Shown: positions 1-64,000 of the stretch, piece after piece | Numbering within the stretch: the first letter of the stretch is position 1 | Layout: every line of letters starts with the position of its first letter | Source: Vandiemenella viatica | Lineage: Eukaryota; Arthropoda; Insecta; Orthoptera; Morabidae | Assembly: GCA_031002005.1 (NCBI GenBank) | Contig: JARYHS010008074.1 | Location: 273,421,930 to 273,485,929, forward strand | DNA: 64,000 nt | Reading direction: 5' to 3' | Translations under genes and position numbers: made by a program | The notes under the pieces: model-generated | What the model saw: the letters and a program-made list of their open reading frames with translations, nothing else | The model's database searches: none | What the model was told of the DNA's origin: nothing

Positions 1-1681
1 TTTTAATATCATGTTATTCACATCTTTTCTCAGTCTAAATACTATAATTCAAATACAGAAAATAAAAAAACAATAATTGAGTCTAATCACTTTTCATGTC
101 CCCCAAAGCCATTATCATCATTATTTTGGGCATTTTGTCCGGCTGTCTCCTGAAGAATTTAGGACACAGGATAATGTAAGCATTGAATCAATTCGTTCAA
201 AAATTCACACAAATTTTGCAGTCAACACTTGTCAAGTTGAGAATATGTTGATTCTTCTTGTATAGTTTCAAAAACTAATTTTATGAACTTTTTTACAGAA
301 ATTTTCCTTCATATTCGACAAAAATCTGATGAAAACACTTTTAAGTTTGACTGAGATATGATGAGGCAAGATTAATGACAATCACTCAAGCAGGCAAATA
401 TAGCACTGATATGCTTAGAAATTAGTAATCATATCTCACTGTTTTGGTAATTATTGATTTGCAAGACATTTCAGATATTATATTTTCTTCTTTCAGCTGA
501 TTAGCTTTACAATTTAATAACTGGCAATTCGCAGTTTTGACAGAGATGGCGAAATGCTTAACAATTCGAAAACTCTGTCTCTAGGTCAGAAGAACACACA
601 AAATTAGTTTAATGGCAATTTGTATAGCATGTAAGATTTATTGTTGTTACTTATTTATAGTTGTTATAGCTGTTGATTTATATCCATTAAGCTATTTAAG
701 ATCTGTATTGACCATTAGAAGTCCTGCATACAAGCCATCTACAAAAGATAGTGTCCACCAATCTTCTTCTTCTTCTTCACCACCTTTTCCCAAAATTTTG
801 CTGTTAGCTGTCTTTGAGAAGATTGGAGCTATAATCTTATAGTCGCATGGCCTTGCTGATGCATTTATATCTGCTGCCAGTTTTTACTAAGGGCTAATGG
901 TGGAAGTGAAGTGTTGCCATCTGTATGTATGTAAAACTCTGAACTGTATTCAGCACATGATAAGTATGTTTTTTTGTTTGTAAATTTGTATTTTATATTC
1001 ACTTTGATGGATGTGTAAAACTGACCAACAATGCAATCAGGATAACTAGTACATAGGGGTCTGTGCTCGTGCCTGCTCCATTGTACACCTCTGATCTAGT
1101 GTTTGGTGGATTAACGCACTGAGTCACACTGGTGGGTAAGATAGAATCCACCAATATTTACAAAAAATCATTTAAGATAAAAGAGAAACACACTTCACAT
1201 ATATAGAGTATTATGCACAACTAAAGTAGCAATGGAATTCAATATTTATTCCTATTTCTTTATTTGTAATTATAACATTGGCTACACAACAACAACAAAA
1301 ACCTTCCCCTGTTTCTTTTTCAAAGAGGCTATATGCAAAACATTATGTTTGGATCATAGCTGTATCGCGAGAACCAAATGGATCGAGGAATCTCTGGAAA
1401 ATGCAGAGCATATTTACAAAATTAATAATTTGATATTTTTCATTATAATATCCATATAAGGCTCATAACCTAACAAACATCACCAAGTAACTATATTTGA
1501 CAATAAAGATCAGTTTTATGGATGTGGGACAATTCATTGAAATAATAAAAAGCAAAACTAGTATGATATGTGCACACCATCGTAAGAAATTTCATTCAAA
1601 TAATATCATTATTCCATGAGTAGTTCTCATATCCACAAAAATCAATCAAACTGAAAGTTTAGCTTGTATACAGAAAATATA
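1..1681. other. No gene recognised
   Basis: AT-rich sequence with only short chance reading frames. In copy B the equivalent stretch begins inside the probable 3' untranslated region of CFAP300 (aataaaa run at 46601, matching position 61 here). The first bases here may therefore be a duplicate of that 3' end, whose coding exon would lie just left of the window. Confidence 0.5.
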
Positions 1682-1949
1682 CATGGGCGCCGGCAGGATT
1701 ACTTTAAGGGAGGTGCATCAGTTTTTTTTATACATTATAAATATATAACACTTATTACTTATTAGCTATGAATACTGAATTCATTGACAAGGTGTTGAAC
1801 AAATATGGACAACAACCTAGGGGCCTAAAGTTATTATTCAAACTGTGAATTTAATAATAATTTTTATTTCTTTATCGTTTTCTGTGTATTTTCGTTCATT
1901 GCAGAGGGGTGCAAGTGCACCCCCTTTCACCCCCCTCCCGGCACCCATG
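1682..1949. mobile_element. MITE with imperfect terminal inverted repeats and 8-bp TSD (copy A)
   Basis: The left end reads catgggcgccggcagg and the right end cctcccggcacccatg, which are inverted repeats with two mismatches. The flanks are aaaatata on both sides (1674-1681 and 1950-1957), an 8-bp target site duplication. The 268-bp element has no coding capacity. An 8-bp TSD points to hAT or P; the GC-rich TIR looks more hAT-like, but the family is not certain. Confidence 0.75.
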
Positions 1950-3640
1950 AAAATATAGGAGAACTTGAACCAACACGGCAACAGACATACAAAAAGGAAA
2001 TATAACCTGTTTATTAGTACTGTTACTACTGTGAATGTAAATCAAGTTTTACTCTGATACACCAAAAGTTTTATTAGAGAATTAAAAGCTGGTAACAATA
2101 AACTTGCATATTTGTACCATAAATTTGCTTTCAGTCTTTTTTTTTTTAAATATGAAAAGAACTATGGTAATCCAGTCATCAGGAAATGACATCAGTACAT
2201 TATACTGTAGGATATCATTTGTGCGAGGCGTCGGTATGTACACTCATTACTTTCCACCGGGGCCGAGACGTATTCTGTAGTGTAGGGTTGCAATATGTGG
2301 GGCCCTTCTATTTCGAAATTGTAAAGAAACTCTATTTTTGGAGGAGAGAGACTAAGATAAAGGCTATCGGTCACTGTATAAGAACGCAATTTCGTTCGTC
2401 ACTATCATCAAATAACTTTCGTACAATTATTATAAAAACTTTATTTATATTATTTCTTCTCGATTGTTTCACACCAACAACAATAAACTTTGTATATTTG
2501 TTGCAGAAAAATTAAAAAAACTATTGCGCAGATTTCGATTGGCTTTTCACCATTTTAAAGCTTAGATCAGATCAGAAATGAATTGTTTATTGAATTGAAT
2601 TGAATTTTATTTGATCCATGAAGTCATAATTTATGACATAGGACAAGTCATCAGTAATTACAATAAGCATTACAATATAATTTTTTTACACAATTCAGGA
2701 TTACATATCATTATTATAATTACCATACTTAAAATTGCACAGTCAATACAAGCAGCATATGAAATACATATGTTCAACTGAAGTTAAATTAATATTTCAA
2801 TGTTTTACAAGTTACAATACAAAATAATTTAATCATGTTTGTTCATTTCTCGATGGTTCATATATTCATTGACACTATAGAAGCTATTGACCAATAAAAA
2901 TTTTTTTAGCTTATATTTAAAATTATGTAAATTTGATATTTGTTTTATGTTTTCAGGAAGAGAGTTGTTTCGGTGTTACTTAACATCAGAGCATTAAATG
3001 AAATTTTGAACGTCTAGTTTGATACATCAAAAATACAATACCAACTAAATGTATACATCATACTTACATATTTCTGCCATATTACCGCATGTTCTTTCCT
3101 TAAATTTTGAATTATCAGTCTTTGAATGGGCATATTGAATGCAGATGGCGCGCAAGTAACATACGTAAATTAATTTTAATGATATAATGAAAAAAAAAGT
3201 TCTGAGAGCTTTTTGGTTCTTGATGCTATGATAGCTGATCGCACAGCTGTATACAGTTCCCTGTTACAATTAAGTATTGAATATCTGATTGATTTTAACT
3301 AGAAAGTGAATAGTTTATAACCATTAGTGACGACATCATAAACAGTTTAGGAAAATAGTTCCAGATAATTGTTATTCAGTTGAATCTTTTTGGTAGTACT
3401 GCAGATCGCGACACATTCTGCATTATATATGCTTCAGTTTTTCTATAATTTAACATTTATGTATTTTACAATAATTGAAAAATAAATTAATTATGAATTA
3501 TGTTATTCAGTTATCCATTTCTGATATTTTTGTAATTCATTTTTGAGACATTTTGTCTTTTCCACATATTCTGAAAAATTATTGTTTCTATTATTCTACA
3601 TCATGTAGAATAATAGAACAACAATCCACACTCTGCGTTA
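1950..3640. other. Repeat-derived noncoding stretch
   Basis: A repeated ttgaa motif at about 2588-2612, followed by AT-rich sequence, resembles the reverse complement of a LINE 3' end with a short tandem tail. A perfect inverted repeat, roughly tattattctacatca/tgatgtagaataata, sits at about 3588-3617. No intact gene is visible. The stretch is duplicated in copy B. Confidence 0.35.
2270..2400 (+). pseudogene. Possible BEL/Pao-type integrase scrap
   Basis: A short open stretch contains VGLQYVGPFYF followed by a basic segment RRETKIKA. This recalls the start of the integrase core of BEL/Pao elements, where VGxDYxGPF is followed by a KAY segment. The first catalytic Asp position is Gln here. No other part of such an element is visible nearby, so this is a weak call. 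The same reading frame is present in copy B (about 50150-50280). Confidence 0.25.
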
Positions 3641-3649
3641 GTGAGACCC

Positions 3650-5030
3650 CAGAGAGTTCCTTTCCACGTGAGGTATAACTTCAAGAGAGCTGACTGGTGG
3701 ATGTTCATAGAAATGTTGGATGCTGCTGTATCTACTATTGAACCAACACCAGAATCATATAACACATTAACTGAAACTGTGAAAAAAATGTTCCAGAAGA
3801 TTCATCCCCTTTGCTGTTGACTATCATTTATTCCGGCTCTCACCTCAGATCTAGCTGCCCAGTTCATGGACTATAAATCATTCTCACATGATCCCTTTGG
3901 AGAAATGACAGCGTAAGCTGGCAACCTACTTATCATATCTCTAAGTGCAGCAAAAAGATAACGCTGGAAGAAGACTTTAGAAGAGCTGGATCTGACAAGA
4001 GATAGTCACGAGGCATGGAGACTATTAAAATGCCTCAACAACAATCCATCGAAGATCACTGCACATTCCAACATCAATGCAGGCCAAATTGCATTTCAGC
4101 TAGTTATGAACGGGATGGAAATTCACAAAAGTATACCATCCAATAAATAAAGAAGAACACATAGAAACAGTAAGGAAGAAATGAACAATATCACCAAGGC
4201 CTTCAGTAAGGTGGAGCTGGAAAAGGTTATTCACGAGTGAAAAACAGGGACGTCGGCAGGCCAGGATGACATACGATCAGAACAAATTACGAACTTCGGA
4301 TATAAAGGCACAGAATGGTCCTACAGCTCTTTAACAAACGTATGAGCACATATCAAATTCCGAAGGTGTGGCGGAAGACCAAAGTGATTGACCTGCAGAA
4401 ACCTGGAAAAAAATGGAACGATCCCAAAGATTTACACTTACAAAATATTTGAACGATTAATCGTATTCAGCCTGTGATTAATCCAAAACTTATACCACAG
4501 CAAGGTGGCTTTCGCCCTGGTAAAAGTTGTACTAGACAATTTCTGAGTGTAACTCAATTATTAGATGATGAATTTGAGACCCGTAAGGCCACAGCTTGGT
4601 CTTTGTGGACCTGTCCGCACCATACGATTCTGTTAACCACCAACTACTCGTTGACTAGGTCTACAATCTGACAGAGGTCACCGGATTAACCTAGCTCATC
4701 GTAACTCTTCTACAGAATAATAGGTTATTTGTCGACTTTCAAGGACAGCGCAGCCAATGGAGGGTAAAAAAAAAAGATCTACCTAAAGGTAGCGTACTGG
4801 ACCCAATCCTTTATAACATTTATACAAACGATCAGCCATTACACCCAGCCACCAGGAGCTTCTTGTACGCTGATGACCCTGCCCTAGCCTCACAGAACAC
4901 AAAACTTGAAGCAGTAGAAAGAAATTTGTCTGCTGCCCTTGAATGCCTATCAAGCAATTATAGGGATAATCACTTAAGAACTAACCTGTATAGTGCCAGC
5001 CTAGAGCGAGGATTTAATCATTACCCATTA
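3650..5030 (+). pseudogene. Degenerate non-LTR retrotransposon reverse transcriptase (copy A)
   Basis: Broken reading frames carry recognisable pieces of a LINE ORF2 in the right order. First comes the linker after the endonuclease (FKRADWW and following), then the RT fingers with QQGGFRPGKSCTRQF near 4495-4540, then GSVLDPILYNIYTNDQP near 4790-4850, then the catalytic YADD box (YADDPAL) at about 4865. At least five frameshifts or stops separate them, and no endonuclease or 3' tail is attached. The motif spelling fits the Jockey/CR1/L2 side of the LINE tree, but I cannot assign a clade. The element is long dead and was duplicated with copy B (about 51535-52915). Confidence 0.8.
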
Positions 5031-5059
5031 TGGTCAAAACCCAGGGCACTTTACCCATA

Positions 5060-5520
5060 AAGGCAGCCCCGTGAAGACTCGATCGCCGCCGGCTTCGCGC
5101 CTTGTTTGATAAGTGAGGACGCACACGCACTTATTTAGTAATCGGAGCCGTTCCGAGGTCTTTTTAGGTAACCTTCGCCGCCGGGGATGACGCCCCGTCA
5201 GTATAAAGCCCATCTCAATCACACACTAGGGATCAGTGTGTATCAGTGGTCACTTAACAGCCCAGGACCGGCTGCCTGACACCCCACACTCTCTCCGCTG
5301 CGATCCAAAGTAAGCAGATCTATTGTATTATTATCTAATGTACACAGAAGCTTCTAAAGATATGCGCTGTTTTGGCTGAACACCCTTCATGAGGAAGGTA
5401 GCTAATAAACTGCTGTAGGCCCATACCGCACGGGGGGGCAAGCTGGTATAGTAATAATATCTGCTGTAGAGGTGGTTTGAGATCCTATGTTGGAACAGGA
5501 CCACAACGGTAGAAAATAAT
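5060..5520 (+). repeat. Probable 5' LTR of the decayed Gypsy element (copy A)
   Basis: This GC-richer block lies directly upstream of a gag-pol relic. It has a TATA-like box (cagtataaagccc, about 5199) and ends in aaaataat, followed by tggtgtcagctctgtgg, a primer-binding-site-like sequence beginning TGG. A related tail (ggtggcctgagatcctatg) recurs at about 44305. No matching 3' LTR was found after 8583, so the LTR call rests on position and promoter-like features. Confidence 0.4.
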
Positions 5521-5562
5521 TGGTGTCAGCTCTGTGGTCCAACACCATGATAATAGAGAAAT

Positions 5563-6260
5563 TTAGCGGCATTTGGAAGAAATTAGAGTTGTTAACTGCA
5601 AATACGAGCAGACAGTGTAAATCAGCTGGGATGGCAGTGGCGGAGTGAGAAATGGTGGGAGTAGCAGAATAAAAGCTGACAAACAAGTGAACAGCCAGTG
5701 GTTGCATAACTGGGGAGTCAGCGAGTGCACTGAAGTCACGCGGAAAGTAGTAAACATGGAGGAAGTAGAAGTTAATCCAAAGATGGGTACTGCAGGGAAG
5801 GCAGAAGGGCCCCGAAAAATAGAAACAACAGAGGATGCCGGGAATTTAAGTTTAACAGAGGCGCTTAAATTGATACCGCAGACATTTGACGGAAACAAGG
5901 CATAACATTGGGAGTTTATAGACAATTGTGATGTAGCAATGGATCTAGTATCCCCTACAGACAGAGAGGTCTGCCAGTTAAATGCTTTCGTACAAAAATT
6001 GTTGGTTCGGCCAGGAGTAAATTGAGAATCAGAGACAGAGTAACAACGTGGCCAGAGGTGAGGGCGGTATTAATAGAGAATTACGGATGTCGGCGCACAA
6101 TTGATTACTATGCATATTCTCCTTTCAGCAGTAAACAAGAGGCAGGAGAAAGAGTGTTAGATTGGACTTCTCGGATTGATAAAAAGCAATATGAATTAAG
6201 GGCTAGTGGACCGGGGAATGGCACAAGTGGTAGTAGATGTTCACAGGGTGGAGTGTAATT
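5563..6260 (+). pseudogene. Gypsy gag relic (copy A)
   Basis: Two open stretches (5645-5905 and 6022-6258) in different frames give a capsid-like segment. It includes TWPEVRAVLIENYGCRRT and, later, GERVLDWTSRIDKKQYEL, the spacing seen in Ty3/Gypsy Gag capsid domains (a W-x-x-x-x-x-L block followed by a GESVxDYxxR-like block). A stop and a frameshift separate them. In copy B the same gag is split by a Helitron after the equivalent of position 5850. Confidence 0.6.
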
Positions 6261-6459
6261 ATAGCCATTCGAGTCAGTGTGATAAATGTGATGGAAACGG
6301 TCAAAAGGGAGACCTAAGTCGGGATTATTCAGGGTTGAACATAGAGAAAAAGGAGTAAAACTTCGAACAGGCATAGGTGAGCAGCCATCCTATGCCTGTA
6401 AAGGTAATGTATTTGCATTCATTCGGCTGCAGTAAGGAAAACGAAACGGTAGGAATAAG

Positions 6460-7975
6460 TTGCGAAGAAGGCAAAACTAGTACTCTAACATTTTTGGTGG
6501 ACACAAGCTCACAGCTGTCCTTAGTAAGGAAGCCGCTCTCAAGGAGGGGGTCAATATAAACTGACGTAAGGCTCTAAGCATCATAGGACTTGGTGAGGAA
6601 TCATGGGAGACACTGGGCACAGTACGATTAGAATTACAGGTGAGTAAAGTGCATAAGCTTAATCATGAGTGGAATGTGATACAGAGGTCGGTAAAATTAC
6701 CTGCTCACGGTATACTGGGGCGAGACATGTTGGAGGAACATAAGGCGATAGTTGATTACGCCACCCAGCAGGTAAGGTTGGGCGGAACTTGGTTACCTTT
6801 AGAAAAAAGAAAAGAAGAAGAGCACAGACGAATCAGCCTAGGCGAAAAAGATGTTTCACAGCAAGAAAAAGCTAGTGGTATTCAATGAATAAAGTTAGGG
6901 ACCCGACAGGAGCGAGTGTTAGTGATTGCAATAGAGGGTTGTCAGAATGGTACAGCCGTAATTGCGAAAAGTGACGTCTATTCGGTAGTGTACTCACTGG
7001 AGGCACTTATTAGTGTTGTGGGAGGAAAAACGCCAATATCAATGGTCAACACCAATCAGGGAGAAGTCATGTTTCCCTGTCCAAAAATGAAAGTGGAAGC
7101 TTTCGATGATAGAGAAGTAGCAGTAGTATGGCGGGTTGAAATAAACATGCCGAATTTGGCAGCAGAGAGGTTGAAAATTCTAAAACAAAAACTGCAGGTG
7201 GACCACTTAAATACAGAAGAAAGAGATGATGTTATCGAGTTATGCGCTGCATACAACGACATTTTCCATTTGCCGGGGGACAAATTAAAATTTACAACTA
7301 TACTACAACACGAGATAGTTCTGAAACCAGAAGATGAAGGTCGGATAATAAATGTAAGACCATATCGCATCCTCCAAGTACAGAAAGAAGTATTGAAGAT
7401 GGAAGTGGATAAGTTACAGGCAGACGGTATAATAAAAAAAGTCTTAGTCTGTGGAATTTTCCTCTCCTTTTGCTACCGAAAAAACCCGATGCAAGCGGGC
7501 AGAAACGTTGGAGAATAGTAGTGGAATATAGAAAACATAACGACATAACAGTAGGGCATGTGTATCCTTTACCTCTAATCACAAACATACTGGATCAGCT
7601 AGGGAACGCGAAATATTTTACTACACTGGGCCTCTCGCATGGGTACTATCAGGTACTATTAGAACCAAAGTCACGAGAGAAGACAGCTTTTAGCAGTTTC
7701 CATGGACATTATGAGTTCACAAGGTTAAGTATGGGATTAAAGACAGGGCCAGCCTGCTTCCGAAGATTAATGAATACGGTGGTGGCGGGCCTTTAAGACG
7801 AAAAAGCACTAATCTATCTACATGATGTCGTGGTCCACGAATCTACTTTAGAAGAACACAATAAACGGTTGGCCCAGGTTTTTGACAGGCTCAGGCAGCA
7901 TAATTTGAAGCTGCAAGTTGACTAATGTTCTTTCTTGTGAAGTGAATTAGCATACTTAGGGAACGTTATTTCCAC
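6460..7975 (+). pseudogene. Gypsy protease and reverse transcriptase relic (copy A)
   Basis: A retroviral-type protease motif appears as LVDTSSQ (about 6495; the usual Gly of DTG/DSG is Ser), followed by HGILGRDMLEEH (about 6705). RT blocks follow: WRIVVEYRKHND, LGLSHGYYQVLLEP, TAFSSFHGHYEF, and the catalytic box as YLHDVVV (about 7815), where the first Asp of the usual YxDD is His. A frameshift in an A-run at about 7430-7440 and a stop after AGL (7796) break the frame. Copy B is intact at the A-run but has its own stop and a one-base loss elsewhere, so each copy has decayed separately. Confidence 0.85.
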
Positions 7976-7977
7976 TG

Positions 7978-8583
7978 ATGGAGTCTCGTAATATTGCGCT
8001 TGGCATTGCCGAAATTCTTGTTAGTGATTGTGGGATTCAATTTTTGAGCGATACGCTCAAAAAGGTGTGTAAGTTATTGCGGGTTTCTCGGGTAACAACC
8101 TCAGCATTTCGGCCTCAATCCAATGGGGTCTTTGAACAGACACATCGCACCCTTGCGGAATACTTACGTCATTTTATTAATTGGGAGCAGGATAATTGGA
8201 ATGAATATCTGCCCTACGCAGTATTTATCCATAATACCACCCCTCACTGTACCACGAGCCACGTTCCTCATAGTCTCTTTTTCGGGCGGCCTGTAAATTT
8301 ACCAGGGATCTTACAGAGGGAGAGTACAATTATGACGATTTCGCCGCAGAATTTAGGAACAGACTGCAGCAGGCACATGAGTGCACGAGACATCATACGA
8401 GCACGTGTTGGAATTGGGGGAGAAGAATGCCGTGCGCTGGAGCAAGGTCTCACTTGGCACGTAGATAGTATTAGGAAGTCTCAGGAACTCTTCGCACAAA
8501 TAACCAGACATAAGACACGCATAAAGCAAGGTCTCCCAAATATAGTAGGTACTACCATGGTCATTTTAATCCGAACGACCTGA
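7978..8583 (+). pseudogene. Gypsy integrase core and C-terminal fragment (copy A)
   Basis: A 201-codon open frame begins in the middle of an rve integrase core. It contains SDCGIQF (second catalytic Asp) and RPQSNGVFEQTHRTL (catalytic Glu), then HNTTPH and the FGRP block that normally follows the core. The RNase H domain, the zinc-binding HHCC region and the first catalytic Asp are missing, because an internal deletion joins the end of RT (VISTDG) directly to integrase. The same junction is in copy B, so the deletion predates the duplication. No chromodomain or env is seen. Confidence 0.85.
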
Positions 8584-9379
8584 ATTGCACATCGCTACAT
8601 TTCCTCCTGGGACTTATTCAACCCATTATACACATCTACCAAGACAGTACTATACCCAGTAGGTGGTACATTCACGTTAGTATCCAAAATTGAGACTCAA
8701 CCACCTCACAAAAAAGTGACATATTTTAACATATTCGTTATACAAACGAAAATATGGATTATATTTCGTTAATAAAAGAGTTATGCAGACATTAAATGCA
8801 CTTGGTTTAGGTTTTTAAAACATTTAGGAGAAATTGGTGCTCCTACAGAACATAAGAAGTTATTGTTTTCAAACAAAATGTTAATTTTGAACAAACGATA
8901 GGATCAAAAGAAAGGAATACCAATCATATTTCACTTAAAATAATTTGATATTAATGACAAAATCAATATTTTCGATGTATAACTATTCTGGACATACATG
9001 GCTATAAGTGAGAACGTTGAAAAATAACCACAGATTTTTTAAGTTAGTTAATATTGCGGTGTGCTATTAAGACATGTTGTTCTTTTAGTACTACATTTAA
9101 ACTTATTTTAGAAACACGCGGAAAAACTTATAACTAAATTACTGTCGTCAAATTACATGTCGTCAACGCAGTTTCAGTTGACAGTATTTTAGCGTCAAAA
9201 AACTTATTTTCACCTACCATTAATATCGAAAGCTGCTTAAACAGCACTGAATACTCCTTTTAAAACAAAAGCAAAACACGATAAGGGTTTAATTGATGAA
9301 GACACAATTTCACATAGCTTTGTCACATTTGTGCTTTTAATGGTGTTTAGTAAACAGGCAAAAAAGAAAAAAAACCAAT
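8584..9379. other. No gene recognised
   Basis: AT-rich sequence after the Gypsy relic. No LTR matching 5060-5520 is present, and there is no convincing coding frame on either strand. Confidence 0.6.
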
Positions 9380-9527
9380 ATGGCTTTTTCGCGATTGCGA
9401 TATTCTGTGGGTGCTGCTATTACAATTCAAACGACAGGTGAAACATTGGTTAGCTGTTCTTTCAATAAAAATAATAATAATAATAAACTACTGGTGAATA
9501 TTCAAGGACGTGCACCGGAAACGTTAG
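9380..9527 (+). other. Candidate short coding exon, unrecognised (copy A)
   Basis: A 49-codon stretch begins with ATG (MAFSRLRYSVGAA...) and ends at TTAG followed by gtaact, a plausible splice donor. Its N-terminus is basic and rich in Ser/Ala/Thr without acidic residues, as in mitochondrial presequences. Copy B keeps the frame despite a 3-base difference in an AAT run (five versus four Asn codons). It stops three codons after the donor if unspliced. The continuation would lie in the gap or beyond. It could easily be chance. Confidence 0.25.
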
Positions 9528-9586
9528 GTAACTAACAAACTGCTGCGTTTGATAGCGGACACGTACGAAATAATTGGTTCACTTCG

Positions 9587-10586
9587 NNNNNNNNNNNNNN
9601 NNNNNNNNNNNNNNNNNNNNNNNNNNNNNNNNNNNNNNNNNNNNNNNNNNNNNNNNNNNNNNNNNNNNNNNNNNNNNNNNNNNNNNNNNNNNNNNNNNNN
9701 NNNNNNNNNNNNNNNNNNNNNNNNNNNNNNNNNNNNNNNNNNNNNNNNNNNNNNNNNNNNNNNNNNNNNNNNNNNNNNNNNNNNNNNNNNNNNNNNNNNN
9801 NNNNNNNNNNNNNNNNNNNNNNNNNNNNNNNNNNNNNNNNNNNNNNNNNNNNNNNNNNNNNNNNNNNNNNNNNNNNNNNNNNNNNNNNNNNNNNNNNNNN
9901 NNNNNNNNNNNNNNNNNNNNNNNNNNNNNNNNNNNNNNNNNNNNNNNNNNNNNNNNNNNNNNNNNNNNNNNNNNNNNNNNNNNNNNNNNNNNNNNNNNNN
10001 NNNNNNNNNNNNNNNNNNNNNNNNNNNNNNNNNNNNNNNNNNNNNNNNNNNNNNNNNNNNNNNNNNNNNNNNNNNNNNNNNNNNNNNNNNNNNNNNNNNN
10101 NNNNNNNNNNNNNNNNNNNNNNNNNNNNNNNNNNNNNNNNNNNNNNNNNNNNNNNNNNNNNNNNNNNNNNNNNNNNNNNNNNNNNNNNNNNNNNNNNNNN
10201 NNNNNNNNNNNNNNNNNNNNNNNNNNNNNNNNNNNNNNNNNNNNNNNNNNNNNNNNNNNNNNNNNNNNNNNNNNNNNNNNNNNNNNNNNNNNNNNNNNNN
10301 NNNNNNNNNNNNNNNNNNNNNNNNNNNNNNNNNNNNNNNNNNNNNNNNNNNNNNNNNNNNNNNNNNNNNNNNNNNNNNNNNNNNNNNNNNNNNNNNNNNN
10401 NNNNNNNNNNNNNNNNNNNNNNNNNNNNNNNNNNNNNNNNNNNNNNNNNNNNNNNNNNNNNNNNNNNNNNNNNNNNNNNNNNNNNNNNNNNNNNNNNNNN
10501 NNNNNNNNNNNNNNNNNNNNNNNNNNNNNNNNNNNNNNNNNNNNNNNNNNNNNNNNNNNNNNNNNNNNNNNNNNNNNNNNNNNNNN
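9587..10586. other. Assembly gap of exactly 1000 N
   Basis: The run is 1000 N, which looks like a fixed placeholder rather than a measured distance. Copy A of the long repeat stops at its left edge, and the sequence on its right (10587 onward) does not match what follows copy B, so the join is untested. Confidence 0.98.
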
Positions 10587-10780
10587 TTTTTTTTTTTTTT
10601 TTTTTTTTTTTGTAGAAGATACAACTTCTTTGTCAGCGGTAGTTCTAGCCTGCCATTTATTGATTGGTAACTTGTATGACAAGTGAAGTAATGATTCAAA
10701 AAAATCTGATTCTTGCATGGAGAATCGAGGGTCCAAACTCAAACGTTTCAGGATCTTCTTATATCTTTCTCTCTCTCTCT

Positions 10781-10825
<45 letters not shown>
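10587..10825. repeat. Two long poly-T tracts
   Basis: T runs at 10587-10610 and 10787-10823, the second preceded by a short tc repeat. These may be reversed poly-A tails of retroposed copies or assembly noise next to the gap. Confidence 0.7.
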
Positions 10826-10849
10826 CAAGCTCTTAACATTTTTGGATGT

Positions 10850-11930
10850 GTCTTTGCGTATATTGAATCACATTGTAGAAGTTGTATTGGTTGCTGCATG
10901 ACAAATTTTCGCATCCACCATAGTGGGTACCAGAATATTTTTAACGCGGATAGAGGCCCCACTAGATTTAAGAGCTTTAGTTTCCCTCAGGTTTTCTTCT
11001 TGCCTTCGTATGTATTCCATTTCTTCAATCGTAACATCGCGGGTTTAATGGACAAAACGTATTCTGATAGGTCTGCAAAACCTTGGCGATGATGGCACAG
11101 GGTTTTGCCAGACTAGTTTTTTTTTTCGCCGTTGACATTGTGTATTGATCGCAGTCGAACTAGCGCGCTTTGAAAAATGTTTGCATCTCTGCTCGTGGTG
11201 TCTTGAAATGATTGTATCATTTGGGTTTGTTGAGAGCCATCACAACCCCATTTCGTCAATAGTTGTAAGTTTAATTTCTCTTCTTCTGAACTCAAATCTA
11301 TTGCTTCATTTACATATTTACACAAACGTATGGTTGTAAGGTCAAGCAAGTCCTGGAGTTTTATTTCGACGCAAGTTTCTGTAACGGTAATAGACTCGTC
11401 TTTCGGGTTGCACTCTGTTTTAGCTTGTTTCAGTAACGAGTAAGAAGGATAAATGTTCTTATTCGCGTTATGGATAACTTCGTATTGTAGAAAGGCCAGC
11501 TTCGATAAAGCTTGAGAGGATGAATGTTTTACAAATTTGTTTAATTTTGAAGAAGCAACAATTTTGTCAAATTTAGCTGCTCGAGTTGGACTTGCAGTTG
11601 CGTTTTTTATGATCATTGAAGCACTTGCATTTCCTGCAGCTCGTTGGCTCATTTGCGCTGCGTATGTAAGTTCTTCAGTAGATGCCTGATTCCTTAATCG
11701 TTCTTGTTTTTTAGACGTTTGCTGCGGTCACTCGCGTCCTCAAAACTTTTTATTGGTCGGCTAGGTGACTTCACCCAATGAGGTAATTCAACAGTCCCAT
11801 TTAACCATTCTTGATTGTTATTAATGAAGCGTTCTTCCATACGGTGAGAAGCTGCCCATTTTTGCTTTAAGTAACGCAGCTTCCATGTTAAAGTTCTATG
11901 TTCCTTTTCTGGGCCATTTAATAATTCCAA
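10850..11930 (-). pseudogene. Degenerate DDE transposase, RAG1/Transib-like (tentative)
   Basis: Read on the minus strand, an N-terminal part (11930-11694) has RPIKSFEDASDRSKRLK. The main frame (11652-11113, 179 codons) includes KWGCDGS, a likely first catalytic Asp context, then DANIFQSALVRLR. After a frame break, 11100-10905 still reads WQNPVPSSPRFCRPIR, then LVPTMVDAKICHAATNTTST. This block order (S-K-S-F..SDRSKR, WGxDGS, WQNPxPSSxRxCRPI, TMxDxKxC) matches a transposase family I associate with the Transib/RAG1 superfamily. I recognise the motif order well but the family name less surely. Several stops and poly-T tracts at its 3' side show it is dead. No TIRs were identified. Confidence 0.5.
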
Positions 11931-12514
11931 AAGTCTATGTAAATAAACCTGTTATCTATCAACTCTTGACCACATTCTTTCATTATTTCAAACAAATGTT
12001 CCCTGTATACAATCTTCGCAGAAGCGGCCTCGTCAGGTTCTGCAAACATGGACAAACCTACACCTTCAGAAACACGTAGATCAGAAAGGGGCATACATGT
12101 GCACGTTTTTTCTTTTCCACTAGTTAGTAAACAAGCTATACTTTATTTATGCGCATGAAACGGAACCCGGCAAGCCCCAACAAACAAAAACACCATGCAA
12201 CAATTATAAACAGCGCTTTTAAGTTACATTGCTACCTTGTAAAACATACACCAACAGCACACACTAACATCAACTGAAATTTAAATTAATGGGACTAACT
12301 ACACTAAATACCTTTACATTCATCCTCCATTGTCGATTTACGGTCCGTCTATGTCCGTTAACGTCCAGCACAGGAATAAAGTCTGCTCTCGCATCCGAGG
12401 TTATTTGTAAGCGATGCTACACGTACTTTCCGAATGGCCCTGTAACTCGTAGTGATGCGTGGCGCCATCTATTCTACCGTTAATGACTGAAACCTTTATT
12501 TACATATAAGAATA
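11931..12514. other. No gene recognised
   Basis: Region upstream of the transposase relic (on its strand) and left of the Helitron. It may hold the relic's 5' end, but no clear coding frame or terminal inverted repeat was found. Confidence 0.45.
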
Positions 12515-13800
12515 TCTTATATCTTTAAACGAGCAATTCTTGTATATATATATATATATTTCGGATCTCGGAAACGGCTATGACGATTTGGATGAAATTT
12601 GATATTTAGATAATGTTTTGACTTTTAAGATTACCTAAATAGTTGTCTTCCGTACACAAAAGCTAGTTTGCAAAATACAAACAATTTTTTCACTTGATAT
12701 CTCGAAAACGGCACTAGCGCCATCTCGTAGACAATTCAGTTACCAGAAAGCATACAAATAGATTCTCTCTGATTTCAAAGAATATTTAAACGAACAGTTC
12801 TTGTATGCTGGCTGAGGCGTGGAAATAGTAACATTGCAAGTTTAATTGTAAAACATTTAAAAAGGAAGATAACTAAAAATTTATGATTGGTTTTGTCAGA
12901 AGTGATAAACTTCTTTGAAAATAATATTACCGGTACCAGTTATAAACTAATCACCGCTCACTTTTTGACCGTAAAAAGTGGTTGTTAGTTTGTCATTAAA
13001 TACTACCACGCGAGGTATGAGCATAGTTTTAGCGGAGTGAATTGATTTAGCACTGATGATGTTCTATCATTACCGTGACGTCACAATCTGATGATGAATT
13101 CTTATAGAACGCGACGAAACATATCGAAAATAAAGAATAAATGTTCTTGATATCTCGCTTGGTTTACGAGATATAGCATGTCAAAAATCAGTTATAGGTA
13201 CAGTTCCTTGTGCTTTTGGCGACGTTTCTTCTGGTCCATGTTGTATTTCAACCTAACAACAACCATTTGGAACAAAATAAAACATTAAAAGTACATTTCC
13301 ACCGTATCGACATAGTGCTTTTGGTGGATTCTTTTTCTGGTCCAGGTCGGATCTAATCCTAACCTCTTCACTTGAGGTATCAGAAAAATAAATTCTTTAT
13401 TTTCGATTTTTCTCGACGAGTTTCATACGAATTCATCATCAAACTTGGCTGTGACGAAATTTATCTTCTGGTCCAGGTCGCTTTTCAACCAACCACGTCA
13501 ATTTTGCGATATGATATCTCGAGAACTAAGCGAGATATATAAATTTAAAAATATTTTGTACTTTAAATTTTTCTCGTTGAGGTACATAAGAATCCATCAT
13601 CAAGGGTTTTCGTAGAATGCCCTGAATTAACACAAATCTCGCAGCGTTAATCAATCCCTGACTGGCATTAAGATTTCTGTTTAACATAATAATAGCATTT
13701 TTCTTTGAAAGCAATTTATGAGGCGGTCTCGCAAATGGATCTAACGATTTGGATGAAATGTCATATGTAGATAACGTTTTGCTATTCAAGTTTTTAACAC

Positions 13801-13832
<32 letters not shown>

Positions 13833-14060
13833 GTTACAATTTTTGTATTTGGTTTCTCGAAAACGGCTCTAACCTCATTACGTAGAAGGTTCAGGTACCA
13901 GTAAGCCTAATGATGTTAGTGAAGTTTCTCTTTGGTTAACTGTGCACCTCAAAACGCCTAGGAAGTCTTCAAGCCTTTTACTTTAATCAAACTTTACTCG
14001 AAATCTTGGATATTAAATAGAAATCGAAAGATGCCGAGCGAAGATCGGTCACCCAGGTAC
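12515..14060 (+). mobile_element. Non-autonomous Helitron (copy 1)
   Basis: The element starts TCTTATATCTTTAAACGAGC with host A before it. It ends CACCCAGGTAC with host T after it, which is the A|T target expected of Helitrons. Just inside the 3' end, ccgagcgaagatcgg forms the short hairpin typical of Helitron termini (one mismatch in a six-base stem). The last bases are GTAC where most families have CTRR. The copy at 53793-55620 has the same two ends. Inside are an AT microsatellite, repeat units of the gatatctcgagaactaag type, an A run (about 13806-13831) and a 45-base stub of antisense helicase at about 13010-13055. No Rep domain is present. Confidence 0.9.
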
Positions 14061-14305
14061 TATGATACTTATTCGATTATAGTGAATTTTAAAATTTCGT
14101 CTTTCGGCCAGCTTTTAAGATCAAATACCCCACTGTGGTCATTAGAGCCTGTACATGTCGAAACACATACACAGGAACATCAGTTTCACACATTTTTCGT
14201 TCAGCTGACTCGCCGCGCTCAAATTGTTACGTTTATGGTAGTGCTCTATCCTTAATTATTTCCTGGCTCGCGGCTCACTGGGAATTCCAAAATATTGCTA
14301 GCCAA

Positions 14306-14335
14306 GTGCAGTGCAGTGCAGTGCAGTGCAGTGCA
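14306..14335. repeat. (gtgca)6 microsatellite
   Basis: Six perfect gtgca units in a row. Confidence 0.95.
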
Positions 14336-14392
14336 GTTAGTGTTACACGTGAGGCAACAATATTGAACTGAAACATATTTTTAAGTTCTACA

Positions 14393-14394
<2 letters not shown>

Positions 14395-14441
<47 letters not shown>
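14395..14441. repeat. Poly-T tract of 47 bases
   Basis: Uninterrupted T run. It could be a reversed poly-A tail, but no retroelement body was recognised on the right side. Confidence 0.95.
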
Positions 14442-14443
<2 letters not shown>

Positions 14444-15940
14444 CTTATGTTAGAGCTGTAAAAAAGAAAAAGAAACCTACACTAAGACAAAAAAAGTGGT
14501 TGCAGAAAGATTATAAACACGATCATATATTGCTACTCGTTCTATTTGAAAAGCGTTTTCTGCAGTATTACATAAATGCCCAGATATATCTTCCTATAAA
14601 TTTTCTCAATATCTTTCATCTTCCCCTTCATAATTTGGGCTTCCTATATTGCTGGTACTGTCCATTGTGTGGATACGTAACATGACCCCGCTGACGTAAA
14701 ATTCGCTTTATTAAATCGACAAGGTTTTGAACCATTGACCACACTATACGAAAATATGCTAATTAATTCAATAGTTTCTGAATCTAAAGGCTAGTTTTTT
14801 TATATTTTTTTTTTAATTGGAATGTGCGTCCCGAACCGAGATATTAACAGAGACTCTCGAATTCGTAGTCATTTAAAGGTGGAACAGGAATGAATAAAAC
14901 AATTTCGATGAAATTCAGTAGATTGGTTTCGAACTTGCGTGCTGCCATGGATTCGAATCCCTATACAGTTATTGGCGCCGAGGATTTAGCATTACTATTA
15001 GAGTAAGTGGCATTAGAGCTTGTGTCCCTAACACATTTGCGAATTCCGTGTCTGGGATACAAAGAGATTGCGAAAAAAAAATGTAATTGTAAAATTATAG
15101 AGTAACAAGCGGTAATGAACTCCTGTACAAGTATTTTGGGCCGCCCATTGAATTTCACGGGCTTTGAACCTGTGTCCCACAGCTGTTGCGAATTCGCCTG
15201 TCCCTGTAGCTGGGTAATGCGGTGAATCTGGCACCGTTTGCGAATTTGAAACTGTATGGTAATTTGCGTGCAACGGGGATTCTGAAGTTCAGGTTACAAC
15301 AGGCATTGCGAATCTTGATACATACATGGGAGATTATTTGTCTGGTGCGAATTTGACCCAGAATTGGTACCCTGTATCGCCCACTTGTATGGGGGATCGA
15401 ACAGAGAATTCCCTGCCCAAGTGCATGTGTACCATTCCACTTCCTTTATACTGCAGAGAGCGGTAGTGGGTTTTTTTAAAGTGTGCGGGCTGCCTTGATG
15501 GGACTCTGGTGGAGTGGGAAGATCACCTTCAACTCTGGGCGGCCTTGACGGGGATCCAGAGTAGTGTGAAGGTCACCTTGGCCGGTAGTGTTGGAAGGTC
15601 AATGTGTCTTTGAGGGGGCTCTGGTGGAGTGGGGCGAGACCAGAACAGCACTCTGTGAGTTTTTAATTAAAAGACAGCTATTAAATATATAGCTGACAGT
15701 TAAAAGGTCGACTGAAAGGGCAATCTCGGCTCCGTGGCGGCAGGTGTCACCCCGAAGAAGAAAGAAACGTTTACTCATTTTTAAATAATTAGAAGAGTTC
15801 TGCAAAACATTAAATAAGGCAGAAATGATGAACAAAAATAACACAACGCCATGCATCTCATTTTTTACATCGATTATTGTATTGTTCGTTTGAGCTATTC
15901 TGAAATACCCTCTTTGATTCATATGCGCCAATAATTGTCA
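14442..15940. other. Noncoding, weakly repetitive stretch
   Basis: Short recurring phrases (ttgcgaattc variants at about 15037, 15187 and 15237; ggactctggtggagtggg-type phrases at about 15500, 15555 and 15612) suggest degenerate tandem or SINE-derived sequence. No gene is seen. Confidence 0.4.
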
Positions 15941-15949
15941 AGAAAGTTT

Positions 15950-16340
15950 CTTTGGCCTGCGTGCTCACGCTTGTTATAAAAACCGCTCCACGCAACGCCA
16001 AAGAAGAGCTCAACGGCGACAACGTCACTCAAGTAGCCTGCATCACCTTTCCACAAAACGACGACTCTGCTCGGCCATCACCAGAATGGCAACCGAGGAG
16101 ATCGTGGACAGAGCCCAAACACCACCACGCCGATGGCGCGAGGGAAGAGCAGTTTACCACTCTCATACAACTACTGACCAGCCTACTAACCACCTGGACG
16201 ACAAGGCATCCATCTACAAACTGAGACCCCAACTCAAACTCGATGACAGCAAAAAGCCACTCTCAGCAAACGTAGATTTCGATAACAGTCGTAGGACTAG
16301 TCCTGGCACTGTTAACTACACTAATAGCGCAAGCTATTAA
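15950..16340 (+). pseudogene. Possible tail of a LINE ORF1 (gag-like) protein
   Basis: An open stretch rich in Pro, Arg and His ends in EEQFTTLIQLLTSLLTTW. This resembles in pattern the end of the zinc-knuckle ORF1 at 37247-38155 (RRLDELIALLTKLTAHL). It may be the 3' part of a related ORF1. There is no zinc knuckle here, so the call is weak. Confidence 0.3.
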
Positions 16341-16707
16341 GATGACATTGCGTTGCGTTGCCAAACACACACACTTTTTTTTTCAGATCTTTATTTTTTA
16401 CTATTTTAAATTTTACCATTTTACAGTGAAGAACTGTCAAATTAATCTCTACAGATACTTTCTTACTGCCAAAGAGTCTATTACAATCAGAGATCTTCAC
16501 ACAACTTGCATCCATTATAACCGCGCCAAATCTCAACAAAGGAAGAACGGAACTGCGAATTCAGCCAAAGGCTTTTACCATGTTATAATGAGGTTTTAGT
16601 AGAAGTTTGCTTCAAAGCTGCGATTTCCGAAACAGTTTTGCATTTTACTTGGTCGCCGTCATGTTTCATCAAACAGTTCATGGTGCTCCATATTTGTAAT
16701 GTTAAAC

Positions 16708-17246
16708 GAGAGCATACAAATATGGGCCATAATATTTATCAATGTAGTTTCAAGTTTTCAATCTCCATCTGTCGATTCTGAGGGTATTTTTAAATTTTTC
16801 GAGTGTGTGATTCTGCTCCATTGTTATGTAAGTTACAAAATGTGTAATCATCCAGACAACAGCTTGGGTTTTGACGGTTGGGAACAGTTTGAAATCACAT
16901 CTGAGAAGTCTTGTGTCCGTTAAGGTATGTAAATCCCCACTGGATATTTTGTTTAATTTTGCACGCACCCATTTCCATATGGATCTTGAGACAGTGCAGG
17001 ATGTGAAGAGATGGTCTCTAACATCAGTCTGATTACAAATATTACACCGGTCATTTTCTGTGATTCCCAGTTCGTAGAGTTTCCTTTTATAAGGATATAA
17101 ATCATTGACCAGTTTGTATATGTTTGCTTTTTGATCAGTGGATAGAACAGGTAGGCTAATATTTTTCCAAACAGTTTTCCAGTGTAGGTTAATTTTTGCT
17201 TCAATTGCCGGTTTCTTTTGAACCTTAAGTGAAAGCGCCTGATATA
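16708..17246 (-). pseudogene. LINE ORF2 C-terminal part with zinc motif
   Basis: After a frameshift near 17240 the minus strand continues with a CNICNQTDVRDHLFTSC stretch (about 17045-16995), a C-x2-C-x6-H-x4-C motif found at the C-terminus of many LINE ORF2 proteins. About 95 more codons follow, ending near 16708. The frame changes at least once more, so ORF2 is no longer intact here. Confidence 0.65.
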
Positions 17247-19868
17247 TTATTTTGTCGTTACTTTCGTGATTTCTTCAGTTTTTTTGAAAATTTCTTTGAG
17301 GGTGTTATGGCTTTTCTTAAAGAGCGGTGACTGTCGATAAGTACTGTTGTTGGTGTTCCATGCAGTTGTAAATGCATATTTTAGAATGTGATATTTGCTA
17401 TTTAAAGTTTTTATTGTTCTGCTAATAAAAAGTGCATTTGACTTTAGAAGAACTGATTGCAGGCCAAGTCCACCCTCTGATCTTGGCAAGTACAACTGTT
17501 CCCGAGCTACCCTCCACTTAGATCTGTCCCAAATGAATTCTCCTACATACATTCGTATCATAGCCATGTGCTTGTTTGGTAATGGCAGTACCTGTGCCAC
17601 ATACCAAACCCGTGCCAAAACGAATATATTAGTGATTTGAATTTTTTGTATTAAATTTAGTTTTCGTTCTTTAAAGGCCAGTAATGTTCCAATAACTTTA
17701 TTTACAATTTGGTCCCAATTTTTTTGTATCATTTCCTGAATATTTGCTTTAAAAAGGATGCCTAATATTTTAATTTCATTGCAAGTATCAAACAATGATT
17801 TCGTGACCGAGGCAGCTGAGCCTGAAAGTGGCAGAAATTTCGATTTCATTTTGTTTATTTTTGCTCCGGAGGCTTTTTCATAACATTTTAATAGTTTAAT
17901 TGTGTTCTCAATATCATGTTCATTGTTGATAATAACAGTTACATCGTCAGCGTAGGCAATAACTGACAACCTGTGTGTAGCTATTGTTACTCCCATCACA
18001 TTCCGTTCTACAGATCTTATAAACGGCTCTATTGCTAAGCTGAATAGCATCATGGCCAGAGGACTCCCTTGCTTTACTGATCTTCCTATATTGATGCAAT
18101 TTCCAAAGAAGCCATTTACCATTACTTTAGACTTCGTGTTGACTACAAAAAGCTTTATTAGCTCAATGAATTGAATTGGAAAACCAAAATGAAACATTGT
18201 TTTAAACAAGAAATCATGGCTTATTCGATCAAAGGCTTTATCAAAATCAAGATTTAACAGCGCCCTGTTGGTACTGGACATTTGATCCGATAACATAACA
18301 ATATTCCTTTAGAGCCCTAATCCGTCTGTGATGTTTAAATCTCGATTGGCACAAGTTTGTCCGAAGCCAATGACTTCCACGATTGCTGTTCTGAGTCTGT
18401 TTGCTATGACCTTTTCACTTATTTTTTGATCTGCTGGCAGTAATGTGATAGGTCTGTATTCATTTACACTTGCCGCTTTCTCTCTTTTGGGAATGAGAAC
18501 TATAATACCCCTACCAAAATCAACTGATCTTGCTTTGGCATCTGTGCTTTGCTTAATCACTTCGCATACCTCTGTTCCAATTATATCCCAGTAAGTCTTA
18601 TAAAATTCATAGGGAATTCCATCTTCCCCAGGACTTCTGTTGTTTGGTAGATTCCTGACAACTCTCTCAATTTCGTCATTAGTTATATCCCCGGTAAGCA
18701 TTTCAGCAGTTTCTGTTGACACGGACTTGTGGCATGTTGCAAGTACTTCATTTGCAGAAACATTATCTATTTGGCATGGTTTATAGAGTTCAGAAAAATA
18801 TTTTGTAAACACAAGTATTTCTTTTGTGGATATAGCTTTATTTTTTTGCTCATCATACACCTGTTGTATAAATCGTTTCTTCCTATTGTTGCGCTCTTGG
18901 CCACACTGGTAGATACTTGCTTTCTCACCATGAATTTTTGCATTATACCTCGTTGAAATAAGTTTATTCTGTACAATTTTCATTTGAATATCTAAGAGTT
19001 TCTCTTTCACTTGCTTTATATCTTGCACTACCTGTTCTCCTGCATTGGCTTTTCCGTTCAGCTCTTGCAATACTCTATAGTAGAACTCTTTCGTATTTCT
19101 GATTTCATTTGCCAGCTGATAAGAGTGATACTTGAAAAAATTTTTGATTGTAGGTTTCGCTGTTTCATTCCACCAGTGTTGTGTATTCGGGTGTTTTTTC
19201 CGCTTCTCTTTACATGTATTCCATGTATGTTTGAAATTTTCTTTTATTTGTGGGTCTTGTAGGAGAGAGGTATTTAACTTCCAAAAGCCTCTTCCGAACA
19301 CTTTAGTCTTTGGAAGTCCTGTGACTGCGACTAGTACTGCAGAGTGATCAGAAAAGCTAACGGGAATAGTATCAAAGGACGTTAAGTGGCCTGCTAATCC
19401 GATACTGGTATAGAACCTATCTAACCTGGAAGAAGCATTTTGCGATATATATGTGAATGGTGGCTTTACTACTTTCATCATATCAGTAACGTCTTTCAAA
19501 TGTAGTCTCTGGATTGTAGATTGCAGTCCCCATGCATTGCGAAATAGACCCGTTTTGTCACATGGATGCAGTACACAGTTAAAGTCTCCTCCTAGAATAA
19601 TATTGTTTGAGCTAGGATTTATAAACGGTAATAAGGATTCTTGATAAAATATGTTTCGGAGTTTCTCATTTTGACTACCTGAAGGTGCATAGATATTAAT
19701 TAACAGAGTGGTATGGAGTAAACCGGAGGTAATTCGCCCTTCCGGGTCGTACAGAACTTCAGTTAGCTCGAGGCCGGGACGAGTTAAAATCGCTGTGCCC
19801 CTTTCGTGTGGTCCAACGTTGAAATACTGATTATAAGGATGAACAAAATTGTAATTACTCCTGGAAAC
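17247..19868 (-). pseudogene. LINE ORF2: endonuclease (C-terminal part) and reverse transcriptase
   Basis: This multifunctional protein would nick target DNA and copy its own RNA onto it. From 19868 downward come APE endonuclease motifs GGDFN, SRLDRFY and FSDHSAVL. RT blocks follow: PGEDGIPYEFYK, EYRPITLLP, LDFDKAFDRISH, KQGSPLAMMLFSLAIEP, and the catalytic IAYADDVTVI at about 17955. The frame is open over roughly 870 codons except for one in-frame TAA at 18309-18311, just before the RT palm Asp block. The N-terminal part of the endonuclease lies on the other side of the Gypsy insertion (30923-31073). Confidence 0.9.
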
Positions 19869-20470
19869 TGTAACCTCTCCTTCTCACATAACAGTAAAAC
19901 TAATTACTGTGTGAGGCTAATGCATTTGGGGGGTTATATCCAGTTTCGTACGCTCAGAAGGGCGTACTGGGAGGATTAGCTCCAAAATGTTAATTAATAA
20001 AGTAACAATTCGGTTCCAAGAATATCTTTGATTGGAAACCCGGCCCGTAATGTTAAGCGCAACGATTTTAATAACTTTTATAGGTCTGCCAACGACTAAA
20101 TGAAAAGCGATAGTACATAGGTATACTTCACTTTTAATATCACAACTTTAACACCGTATTACAAACATCACCACTTAATACATTTCGTTCCTAAAATTAC
20201 ACCACAGCCGCAGCAAGACTTTTTGTGCGTGCTTCTGCACGTATTTCTCTTTCTCTCTAAAGACAATAATACTTCCTCTCTGACTCTCCAAAGACAATAC
20301 TAATCCTACTTAAACCTAAGAGCTTACAACTACCCAGTACAATATTAAAAGCGTCTGTGGAACTCGTTATATTTACAATTTCATAGTATTTACATTTTTA
20401 ATTATTAATCACTATTTAATAACAAGATATAATTAATAATATATATATAGATTGGAGACTAAAGGTTGCA
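19869..20470 (-). repeat. 3' LTR of the Gypsy element
   Basis: A 602-base direct repeat of the right-hand LTR. In + orientation it runs TGTAACCTCTCC...AAAGGTTGCA, giving TG...CA ends on either strand. On the minus strand it is preceded by the purine-rich tract gtgggggcaga (just right of 20470), the expected polypurine tract. It has 14-15 bases near 19970 (cgtactgggaggatta) that the other LTR lacks; otherwise the two are nearly identical. Confidence 0.95.
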
Positions 20471-20788
20471 TCTGCCCCCACATTGAGACAAATGCAATGC
20501 TGTCACACCACTTCTATGCCACCAAACAGTATTCATTTGTCAAAATGTATTTTACCCCTTGTCCATCTGCATTCCTTTTTCTACAAGTTCAGTGTGAATC
20601 ATCTTACAGTACATTCACATGTTACACCTGCTTCTGGCAATTTTAATTACACAGTCATCATAAGTTAACTTTACGAGCAACACTCAGTTCATTCCATAGT
20701 AAAATTGTTTATCAAACCATACAGTACATAAGTACTATTACCTTCTTGTGTCATTTACATTTATATAATTTTAGGTCCACTATATTTC

Positions 20789-21962
20789 TTAGTCCAAATT
20801 TTTATTAGACCTTGGATAAGCTAATACGTAAGCATTAGGACTAGGTTTTCCCACAACCCTAAAAGGTCCGCAATAGATCTTAAAAAACTTTTTTATTTCA
20901 GAATTTTGTTCGCACGATTTCTTTCGTGATCTCACCAAAACCAAGTCGCCAACCTCAAACTCGGTCGGTTTGATCCCTTTGTTGTATCTCTTTTGCCGCT
21001 CTTCAGCTTTCTTCTTCATCCTATCCCTAACTAGTGTTAATAATTCTTCATGTTCAACCTCTTTTGTGGGAGGAAATTTCATGTTTTCTTTAATTATGTT
21101 AGGTGGATTTTCATTGTATAGAATACGGTGCGGCGAAAATCCCGTGCTCTCCCTTGGTATGCTATTTATTATGTCTTCGCAATCCTTTACATATTTAACC
21201 CATTTAGAATGATGTTGACTGCAGTAAGTCCTAAAAAATCTACTCAATTCTCTCATTACTCTTTCCGCAGGATTTGAAGCCGGATGATAGGCCGAAATTT
21301 TTATATGACGAATATTATTCTTTTGCATGCAAATCTCCCATATTTTGACGTAAATTGACTTCCGTTGTCTGAAAGCAATGATTTTGGAAGTCCTATTTTC
21401 TCGAAGTAGTCTCTCTCCAACTTCTTAATTATTGCTCTACTGGTAGCCTTTCTTAAAGCATACAACCTTATGAATTTAGAGAAAACGTCCAATACTACAA
21501 AAACATACGCAAAATTCCCTTTTGATTTCGGCAGTGGTCCGAATAAATCAACAGCTACTAACTCCAAAACTTCTTCTGGTAATATGCTCTGCATAAAATT
21601 TCTTGTCGCTACCGTCGATACTTTCACACGTTGGCACAAGTCACAAGAAGCTAGTCTTTTTGCTACTCGTCTGCGCATATTGTCAAAAATTACTACTTCC
21701 GCCAATTTCCTATAGCATTTTTCCGAGCCGAAATGTCCATAACCTGCAAGCGTATAATCAATTATAACATCTATATACGGTTCCGGCCAACAACCTTCCA
21801 GTCTTCTGACGTTTCTTCTTTTCTACGAAACAATACACCGTCATACACTCGGTAATACTTTTCTAATTTTTTGTTATCTTTCCTTCCCAAATTCTGTTTT
21901 ACTATTTTCAAACATTCATCCTCATTCTGCTTCCTTCTCATATTTATACAAATAATTTTCAC
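20789..21962 (-). pseudogene. Gypsy integrase
   Basis: Three overlapping frames cover the integrase. The N-terminal zinc region ends in ASCDLCQRVK (about 21650). The catalytic core has VDLFGPLPKSKG (first Asp, about 21560), LLSDNGSQF (second Asp) and, after a frameshift near 21320, HPASNPAERVMRELSRFF (Glu, about 21270). The C-terminal part has the FEVGDLVLVR and YCGPFRVV blocks usual after Gypsy cores. The last residues run to 20789 near the polypurine tract. The single frameshift between the second Asp and the Glu breaks the protein. Confidence 0.9.
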
Positions 21963-21992
21963 ATTTTTTTCATAAGAGATTCCCTTGATATA

Positions 21993-22580
21993 TTAAATTT
22001 TACATATTCTTTCTGAATCCAATATTTCGTCTGTGGCATTGAGTCCCGTCGGCAGGCGTGACAAAGCGTCTGCGACCTTATTGTTGGTTCCTTTTATATA
22101 CCGTATCTCATAATCAAATTGCTGGAGAAATAAAGTCCATCGAGTTAGTCTTGCATGTAATAACTTACATTCTTGTAGAAACGTTAATGCCTTGTGATCC
22201 GTGAATATCACTGTTCGGTGCCCCCATAGATAATATTTAAATTTTTGAAAACCCCATACAAATGATAACGCCTCCTTTTCTGATACCCCGTACGCTCGTT
22301 CGTGCTTGTTCAGTAATTGGCTGGCGAACGCTATCGATTTGAGCTCCTCCTTGCCGTCAATATTTTCTACTTGAAAAAGATGGATACCAAGTCCGTAATT
22401 TGAACTGTCGGACTCCATATAAAAGGGTAAATTCATATTCGGATGGTGCAATATTTTACTGTTGATTAGCTCCTCTTTTATTTTATCAAAAGCAAGTTGA
22501 CATTCTTTCGTCCATATCCAGATCGCATTCTTCTTGATCAGCTTATTTAGATGTGGGTCGTTAAATGATTGGTTAGTCAC
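21993..22580 (-). pseudogene. Gypsy RT connection and RNase H
   Basis: A 195-codon frame begins with the RT thumb/connection (WTKECQLAFDKIKEEL). RNase H follows: YMESDSSNYGLG (first Asp), SEKEALSFVWGFQKFKYYL (Glu), TDHKALTFL (Asp) and GTNNKVADALSRLP (final Asp). It hydrolyses the RNA strand during reverse transcription. It is separated from the RT core by a frame break at about 22600-22770. Confidence 0.92.
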
Positions 22581-22775
22581 AAATTTTCTATAAAAGCCAC
22601 ATAAACCAAAAAGGATTTTAATTGTTTCTTATTTCGCGGTATCGGAAATTTCTCAATCACTGCTAATTTTTCTGGATCAGGCACTATTCCTTCAGAATTT
22701 ATTTTGTGTCCCAAAAACTTTAACTCCTGCTTAACGAAATCACATTTAGATAATTTAACGTCATGCCCCCTCTTC

Positions 22776-23240
22776 TTAAAGCTTCAAAACATCTTCCAGC
22801 GTCTTGCAATGGTCTTCCCAATTAGTAGAACTGACCAGAATATCATCGACGTATATAGAAAGTTTGCTTAACAACTCTTCCCCAAGAACTTGATCTAGTG
22901 CCCGTATAAACACCGAAACAGAAATATTTAGTCCGAAAGGTACAGTTCGGTATTGGTAAGATTTACCGCCATACAGGAATGCAGTGTACTTGCGCGATTC
23001 TTCGGCCAGAGGCACTTGCCAATATCCCGCTGTTAAATCCAAACTTGTTAAGTATTTTACACCATGAAATTTTTGTAACATTTCTTCTAAACTTTCAGGC
23101 CTATCCGTTTCCTTCTCTACGATTTTGTTTAGTGTTCTTGCATCTAAAACTAATCTTACCGAACCATCCTTCTTCCCGACAACGATTAATGGACTATTAT
23201 ACTGACTATCGCTCCTCTCAATAATACCCCAGCGCAACAT
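22776..23240 (-). pseudogene. Gypsy reverse transcriptase core
   Basis: A 154-codon frame has the classic Ty3/Gypsy blocks: ERSDSQYNSPLIVVGKKDG, LVLDARTLNK, LTSLDLTAGYWQVPL, YRTVPFGLNISVSVFIRALD and the catalytic IYVDDILV (about 22850). All catalytic Asp residues are present. Frame breaks upstream (23241-23446) and downstream split it from protease and RNase H. Confidence 0.93.
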
Positions 23241-23446
23241 TTTATTTATCTCTCGATCAACAGCATCCTTTTAGCTAAAGGCACTGGGTATGGTTTCACA
23301 AAAAACGGTACATGCGGTTTAATTTTTAGCTTACATTCAAAATTCTTCACCACACCAGGGCAACCTGTCCATATTTCTTTCCAAAATTTCTATTAATTTT
23401 TCTTTCTGCTTCCAAGTAATATTTTCCAAATCGTGTATTTTGTCCC

Positions 23447-24274
23447 TTATCTTAACATCACGCGACAAATTATTATCCTCTTCAAACCTATCAGCAACAT
23501 TAAATCATCTTCCTCAGTATATATCTGTTGTAGCGCATGTAATTTCATACTTCCCAAAATTCCGGAATCATTCACTACTTCTTGCCAAAATTTTATCAGT
23601 TGTTCTCTTCCATCCTTTAAAATTTTAATTTCTCCTTTGCCACAATCAATGGTAACTCGATACTTCATTAAAAAATCTATACCCAATATACAGTTTACAT
23701 TTAGACCTGGTAACACGATGCATCTGTGCTCTATATTAATTTCATTTATCTCTAACTCCATCCAAATTTGAATTTTTAACCGCTTGCTTAACTTCCCAGT
23801 TGCCCCCATAATCTGTACATAATTTATAGGCATTTCAGTAATTTTGTGCTTTCCTTTTACGTGTTCATACAATGCTTGCGATATTGCCGTAAGGTCACTT
23901 CCCGTGTCGACTAAAGCCTGACATTCAGTGCCAAATATCTTCACGTTGAGTAAAGGCTGTCGTATTTCTTCTTCTACAGCTTCGAAAATTTCCTCTTTTA
24001 ATAAATCATTTGCAATTTCTTTGTGTGCCCATTCGTCCACGTGTAATTCTTCCTTTCTTAGGTTATTCATCTTTAATTGTTGCTGCGTCTCCCGCTTTGC
24101 ACCTCGGACCAAAACATTCTCGCCATCTCCGCCTTTGTTGAATTCAGAATGCACCGCGACCTTGTCATCATCTTGCCGCGTAGACATTTCCGCTTTATTA
24201 TAGTTCCCATTTTTATGTTTTCTTGTATTCTTCTTTGAGATACCTTCGAATTCTTCACTTCTTCGTTGAAACAT
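23447..24274 (-). pseudogene. Gypsy aspartic protease region
   Basis: A 275-codon frame has an acidic/basic linker, then a pepsin-like retroviral protease: ECQALVDTGSDLTAIS (active site DTG, about 23910), a flap-like stretch, and VNCILGIDFLMKY (about 23690), the ILG(I/M)D block near the protease end. The catalytic residues are intact. It precedes RT, as usual for Gypsy pol. Confidence 0.9.
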
Positions 24275-24876
24275 CGCACATAAAATATTCTTATTTTATC
24301 CTCGTCATTTTCTTCTTCACAATCTTCGCTTTCGCAACTTGACAAATCTTCGCTCACGTACTGGTTTAATGGTAGCTCGGTACTATCCCCCTCGGATTCA
24401 TCTTCCGTGGAAATATTCTTTATAAGACTATATTTTTTTTTCACATGATTATCCTCAAGTTCAACTTCCTCTTTTCTATAGCTTTCCTCGCACAAATCGA
24501 TTCTACACAACTCCGATAATTCATCGCCTTTCCAGTTGTTTTCGTGGCTTATTAATTCGGGCTCACACTTGCGATTTTCCATATTATTTAAACACTTCCA
24601 CCATTTTAAATACTCTCCCTTACTTGTTTCCTTGCTCTCATAAATATTTTTTGCACCAAGATTTTCCATAGCACAAACATTAAATGGCTCACTAGATATC
24701 TTCCCCTTCTCTGCTAGAGCCGTCACAGTTGGGGTTTTGAGTTTTCCGCCCTCTGTGCTTCCTTTGATGACATATCTTCCTTGCTTTGTAAATACATTGA
24801 TTGTCTATATTGCGGCTGTTGATTACTACGCTCTTGAAAGCTATGGCTAGGATTATTTCCATTGTGGGTATTATTT
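24275..24876 (-). pseudogene. Gag-pol linker, acidic low-complexity region
   Basis: Overlapping minus-strand frames (24726-24073 and 24913-24692) encode a Glu/Asp/Ser-rich chain without recognised domains. No CCHC zinc knuckle is seen between capsid and protease, which is unusual for Gypsy but known in some lineages. Frame breaks make the exact protein uncertain. Confidence 0.6.
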
Positions 24877-26463
24877 TCATATTGCCGCACATTCTCTTTG
24901 CCCTGTGATGCACTTGCGTGCCTCCTTTCCCATAACCACTATTTCCCTTCTGTGACCATTTTGTGAACGGCTATTGTAAAATCTACCTCCGTTCCTTTCA
25001 CCTCCATATCCGACATTTCGATAATTCTCCGTATTGCTATCGTACACTTCATTGCAACGGTCTATCCGTTCAAGCACATCTAAAAATTCATCCATCCTGT
25101 CCCACTGGTTAATCACTAACTTGTCCTGTACTGGTCGAGGCAATTTCTGAAGCAAGATCTCTATTTGCTCCACGTCTCCCACAGGTTGATCCAAATATTT
25201 CAAGTCTTTGCTTATCAATTCACAAAATTCTCTCATCCGTCCATCGCTCCTACTGTACCGTCAAGCATTATAAAATTCGCTCTTTACTTTTCTTTGCTTT
25301 TGTATAGACCAAAACTTGTCCCGAAACATTTTCAAAAATTCGTCGTAATTATAGCAATCAACTGCTGCTTCGCAGCTCCATGAAAAGGCTTCATCTCTCA
25401 ATTTGTTCTTCACGAAACAAATCTTTTCTATATCAGACCATTCTTCTGGCAAATCTTTAGCATATATTTTACGAAATCTGCCGGATGGATTTTCCCACAT
25501 GGCTTGAATATTGCTTCCGGTAAAATTGATTGAATACTCGCAGTTATCGCCCCACTAATTAGGGTTGTTGGTTTTCGCTCCACCTTCTCTAATCTTTCTT
25601 CCACATGTTTATATCTACACCCAATGTTTTCAATTTCATTTTTCAAGCCATTTAATTTTTATCAATATTCTCATTATTTTTAACAGCTTGATTTTCGATC
25701 TGGATCCATTTCTCCTTAGTTTGTCCTTTCCCCTCGGCTATACCAAGCTCTACAGAGACTATATTTTTATTTACAGCCTTTAATTCCTCCTTGCATTTTC
25801 TTTGGTTCTCAGCAACAATTCTCTTAACGTCTTCAATAACCGCACACTGTTTCTCATGGTTACTTCGCACACCCTGTTCCACCAGTACCGCAACCTCTCG
25901 TTGTACCTTTTCTTGAAAATTGTTTAATTCTGCTTTCACTTCTTGCTTCCATTTCTTTTGAAATTTATTTAATTCATCCCTCACAGATAGTAATCCTTCT
26001 TCGATCTTCTTTTGACTCAAATCGATCCTTTCATTAATTTCTGTTTTCATTTCTTGATTTGCCTCTTCTAGTTTCTTTTCCATTTTCATCAAAAACGACA
26101 TTAATGATTGGGTATCAAATTGGGTACCTGGTTCCTTTCTCGAGTTTTTAGTGACCGGCATAATTCTGGTGAGAGCGTTCCATCATCATGATATTCTCTC
26201 CCCCCATTAATATTACATCCATTCATTAGCTCGACATTCTGATCATTACTGCTATTATCAAAATATTCATCCACCCTCTTTACCTCGGATTCGCCATTAG
26301 GACTGCTAGTATTTCTTGTCGGACCTTGCAAATCATTGCTCGCATCCCCCACATTTAGACTAATTGCACCAATACTGTCTGTCCGCCAACCCGACATTTT
26401 ACTTGTATCTTCGAAATCACTTCCTACATTCATTTTCATTAAATCAACGTAATTACTTGCCAT
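24877..26463 (-). pseudogene. Gypsy gag
   Basis: The gag region is split over five minus-strand frames. It starts at MASNYVDLMKMN (26463), followed by a long Lys/Glu coiled coil (26090-25690). The capsid segment (WSDIEKICFVKNKLRDEAFSW, about 25450-25390; LDQPVGDVEQIEILLQKLP, about 25185) matches the usual Gypsy Gag helical order. It ends in a Gly/Arg/Asn-rich tail that could bind RNA in place of a zinc knuckle. Stops at about 25650 and 25260 break it. Confidence 0.8.
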
Positions 26464-27353
26464 ATTTATCCAAAAAAATACCTTGACGTACCCAACACAC
26501 AGAAAAAAAAAATTATTTGGAACAACAAAAAATTCTTTTAACTCACAACATTTCCTGCTTTATCAAATTAAATCATTAATACCCTTAGTACCACACTGAT
26601 ATCAACGCCGATAACATTGACAAGAGAAAACAAGAAACCAACTTTACTTACTACTATTCTTTGTAGCTTCTGTAAAACATTTCAGAAATGCAGAACAGAA
26701 TAAATCCACTCCAGAACAGAGCTGAAATTTAAATCCAAACACACACATACAAATAGAAAAAAAAAGTTATATAATTACTTATAAAATAAATGCCCCCCTT
26801 TTTGTTCAATAATTTTCTTTTATTTCTCTGCCTTATTAATTACGAGATATCCACAGACGCCTAATTTTAAGGTAAACATTCTACTAGATTCCTTTTACAA
26901 TAATCTCTTGTTATCCTTGAATTTAATTCTTTACTATTATTAGAATTTAACGTTGTTGCAGTTCAAATCTGTAAACTTTGTCTCTCAATCAAAATTAATT
27001 TCAACAGTTAAACTTTTACGTTAATTTTCAGTCTTTAGTTTACCACACAGCAACAACTAATTATTGCTCTCCCAATCACTTTAACTACCGACGACTGTTT
27101 TAGTAGTCCCACGTAGATTAAAGAAACATAGATCGGTACTTGCCAAATGCGCCTTTCCGCCTCGTAGTTCTTCGTCCGCCACGTTGTCGTTTCAGCAGAC
27201 TTGTCCACCTCCGTTCTGCAGCATCACCATCAGAAAATTCCTCTAGCCAGAAATCAACACTTACAACTTCTGCTGCTTTACCAATTCTGACAACCTGGTC
27301 TACATGCAATCCGCCGCTTCACAAAAACCTCAGATCCTGGCAGGGTCGCCACA
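26464..27353 (-). other. Gypsy 5' leader and primer-binding site
   Basis: Untranslated leader between the 5' LTR and gag on the minus strand. The primer-binding site is tggcgaccctgccagga (about 27352-27336), directly next to the LTR. No gene is seen in the leader. Confidence 0.75.
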
Positions 27354-27981
27354 TGTAACCTCTCCTTCTCCACATAACAGTAAAACTAATTACTGTGTGA
27401 GGCTAATGCATTTGGGAGGTTATATCCAGTTTCGTACGCTCAGAAGGGCTCCAAAATGTTAATTAATAAAGTAACAATTCGGTTCCAAGAATATCTTTGC
27501 TTGGAAACCCGGCCCGTAATGTTAAGCGCAACGATTTTAATAACTTTTATAGGTCTGCCAACGACTAAATGAAAAGCGATAGTACATAGGTATACTTCAC
27601 TTTTAATATCACAACTTTAACACCGTATTACAAACATCACCACTTAATACATTTCGTTCCTAAAATTACACCACAGCCGCAGCAAGACTTTTTGTGCGTG
27701 CTTCTGCACGTATTTCTCTTTCTCTCTAAAGACAATAATACTTCCTCTCTGACTCTCCAAAGACAATACTAATCCTACTTAAACCTAAGAGCTTACAACT
27801 ACCATGGAGGAAGGAATTATATGGAGGAGAAGTGAGCTTAAATCGGTGAAGCAAGCACTAAACTCTCCCGCATGGTGGCAGCACCGGCAGCGACCATATG
27901 GCGCTTCCCAACAATTAAGGTGTTCACATTGTGGTAGAGGCAGTGATTATTTCATTTAGTATTGTGTATAAGTGTTTAAAA

Positions 27982-28052
27982 ATGCCAGCTTGTGTTGCGT
28001 ACGGTTGCACAAATAGGCCAGACAGGAATGAACCTGGAATATCATTTCATAA
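27982..28052 (+). pseudogene. THAP-domain first exon of a P-like transposase
   Basis: ATG opens MPACVAYGCTNRPDRNEPGI, then SFHK, ending at cataa|gtaagt, a strong splice donor. Met-x-x-Cys with a second Cys four to five residues on, and a following SFHxFP-like start, is how THAP zinc fingers begin; in P elements this finger binds the transposon ends. The next exon, with the C-x-x-H half, was not found, so the gene is probably truncated. Confidence 0.7.
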
Positions 28053-28059
28053 GTAAGTT

Positions 28060-30150
28060 GAATTGTAATTATCGTTGTTGAAGTGAGTGGTAGACACCGC
28101 AAACTTTGCAGCACGTCTATAAATATTTAGTCATAGCTCTCAATGGGATGACTTTGTTCTCAAATTTTTCTTGGTGTAGTGTAGAAAATCAGCAAACCTT
28201 GCTATTTTGCACATAATAGACTAGCATTATTTTTTAACGAGTGTTTAAAATGAGATTTAAAGGGGCGTGTTTTACTTCGTGATTCAGTGAATTTACTATT
28301 ACGATTTCTTTCGTCACATTCGTGGTCGGACTTGGGAGGAAACTGTAATTCTTTTTCCTCTTCAATAATTCGATGATGTCTTGATGTAAAATTTATAATA
28401 TGTTCTGGAGCATGATTAACAATTTTTCCAGGAGTATACAATTACCAGTGTTTGCATATTTCACTTCACATTTCAAGAGTAGTTTTTTTTTTATAAGCTG
28501 CTTTAAAGTGTATGGGCAGTGGGATTGTTTGAATTCCTCCCCCCCCTCCACCCCCCAAAGATCTGATACATTGTAAAAATATTTCAAAGTGATCCTGACT
28601 AAATTTATATGCTAATATATATTTTAAGATTTTTTGATCAATAACTAAGGAATTAAAGAAATACTTCAAACATGAATCAGAAAACCTAAGAATCCAGTGC
28701 TCCTACTGCTGTCAAGTATTATCTTGCCATATGGTGACACTTTCAAATTACATATATAACTTTCTGTTTCAATCAATCTTGTATCACTGTTTCCTAATTA
28801 CACTTGGATATTATGGAGCGTGTGCTCCATTGAAATTAAATAAAATAATAATACCCTTAGTCTTTTTTTGTGGCTGTAGATGTTTTGGCAAATAAAATTC
28901 TATTAAAATAATTTTTAACAGACTTTTTTTCCTTAATTTCTAATGTTTATAGATAGCATCAATTGAGATACATACATAAGAGAGCGTGCATAAACCACAT
29001 AGCTCCAATTTGGCCTCCTGTGAACCACTATCCCTCCCCAAGTAGACCAACTTGGCTTTTGCCTCCACCCCCCTCCCCCCCCCCCCCTCACCCAGCAAGT
29101 AGGTTTTTTTTCCCCTTTTGATTCCAGAAGACATTTTGCACTGTTTTCTCTTGTCAGACTATTATAAATTACATAAGGAGATAATTAGCTGAGGGAAATA
29201 AATAGGTTTAATTCTAGATCATGATACTGCTACAACTACTTTAGGCCTACTACCAGTACAGGGATCTAGCTTTTTTTTTAATTATTCCTAGCAGTTGAGG
29301 TTAGGTTGAAATACAGCCTGGACCAGAAGAAAAATGTCATAAAAGTGGTACGGATAATTCTTTGATAGCTGCGTGCGGCAGAAAGGTGCTATAGCGGTAT
29401 CGCCATCTAGAATTAAACCAATAAATATTCACATGCTGTTGTGAATTCCATTCCTCATTTTAACTGTGACAAATTTTATGAAAGGATAGCTACGTGGCCT
29501 GGCTTGGAATCCCCCCCCCCTCTCCCTACATAGCTCAACGTAGCCTTCCAGCACCCCCCCCCCCCGGACCAGGCCGTGTAGTTTGTGCACGGTCCCTACC
29601 TTTAACCACATGTTAATTCATTATTAATAATGTGAAGTAAAGGAAAATAATGAATCAAATTCTGTGTCATAAAGTTACTTGTACATTCCTGTAATAGCAA
29701 CAATTGTGAAACGGCTCTTTTATTTTTAAAGGTAATAATAAAGCCTCTGCCCTTTTAAACAGAAGTTGAAGTAGAGTTCTTCTAGCGTGATAAGTTATTT
29801 TGTTGAAAAAAAAGTATAGGCTTGTTCAGACAGTGACTCATCATCGCATTTATGATTGGAGCACACTTGCTTGAAGTTACTTAAAAGAACACCGCATGAT
29901 GCCAACCATACATTATAGTAAAGTATCACTCTTTACTTTTTGTTGATACACTTTATACTAACTATAAATTATGCGGAAACATTTTATTTCTGGTACCAGC
30001 CTACAAAATGTCTGGGTTGCTCATCCCTAGAGTGGGTCTTCTTACTTTTTTCTGGTCTAGGACACATTTCAGACTAACCACAAGTGGTAGTAATAAAACT
30101 GAAATATCTATTCTGCATGTCAACCATGTAATCATTGTGGCTTTGACAGA
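28060..30150. other. Interior of the P-like element, no further coding recognised
   Basis: AT-rich sequence with C-rich runs (about 28544, 29067, 29513 and 29556). No recognisable RNase H-like or GTP-binding part of a P transposase was found on either strand. Confidence 0.5.
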
Positions 30151-30159
30151 ATTAATTTT

Positions 30160-30600
30160 TGGTCCAGCCTGCATCCAAACCTAAACCCCTCAATTTGGTT
30201 GTTGTATATCCCCCAAACTAAGCAAGATATCGAAAACATTTATTCCTTATTATCGAGTTTTTTCGTCGTGTTACATAAGAATCCATCATTAAATTTGACT
30301 TTTGCGAAATTTTTCTTCTGCATTTCAACTCAAGACACCTCACTTTTGAGACAGTATATCTCGAGAACTAGGTGAAATATCGAAAAATTTTACTCTTTAT
30401 TTTTTATTTGTCTCGTCTTTTTAAATAAAAATTCATCATAAAATTTGACTTTGAATAATTTTTTCTTCTGAATTTCAACCAAAACCATTTCACATTTGAG
30501 ACAGAATATCTCGAAAACTAAGCAGGATATCAAAAACTTTTATTCTTCATTTTTTATTTGTCTCATCGAGTTACATAATAATCCATCACCAGATTGCGGC
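30160..30600. repeat. Tandem units of about 145 bp inside the P-like element
   Basis: Three diverged copies of a unit carry the phrases aactaagcaagatatcgaaa, tttattctt.att and acataagaatccatcat, with spacing of about 142-149 bases. Related units occur at 36750-37130 and 38670-39035 (both in P-like elements) and in both Helitrons. Confidence 0.8.
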
Positions 30601-30922
30601 GTCACGTTTATCCTAGAGTCCCCTTGAGGTGTTTAACCATACTCCCCGTGTTTGTTGGGAAGCGGTCAAGTCCCCACCACTCCGGCCATGCCCCCCCACT
30701 CCTCCGCCGGCCTGCTTCACTTCCATGCGTGGCAAAGGTCTCTTGCGTCGTCTCCATATTATTCCTTCCTCCATGACAACTACCCAGTATAATATTAAAA
30801 GCGTCTGTGGAACTCGTTATATTTACAATTTCATAGTATTTACATTTTTAATTATTAATCACTATTTAATAACAAGATATAATTAATAATATATATATAT
30901 TGATTGGAGACTAAAGGTTGCA

Positions 30923-31073
30923 AAACTTCTTGCAAGAAAACTACGTCAACATCATTATCAACTAGCATTTGTTCTAGAATAGCCCATTTTATGTTGCTCT
31001 TTATGGCTGCAAGATTTAGCGAAAGAAACCTACAAACTCTATTCATTGTTATGGGAGGGAGTGCTGGTTTCAA
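30923..31073 (-). pseudogene. LINE ORF2 N-terminus (endonuclease start)
   Basis: The minus strand reads CRFLSLNLAAIKSNIKWAIL and DVDVVFLQEV. These are the first two blocks of an APE-type endonuclease (LNLxGI-like N-terminal block and the catalytic Glu in QEV). The frame is cut by the Gypsy element right after QEV and resumes at 19868. Confidence 0.88.
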
Positions 31074-31377
31074 TTGGCTGCAATTCTTTTATAGCACCTA
31101 CCACACTTATTTTCGTATTACGTGCTGCACTAAGATTTGGTTGCGGTTTCTTCTTGTTTCTCCTTCTGGTAATTTTGTCTTGTGTGGGTAATATTGCCAC
31201 AGAACCAGTGTCCGTTTTGTCATCACTGGTGATTTCTGAGGTCCCCGGTGTTTGGGGTTTTTTTATGATTATTTTCTCTATCTGATAAGTGATGCTGCGG
31301 TTTTCCCTTTTCTTCCATTGAAACCTCATGTATAGCTAATGTCTCCAGCTGCATCGCATTTTCCCCTATGTCACAAC

Positions 31378-32320
31378 TCACAATTTTTGTTCTGTCGTGG
31401 CCGTAGATATTGAATAATCTATATCTGTTTTGTCATTATGAATTACCTCAGCATTTCCTTGGGTGGTCAATTTTTGTTTCATGGGGTTTGAGGATGCGGG
31501 GTATTCATTATCAGAATCTGTATCAGAAACACCCCGCTGTCGTTTTTGCCCCAATCCAATCTCCCTGGTTTTAGGGGGAATAGCACTGCATGTCGGAAGT
31601 GGAGGAAAATTTTTTTCATTATTTAGCGCTTCCTGAAGATTATCATTAATATCCGGAGATATCACAGCTAAATTTTCATTGCGATCAAGATCTTCTGCTC
31701 TTTTACGCTGTTTCAAGTTATTTGTCAAAACAAACACACGTCTCGGGCAATTTTGCTTCAAATGTCCGCTCAAATTGCATATGTGACATGTAGGAAGTTG
31801 ACCACTATATATTATGTGTGCCTTGAAACCTTCAATAATTATGTGCGAAGGGATATCCTTTTTGACTACCATTTCCACAGAACGGATACCATTATATCCC
31901 TGTATAGGGTAAGTTGGGGCCCATTTTTCACTCATTATTGATTTTATGTCTCCATAAGTACGCAATGCTTCTGATATGTCCTCATTTTCAATTTCCGGTG
32001 GCACATTCAGTATCCTAACTGTTTTCACATTTTCACCAGCATTAGTGACACTTACCTTGCTTTTTGTACCATCGCGATGAATAAAGTCGCGATAGCCTCC
32101 ATACTGGTCTAGAATTTTCTCAAATATAGACTGTTCTTGCAGTTTTACATATACACAGTACTCCTCTGTATCCAACTGTATCGCTGCTACATGTTCTGTC
32201 TTGATACCAATATCATTTTTGAGCCATATGTGTACCTCTAAGGCTGTTGGTTGCACATACCTGTTTTTTTTTATCAAATGCAAATTTTACGGTGTTTTTC
32301 CTGATACCTTGACGGGGCAT
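31378..32320 (-). pseudogene. LINE ORF1 (RRM-like plus CCHC zinc knuckle)
   Basis: An RNA-binding ORF1 protein. The long frame (32283-31378, 301 codons) has an RRM-like block KTVRILNVPPEIENEDISEA (about 32010-31950) and one zinc knuckle CHICNLSGHLKQNC (about 31785-31740), then a polar C-terminal region. The likely true start is an ATG at 32320 (MPRQGIRKNTVKFAFD), which runs into the long frame through an A-run near 32270 that has lost or gained a base. A short overlapping frame (31329-31039) lies between ORF1 and ORF2. Confidence 0.82.
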
Positions 32321-32659
32321 TTTCAGTAAAAATGCCTCGCACACAGCGGATAAAAAGACACATAAATAAGAAGCAGTTTTTTTTAACACTTAACAATCAA
32401 AAACTAACAGCCAATGTGGCGATCGAACTAATAAAAAAATATTTTTTACGGAGCGCTATACGATTCTGTCACACTGGATCTCCTTTGAACATTCTGAAAA
32501 ACTGATACACGTCCGGCTCGATAGGAGCGCGCTCGCTCTCATTCATTCCAGGCATGCTAAAGTAGATACGAGACCTTAGTTCAACTTCACTAAGGAAATT
32601 TTTGTAACATAGTTTATCATTTCATGAAATATTAAAATGAGTAATGGTATTGATTTCAG

Positions 32660-32832
32660 CGATTCCCGCCGAAAAGGTTGACATTGAGAACATGCCATGT
32701 TCTGTAACATCAATGTCTTTCTTCGATCCCCTTCTACATCCAGATAACGGTGTTGTGAGAGGAGACGGATGGATATCGAAGTGCTTGGAATACTGGATTA
32801 ATGATTTTGAAATATCCGACGAACTACGTAAG
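32660..32832 (+). CDS. CFAP300: CFAP300 (C11orf70) internal exon
   Basis: CFAP300 is a cytoplasmic/ciliary factor needed for dynein-arm assembly in motile cilia and flagella. This 173-base exon follows ttgatttcag and ends CGTAAG|gtaact, in phase 0. It encodes MPCSVTSMSFFDPLLHPD and later ISKCLEYWINDFEISDELRK. Both blocks line up with the conserved centre of vertebrate CFAP300 (N-V-P-C-T-x-L-S-M-S-F-F and I-S-D-E-L-R-R). It joins in frame to the exon at 45895, which carries the next conserved block. Codons are uninterrupted. Upstream exons for the first 100 or so residues are not in the visible sequence. Confidence 0.92.
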
Positions 32833-33329
32833 GTAACTGGATAATGAAACTAGTGTAGCTGCAGAAATATCAATATTGAAAATTTTTGGTTAGGTCATAT
32901 GCCAGATGTAACACAGAAATGAATATAAGTCCAATTTGTAAGGTTCTTACTTCAAATCAACAGTATTTGTCTTAGTTCTGAATATTTATGTATAATAAAT
33001 TATTAGTTTTTACAGTGAAACTGACGTGTTCCACAACCAACTTGTAATCTAACCGTTACTGTAAGCTTCCTTCTATGCATTTAAACAATTATAGAAAAGT
33101 AGTGATTGCACATGAAAGTTATTTAAAAAGAATACTACTTATGGAATAGAGGTTAAAGCCGTAAAATTTGTCTGTCAGTCTGTAAGTGCGCGCATCACGC
33201 AAAGTGTAACTAACAGATATAAAAGAAAATTCAAATTGTTAAGGGGTAAGCTCTTCTGGCTCTTGTATGTAACTCTGGTTGCCTAAAGGCCGGACAATCG
33301 AATGCTGAATGCCCCGCACTCCGCGGAGA

Positions 33330-33480
33330 CAGCTTCATTTATTCTCTAGCAAAACTTACACCACTTCAAGAGGCGGCTGATCCTCTTGGCAAGTTTATGA
33401 CATTTACAAAGTCTGAGGATATTCGACATACTGCGTTCGGAGAGACTATGTCACTTGCTAAATGAAAGTGCAGAAATAAC
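33330..33480 (+). other. Coding-like stretch, unrecognised
   Basis: An open run of about 47 codons without an ATG (IYSLAKLTPLQEAADPLGKF, then MTFTKSEDIRHTAFGETMSL) stops at 33464. Amino-acid composition is protein-like, but I cannot place it. It could be a piece of a pseudogene or chance. Confidence 0.2.
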
Positions 33481-34356
33481 CTTTCAAAACAAAAAGAAAA
33501 AAGGGATATAAAGTCGGGAATAGACGAAGAAATCCACCATGATCTACCGAAACCACCTCCGGTTTTCCCAAAAGAATCTCCCTTTTCAGTGACTGCTGGA
33601 GATTAACGTCCTGAAGCTCTGGTGTAACTTATCTGTTGCAGTCGATTCCAGGGGAGAGAACTATGGCCAGAGTCGCCGACCAGGCTGTAAAAGCTGGAGG
33701 TATGTATATTGCTCGACTGGCCAGCCATCTAGACACTTGAAGTCCTGTAATAAGATTCGAAACACAGATGGAACAATGAAAGTATTAACTTAATAGATAT
33801 TGAAGATAATTTTTTATAAGTAGGATAGTTAAGAATTTTTCACATACATATTATATTCGTAGCTCTCTCATATTAGGCTTTGTAAGAGTAGAGAAGGGTA
33901 GCTGAATGGTTGGACTTTTGATGTGGTGGGCCTCTAGAGGAGAGTTTACTAACTTCATAGCGTTTGTGTAGCTGCACAGATTTTTTGTGTCTGGATACGA
34001 AATTCTTCTGTCTAGTGGGCTACTAAAGAAGATTCTAAGTCAGGATTAATTTGAAACCAGCTGATTGATAGATTTCCTAGCTCTTGTTGAGTGTCTAGTT
34101 GAGAATCTGTCCTGATATAAAATGATGATAGGTGGCTAACAGTTTACAGAACCTCGTTTAATAATCTTTGAAGACTGCAGACAATATAGATACTAAATGA
34201 ACTGCAAGGATCCGTCCGGTTGCACCTATGAACGATGCTTCTGCATCTACTTGAAGATAGTCTGAATGACTAAAGAAATCTCGGTTGTTTGAATGGCTTC
34301 TGATTGGCTAGATGGAATGCCTGGCCCCATGATGTTATGAAGGCCTACAGACTAAA

Positions 34357-34497
34357 GGTGGGCAAAGTGAATCACTAAAAAGAGCGGTGTTCAATCGTAT
34401 TTGATTCTTTTTTTTTTTTGAGCGACTGCTCACTCGCTCTTTTAAAAGATTTGCCCTAAAGAACTGATTCACGGGCGAACGACCCATCTCTACTACA
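34357..34497. mobile_element. Possible small MITE with degenerate inverted ends
   Basis: The left end ggtgggcaaagtgaatcac and the right end (reversed) gatgggtcgttcgcccgtga share ggtggg/gatggg and gtgaatca blocks in inverted orientation. A long T run lies in the middle. No clear TSD was found. Confidence 0.35.
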
Positions 34498-35474
34498 GAC
34501 GGAAACTAAGATTTGGCTTAGCGGTTAGTTTCCCCATAGTTACTCAATAGAAGCTGCTCACGGAATGAGAGCAAGAAATATGTCTTTACTTCGGAGGTAA
34601 ACTCCACTGACATCATTAAGCAGTTCGAATCGGTGCTGTTGATAGACTCAGCGCATCAGCAGGTTTTGAGAACGAGTCTGTGCCCAGGTAGCGCTTACAA
34701 GCCTGGTTTGACTGCCTAAACATCATTGAATATTACATTTACTAAAATCTATAAATTATGCAATAGATCCTTCTGGTTCAAATACGACATCAACAGTATA
34801 GATGTTCAAACTGTCACATATTTAACAAGTTTCACAAGTATTTATTGTGCTTTACATACATAATTATTATTCTTTAGTGAAGAAGACTTAGCGGCCCAGT
34901 TTAGCCTCCAGATGCGGGTAAAAATGTAAATGATAAAACAATATTTAAAAAATTGCATCCAGCTTCAGGTGGGAACGGCAAGTTCCCCCTAAGCGGTTAC
35001 CTGCCCCAAATGGCGTAAACAGTTGTCTTTTATTGTAGAAAATTCTCCAAAATATTAGGCGTATTTTTAAAGCCTCCCCGCTAGCATTGCTTCAAACTAG
35101 GAAACCAATAAAAACTTAAAAATTGAAAGTTCTTAAACCCTTCAATTATGAGCGAACATCTAAAATTTTAAAATATTTTAAACTGATGGTTATTGCAACT
35201 CTAATCTTATTTGTAGGTATCAACGGAATAAAGAAATGGCATCTTGTTGAAAAATTTTCCAGAAATACGTATATTAAAAAGGAAACTAAACCATTTTAAA
35301 CAAAAATAGAAATTTCCGACAGGTATTAAAAGTTAATACCGGTATACAGTGAACATCGGTTAAAACAACAATATTTTTCAAGGAATATGTATGTTTAGGT
35401 GTTTTCATCCCGTTGCATCCTTCCTTATGCCTTGGGTTATTTAACTATCTTTATTTGTGAGGTCTTTTTCCCTT

Positions 35475-36190
35475 AAGGTAGAAAATTACAGGCCAATCAG
35501 TTTGACAAAGTAGCAGATAAATTAACGGCCAGATTGATATGCAACCACATCAGAAAAGTCTGTGAAGAATGTAAAGTTGTTTTCAAGTCTTCATGCGAAT
35601 CTAAGTTGGTAGGCTATATTGATAGTGTAGTACTAGATATTTCAAAGGATTTTGACAGAATGAGCCATAAAATAAGGTAAAAACCATTGGAGTGGATGAA
35701 AAAGTAATTTGCAGGATAGAAGATGTTTTAAAAAAATCGTTTCTGCAGTGCTACAGGGCTCTTCATTTATATGTTCATCTCGCAGTCCTTTAGGGCTTTG
35801 TATAACAGCATGAAGACCCTGGCGTTGGTCGAAAGAAGATGTGACACACTTGATGGTCGAAAGTAGCTTAATCTGGCGAGCTTTGGAGCTTTTGTGTCTG
35901 TTATTGTAACCGAAGAAGATGTTGTACATATCACCTACACTTGTCTTGTCACATCCACATAAGGGACTTTGAACTATGTTTATTTTGTTCAAGTGAAAGA
36001 GGAGACAGCCGTGATTGAACTTCAGTCTGGAAATGGTTATGATGGCTTTTCTTGGGATCTTGAGTTGATAATGCCAATGCTTTGTTGAATACGAAATACA
36101 GGATTAAAAGAAGTGAAATTAGGAGTGACACAGGGTAGCGTACTGGCACCATTGCTAATCGTAATTCTAATGAATGATTGTGTTGATGGT
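35475..36190 (+). pseudogene. LINE reverse transcriptase relic
   Basis: Broken frames contain ENYRPISLTK (about 35486), VVLDISKDFDRMSHKI (about 35626-35672, RT block A) and, after about 400 bases, LGVTQGSVLAPLLIVILMND (about 36115-36175, RT block B/C lead). These are CR1/L2/Jockey-style RT motifs. The gap between them is not RT sequence and may be an insertion. It is heavily decayed. Confidence 0.7.
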
Positions 36191-36562
36191 TTATTATCAG
36201 TAGTTTGTAAGCTATTCTGGCATTGGTAGCCAAATGTAAACTGCTAGTAATACTGGGGAATGGTCAGCCAATTGGGAGCTAATCATTCCGTTAGTGGATT
36301 ACGGTGTGTTACTTAGGAGATAATGGACCAGATTCTCCTCTTTCAATACATGCCAACAACTAGCTCGGATAAATAAATTCAGTGGTAATTTGAGATAGTG
36401 TTAAAATGAAAAAACTCTCTTTCTGGTCGAAATATTATTGAATTGATTAATACGTTTCATTGACACAACTTTTAAGAGACTTATGTTCCACTGAAACAAG
36501 TTTCGTATACATTTCACAAGATATTTTAGCTTGTGTGCGAAAGGACTGTGCTTGTGCCATAC

Positions 36563-37238
36563 CATGGAGGAAGGAAATATATGGAGACGACGCAAGAGAC
36601 CTTCACCACGCATTGAAGTGAAGCAGGGCTGAGGAGGAGTGGGGGGCATGGCCGGAGTGGAGGGGGCATGGCTGCTTCCATACAGACGGGGAATATGTAC
36701 AAAAACCTCAAGGGGACTCTAGGATAGAGGTGACGCCGCAATCTGGTGATGGATTATTATGTAACTCGGTATGACAAATAAAAAATGAAGAATAAAATTG
36801 TTTCATATCCTGCTTAGTTTTCGAGATAATCTGTCCCAAATGTGAAATGGTTTTGGTTGAAATTCAGAAGAAAAAATTGGTCAAAATCAAATTTGATGAT
36901 GGATTCTTATTTAAAAATACGAGACAAATGAAAAATAAAGAATAAAATTTTTCGATATCTCACCTAGTTCTAGATATATACTGTATCAAAAGTGAGGTGT
37001 CTTGAGTAGAAGAAAAATTTCGCAAAAGTCAAATTTAATGATCGATTCTTATGTAACACGACGAGACAAATCGAAAATAAAGAATAAATTTTTTCGATAT
37101 CTTGCTTAGTTTTCGGGATATACTGGGAACATCGTAATTGTTTGGAAGCGCATTATCACCGCTGCCGCCACTGCGCATGCGCGAGCCTGCTTCACCAATT
37201 TAACGTCACTTCTCCTCCATATATTTCCTTCCTCCATG
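36563..37238 (-). mobile_element. P-like non-autonomous element with perfect 8-bp TSD
   Basis: The ends are catggaggaaggaaatatat on the left and the exact reverse complement on the right. The direct repeat tgccatac lies on both sides (36555-36562 and 37239-37246). Compared with the element at 27803 it is inverted: its left subterminal sequence (ggagacgacgcaagag) equals the right subterminal sequence of the larger one. At 676 bp it has no coding capacity but keeps the roughly 145-bp units (36740-37130). It interrupts a LINE ORF1. Confidence 0.92.
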
Positions 37239-37246
37239 TGCCATAC

Positions 37247-38155
37247 GACGGAAACTACGTCGAGCTGATGGCCGAGCTCCTCGCGGAAACGTCGGACCTC
37301 CTTCTCGCTATCCCACTGAAGGGCGGGCTGAAGTTTCTCCCGCAACATCCCGACCAACTACAACGGCTGACCAAGTTCCTTCAAGCGAATGGGATCGTCC
37401 ACGCCCCACAACTGCCCAAGAGACCCACCCAAGATGTCAACACCACTGCAGTGGGAAAGGAAGCTCCTGAGGAGCAGAATCCAGGGGGCCACAACAACAT
37501 GCTCTCTGATGGAGTGAGTACCATTGACACAACGCCGACCACCGTGGAGAAACCGCCCCCACGCAACGCCACAACGCAGACCATCTCAGCGAAGCCACCC
37601 TCACGCAGCCCGGTCCAGTGCTTCAGGTGCCAAAAATTCCGGCACTATGCCAGGGACTGCACTGAACCGGTCAGGTGTGTCCGCTGCGGAGGAGGACATA
37701 TGCTTGCAGACTGCAAAACACCACGGGATGAGCCAGTCTGCTGTAATTGTGGATCCAGGCACGCAGCTTCTTTCCGCGGTTGTGACACGTGGAAGAAGCA
37801 ACTTCGCAAGACTCGACAGCACCGGAGCACAAGGCTCCATACGCAGCCCGCACCAAGTCGCGAAGTATGCAAGACTCACACACAGCAGCGGCATTCGTCG
37901 AGTCGTCGCCAGCGTGAGCAGCACCGGCCCCATATGCAGCCCGCACCAAGGCGGGAAGGGAGCAGAGTACGCGAGCAGAAGACCACTAGAAAGCCAACCA
38001 GCGGAGGTGGCAGGGAAGAATGCGACCGTTCCTGTACCAGACACCACACAGACCAACGAGAAAGAAGATTGGACGAGCTCATCGCCCTTCTCACGAAGCT
38101 GACAGCTCATCTGACCGCAAAAGAAGATTTGTCTGCCTCCCAGAGGCAGCATTAA
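37247..38155 (+). pseudogene. LINE ORF1 (gag-like) with three CCHC zinc knuckles
   Basis: An open frame (about 300 codons after the P-like insertion) has an N-terminal basic/hydrophobic part (GLKFLPQHPDQLQRLTKFLQ). Three zinc knuckles follow in a row: CFRCQKFRHYARDC, CVRCGGGHMLADC and CCNCGSRHAASFRGC (about 37620-37790). Then comes a long Arg/His/Gln-rich tail and a final amphipathic helix (DELIALLTKLTAHL). Three tandem knuckles with this spacing are typical of ORF1 of Jockey/I/R1-type LINEs. The P-like element sits in its 5' part; the upstream piece (to 36554) soon meets a stop. The GC content is clearly higher than in the surroundings. Confidence 0.85.
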
Positions 38156-38508
38156 CGTCAGCACATATAATGCGGCGTGCGATTTCTGTAAAACAACGAT
38201 GGCCGCGGCGGCAACCATCTAGTGAAGAAGACACATCAGCCTAACGAGAAGACATAACGACAGTGAAGATCTGTACCGTCTTAACATCTTGGAGGCAATG
38301 CCTTAGGGCAATATCCTCCACCATACTCCAGCTCAATAGGTCGAGCTGTGACTAGGCTATGGCGCGGCGCATACAACATTCTCCGAGCTGCGCGGCACAC
38401 TCATTTCGCCGCGCCCTGTCTTGTTACAATGCAAGCGCCAAATCAACAATTGCTACCCACGCAACAGCGTCAAAGATTGTTACTTAAATATAACAATGTT
38501 ATGCTTCC
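38156..38508 (+). other. Sequence downstream of the zinc-knuckle ORF1
   Basis: It probably belongs to the same LINE (ORF1-ORF2 junction), but no endonuclease motif is readable before the next P-like element starts. Confidence 0.4.
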
Positions 38509-39035
38509 CATGGAGGAAGCAATATATGGAGACGACGCAAGGGATCTTCACCACGCACTGGAGTGGTAGAGAGGAGTGGGGTGGGGAGGTCGCCATATCG
38601 GTCGGCTGTAGAAACACGGAGAAAAGGCACAAAAACCTCAAGGGAATCATACGACTACCGCGGCACCGCAATTTGATGATGGATTATTATGTAACTCGAC
38701 GAGACAGACCAAATATGAAGAATAATTTTTTTTGATATCCTGCTTAGTTCTCGAGATATACTGTCTCAAAAGTGAGGTGTTTTGGGTTGAAATTAGGAAG
38801 AAACATTTCCCCTAGGTCAAATTTGGTGTTAAATTCTTTTGTAATACGACGAGACAAATCGAAAATAAAAAATAAAATTTTTCGAAATCTTGCTTAGTTC
38901 TCGAGGTGTACTGTCTTAAAAGTGAGGTGTTAGGTTGAAATTCAGAAGGAAAAAATCCTTAAAGTCAAATTTGATAATAGATTCTTACATAACACTAAGA
39001 GAAAAATTGAAGGTAAACAATAAAAAAATTTGATA
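38509..39035 (-). mobile_element. P-like element, one end only
   Basis: The left end catggaggaagcaatatatg is followed by the same subterminal sequence (gagacgacgcaaggga) as the other P-like copies, then by three roughly 145-bp units. No matching right TIR is found, so it is truncated near 39035. Confidence 0.78.
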
Positions 39036-41417
39036 TCTCAATTTCTAGTCATCCCAATCCTTCCATCATCCCTCAAAGTCATAAATCATTGCTTTAAAAA
39101 TGATGTTACAATGTTCCTACTTTATTGATTTATTTTAATACTTCATTACAACGTGTCTCTTCATTGTCAACTCTCCCGTTTGGTTTGTTTTTAATAATAC
39201 CTTACAACATGCCTGCTTCATTGTCGAATCTCGCGCCCGGATCATTGTTAATAGTAATGTCAGTTCGCCGCCGCTGCTACAATCAGTTCTTTCCCGTAGA
39301 CTTCATTTCTTTACAGCAAAAACAAAATATCATCTTATTTACTTTCAATACTTGTAAATTTTTTCGTTTCAGAACTTATAGGTCTAAAACCACATTCTAC
39401 ATACATTATATCTGATCGTGTTTAATTTTAGTCATTGCTGTTGTAGTATTTCCCGGGTGGCATATGGGGGAGGGAGTTCATTTTTTCTTTTATTTTGTTA
39501 AATTATAAATTATTCACACATGAAATATTGAATTATTGATACTATGCAAATGTATGACTGGGAATTCTACATCTACAAAGAACGTTGATGCTGCAGTTAC
39601 AAGGCACACAAATGACCAACCTTTAATGAATTTAAAGCAATGGCTAAATACAGGTTGAGCATATTTAACGTTAACATGAAACATATGTTCTTAAAAGGAG
39701 GCAATCAAGTTGCCGATATGAAAAGCAAAATGAAAGTATCAACTGAACTTTAATCATTAATTTGCAAAACAAGCACAAGAACAAACAAATGCCTGTACAT
39801 GCCAGTAGTTAAAGAACAAGGGCGACAATCCCAATCTAAATGAATGAACAAATTAGTCCTAATACTCTCAGGCTAGGTGATTGCACTATTCACACGTTGG
39901 AATAATATCAAAGTTTTTGCCAGCTAGCACAGTAGTAAAAAATGGAATTCTGAGCTGAGATTCTCTCACAGGGGAACGCTTAAGGGTTCAACCTCAGATA
40001 AAAAACCTTGAACTGATCTTTGGCGGCTGAAATCAACACTTTACCTAAATGTGAGTTGATTGCCGCGCGATCTGCGATCTCCACCGGTTCAGCTCCAAGC
40101 AACCACTCAGACCGACAGGTCAGTCTGTCGGAAAGCGGACAGGCAGACAATTCCAGCAGACTTTGCCAGAAGTGATGCACCACTGCGCTATGCAGTGTGC
40201 GTGATATCTGCCCTGACTTCCAGACCTGATCTCTCCACCGCACTGGGCGAGAGCAACCGTCCACCTTGGCGGCTTGTTCCAGAGTGAATTTTCTTCAACC
40301 TTCGCCAGTGGCGTCGGATTCTCCCTCCTCCTCTCTCTCGTCGTGCATGGAACAGAAATTCACCCAATCAGCCCTCTTGTTACAAAAAAGAGAGTCCACA
40401 TTGGCTACGTTTTAAACCTAGACAGGTCACGAGGTGACGCACAGAATCGTGGCACCGCTGGGGAGTTTTCGAACGGTTGGCGCTCACCCGCCACAGCAGC
40501 GGCTTAACGGGAAACTTTCCCATCACCTGACCGCCGTCGTTTGACTGACTGGCGCCAGACACTGCCACCCATCACAATGTCTGAGTATAATATTTCACAT
40601 ACAAAACTATATAAAAGTCTTTGGCAGCCCTTCCTTAAATAATTCTACAGAATAACTACCTTGAATAAATAAATATAACAGATTAATTATTTCCTTTAAT
40701 AGTTAAATATTAATTAAACTGGAGCCGACGACATCGTCATGTTACACTGTGCCTCCATGGCTTCGAACGTTCTTCATTCGTCGCTTATTTCCATATTTTC
40801 CCTTTAACAAATTCATATTTTATTTTTTATACTTCATATTTCCGATTGCTTCGTTGTTCTGCTTGTTCCAGCTTCATTTCTTTATATTCTTTGTCGCCGC
40901 TATTCGTAAAAATTATCTTCTTTTTCATATAAATCGTTGCTCGTTATTGATCCTCTTAAGTATCAGGTCATCATAATCTACGTTGATCTGTTCTTCATTT
41001 TCCAAAATTATCTTGTTTGAAAAACTGTCATCTGCAAGTACATTTCCTCCGTCACTTTCGCCTACTAAATTCTCGAGAAAAAAATTCCACTTTTTGATGT
41101 TCCGTTTTCATTTATTTTTTATCTTTGCAAGTCAAAAACCCCGTCATTATATTAAAAATCTCTTTTCCAATTCTCTACTAGAATTATCGATCGTATTGTA
41201 CTTCGCCGCCGTATTTGTCGTCCCCCAAATCCCATCAAAATCTGTTTGTTCTTGTTCACTCATTTTCTGTTCATATTGTATTTCCATTTAACCTTAACGT
41301 TATTCCTTCTTTCGTTGAATAAATCCCGTCTTCTTTTCATTCTCGCCGTTCCATCCGATTGTACTTTGTTCCTTCGAAATTTTGATGCTCCTGTTATGGC
41401 CAAGCCATATTCTAATA
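39036..41417. other. No gene recognised; possible solo LTR at about 40000-40730
   Basis: Most of this is AT-rich and noncoding. The block 40000-40570 is GC-richer. It is followed by actatataaaagtc (about 40605), an aataaataaa stretch (about 40665) and then tggagccgacgac (about 40721), which would fit an LTR with TATA box, poly-A signal and a TGG primer site. No gag or pol follows. The pyrimidine-rich frames at 40750-41290 look like chance. Confidence 0.3.
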
Positions 41418-43592
41418 CCGTAGAACCTCGATAACTCAAACCTCGGTAACTTAAAAACCTCTATAACTTCAAAAAATAATATGTTCCCTTCCCATCAGAG
41501 CCCAAAACCTTTATAACTTAAAATCGCAACCTCTATAACTTAAATAAGTAATCTCTGTATTGGTCCTCAGTAACTTAAAGAAATGTTTCCACAACCTCTA
41601 TAACATAAAAATGTTTGTCAATGAGTCATTTTGAGAGAGTGCAAAAGAAAAGGTTTCGGTATTTATTGCTGACACTTGTTCACTAGTTAAATTGTTAATG
41701 TAAACAATGTACAGTACATATGTCACCTATTGTTTGCTTCTACGAAATTCTTTAAAGCTTTGCGGCGGTTAGCCTTAAGACAACGACTTACTTGGATCAT
41801 AAGTTTTTGATCATTGTCCTGGTAACATCGCTTTACCTACTGTGTGATAAAACTGGCTTAAAATGAGTTCAAAAAGAAAACCAACAACACTCACATACGC
41901 TGATAAATTAAAAGCTATAGAAACAGTGAAAAATGGATTGAAAAGGAAAGAAGTTGCGGCTCAGTTTGGGATACATGAGAGTACATTATCAATCATCATT
42001 AAAAAAGAAGCTGAAATCTTGAAGAAACAAGAATCAGGAGAAAGTCTTCAATGTAAACGACGAAAAATTGCCGAGTTCCCTAATTTAGAACAATGTTTGT
42101 TTACGTGGTTCAAACAGTGTCGAAACAAAAACATCAGTGTTAGTAGACCCATACTGAAAGAAAAAGTTGAAGAGTTCGCTAATTCGCTGAAAATCAAGCA
42201 TTTTAAACCCAGCAATGGTTGGTTAGAGAATTTTAAGAAACGACATGATTTAGCGGCGAAAGTGCGAGCGTAAGCAAATCAGTCTGGCAAGAATGGAAAT
42301 CTGAATTAAATAATTTAGTGAATGATTATGATCCCAATGATGTTTTTAACGCTGACGAAACGGGTCTATTTTTCAAATGTCTTCCCGACAAAACATTAAC
42401 ATTCAAAAATGAAAAATGTCATGGAGGAAAGCACAGCAAAGAACGACTTACGATTCTGCTTTGTGCAAATTCTATGGGCACAGAAAAACTGAAACCTTTA
42501 ATTATACAAAACCTCGGTGCTTTGCAGGCCTAAAATCACTACCCATGGATTATTAAGCCAATAAAAGTGCATGGATGACAGCCGAACTTTTTAAAAATGG
42601 CCGATTAACATAGATAAGCAAATGGTAACTTCAAATAGAAAAATTATTCTGTTTATCGACAACTGCCCAGCACACGGGGAAATACCACCATTAAAGGCAG
42701 TCAAAGTACAATTTCTTCCACCAAACACGTCACAACTTCAACCTTTGGATCAGGGTATAATTAAAAATTTTAAAACATTATACATAAAAGAAGTTGTTAG
42801 AAAAATGATAGCTGATATGGAGCAAAATACGATTTCTTCTATCAATGTTCTTCAAGCAATGAGGATGGTGGACAAAGCTTGGCGAAACGTAACACCCCTT
42901 GCAGTAAAAAACTGCTTTAGAACCTGTGGTTTTTCTTCAGAACCTCAAGAAATCATTGAAGAGGAAGATAATAATGTGCCTGAAGAATGGAACAAGCACA
43001 TGTCTGGGTCAAACATTACTTTTGAAGACTTCGTTACTTGCGATGATGAAGTAGTCACAGCAGTGACGTTAACAGAGGAAGAAATATTGGAATCATTAAA
43101 CAACTGCATTGAAAGTGATAAAGATGATTTTAACGACGAGCCACAAACTTCATCTACGAGCGTATCAATCAACGAAGCAAAAAGAGCTTTAACAACTGTA
43201 CGATCATTTATAGAGCAGTGTATCAACATAAAAGATAATGTATTCTCCTCTCTATTTGTCATTGAAAATCAAATCGATTTAGAAACTGTGAATTGTTTAA
43301 AACAAAAGAAAATCACAGACTTTTTTAAGTAGACTAAACCTTTAATTGTTGTTTTATTTTTATGTAAAGTGTATAAGAATAAATAATTATGATTATTTAA
43401 ATTTCTGTATTTTATTGAACCAATCCTTCTGACGCATTCGAGTAAAAATAGGAACAAGGGTACATACATACATATGTACATACCTAACTTTATATTAACC
43501 TATCCCTAACATAGACCCTTGATAACTTAAAACCTCTATAACTTAAAATATTTTGTGTTTCCCTTGGACTTTAACTTATCGAGGTTCTACTG
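41418..43592 (+). mobile_element. pogo/Tigger DNA transposon
   Basis: The left TIR ccgtagaacctcgataactc and the right end (reversed) cagtagaacctcgataagtt are inverted repeats flanked by TA on both sides (41416-41417 and 43593-43594), as in the Tc1/mariner superfamily. Several copies of the phrase acctctataacttaaa lie just inside both ends (about five left, two right), a known feature of Tigger-like elements. Its 2175 bp fit a full-length element. The transposase is inside. Confidence 0.95.
41863..43332 (+). pseudogene. Tigger/pogo-type transposase, broken
   Basis: This family cuts and pastes its element at TA. Segment 41863-42273 holds the N-terminal psq-type helix-turn-helix (YADKLKAIETVKNGLKRKEV, AAQFGIHESTLS) and the CENP-B-type second DNA-binding domain (LFTWFKQCRNKNISVSRPIL, NGWLENFKKRH). 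Segment 42318-42533 has the first catalytic Asp (FNADETGLFF). Segment 42622-43332 has the second (FIDNCPAH) and third (QPLDQGIIKNFK) catalytic Asp and a C-terminal tail ending KKITDFFK. The three segments are in different frames. Lesions near 42270 and between 42533 and 42622 break the protein, so it is inactive. About 490 codons in all is the usual length. Confidence 0.93.
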
Positions 43593-43599
43593 TACTAGA

Positions 43600-44340
43600 A
43601 TTTATACCACGTATGGGCATGAGCCAGTAACCTTACTTTATACGGTGATCGACGCCCCAACGGACGCAGGGCACACGAGAGGCCATTTTAGGTCAAGTCG
43701 GCGGCCGCGCCGACCTTGTTTGGTAACGCTCGAAGCCCCTTACCATATTAGTTCATGCCCCGAGGCGCTCGAGAGGTATATAGGCCGACCGAGTCATCGG
43801 GGAGGGATTCAGTCGGTTCAGTTAGTGTTTGATCAGTCAGTCGAGTCGGGAGACTTCTCGACCCGGCCCAACGGGTCGGTGTCGAGCCCTGGGACCGGCC
43901 AGCCTCTGTCGCCGCCAAATGTAAGCATACCATCCAGTTCTAATGGACCGAAATCTATTTTGAGGATCTATCTAGTAACCTTGCTGTTCATGTACTAGCA
44001 TTCGTAAATATACTTCCTTACGCTCAACTCTGTGTCATTACTAGTTCTAGCATAAGCTACACAAGAGCACTAAATGCCTCTCTAGGTTGCTATCCCTCTC
44101 GGATACCCATATCACAGTAAGCCAGTCTGATCTATCAACTCATCATCCTATAACCGCTCTGGGATCTTGGGTGTATGGTAGCCTGCTAGCTTCTAGGCTC
44201 GGGACGTTAGCCAAGTCGCGTCTAACCGGGGTAGATCGCTATGGTTACCATACTGCCAGCGGGGGAGTGCTAAGACAACTCCGCTGGTCATAGTCTGTAG
44301 AGGTGGCCTGAGATCCTATGTTGGAACAGTACCACAACAC
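43600..44340 (+). repeat. Solo-LTR-like fragment
   Basis: GC-richer block with a TATA-like box (gaggtatataggccg, about 43770) and a tail (ctgtagaggtggcctgagat, about 44297-44316) that matches the end of the LTR at 5060-5520. The same promoter-to-tail order suggests a related LTR left alone by recombination. No gag or pol is next to it. Confidence 0.45.
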
Positions 44341-44556
44341 TCCTTCATCCATACACAACTATCTCTTCTTTTTTCTTCTGCTTCCTCTTTTTACTACCTT
44401 CTTCATTTCTTTTTCTTTTGATTCCACCGTATCTCATAGTGATCGCATATCTGCCCCCGTATTTTTCAAACTTATTCTCTTCTTGAATATTCTCTTCTTT
44501 TTATTTATAAAAATTAATGTTTATTACATCTTCCTTGTTTTTAAAGTGATTATGGT

Positions 44557-44979
44557 CGGCCTCGGTAGCGTAGGGGCTAGAATACTGGCCGCACGTACCG
44601 AAGGTTGCCGGTTCGAGTCCGGCCGAGGGCTTGGGTGTTTAAGTGTTGTGTGTTAGTGTGCTTGTCGTGTCCGTCCTGTGGTGTGTCTAGAATTACTTGA
44701 AAGCAGGGGCGGATCGAGGATTTTGGTTTGGGGGGGCTTGAGTGGACTTTGGTTTGGGGGGGGGCTTGCCTTCAGTGGATTTTTGGTTTTGAGGGGGGCT
44801 TGAGTCGGCCATGGGGTAGTCTTTATAGCCTACACGGGCCTCAAATCCGTAGAGCTAAAAAAAAAAACGGTCTCCAAAATTACAATGTCAGGGGACTGAA
44901 ACTGAAAAATACTGGATGAAATAAACACATACATGAGCTTGCTGTATGGCCTAAGGAAGTCAAATACCATTAAAAAAAA
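44557..44979 (+). mobile_element. tRNA-derived SINE with 14-bp TSD, carrying an insertion
   Basis: The tRNA-like head has an A-box (gtagcgtaggggctag) and a B-box (ggttcgagtcc), and the element ends in a short A run. Exact 14-base repeats aaagtgattatggt flank it (44543-44556 and 44980-44993). Compared with the second copy at 59617, about 200 bases are inserted at about 44704-44900, starting caggggcggatcgagg with G-rich sequence, which looks like the end of an hAT-type MITE. Confidence 0.88.
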
Positions 44980-45894
44980 AAAGTGATTATGGTTTGCTAG
45001 AGCATTCGTGTAGTTTAACTCGGAACTATTGCTCGTTTTTCCGTGTATGCATAAAACTGACGGCCAGTCAGCTGGGCCCCGACTGTTGATGGCTCTGTGC
45101 AATGCCCCCCGTTACGCTACTAGCTAACATCTGTTTAATATCTTTAGGCTCAAAGTTGCAGGTGTTACCTTCTTGGTCTGACTCTTCTTCAAATTTTTCA
45201 CCAGTTGTTTCGTCCTACTCGTTTTCACTTCTTGTCTTAGTTATATCTTTGCTTTTTATATAATAAAGTCTTGCAAATTTTCATTTTCTTCAGTACTCAT
45301 TTGTGGTAATGTTTCATGTTCTTCTTATTCTTGTTCACTACCTTCAGATATCTTCGTTGTATTCAATAGGCACTAGTTATCTTCCTTCCTGTCATTCAAA
45401 TTTTCTTCCGTTTGTACTTCTTGTTTCCAATTTTCTGTTCTCATCCCTATCTCATCCATTATTTTCAGCTTTTGTAACATGGGTTTATTCATTATTGTCA
45501 AAAATTATTTGAATCATGGTTGAATACAGTTCTATAATAACTTCCTATTGGATATCTGTAATCTGTTTAGTTTTCATGAACTGCTTGTTAGTTTATTTCA
45601 TTTATAGTGCAGAAAGTTGGCCACCCTTGGGAATTACTGTCCTGCCATAGTATAACATAATATATAAGATGGACTGTGTCAAGAAGGGAACAGCAGACTA
45701 TAATTTTAACATCAAAGAAAAGGCAAGACAAAGATAAAATATTTTTTTTCTTACTTTGATGTTTCACTGACTACAGCATACTACTTTTTAAATAGTAAAT
45801 ACATTCTAAAAGAATGAGGACTGATTAAAAAAGTTAATTTTAGCAATAACATATTCTTATCTAAAAGAGCATCAACCAGGATCATTTCTTACAG

Positions 45895-46067
45895 CTGCTT
45901 CTGGATGAGGAAAGTGAAAACTATAAGATATTTTCTGAAGAAGACCGTAATCAGTTTATTTTCTGGCTTCTAAAACACTTATGCTTAGGAGGACAGTGGT
46001 GTCAGTATGAAGACAATATTAAACCATATCTTGATACTGTGAAAGCAATGTATAAAGATATTATCAG
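45895..46067 (+). CDS. CFAP300: CFAP300 (C11orf70) penultimate exon
   Basis: A 173-base exon after ttcttacag and before gtatga. It starts in phase 0 with LLLDEESENYKIF and continues with the most conserved block of the protein, FWLLKHLCLGGQWCQYED, then YLDTVKAMYKDII. Vertebrate CFAP300 has the same F-L-F/W-x-L-F/L-K-H-L-C-L-G-G and C-Q-Y-E-D signature. It ends with two bases of a Ser codon that the next exon completes. Confidence 0.95.
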
Positions 46068-46200
46068 GTATGAATCATTTTTACAGTAGTCGAAATGTGG
46101 TTGACATAAAATTATAATTTTTCCGTATCTTGCTCTGATACATTTATATTGGTATTTGGCTTGGCTTCTAGTAACCTTATTTTTCCTTTCTTCTTTTTAG

Positions 46201-46399
46201 CGTTCAGAAAGATGCAGTCACCAAGAAAGTATATGTTTCATCACTTGTATTCAGAGTTGTTGCAAGAGATAAAGATGGTGGCGCATACTTTCCTTGCAAT
46301 CCAGATAACACTCAGAATTTTTCATACTTGATAGTAGATACTAATGAAAGAAAAATTACAACTTTTACACATCATTATGGTGGCAGTTTCAATTCCTGA
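46201..46399 (+). CDS. CFAP300: CFAP300 (C11orf70) terminal exon
   Basis: It follows a good polypyrimidine tract and acceptor (ttctttttag). The first base completes a Ser codon from the previous exon. It then reads VQKDAVTKKVYVSSLVFRVV, later TQNFSYLIVDTNERKI, and stops at TGA 46397-46399 after YGGSFNS. The block NFSYLIVD and the final H-x-Y-G correspond to the C-terminus of CFAP300 orthologues. The intron before it is only 133 bases. No defects were seen, so the gene is probably functional. Confidence 0.95.
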
Positions 46400-46600
46400 C
46401 TTATAAAGTGAAGGGAAGCTGTAAACAAATAGTTTTCACATCTAATCTATTACGTACTTCACAAAGATAAGTTAGTATTATCAAGAAGCACTTTGTTGAT
46501 AGTTACTAATATTTCTTTCATATCAAATGTTAATTACAATTTTTAATATCATGTTATTCACATCTTTTCTCAGTCTAAATACTATAATTCAAATACAGAA

Positions 46601-46606
46601 AATAAA
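46601..46606 (+). promoter_or_regulatory. Possible CFAP300 polyadenylation signal
   Basis: AATAAA within an A-rich run about 200 bases after the CFAP300 stop codon. It lies inside the duplicated segment (equivalent about 61 in copy A). Confidence 0.45.
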
Positions 46607-46988
46607 AAAAAAAAACAATAATTGAGTCTAATCACTTTTCATGTCCCCCAAAGCCATTATCATCATTATTTTGAGCATTTTGTCCGGCTGTCTCCTGAAG
46701 AATTTAGGACACAGGATAATGTAAGCATTGAATCAATTCGTTCAAAAATTCACACAAATTTTGCATTCAACACTTGTCAAGTTGAGAATATGTTGATTCT
46801 TCTTGTATAGTTTCAAAAACTAATTTTATGAACTTTTTTGCAGAAATTTTCCTTCATATTCGACAAAAATCTGATGAAAACACTTTTAAGTTTGACTGAG
46901 ATATGATGAGGCACGATTAAATGACAATCACTCAAGCAGGCAAATATAGCACTGATATGCTTAGAAATTAGTAATCAAGTATAGCCAA

Positions 46989-47699
46989 ATGATCCAAGCG
47001 GACAAAAGCATCATATTAACGGACTCCATGAGTGTCTTAAAACGGCTACATAACAACACGTGGAATTATCACCTCCCGATGACGATCTTAGAAATTAGGA
47101 AACAAATAAAAAGCAGTAAAGAACGGGGAATCACTACCTACCTGCTATGGGTTCCAGCTCACAAAGGTATAAAATACAATGAACAAGTGGATACTTTAGC
47201 AAAACAGGCCATCCTCAACGGATTTAAAGATGGTATGAACCTCCCGACGTCAGATATAATTCACACATTCAAAAAACGAGCCAAAGAAAAATGGCAAGAA
47301 GAATGGAGAACATCTCTAACCACCAAAGCATCGCACTATGGAAGCATCCAACCAATTATTCCACCTCAACCTTGGTTTTATAAATGGATCACAAGCAGAC
47401 GACTAACAACAATGATTTCCAGGCTGCGGTTCAACCACGGAAGATTTCCCAGCCACCTCTATCGACTAGGTCTGAGAGAATCTCCTCTCTGTGATTGTTC
47501 AGATCAGACTATAGGAGACACCAACCACATTATATTTTCCTGTAGAAAATTTAAACGGGCCCAGGATACCATGATCAAGGATTTAGTCAACATAGGAATC
47601 CCTCTTCCTACCAACCTAATCCTACTCCTAGTTAGCGATGACAAAGCAGTGTACAACAGCCTTATTAGATTCCTAAAAAATGGAAATATAGAAATCTAA
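46989..47699 (+). pseudogene. LINE ORF2 C-terminus: RNase H and CCHC zinc motif
   Basis: An open 236-codon frame, truncated at the start. RNase H residues are seen in ILTDSMSVLKRL (Asp), LLWVPAHKGIKYNEQVDTLA (His and final Asp), and the Glu block before the truncation is missing. The C-terminal zinc motif CDCSDQTIGDTNHIIFSC (about 47490-47545) is the C-x-C-x9-H-x4-C form common in I/LOA/R1-type LINEs that keep an RNase H. The frame is undamaged, so the insertion is young. Confidence 0.9.
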
Positions 47700-47739
47700 G
47701 ACCTCATCATCAAAAAATAAAAATGTCAATAAGCATAAA

Positions 47740-48275
47740 ATGAATTGTATAAACGACTACAACGATTCTGTTTTATTCCTTAAAGATTACGAGTAGAAAA
47801 GTGTGACTTAAAATTGTCATCAGTATAATAAAAATTGTAAGTAGCCTAAGTACAACTATAATTAGCATAAGCAAGATTGTAAATAGTATAATCAAACCTG
47901 TCAATAATTAAGCATAATGTATTATCTTACAATTCACGGATGTATGGTCATATAACCGAACGTGAACAAAAGAAAATAATAATTTAGACGCATGAATACC
48001 AATGTCGGTATTGCCTCACGTATACCTGCAATATGACTTGAAAACGAATTGTATCAACTGCTACTGCGATTCGGCTTTATACCTGAAAGTCTTTAATTAC
48101 GTTTAGATAAATTCTATTTAAAATTGTAACCAATATAATCAAAATTGTAAGTAGCATAAGTATAACGATAATTAACAGATGCAATATAATAATGAGTACA
48201 ATCAAACATGTTATTAGTTAACGATAATGAATCATGTTACAAGTGATGGCTGTATGGTTACATAACCGAATGTCA
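47740..48275 (+). repeat. Imperfect tandem duplication in the LINE 3' UTR
   Basis: Two units with about 299-base spacing share the phrases aattgtat.aac.actac, aattgtaagtag.(c)taagta and gtatggt.a.ataaccgaa. The second ends directly in the aata-rich tail. Confidence 0.75.
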
Positions 48276-48310
48276 ATAAATAAATAAATAAATAAATAAA
48301 AAAAAAAAAA

Positions 48311-51300
48311 ATATCTCACTGTTTTGGTAATTATTGATTTGCAAGACATTTCAGATATGATATTTTCTTCTTTCAGCTGATTAGCTTTACAATTTAATAA
48401 CTGGCAATTCGCAGCTTTGACAGAGATGGCGAAATGCTTAACAATTCGAAAACTCTGTCTCTAGGTCAGAAGAACACACAAAATTAGTTTAATGGCAATT
48501 TGTATAGCATGTAAGATTTATTGTTGTTACTTATTTATAGTTGTTATAGCTGTTGATTTATATCCATTAAGCTATTTAAGATCTGTATTGACCATTAGAA
48601 GTCCTGCATACAAGCCATCTACAAAAGATAGTGTCCACCAATCTTCTTCTTCTTCCTCACCACCTTTTCCCAAAATTTTGCTGTTAGCTGTCTTTGAGAA
48701 GATTGGAGCTATAATCTTATAGTCACATGGCCTTGCTGATGCATTTATATCTGCTGCCAGTTTTTACTAAGGGCTAATGGTGGAAGTGAAGTGTTGCCAT
48801 CTGTATGTATGTAAAACTCTGAACTGTATTCAGCACATGATAAGTATGTTTTTTTGTTTGTAAATTTGTATTTTATATTCACTTTGATGGATGTGTAAAA
48901 CTGACCAACAATGCAATCAGGATAACTAGTACATAGGGGTCTGTGCTCGTGCCTGCTCCATTGTACATCTCTGATCTAGTGTTTGGTGGATTAGCGCACT
49001 GAGTCACACTGGTGGGTAAGATAGAATCCATCAATATTTACAAAAAAATCATTTAAGATAAAAGAGAAACACACTTCACATATATAGAGTATTATGCACA
49101 ACTAAAGTAGCAATGGAATTCAATATTTATTCCTATTTCTTTATTTGTAATTATAACATTGGCTACACAACAACAACAAAAACCTTCCCCTGTTTCTTTT
49201 TCAAAGAGGCTATATGCAAAACATTATGTTTGGATCATAGCTGTATCGCGAGAACCAAATGGATCGAGGAATCTCTGGAAAATGCAGAGCATATTTACAA
49301 AATTAATAATTTGATATTTTTCTTTATAATATCCATATAAGGCTCATAACCTAACAAACATCACCAAGTAACTATATTTGACAATAAAGATCAGTTTTAT
49401 GGATGTGGGACAATTCATTGAAATAATAAAAAGCAAAACTAGTATGATATGTGCACACCATCGTAAGAAATTTCATTCAAATAATATCATTATTCCATGA
49501 GTAGTTCTCATATCCACAAAAATCAATCAAACTGAAAGTTTAGCTTGTATACAGAAAATATTCATGGGCGCCGGCAGGATTACTTTAAGGGAGGTGCATC
49601 AGTTTTTTTTATACATTATAAATATATAACACTTATTACTTATTAGCTATGAATACTGAATTCATTGACAAGGTGTTGAACAAATATGGACAACAACCTA
49701 GGGGCCTAAAGTTATTATTCAAACTGTGAATTTAATAATAATTTTTTATTTCTTTATCGTTTTCTGTGTATTTTCGTTCATTGCAGAGGGGTGCAAGTGC
49801 ACCCCCTTTCACCCCCCTCCCGGCACCCATGAAAATATAGGAGAACTTGAACCAACCCGGCAACAGACATACAAAAAGGAAATATAACCTGTTTATTAGT
49901 ACTGTTACTACTGTGAATGTAAATCAAGTTTTACTCTGATACACCAAAAGTTTTATTAGAGAATTAAAAGCTGGTAACAATAAACTTGCATATTTGTACC
50001 ATAAATTTGCTTTCAGTCTTTTTTTAAAAAAATATGAAAAGAACTATGGTAATCCAGTCATCAGGAAATGACATCAGTACATTATACTGTAGGATATCAT
50101 TTGTGCGAGGCGTCGGTATGTACACTCATTACTTTCCACCGGGGCCGAGACGTATTCTGTAGTGTAGGGTTGCAATATGTGGGGCCCTTCTATTTCGAAA
50201 TTGTAAAGAAACTCTATTTTTGGAGGAGAGAGACTAAGATAAAGGCTATCGGTCACTGTATAAGAACGCAATTTCGTTCGTCACTATCATCAAATAATTT
50301 TCGTACAATTATTATAAAAAATTTATTTATATTATTTCTTCTCGATTGTTTCACACCAACAACAATAAACCTTGTATATTTGTTGCAGAAAAATTAAAAA
50401 ACTATTGCGCAGATTTCGATTGGCTTTTCACCATTTTAAAGCTTAGATCAGATCAGAATTGAATTGTTTATTGAATGAATTGAATTTTATTTGATCCATG
50501 AAGTCATAATTTATGACATAGGACAAGTCATCAGTAATTACAATAAGCATTACAATATAATTTTTTTACACAATTCAGGATTACATATCATTATTATAAT
50601 TATCATACTTAAAATTGCACAGTCAATACAAGCAGCATATGAAATACATATGTTCAACTGAAGTTAAATTAATATTTCAATGTTTTACAAGTTACAATAC
50701 AAAATAATTTAATCATGTTTGTTCATTTCTCGATGGTTCATATATTCATTGACACTATAGAAGCTATTGACCAATAAAAATTTTTTTAGCTTATATTTAA
50801 AATTATGTAAATTTGATATTTGTTTTATGTTTTCAGGAAGAGAGTTGTTTCAGTGTTACTTAACATCAGAGCATTAAATGAAATTTTGAACGTCTAGTTT
50901 GATACATCAAAAATACAATACCAACTAAATGTATACATCATACTTACATATTTCTGCCATATTACCGCATGTTCTTTCCTTAAATTTTGAATTATCAGTC
51001 TTTGAATGGGCATATTGAATGCAGATGGCGCGCAAGTAACATACGTAAATTAATTTTAATGATATAATGAAAAAAAAAGTTCTGAGAGCTTTTTGGTTCT
51101 TGATGCTATGATATCTGATCGTACAGCTATATACAGTTCCCTGTTACAATTAAGTATTGAATATCTGATTGATTTTAACAAGAAAGTGAATAGTTTATAA
51201 CCATTAGTGACGACATCATAAACAGTTTAGGAAAATAGTTCCAGATAATTGTTATTCAGTTGAATCTTTTTTGGTAGTACTGCAGATCGCGACACATTCT

Positions 51301-51530
51301 GCATTATATATGTTTCAGTTTTTCTATAATTTAACATTTATGTATTTTACAATAATTGAAAAATAAATTAATTATGAATTATGTTATTCAGTTATCCATT
51401 TTTGATATTTTTGTAATTCATTTTTGAGACATTTTGTCTTTTCCACATATTCTGAAAAATTATTGTTTCTATTATTCTACATCATGTAGAATAATAGAAA
51501 CAACAATCCACACTCTGCGTTAGTGAGACC
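48311..51530. other. Copy B counterpart of 435-3640; no gene recognised
   Basis: The same noncoding and repeat-derived sequence as in copy A, including the integrase-like scrap near 50150-50280, which is read identically. Confidence 0.6.
49563..49831. mobile_element. MITE (copy B)
   Basis: Counterpart of 1682-1949. The left TSD has one change (aaaatatt instead of aaaatata); the right TSD is unchanged. Confidence 0.75.
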
Positions 51531-51534
51531 CCAG

Positions 51535-52915
51535 AGAGTTCCTTTCCACGTGAGGTATAACTTCAAGAGAGCTGACTGGTGGATGTTCATAGAAATGTTG
51601 GATGCTGCTGTATCTACTATTGAACCAACACCAGAATCATATAACACATTAACTGAAACTGTGAAAAAAATGTTCCAGAAGATTCATCCCCTTTGCTGTT
51701 GACTATCATTTATTCCGGCTCTCACCTCAGATCTAGCTGCCCAGTTCATGGACTATAAATCACTGTTCTCACATGATCCCTTTGGAGAAATGACAGCGTA
51801 AGCTGGCAACCTACTTATCATATCTCTAAGTGCAGCAAAAAGATAACGCTGGAAGAAGACTTTAGAAGAGCTGGATCTGACAAGAGATAGTCACGAGGCA
51901 TGGAGACTATTAAAATGCCTCAACAACAATCCATCGAAGATCACTGCACATTCCAACATCAATGCAGGCCAAATTGCATTTCAGCTACTCATGAACGGGA
52001 TGGAAATTCACAAAAGTATACCATCCAATAAATAAAGAAGAACACATAGAAACAGTAAGGAAGAAATGAACAATATCACCAAGGCCTACAGTAAGGTGGA
52101 GCTGGAAAAGGTTATTCACGAGTGAAAAACAGGGACGTCGGCAGGCCAGGATGACATACGATCAGAACAAATTACGAACTTCGGATATAAAGGCACAGAA
52201 TGGTCCTACAGCTCTTTAACAAACGTATGAGCACATATCAAATTCCGAAGGTGTGGCGGAAGACCAAAGTGATTGACCTGCAGAAACCTGGAAAAAAATG
52301 GAACGATCCCAAAGATTTACACTTACAAAATATTTGAACGATTAATCGTATTCAGCCTGTGATTAATCCAAAACTTATACCACAGCAAGGTGGCTTTCGC
52401 CCTGGTAAAAGTTGTACTAGACAATTTCTGAGTGTAACTCAATTATTAGATGATGAATTTGAGACCCGTAAGGCCACAGCTTGGTCTTTGTGGACCTGTC
52501 CGCACCATACGATTCTGTTAACCACCAACTACTCCTTGACTAGGTCTACAATCTGACAGAGGTCACCGGATTAACCTAGCTCATCGCTACTCTTCTACAG
52601 AATAATAGGTTATTTGTCGACTTTCAAGGACAGCGCAGCCAATGGAGGGTAAAAAAAAAAAGATCTACCTAAAGATAGCGTACTGGACCCAATCCTTTAT
52701 AACATTTATACAAACGATCAGCCATTACACCCAGCCACCAGGAGCTTCTTGTACGCTGATGACCCTGCCCTAGCCTCTCAGAACACAAAACTTGAAGCAG
52801 TAGAAAGAAATTTGTCTGCTGCCCTTGAATGCCTATCAAGCAATTATAGGGAAAATCACTTAAGAACTAACCTGTATAGTGCCAGCCTAGAGCGAGGATT
52901 TAATCATTACCCATT
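51535..52915 (+). pseudogene. Degenerate LINE reverse transcriptase (copy B)
   Basis: Counterpart of 3650-5030, with the same motifs (GGFRPGKSCTRQF, YADDPAL) and the same frame lesions, so it was dead before the duplication. It differs by a few bases, including three extra bases near 51762. Confidence 0.8.
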
Positions 52916-52945
52916 ATGGTCAAAACCCAGGGCACTTTACCCATA

Positions 52946-53468
52946 AAGGCAGCCCCGTGAAGACTCGATCGCCGCCGGCTTCGCGCCTTGTTTGATAAAC
53001 GAGGACGCACACGCACTTATTTAGTAATCGGAGCCGTTCCGAGGTCTTTTTAGGTAACCTTCGCCGCCGGGGATGACGCCCCGTCAGTATAAAGCCCATC
53101 TCAATCACACACTAGGGATCAGTGTGTATCAGTGGTCACTTAACAGCCCAGGACCGGCTGGCTGACACCCCACACTCTCTCCGCTGCGATCCAAAGTAAG
53201 CAGATCTATTGTATTATTATCTATTGTACACAGAAGCTTCTAAAGATATGCGCTGTTTTGGCTGAACACCCTTCAGGAGGAAGGTTGCTAATAAACTGCT
53301 CGTAGCTACAAATTGACTGATTTACTCTATCATTTCCGCTCCCTAGCCATTTGTACTAAGCTGTATGGCCCATACCGCACGGGGGGCAAGCTGGTATAGT
53401 AATAATATCTTCTGTAGAGGTGGTTTGAGATCCTATGTTGGAACAGGACCACAACGGTAGAAAATAAT
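52946..53468 (+). repeat. Probable 5' LTR of the decayed Gypsy element (copy B)
   Basis: Counterpart of 5060-5520, but it keeps about 65 bases (53299-53362) that copy A lacks. It is followed by the same tggtgtcagctc primer-site-like sequence. Confidence 0.4.
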
Positions 53469-53792
53469 TGGTGTCAGCTCTGTGGTCCAACACCATGATA
53501 ATAGAGAAATTTAGCGGCAATTGGAAGAAATTAGAGTTGTTAACTGCAAATACGAGCAGACAGTGTAAATCAGCTGGGATGGCAGTGGCGGAGTGAGAAA
53601 TGGTGGGAGTAGCAGAATAAAAGCTGACAAACAAGTGAACAGCCAGTGGTTGCATAACTGGGGAGTCAGCGAGTGCACTGAAGTCACGCGGAAAGTAGTA
53701 AACATGGAGGAAGTAGAAGTTAATCCAAAGATGGGTACTGCAGGGAAGGCAGAAGGGCCCCGAAAAATAGAAACAACAGAGGATGCCGGGAA

Positions 53793-55620
53793 TCTTATAT
53801 CTTTAAACGAGCAATTCTTGTATATATATATATATATATATATATTTCGGATTTCGGAAACGGCTGTGACGATTTGGATGAAATTTGGTATTTAGATAAT
53901 GTTTTGACTTTTAAGATTACCTGAATAGTTGTCTTCCCTACTAAAAAGCGAGTTTACAAAATATGAACAATTTTGTCACTCCGTATATCGAAAACGGCAC
54001 TAGCGCCATCTCGTAGACAATTCAGGTACCAGAAAGCCTACAAATAGAGTTTATTTGATTCCAAAGAATAAGTAAACGAACAGTTCTTGTATACTGGCTG
54101 ACCCGTGGAAATATTAGCACTGCAAGTTCAATTGTAAAACATTTAAAAAGAAAGATAATTAAAAATTTATCAATGGTTTTATCAGAGGTGATAACTTTAC
54201 AGGAACTTCTTTGAAATTAATATTACCGGTACCAGTTATAAAGTAATCATCGTTTACTTTTTGACTATAAATAGTGGTTGTTAGTTAGCCATTAAATACT
54301 ACCACCTTAATTATAAAACATCTTTCGATTTCTGTTCAATATACAAGATTTCGAGTAGAGTTTGATAATAAAGTGCATAATTAAATATTAATACATCTAC
54401 AAATTCCTGAAAAGCCGCGTGCGAGTGCACATACGAAAAAACGGGTTCTGATAAATAGAATCTTGCCTTTTGAATCGTCTGACCTTGTGCTTTATTGTTT
54501 ATAACGAAGGTTACTTCTTATGGGAATTGTTTTATTATCATTTTGAAATGCTGATCAGAAGATGTGAGATTACTGCGAGGTATGAGCATAGTTTTATCGG
54601 AGTGAATAAATATAGCACAGATGATGTTCTATTGACGTCACAACCTGATGATGAATTCTCATAGTACTCGATGAAACATATCGAAAAGAAATAATAAATT
54701 TTCCTGGTTTTCGAGATATAACATGTCAAAAATCAGTTATGGGTATAGTTCCTTGTGCTTTTGGCGACGTTTCTTTTGGTCCAGGCCGTATTTCAACCTA
54801 ACAAAAACCACTAGGTACAAAATAAAACATTGAAAGTACATTTCCACCATATAGACATAGTGCTTTTGGTGGATTTTTTTCTGGTGCAGGACGGATCTAA
54901 TCCTAACCTCTTCACTTTTGAGATATAATATCCCCAGAACTAAGTGAGATATCAGAAAAATTCCTTATTTTCGATTTGTCTCCACGAGTTTCATACGAAT
55001 TCACCATCAAACTTGGCTATGGCGAAATTTGTCTTCTGGTTCAGGTCGCATTTCAACCAACCACGTCAATTTTGAGATACGATATCTCGAGAACTAAGCG
55101 AAATATTTAAAAAAAATATATTTTTTACCTTCAATTTTTCTCGTCGAGTTACATAAGAATCCATCATCAAGGGTTATCGTAGAATCCTTTGAATTACCAC
55201 AAATCTCGCACCATTAATTAATACCAAACTGGCATTAAAATTTCTGTTTAACATATTAATAGATTTTTTTTTTTCTTAAAGTAATTTGTGAGGCCGTCTC
55301 GGAAATGGATCTAGCGATTTTGATGAAATTTCGCATGTAGATAACGTTTTGATTTTCAAGTTTTTAACACGATTTTTTTAAAAAAAAAAAAAAGGAGCAA
55401 CTTTTGTATTTGGTTTCTCGAAAACGGCTCTAACCTCGTACGTAGAAGTTTCAGGTACCAGTAAGCCTACTGATGTTAGTTAAACTTCTCTTTGGTTAAC
55501 TGTGCACCTCAAAACGCCTAGGAAGCCTTCAAGCCTTACACTTTAATCAAACTTTACTCGAAATCTTGGATACTGAACAGAAATCGAAAGATACCGAGCG
55601 AAGATCGGTCACCCAGGTAC
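53793..55620 (+). mobile_element. Helitron (copy 2), inserted in copy B only
   Basis: It starts TCTTATATCTTTAAACGAGC and ends CACCCAGGTAC with the same hairpin (ccgagcgaagatcgg) as the copy at 12515. Copy A gives the empty site: gccgggaa joined directly to tttaagttt, so the insertion lies exactly between A and T with no TSD, as Helitrons do. It is 1828 bp, about 270 bp more than copy 1, because it keeps a segment (about 54307-54578) that contains an antisense helicase piece. No Rep (HUH) domain is present. Confidence 0.95.
54384..54625 (-). pseudogene. Helitron (Pif1-like) helicase C-terminal fragment, antisense in the element
   Basis: The minus strand reads DKTMLIPRSNLTSSDQHFK, then IIKQFP, a stop, VTFVINNKAQGQTIQKARFYL and SEPVFSYVHSH. 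This follows the order of the end of the Helitron helicase: the LIPRI block, the SSDxPFxFKRxQFP block, the INKAQGQT helicase motif VI and the PEPVFSHGQ block. One in-frame stop interrupts it. It runs opposite to the element's TC-to-hairpin orientation, whereas the helicase of an autonomous Helitron runs with it. Copy 1 keeps only the first dozen or so residues (about 13010-13055). Confidence 0.85.
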
Positions 55621-56234
55621 TTTAAGTTTAACAGAGGCGCTTAAATTGATACCGCAGACATTTGACGGAAACAAGGCATAACATTGGGAGTTTATAGACA
55701 ATTGTGATGTAGCAATGGATCTAATATCCCCTACAGACAGAGAGGTCTGCCAGTTAAATGCTTTCGTCAAAAATTGTTGGTTCGGCCAGGAGTAAATTGA
55801 GAATCAGAGACAGAGTAACAACGTGGCCAGAGGTGAGGGCGGTATTAATAGAGAATTACGGATGTCGGCGCACAATTGATTACTATGCATATTCTCCTTT
55901 CAGCAGTAAACAGGAGGCAGGAGAAAGAGTGTTAGATTGGACTTCTCGGATTGATAAAAAGCAATATGAATTAAGGGCTAGTGGACCGGGGAATGGCACA
56001 AGTGGTAGTAGATGTTCACAGGGTGGAGTGTAATTATAGCCATTCGAGTCAGTGTGATAAATGTGATGGAAACGGTCAAAAGGGAGACCTAAGTCGGGAT
56101 TATTCAGGGTTGAACATAGAGAAAAAGGAGTAAAACTACGAACAGGCATAGGTGAGCAGCCATCCTATGCCTGTAAAGGTAATGTATTTGCATTCATTCG
56201 GCTGCAGTAAGGAAAACGAAACGGTAGGAATAAG

Positions 56235-57750
56235 TTGCGAAGAAGGCAAAACTAGTACTCTAACATTTTTGGTGGACACAAGCTCACAGCTGTCCTTAGT
56301 AAGGAAAGCCGCTCTCAAGGAGGGGGTCAATATAAACTGACGTAAGGCTCTAAGCATCATAGGACTTGGTGAGGAATCATGGGAGACACTGGGCACAGTA
56401 CGATTAGAATTACAGGTGAGTAAAGTGCATAAGCTTAATCATGAGTGGAATGTGATACAGAGGTCGGTAAAATTACCTACTCACGGTATACTGGGGCGAG
56501 ACATGTTGGAGGAACATAAGGCGATAGTTGATTACGCCACCCAGCAGGTAAGGTTGGGCGGAACTTGGTTACCTTTAGAAAAAAGAAAAGAAGAAGAGCA
56601 CAGACGAATCAGCCTAGGCGAAAAAGATGTTTCACAGCAAGAAAAAGCTAGTGGTACTCAATGAATAAAGTTAGGGACCCGACAGGAGCGAGTGTTAGTG
56701 ATTGCAATAGAGGGTTGTCAGAATGGTACAGCCGTCATTGCGAAAAGTGACGTCTATTCGGTAGTGTACTCACTGGAGGCACTTATTAGTGTTGTGGGAG
56801 GAAAAACGCCAATATCAATGGTCAACACCAATCAGGGAGAAGTCATGTTTCCCTGTCCAAAAATGAAAGTGGAAGTTTTCGACGATAGAGAAGTAGCAGT
56901 AGTATGGCGGGTTGAAATAAACATGCCCAATTTGGCAGCAGAGAGGTTGAAAATTCTAAAACAAAAACTGCAGGTGGACCACTTAAATACAGAAGAAAGA
57001 GATGATGTTATCGAGTTATGCGCTGCATACAACGACATTTTCCATTTGCCGGGGACAAATTAAAATTTACAACTATACTACAACACGAGATAGTTCTGAA
57101 ACCAGAAGATGAAGGTCGGATAATAAATGTAAGACCATGTCGCATCCTCCAAGTACAGAAAGAAGTATTGAAGATGGAAGTGGATAAGTTACAGGCAGAC
57201 GGTATAATTAAAGAAAGTCTTAGTCCGTGGAATTTTCCTCTCCTTTTGCTACCGTAAAAACCCGATGCAAGCGGGCAGAAACGTTGGAGAATAGTAGTGG
57301 AATATAGAAAACATAACGACATAACAGTAGGGCATGTGTATCCTTTACCTCTAATCACAAACATACTGGATCAGCTAGGGAACGCGAAATATTTTACTAC
57401 GCTAGGCCTCTCGCATGGGTACTATCAGGTACTATTAGAACCAAAGTCACGAGAGAAGACAGCTTTTAGCAGTTTCCATGGACATTATGAGTTCACAAGG
57501 TTAAGTATGGGATTAAAGACAGGGCCAGCCTGCTTCCGAAGATTAATGAATACGGTGGTGGCGGGCCTTTAAGACGAAAAAGCACTAATCTATCTACATG
57601 ATGTAGTGGTCCACGCATCTACTTTAGAAGAACACAATAAACGGTTGGCCCAGGTTTTTGACAGGCTCAGGCAGCATAATTTGAAGCTGCAAGTTGACTA
57701 ATGTTCTTTCTTGTGAAGAGAATTAGCATACTTAGGGAACGTTATTTCCA
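56235..57750 (+). pseudogene. Gypsy protease and reverse transcriptase relic (copy B)
   Basis: Counterpart of 6460-7975. It has the same substituted protease (LVDTSS) and RT box (YLHDVVV). It differs in having lost one G near 57052, an intact A-run near 57205, and a stop codon in LLLLP* (about 57255) that copy A does not have. Confidence 0.85.
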
Positions 57751-57753
57751 CTG

Positions 57754-58359
57754 ATGGAGTCTAGTAATATTGCTCTTGGCATTGCCGAAATTCTTGTTAG
57801 TGATTGTGGGATTCAATTTTTGAGCGATACGCTCAAAAAGGTATGTAAGTTATTGCGGGTTTCTCGGGTAACAACCTCAGCATTTCGGCCTCAATCCAAT
57901 GGGGTCTTTGAACAGACACATCGCACCCTTGCGGAATACTTACGTCATTTTATTAATTGGGAGCAGCATAATTGGAATGAATATCTGCCCTACGCAGTAT
58001 TTATCCATAATACCACCCCTCACTGTACCACGAGCCACGTTCCTCATAGTCTCTTTTTCGGGCGGCCTGTAAATTTACCAGGGATCTTACAGAGGGAGAG
58101 TACAATTATGACGATTTCGCCGCAGAATTTAGGAACAGACTGCAGCAGGCACATGAGTGCACGAGACATCATACGAGCACGTGTTGGAATTGGGGGAGAA
58201 GAATGCCGTGCGCTGGAGCAAGGTCTCACTTGGCACGTAGATAGTATTAGGAAGTCTCAGGAACTCTTCGCACAAATAACCAGACATAACACACGCACAA
58301 AGCAAGGTCTCCCAAATATAGTAGGTACTACCATGGTCATTTTAATCCGAACGACCTGA
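57754..58359 (+). pseudogene. Gypsy integrase fragment (copy B)
   Basis: Counterpart of 7978-8583: a 201-codon open frame with SDCGIQF and RPQSNGVFEQTHRTL, differing by a handful of residues. It has the same RT-integrase deletion junction. Confidence 0.85.
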
Positions 58360-59159
58360 ATTGCACATCGCTACATTTCCTCCTGGGACTTATTCAACCC
58401 ATTATACACATCTACCAAGACAGTACTATACCCAGTAGGTGGTACATTCACGTTAGTATCCAAAATTGAGACTCAACCACCTCACAAAAAAACGTGACAT
58501 ATTTTAACATATTCGTTATACAAACGAAAATATGAATTATATTTCGTTAATAAAAGAGTTATGCAGACATTAAATGCACTTGGTTTAGGTTTTTTTAAAA
58601 AAACATTTAGGAGAAATTGGTGCTCCTACAGAACATAAGAAGTTATTGTTTTCAAACAAAATGTTAATTTTGAACAAACGCTAGGATCAAAAGAAAGGAA
58701 TACCAATCATATTTCACTTAAAATAATTTGATATTAATGACAAAATCAATATTTTCGATGTATAACTATTCTGGACATACATGGCTATAAGTGAGAACGT
58801 TGAAAAATAACCACAGATTTTTTAAGTTAGTTAATATTGCGGTGTGCTATTAAGACATGTTGTTCTTTTAGTACTACATTTAAACTTATTTTAGAAACAC
58901 GCGGAAAAACTTAACTAAATTACTGTCGTCAAATTACATGTCGTCAACGCAGTTTCAGTTGACAGTATTTTAGCGTCAAAAAACTTATTTTCACCTACCA
59001 TTAACATCGAAAGCTGCTTAAACAGCACTGAATACTCCTTTTAAAACAAAAGCAAAACACGATAAGGGTTTAATTGATAAAGACACAATTTCACATAGCT
59101 TTGTCACATTTGTGCTTTTAATGGTGTTTAGTAAACAGGCAAAAAATAAAAAAACCAAT
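58360..59159. other. No gene recognised
   Basis: Counterpart of 8584-9379. AT-rich, with no LTR and no coding frame. Confidence 0.6.
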
Positions 59160-59304
59160 ATGGCTTTTTCGCGATTGCGATATTCTGTGGGTGCTGCTAT
59201 TACAACTCAAACGACAGGTGAAACATTGGTTAGCAGTTCTTTCAATAAAAATAATAATAATAAACTACTGGTGAATATTCAAGGACGTGCACCGGAAACG
59301 TTAG
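59160..59304 (+). other. Candidate short coding exon, unrecognised (copy B)
   Basis: Counterpart of 9380-9527, with one fewer Asn codon and an intact frame and donor (ttag|gtaact). No downstream exon that continues it was recognised in 59364-64000. Confidence 0.25.
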
Positions 59305-59616
59305 GTAACTAACAAACTGCTGCGTTTGATAGCGGACACGTACGAAATAATTGGTTCACTTCGCGATTTATACGCTTTTTGCTACTTGAAATTATTATTG
59401 TAGGCCAACTTATCACCCCATATTGATGTTAATACTACGGTGAGCTCTTCCGACAGTAGTCCGTAAAGAGCTTGCACTGATTTAAGGCGTAAAGTTTTGC
59501 CAGTCATCTGGTAACCAAAAATACAACCAGAAATTACACAATTTTACAAATTGATACTAGTGAGGATCATAAATTCAATAACAATTGTTTTCATATTTTG
59601 TAACAGTTGTATATGC

Positions 59617-59811
59617 CGGCCTCGGTAGCGTAGGGGCTAGAGTGCTAGCTCCACGTGCCGAAGGCCGCCGGTTCGAATCCGGCCGCGGGCATGGATGTTA
59701 AGTGTTGTGTGTCTGTGTTAATGTCTTGTGTCCTGTGGCGTCCATACATTGGAAAAAATACACATTGAGCTGGCTGTATGGCCTCCGTTGCCGAATGCCA
59801 TTAAAAAAAAA
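59617..59811 (+). mobile_element. tRNA-derived SINE with about 14-bp TSD
   Basis: Same family as 44557-44979: A-box gtagcgtaggggctag, B-box ggttcgaatcc, body with ctggctgtatggcc, and a short A tail. It is flanked by aacagttgtatatg and aacagttgtttatg, one mismatch in 14. Confidence 0.88.
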
Positions 59812-61855
59812 CAGTTGTTTATGAGACTACACAGGAAACTGGCAACAAGGAAACGTAATGTTGATCAACACGTGTATAAGAGCTGTTGCTCCTCTGCTGC
59901 CGTCTTGGTTGGTAGCTCTCAGCCGCTAACACCGTAGGTGTCACGGATGCCACTGCCGACCCGGAAACGTGGTGGCGTTCAGTTAATTCCTGGAGTAGAC
60001 GGTTCGAGTCCAGCCACATACATAAGTGATTTTCAAGAAGTGTTACGTTCTTCTTGTGTTGACTGTAGTGTGGATCACCAAAGTCACATCATAAATCGAC
60101 TCAGAAGCTAAATGAATGGGGAGAAAGAACGTATCGATAAACTAAGGCAAATACTTTCTTTGTCTATTTTTTAGCAACTTACTCTTTAAATATGTTATAC
60201 ATTTTGAAATTCGCAAGGTTCGGAAAGGAATCCGGCCACGGTATGTGAATATGAACTATTCCTCTGTAAGTCTAAAATTATTTCCTTAATCCTTTGAGAA
60301 CCATAACATTACTGACAAATATACTTGAAAGTGAACTTCCAAACTGTCAGTGCCAGAAGAACTGGTAATAATTTTCAACGATTTCATGAAAGAAGTACAT
60401 CTTCCTAGGATAATTTTTAAGTTAGAAAGCAAGCGAAAGTTTCTATATGATAAAACTAGTTTGCGTAGCAGTTACTGATTCAAAATGCTATTCAGACCTC
60501 CTATTATCAAAACAAGATTATTCTACTGTCTTTGTTGTATAGGCGCTATGTAAATGATGTTAAAGGCAAAATTATAGTCAGAACCGATAAACATTTTTAC
60601 CACAAGAAGTCTAACAAATTCCGTCAAATTGCTTAAATCAATTAATCAAGATTTGTCATAGAGAACTTAACTGTCTCCTGTAGTATGCTTAGTACTGGAA
60701 GGAAATTGTTTATTGATTTTCTCTAATGTAAAATATGTATCAACAAATTTGTTACTATCACAGCTATAACAATATGGAGTTCAAAATATTGAAGGCATAT
60801 TCGATGGTCCGTCAGTTGTGATAGAAACCACACATATTTTATAGTATCGGAAAAAAAATCGGAGAAGACAACTGGTGGTGACGATTGTTTGGATTTCCAT
60901 ACTGTCTTGTGTGGGACTAATCTCACGGTCTTGCTCGATTAAATAAACTGGTAAATAAACACGTGTGAACACTGAACGAGAGGAGTGCACTATGGAGGAA
61001 TTTTTATCGTCCTCAGGCATTTCATCATCTCAGAATGATAATTTTTAAAAAATGTCGCCACCAGCGAGACTCGATCTGACTACGACTGGGTTTAAGAGGC
61101 ACTATTTCCTTGACGCTTTCTTAATGTAGGAAGCTTTTGAACGCAAAGGAATATTTCAATGTCGATTTTCTGGACAACGGCGAAGAATTGCATGTTACTG
61201 CTTTGCCACATTCACCTCTGCTTATGAGGTTATATTACACAACGTATGAATCGGATCTAAAATTTACTGCTAGCTTCTCTGGTTTCTAAATGTGTCGAAA
61301 TCACGTCACCTGTAATTTCTAAACTGCACACATGTTTGGAAAATAATTATTTTACAATAGAACTAACATCCCATTTCAGTAACAAATAACTTATTGTGGG
61401 AATTATTTGTCTAATTCTGTAGGTGGACTATAATTAATATGCACCGTCGTCAAGGAAAACAAAAATATTATGTGAAAACGTGAGAGGAAATCGCATGGAA
61501 CTAAATATTAACACTGTAAAAAATTAAACGACCATTGTCATTCAAAAATTTATATCCAGATTGCTGTCGTGGACCAAACATAAATTCTTATCTAACTGAT
61601 ATAAATAAAGAAAGTTCATTGAGAATCTGTGCTAGAAGCAGAGTGTTCTTAAATTACCGTTTTTTTTTTCCATTTCCTACAATGCTGTTAGTAGTTTCCG
61701 TACACATTATCGCACGTACTTTACAGTATTGCGATTTGATACCTACGGGAGCTTAATGCTAATTGCTTAATAAAGCATAAATTTTTATGCGTTGTTCTTT
61801 TTTTGGAATTACTTCACTATACTAACATAAATAAATACCAGTATTAACATGCAGT
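59812..61855. other. No gene recognised; scattered tRNA-like boxes
   Basis: B-box-like sequence ggttcgagtcc at about 60000 and, reversed, near 61065 (gagactcgatctgac) suggest old SINE fragments. No coding exon was identified. Confidence 0.45.
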
Positions 61856-61877
61856 GATTTGGGGAAAACCCCAAATC
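61856..61877. repeat. Perfect 9-bp stem hairpin
   Basis: gatttgggg, aaaa, ccccaaatc: perfect inverted repeat with a four-base loop, immediately next to a tRNA-like segment. Confidence 0.9.
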
Positions 61878-61965
61878 TTGATGACCCGGCGAGGAATCGA
61901 ACCTGTGTCCTACGGAATGAGAAGCAAGAGATTCACCGCATATCCCACCATGCCCGGTCATTCAC
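61878..61965 (-). mobile_element. tRNA-like segment, probably a SINE head
   Basis: On the minus strand, gggcatggtgggatatgcgg resembles an A-box region and caggttcgattcctcg a T-arm with B-box. The acceptor stem does not pair well, so it is a SINE head or tRNA pseudogene rather than a working tRNA. Confidence 0.45.
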
Positions 61966-62109
61966 AAACTGTCACAGCGGATTCAAAAATCCATGTTACG
62001 AAATGATAATAATTCTTCAACCTTTAAAATGAAGAATATATATATTACAGAAAAAAATGATTTTGTCGCTATAAATGCTTAGGAGACCGTACTCTTGGAT
62101 TGATCCCGT

Positions 62110-62288
62110 ACAATAAACATGAATTCCTACAGTATTTTTAAAAAACAGCTTCTTAAGTTCTCAGAATTAGTGTTCTTTAAACAAAAATCGTTTTCTACAT
62201 CCGGCGAGCCAGTTTATTCACGCTTGATAGCAGAATTGATTTTTAAACCCTTTAATGTAAAATACAATGAATACTTGTATGCAGAAAC

Positions 62289-62350
<62 letters not shown>

Positions 62351-62480
62351 ATATTGGATATGTATTTAGCAACAACTGCAAAGGAAGTAAAGGAAGAATA
62401 AAATATTCAACTGGAAGCAGTCTCGAACTGCGACTCTCGCAGTGTCTACAGAAATGCGTGCCTCGAAATGGTAATGATGT
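62110..62480 (-). mobile_element. SINE-like repeat, copy 1
   Basis: It shares a body with 63730-63990: cagcttcttaagttc, agcagaattgatttttaaac and gatatgtattt phrases in the same order. It ends at a reversed B-box (gtctcgaactgcgac). It contains a long AT microsatellite that the second copy lacks. Confidence 0.65.
62292..62347. repeat. (AT)n microsatellite
   Basis: About 28 AT units within the SINE-like repeat. Confidence 0.95.
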
Positions 62481-63082
62481 AAGAAATCATCACATCCTTT
62501 AGAATCAAGTATTTGTAGCACAGGGATAAAATTAATTCTTTCCCTATAAATGCTTGTGAAACCTTAGTTTTTGGATTGTCCCCGTAGAATCAACGTGAAT
62601 TCCAACAGTATCATAAAAAACCAGATATGATTAGTAGCTATACTCTACAATTTGGATAACTGTGGTCAAAATCAATTTAATATTAAGGCAAATGCTCTAT
62701 TCGTGATACAATAATTGCTCTACGTGTTCTAAAGGTATTTGTCTTCGCTGAAGGAATTAGGAAAGATTCGACTTATTTCCGGGTGCAACATTGCCAGTTT
62801 GCTTCCTTCTGTGTTGTCAGATGTTCTGCTGCTAACAGATCTGTATTCGTTTTCACATACAAGAAATCATGTCTCAATAGCTAGACATTATGAAAAGAAC
62901 AGACACATTGACGCCATGGAAAAAAAAAATGTTTTGCCAATTTGATCTATCATATTTTTATCAAACGGATTATTTCTGTTATAACAGGTCATCAGATCAT
63001 AGATCATCAGTAACTAATTGTTCACAAAATTGTGTATCTTTATAAAATTTTACTTCCGCTTATACAATAGACAGGCGCTGGT
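62481..63082. other. Repeat fragment, no gene
   Basis: 62540-62635 partly repeats 62065-62155 (ctataaatgctt...ttggattg.tcccgta...catgaattcc.acagtat). The remainder is unremarkable. Confidence 0.5.
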
Positions 63083-63155
63083 TTCAACAGGACAAAGCGG
63101 CTGAGTGGTAGGGTTCTGCAATGTGGGTATAACGGTCGTAGGTTCGAGTATACTG
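63083..63155 (+). other. tRNA-like segment
   Basis: gcggctgagtggtagggttc (A-box-like) and gtaggttcgagta (B-box-like) at tRNA-like spacing. The arms do not pair convincingly. Probably a SINE head or pseudogene. Confidence 0.35.
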
Positions 63156-63729
63156 CTAGTTGAATATTTTTTTTTTATTATTCTTTAGTTTCCCAATTAT
63201 TAATTAAATGCAAATATTCGTTGTCTATCAACTCTATCCTCGGAATCTGAAACGGAATTCCAATATTTCACTAGAATATCTCAGATTTCAGACTATTCTA
63301 TTACATTGTTCTGAAGGAATAAATCTAATGTAGTAAAGGCACGTGGAAAGGGATTGTCCATGGTGTGTTGGAAAAAGAGGTTGTTTACTATCACTAAGGA
63401 GGGAGATCCTGATTAAAATGAAGATATGCCTTTGAAAAAACTATCTTTGGTTATGGCAACTGGATTTGGTCTTTTGACCTTAGATGCGACAAAATTATCG
63501 GGAATGAGAGGAAATAGGATGAAATGTGGAAGAGATATAATGCATAATAGTTTTTGCCTGAAACAGGAAGAGCATCGTAGATCGAACATTCGTTACTTAT
63601 TAAATATATTTGTGGATTGAGGCATGTCTTTCAGCATAGTTGGACAGAAGGTTCAAAACTTTATAAAGATTTTACATTCTAAAACTTCATACTATTGTGC
63701 TTACTGATAAACTGTATAAAAGTCAAATT
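63156..63729. other. No gene recognised
   Basis: AT-rich sequence. The only longer frame (63426-63620) has no recognisable motif. Confidence 0.5.
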
Positions 63730-63990
63730 GTTGTAACTTTAGGTTGTAATTACAGCTTCTTAAGTTCACAGAACAAAGATTTTCTACTTCCAGCGAGCAA
63801 TGTATTCATGTTTGAGAGCAGAATTTATTTTTAAACCCTTTGTTATTAAACATAAGAAATACCTGTCTCCTGAAACTTCATGATTTATAGATATGTATTT
63901 TGCAGCACCTGGGAAAAAATAAAGAATGGAAAGATATTAAACTGGGACGAGTCTCGAACTTGCGACCATAACCTTCATAGCCCCTTTGCC
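63730..63990 (-). mobile_element. SINE-like repeat, copy 2
   Basis: Counterpart of 62110-62480 without the AT run. It ends near the window edge with a reversed B-box (gagtctcgaacttgcgac). Confidence 0.65.
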
Positions 63991-64000
63991 CTATAATAAC

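Follow-up and report, generated by a model that had tools for sequence, protein, structure and literature searches.

The present analysis identified, at positions 53793-55620 of the window (the whole stretch of 64,000 nucleotides that was analyzed), an insert of 1828 bp that is absent at an empty counterpart located in the same window, between A5844 and T5845. With a probability of roughly 85%, this insert, hereafter called e1, belongs to the canonical (Helitron1-like) type of Helitrons and is non-autonomous. It starts with 5′ TC, is inserted between A and T, carries a hairpin 11 nt before its 3′ end and has no terminal inverted repeat (TIR). Every testable feature of canonical Helitrons was found except the 3′ CTRR. 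Since CTRR was searched for at the 3′ end and is not present there, e1 is described here as Helitron-type with a variant 3′ end and not as a strict member. Overall, the case looks like a real and mostly ordinary insertion of recent date, with a slightly unusual terminal tetranucleotide. The insert and its empty site are as follows:

53793..55620, plus strand: e1, first copy of the probable non-autonomous Helitron-type element; the corresponding empty site lies at 5844|5845 and no frame exceeds 75 aa
5844..5845, no strand: unoccupied A|T target within segment A, from comparison of its flanks with those of the filled site

The empty site reads ATGCCGGGAA(5844)|(5845)TTTAAGTTTA and the filled site reads ...GCCGGGAA(53792)|TCTTATATC...CCCAGGTAC(55620)|TTTAAG.... 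When 106 bp and 115 bp of the flanks of e1 were joined and aligned to the empty site, the junction was gap-free, with a single substitution located away from it. This alignment confirms both the length and the flanks announced by the original prediction (1828 bp between A and T, with the same flanks at the empty copy). The ends had also been claimed to be fixed to the base; they are fixed to within one base, since the insert and its right flank both begin with T, which lets the boundaries slide rightwards by one base, but not leftwards, and leaves one T assignable to either side. Three readings of e1 are therefore available: TC...GTAC inserted in A|T, C...GTACT inserted after AT, or C...GTAC accompanied by a 1-bp duplication of T. 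The second copy described below leaves this ambiguity standing, a T being also adjacent to its 3′ end. We prefer the insertion of TC...GTAC in A|T because the canonical Helitron rule then fits both copies. As for the claimed direct display of a lack of target site duplication (TSD), no duplication is visible at the site, but a 1-bp duplication of T is formally possible and would fit it as well as the absence of any TSD.

The comparison of the window with itself revealed that the empty and filled sites are carried by two long related segments:

1..9586, plus strand: segment A, empty haplotype or duplicate, ending at a gap of 1000 N (9587-10586), from self-comparison
46541..59363, plus strand: segment B, haplotype or duplicate with the filled site, differing from A by 0.81% substitutions, from self-comparison

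The homology opens at base 1 of the window and runs up to the very edge of the N gap, with 78 substitutions in 9576 positions. The divergence per bin ranges from 0.46 to 1.46% (13 full or partial 1-kb bins), the highest value being that of a partial bin that touches a 63-bp junction and may be slightly inflated. The two sites had been presented as copies with the same flanks; the flanks do match, but A and B represent one segment, either duplicated or allelic, that extends over 9.6 kb or more, and are not mere repeat copies. Three larger insertions distinguish B from A: a LINE fragment, a stretch of 63 bp and the Helitron. The LINE fragment is truncated (about 1.33 kb, 46978-48310), includes an RNase H domain (PF00075) and an (AATA)n/poly-A tail, and is absent from A at base 431. 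The 63-bp stretch (about 53301-53363), which is missing in A, is located about 430 bp to the left of the Helitron.

Since the homology runs through the whole of 1-9586 up to the 1000-N gap at 0.81% divergence, we consider it rather probable that a single locus is present here as two haplotypes, one with the empty site and one with the filled site, falsely duplicated across an assembly gap. The arrangement of the two segments would fit an overlap between the terminal part of one haplotype contig and the initial part of the following one. Alternatively, A and B could be a true recent segmental duplication, the Helitron having entered copy B afterwards. This second explanation, which we regard as somewhat unlikely, agrees with the presence of two segments about 46.5 kb apart that share their orientation and are homologous over 9.6 kb or more. 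Furthermore, contigs also break at long duplications of recent origin, whose ends are then marked by gaps; therefore, the stop of the homology at the gap is not decisive by itself. However, the homology fills the whole part of the first contig included in the window, and beyond the gap, the sequence at 10587-20000 shows no extension of the match to the sequence that follows segment B (59364-64000), the best chance hits having E values of 0.45 and above. In addition, gaps between duplicates of a same scaffold are given as a mark of false duplication in the excerpts used of PMC9516828. If A and B are haplotypes, it follows that the insertion is probably polymorphic. Under either explanation, the insertion of e1 is younger than the split between A and B (0.8% divergence), unless A lost the element without trace. 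The case also illustrates how ready-made empty sites for transposons can be supplied by false duplications in assemblies.

A second copy of the element was found in the window:

12515..14060, plus strand: e2, second copy, 1546 bp, with A and T as neighbours; 1359/1510 aligned bases are shared with e1, and 354 columns of the alignment contain gaps

The two copies share 90% identity over aligned bases, and their first 28 and last 27 bases do not differ, whereas the flanks of e2 do not resemble those of e1 beyond the adjacent A and T. The second copy had been said to obey the same A|T rule: its neighbours and its ends agree with this, but within the window the rule amounts to two copies and one empty site. 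With up to three mismatches, a 20-base motif from the 5′ end is found at two places in the window (compared to 0.02 expected by chance) and a 21-base motif from the 3′ end also at two places (compared to 0.00 expected). When gaps are left out, e1 and e2 agree without interruption for 52 aligned columns from the 5′ terminus and for 27 from the 3′ terminus. Among 20000 shuffles of the match string, 95 reached the 5′ run, 1227 the 3′ run and six both of them; the perfect run at the 5′ end is unusual and the one at the 3′ end, taken alone, mildly so. The length of the (TA)n tract that follows the 5′ end differs by 8 bp between the copies. No match to the 5′, subterminal or 3′ motifs was detected in viral contigs or in bacterial and archaeal genomes, collections that say little about relatives of the element. 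A literature search with the letters of the terminal motifs gave no match; among the papers listed for a search including GTAC, two contain a word that begins with these letters, and neither is a Helitron paper judging by its title.

The ends of the element have the following anatomy:

53793..53820, plus strand: 5′ end TCTTATATCTTTAAACGAGCAATTCTTG, same in e1 and e2 (copy comparison), followed by a (TA)n tract (53821-53845)
55593..55609, plus strand: 3′ hairpin ACCGAGCGAAGATCGGT, separated from the 3′ terminus by 11 nt; a weak fold, although it ranks first of 1809 among the 19-nt hairpins of e1
55617..55620, plus strand: 3′-terminal GTAC in the place of CTRR, followed by the target T, in both copies

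The 5′ TC is the start of TCTTATATC in both copies (2/2), with the caveat of the 1-bp T mentioned above. The hairpin of e1 includes a mismatch in its stem and has a folding energy of -4.0 kcal/mol as DNA. In e2, a 31-nt fold keeps the core of the hairpin at -3.5 kcal/mol, and the 19-nt fold prefers other pairs at -3.1 kcal/mol. A 44-nt fold of the 3′ end, in which GGTAC and flanking bases pair with upstream bases, gives a z-score of -1.66, 16 of 200 shuffles folding as well. The original prediction of a 3′ end in GTAC instead of CTRR holds in the two copies, and this end is kept despite their 10% divergence; CTRRT was not found in either copy between the hairpin and a point 80 bp beyond the 3′ terminus. 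GTAC differs from CTRY by its first base alone, and 3′ ends in CTRY are known in insects for Lep1 and Hel1, according to the descriptions of these families cited below. Taken together, the ends, the A|T site and the hairpin support the assignment to the Helitron type with a shared 3′ hairpin sequence, as had been proposed.

Both copies are non-coding. The longest stop-to-stop frame of e1 has 75 aa; that of e2 has 126 aa, lies on the minus strand and runs through the poly-A tract. No RepHel gene was found in the window among the 35 frames of at least 140 aa inspected by eye, 10 of which were compared to Pfam; four of these 10 frames did not include any Pfam family.

Two other classes of elements were considered besides canonical Helitrons. 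The insert could be a Helentron/DINE-1-like element, i.e., belong to the Helitron2 side, which we consider improbable. Like Helentrons, DINE-1 and HINE elements as described in the excerpts of PMC4067079, e1 is non-coding and has a 3′ stem-loop and a microsatellite, here near the 5′ end; its site can even be read as T|T after a 1-bp shift. However, these elements have subterminal inverted repeats and a TT target, whereas A|T fits both copies of the present element and the same shift gives T|A in e2. Between the first 60 and the last 120 bases, the best subterminal inverted repeats have only 9 nt (e1) and 8 nt (e2) with one mismatch, scores that 102/200 and 177/200 base shuffles, respectively, matched, i.e., the chance level. 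This class was rejected in the absence of subterminal inverted repeats of 12-15 bp and of a TT target common to both copies.

Very improbable is a cut-and-paste element generating a TSD of 1 bp (T) or none, such as the AT-specific ATons of Aedes aegypti or another type. The available text of PMC3422177 describes ATons as non-autonomous elements inserted between A and T without clear TSD, as is e1, and a 1-bp duplication of T would be compatible with both copies. However, ATons have TIRs and are smaller than 500 bp; no TIR was found in e1 or e2, only 2/15 terminal bases matching in each copy, and ATons were rejected on this basis. Finally, the loss of the element from A instead of its gain in B, conceivable since two sequences are compared without outgroup, is also very improbable and was rejected, the A|T site of A having no footprint and Helitrons being described as copy-and-paste in the excerpts of PMC6544945.

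Returning to the assignment to canonical Helitrons, the interior of the element is composite and includes two stretches of note:

54306..54574, plus strand: 269-bp stretch present in e1 and missing from e2, from the copy alignment
54770..55170, plus strand: interior stretch of some 400 bp with a resemblance of about 70% to tandem repeats found in a TIR element (27804-30775) and in its relatives, from self-comparison

Internal direct repeats link positions 62-249 and 1507-1678 of e1 (numbering of the element) with 69% identity. Within the 269-bp stretch, positions 54320-54366 repeat the 3′ subterminal region of the element (55546-55592) in inverted orientation, with 94% identity over 47 nt; the stretch is devoid of the terminal hairpin. 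The motif CAGGTACCAG is located within the internal direct repeat, at 54023-54032 and 55452-55461 in e1 and at 13892-13901 in e2. Its resemblance to the terminal CCCAGGTAC suggests that it may possibly correspond to old internal ends. Leaving apart the direction of transfer, such a patchwork interior suits putative events of read-through and capture by Helitrons.

Other repeats are also present in the window. The TIR element at 27804-30775 (CATGGAGGAAGGAAT...) is flanked by an 8-bp duplication (ACAACTAC), and a related repeat contains its empty site (about 20326-20334). The minus strand carries a shorter relative at 36563-37238 with an 8-bp duplication (GTATGGCA), and a further partial relative is present at 38509-39038. 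Pieces of a Pogo/Tigger-like transposase (41851-43332) carry the Pfam domains HTH_Tnp_Tc5, CENP-B_N and DDE_1. A LINE protein of the window has 152 protein matches; among the 120 listed, the best named one comes from a dragonfly (33% identity), and the other named ones include cockroach, mosquitoes, Daphnia, pine entries and a cyanobacterial MAG, so that these matches point only weakly to an insect as the source of the DNA.

By analogy with characterized Helitrons, e1 is predicted to move as follows. A RepHel protein encoded elsewhere would nick the 5′-TC end and its helicase would peel off one strand; the 3′ hairpin would stop this peeling 11 nt before the end and the strand would be cut after GTAC; the single-stranded or circular intermediate would then be joined into an AT dinucleotide. 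The RepHel enzyme, the rolling-circle replication and the cut after GTAC are all inferred from the analogy, and mobilization of e1 in trans by a RepHel with a GTAC cut site is what Helraiser leads us to predict. More tentatively, the element could belong to a recently active lineage in which RepHel terminates the transfer of the strand at GTAC|T and not at CTRR|T, its 3′ cleavage specificity having changed and its A|T targeting having been retained.

The element is probably one of many insect Helitron families. A widespread lepidopteran repeat may start in much the same way and finish with a hairpin followed by CCCAGAT..., in which case the family of the element would already be known in repeat libraries. 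In any case, its GTAC end implies that finders requiring CTRR would miss this family. According to the excerpted text of PMC3789558, the CTRR-based search of that study was unable to identify families of atypical structure.

Among known systems, the Helitron2-type ends of fungi (PMC5148889) and the DINE-like Helitrons of a fly (PMC3630058) did not provide a closer match to e1 in the excerpts compared. Lep1, Hel-2 and Hel1 (excerpts of PMC4038834, PMC4344730 and PMC6544945), which are likened to e1 by their descriptions, are non-autonomous like e1, start with TC, are inserted in A|T and have a 3′ hairpin. Furthermore, Hel-2 includes an internal microsatellite, as does e1, and insertion polymorphism and empty sites have been reported for Lep1, e1 having an empty site and being probably polymorphic as well. 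These three families differ from e1 by their CTRR or CTRY ends and by their sizes (162 to 1006 bp in these excerpts compared to 1828 bp with a GTAC end for e1). As regards Helraiser, the canonical animal Helitron that has been tested by experiment (excerpts of PMC4778049), its end is CTAG compared to GTAC for e1, whose hairpin is weaker and imperfect and which is devoid of coding sequence. Following removal of the terminator of Helraiser, some CTTG ends were observed according to the same excerpts. In its junctions, A|TC at the 5′ end and ...|T at the 3′ end, Helraiser resembles e1, with A joined to 5′-TC, the 3′ end joined to T, and neither visible TSD nor TIR. Its palindrome, which acts as a terminator, is located 11 nt before the end, i.e., at the same distance as the hairpin of e1, and a hairpin 11 nt before the terminus is also reported for canonical Helitrons in the excerpts of PMC4067079.
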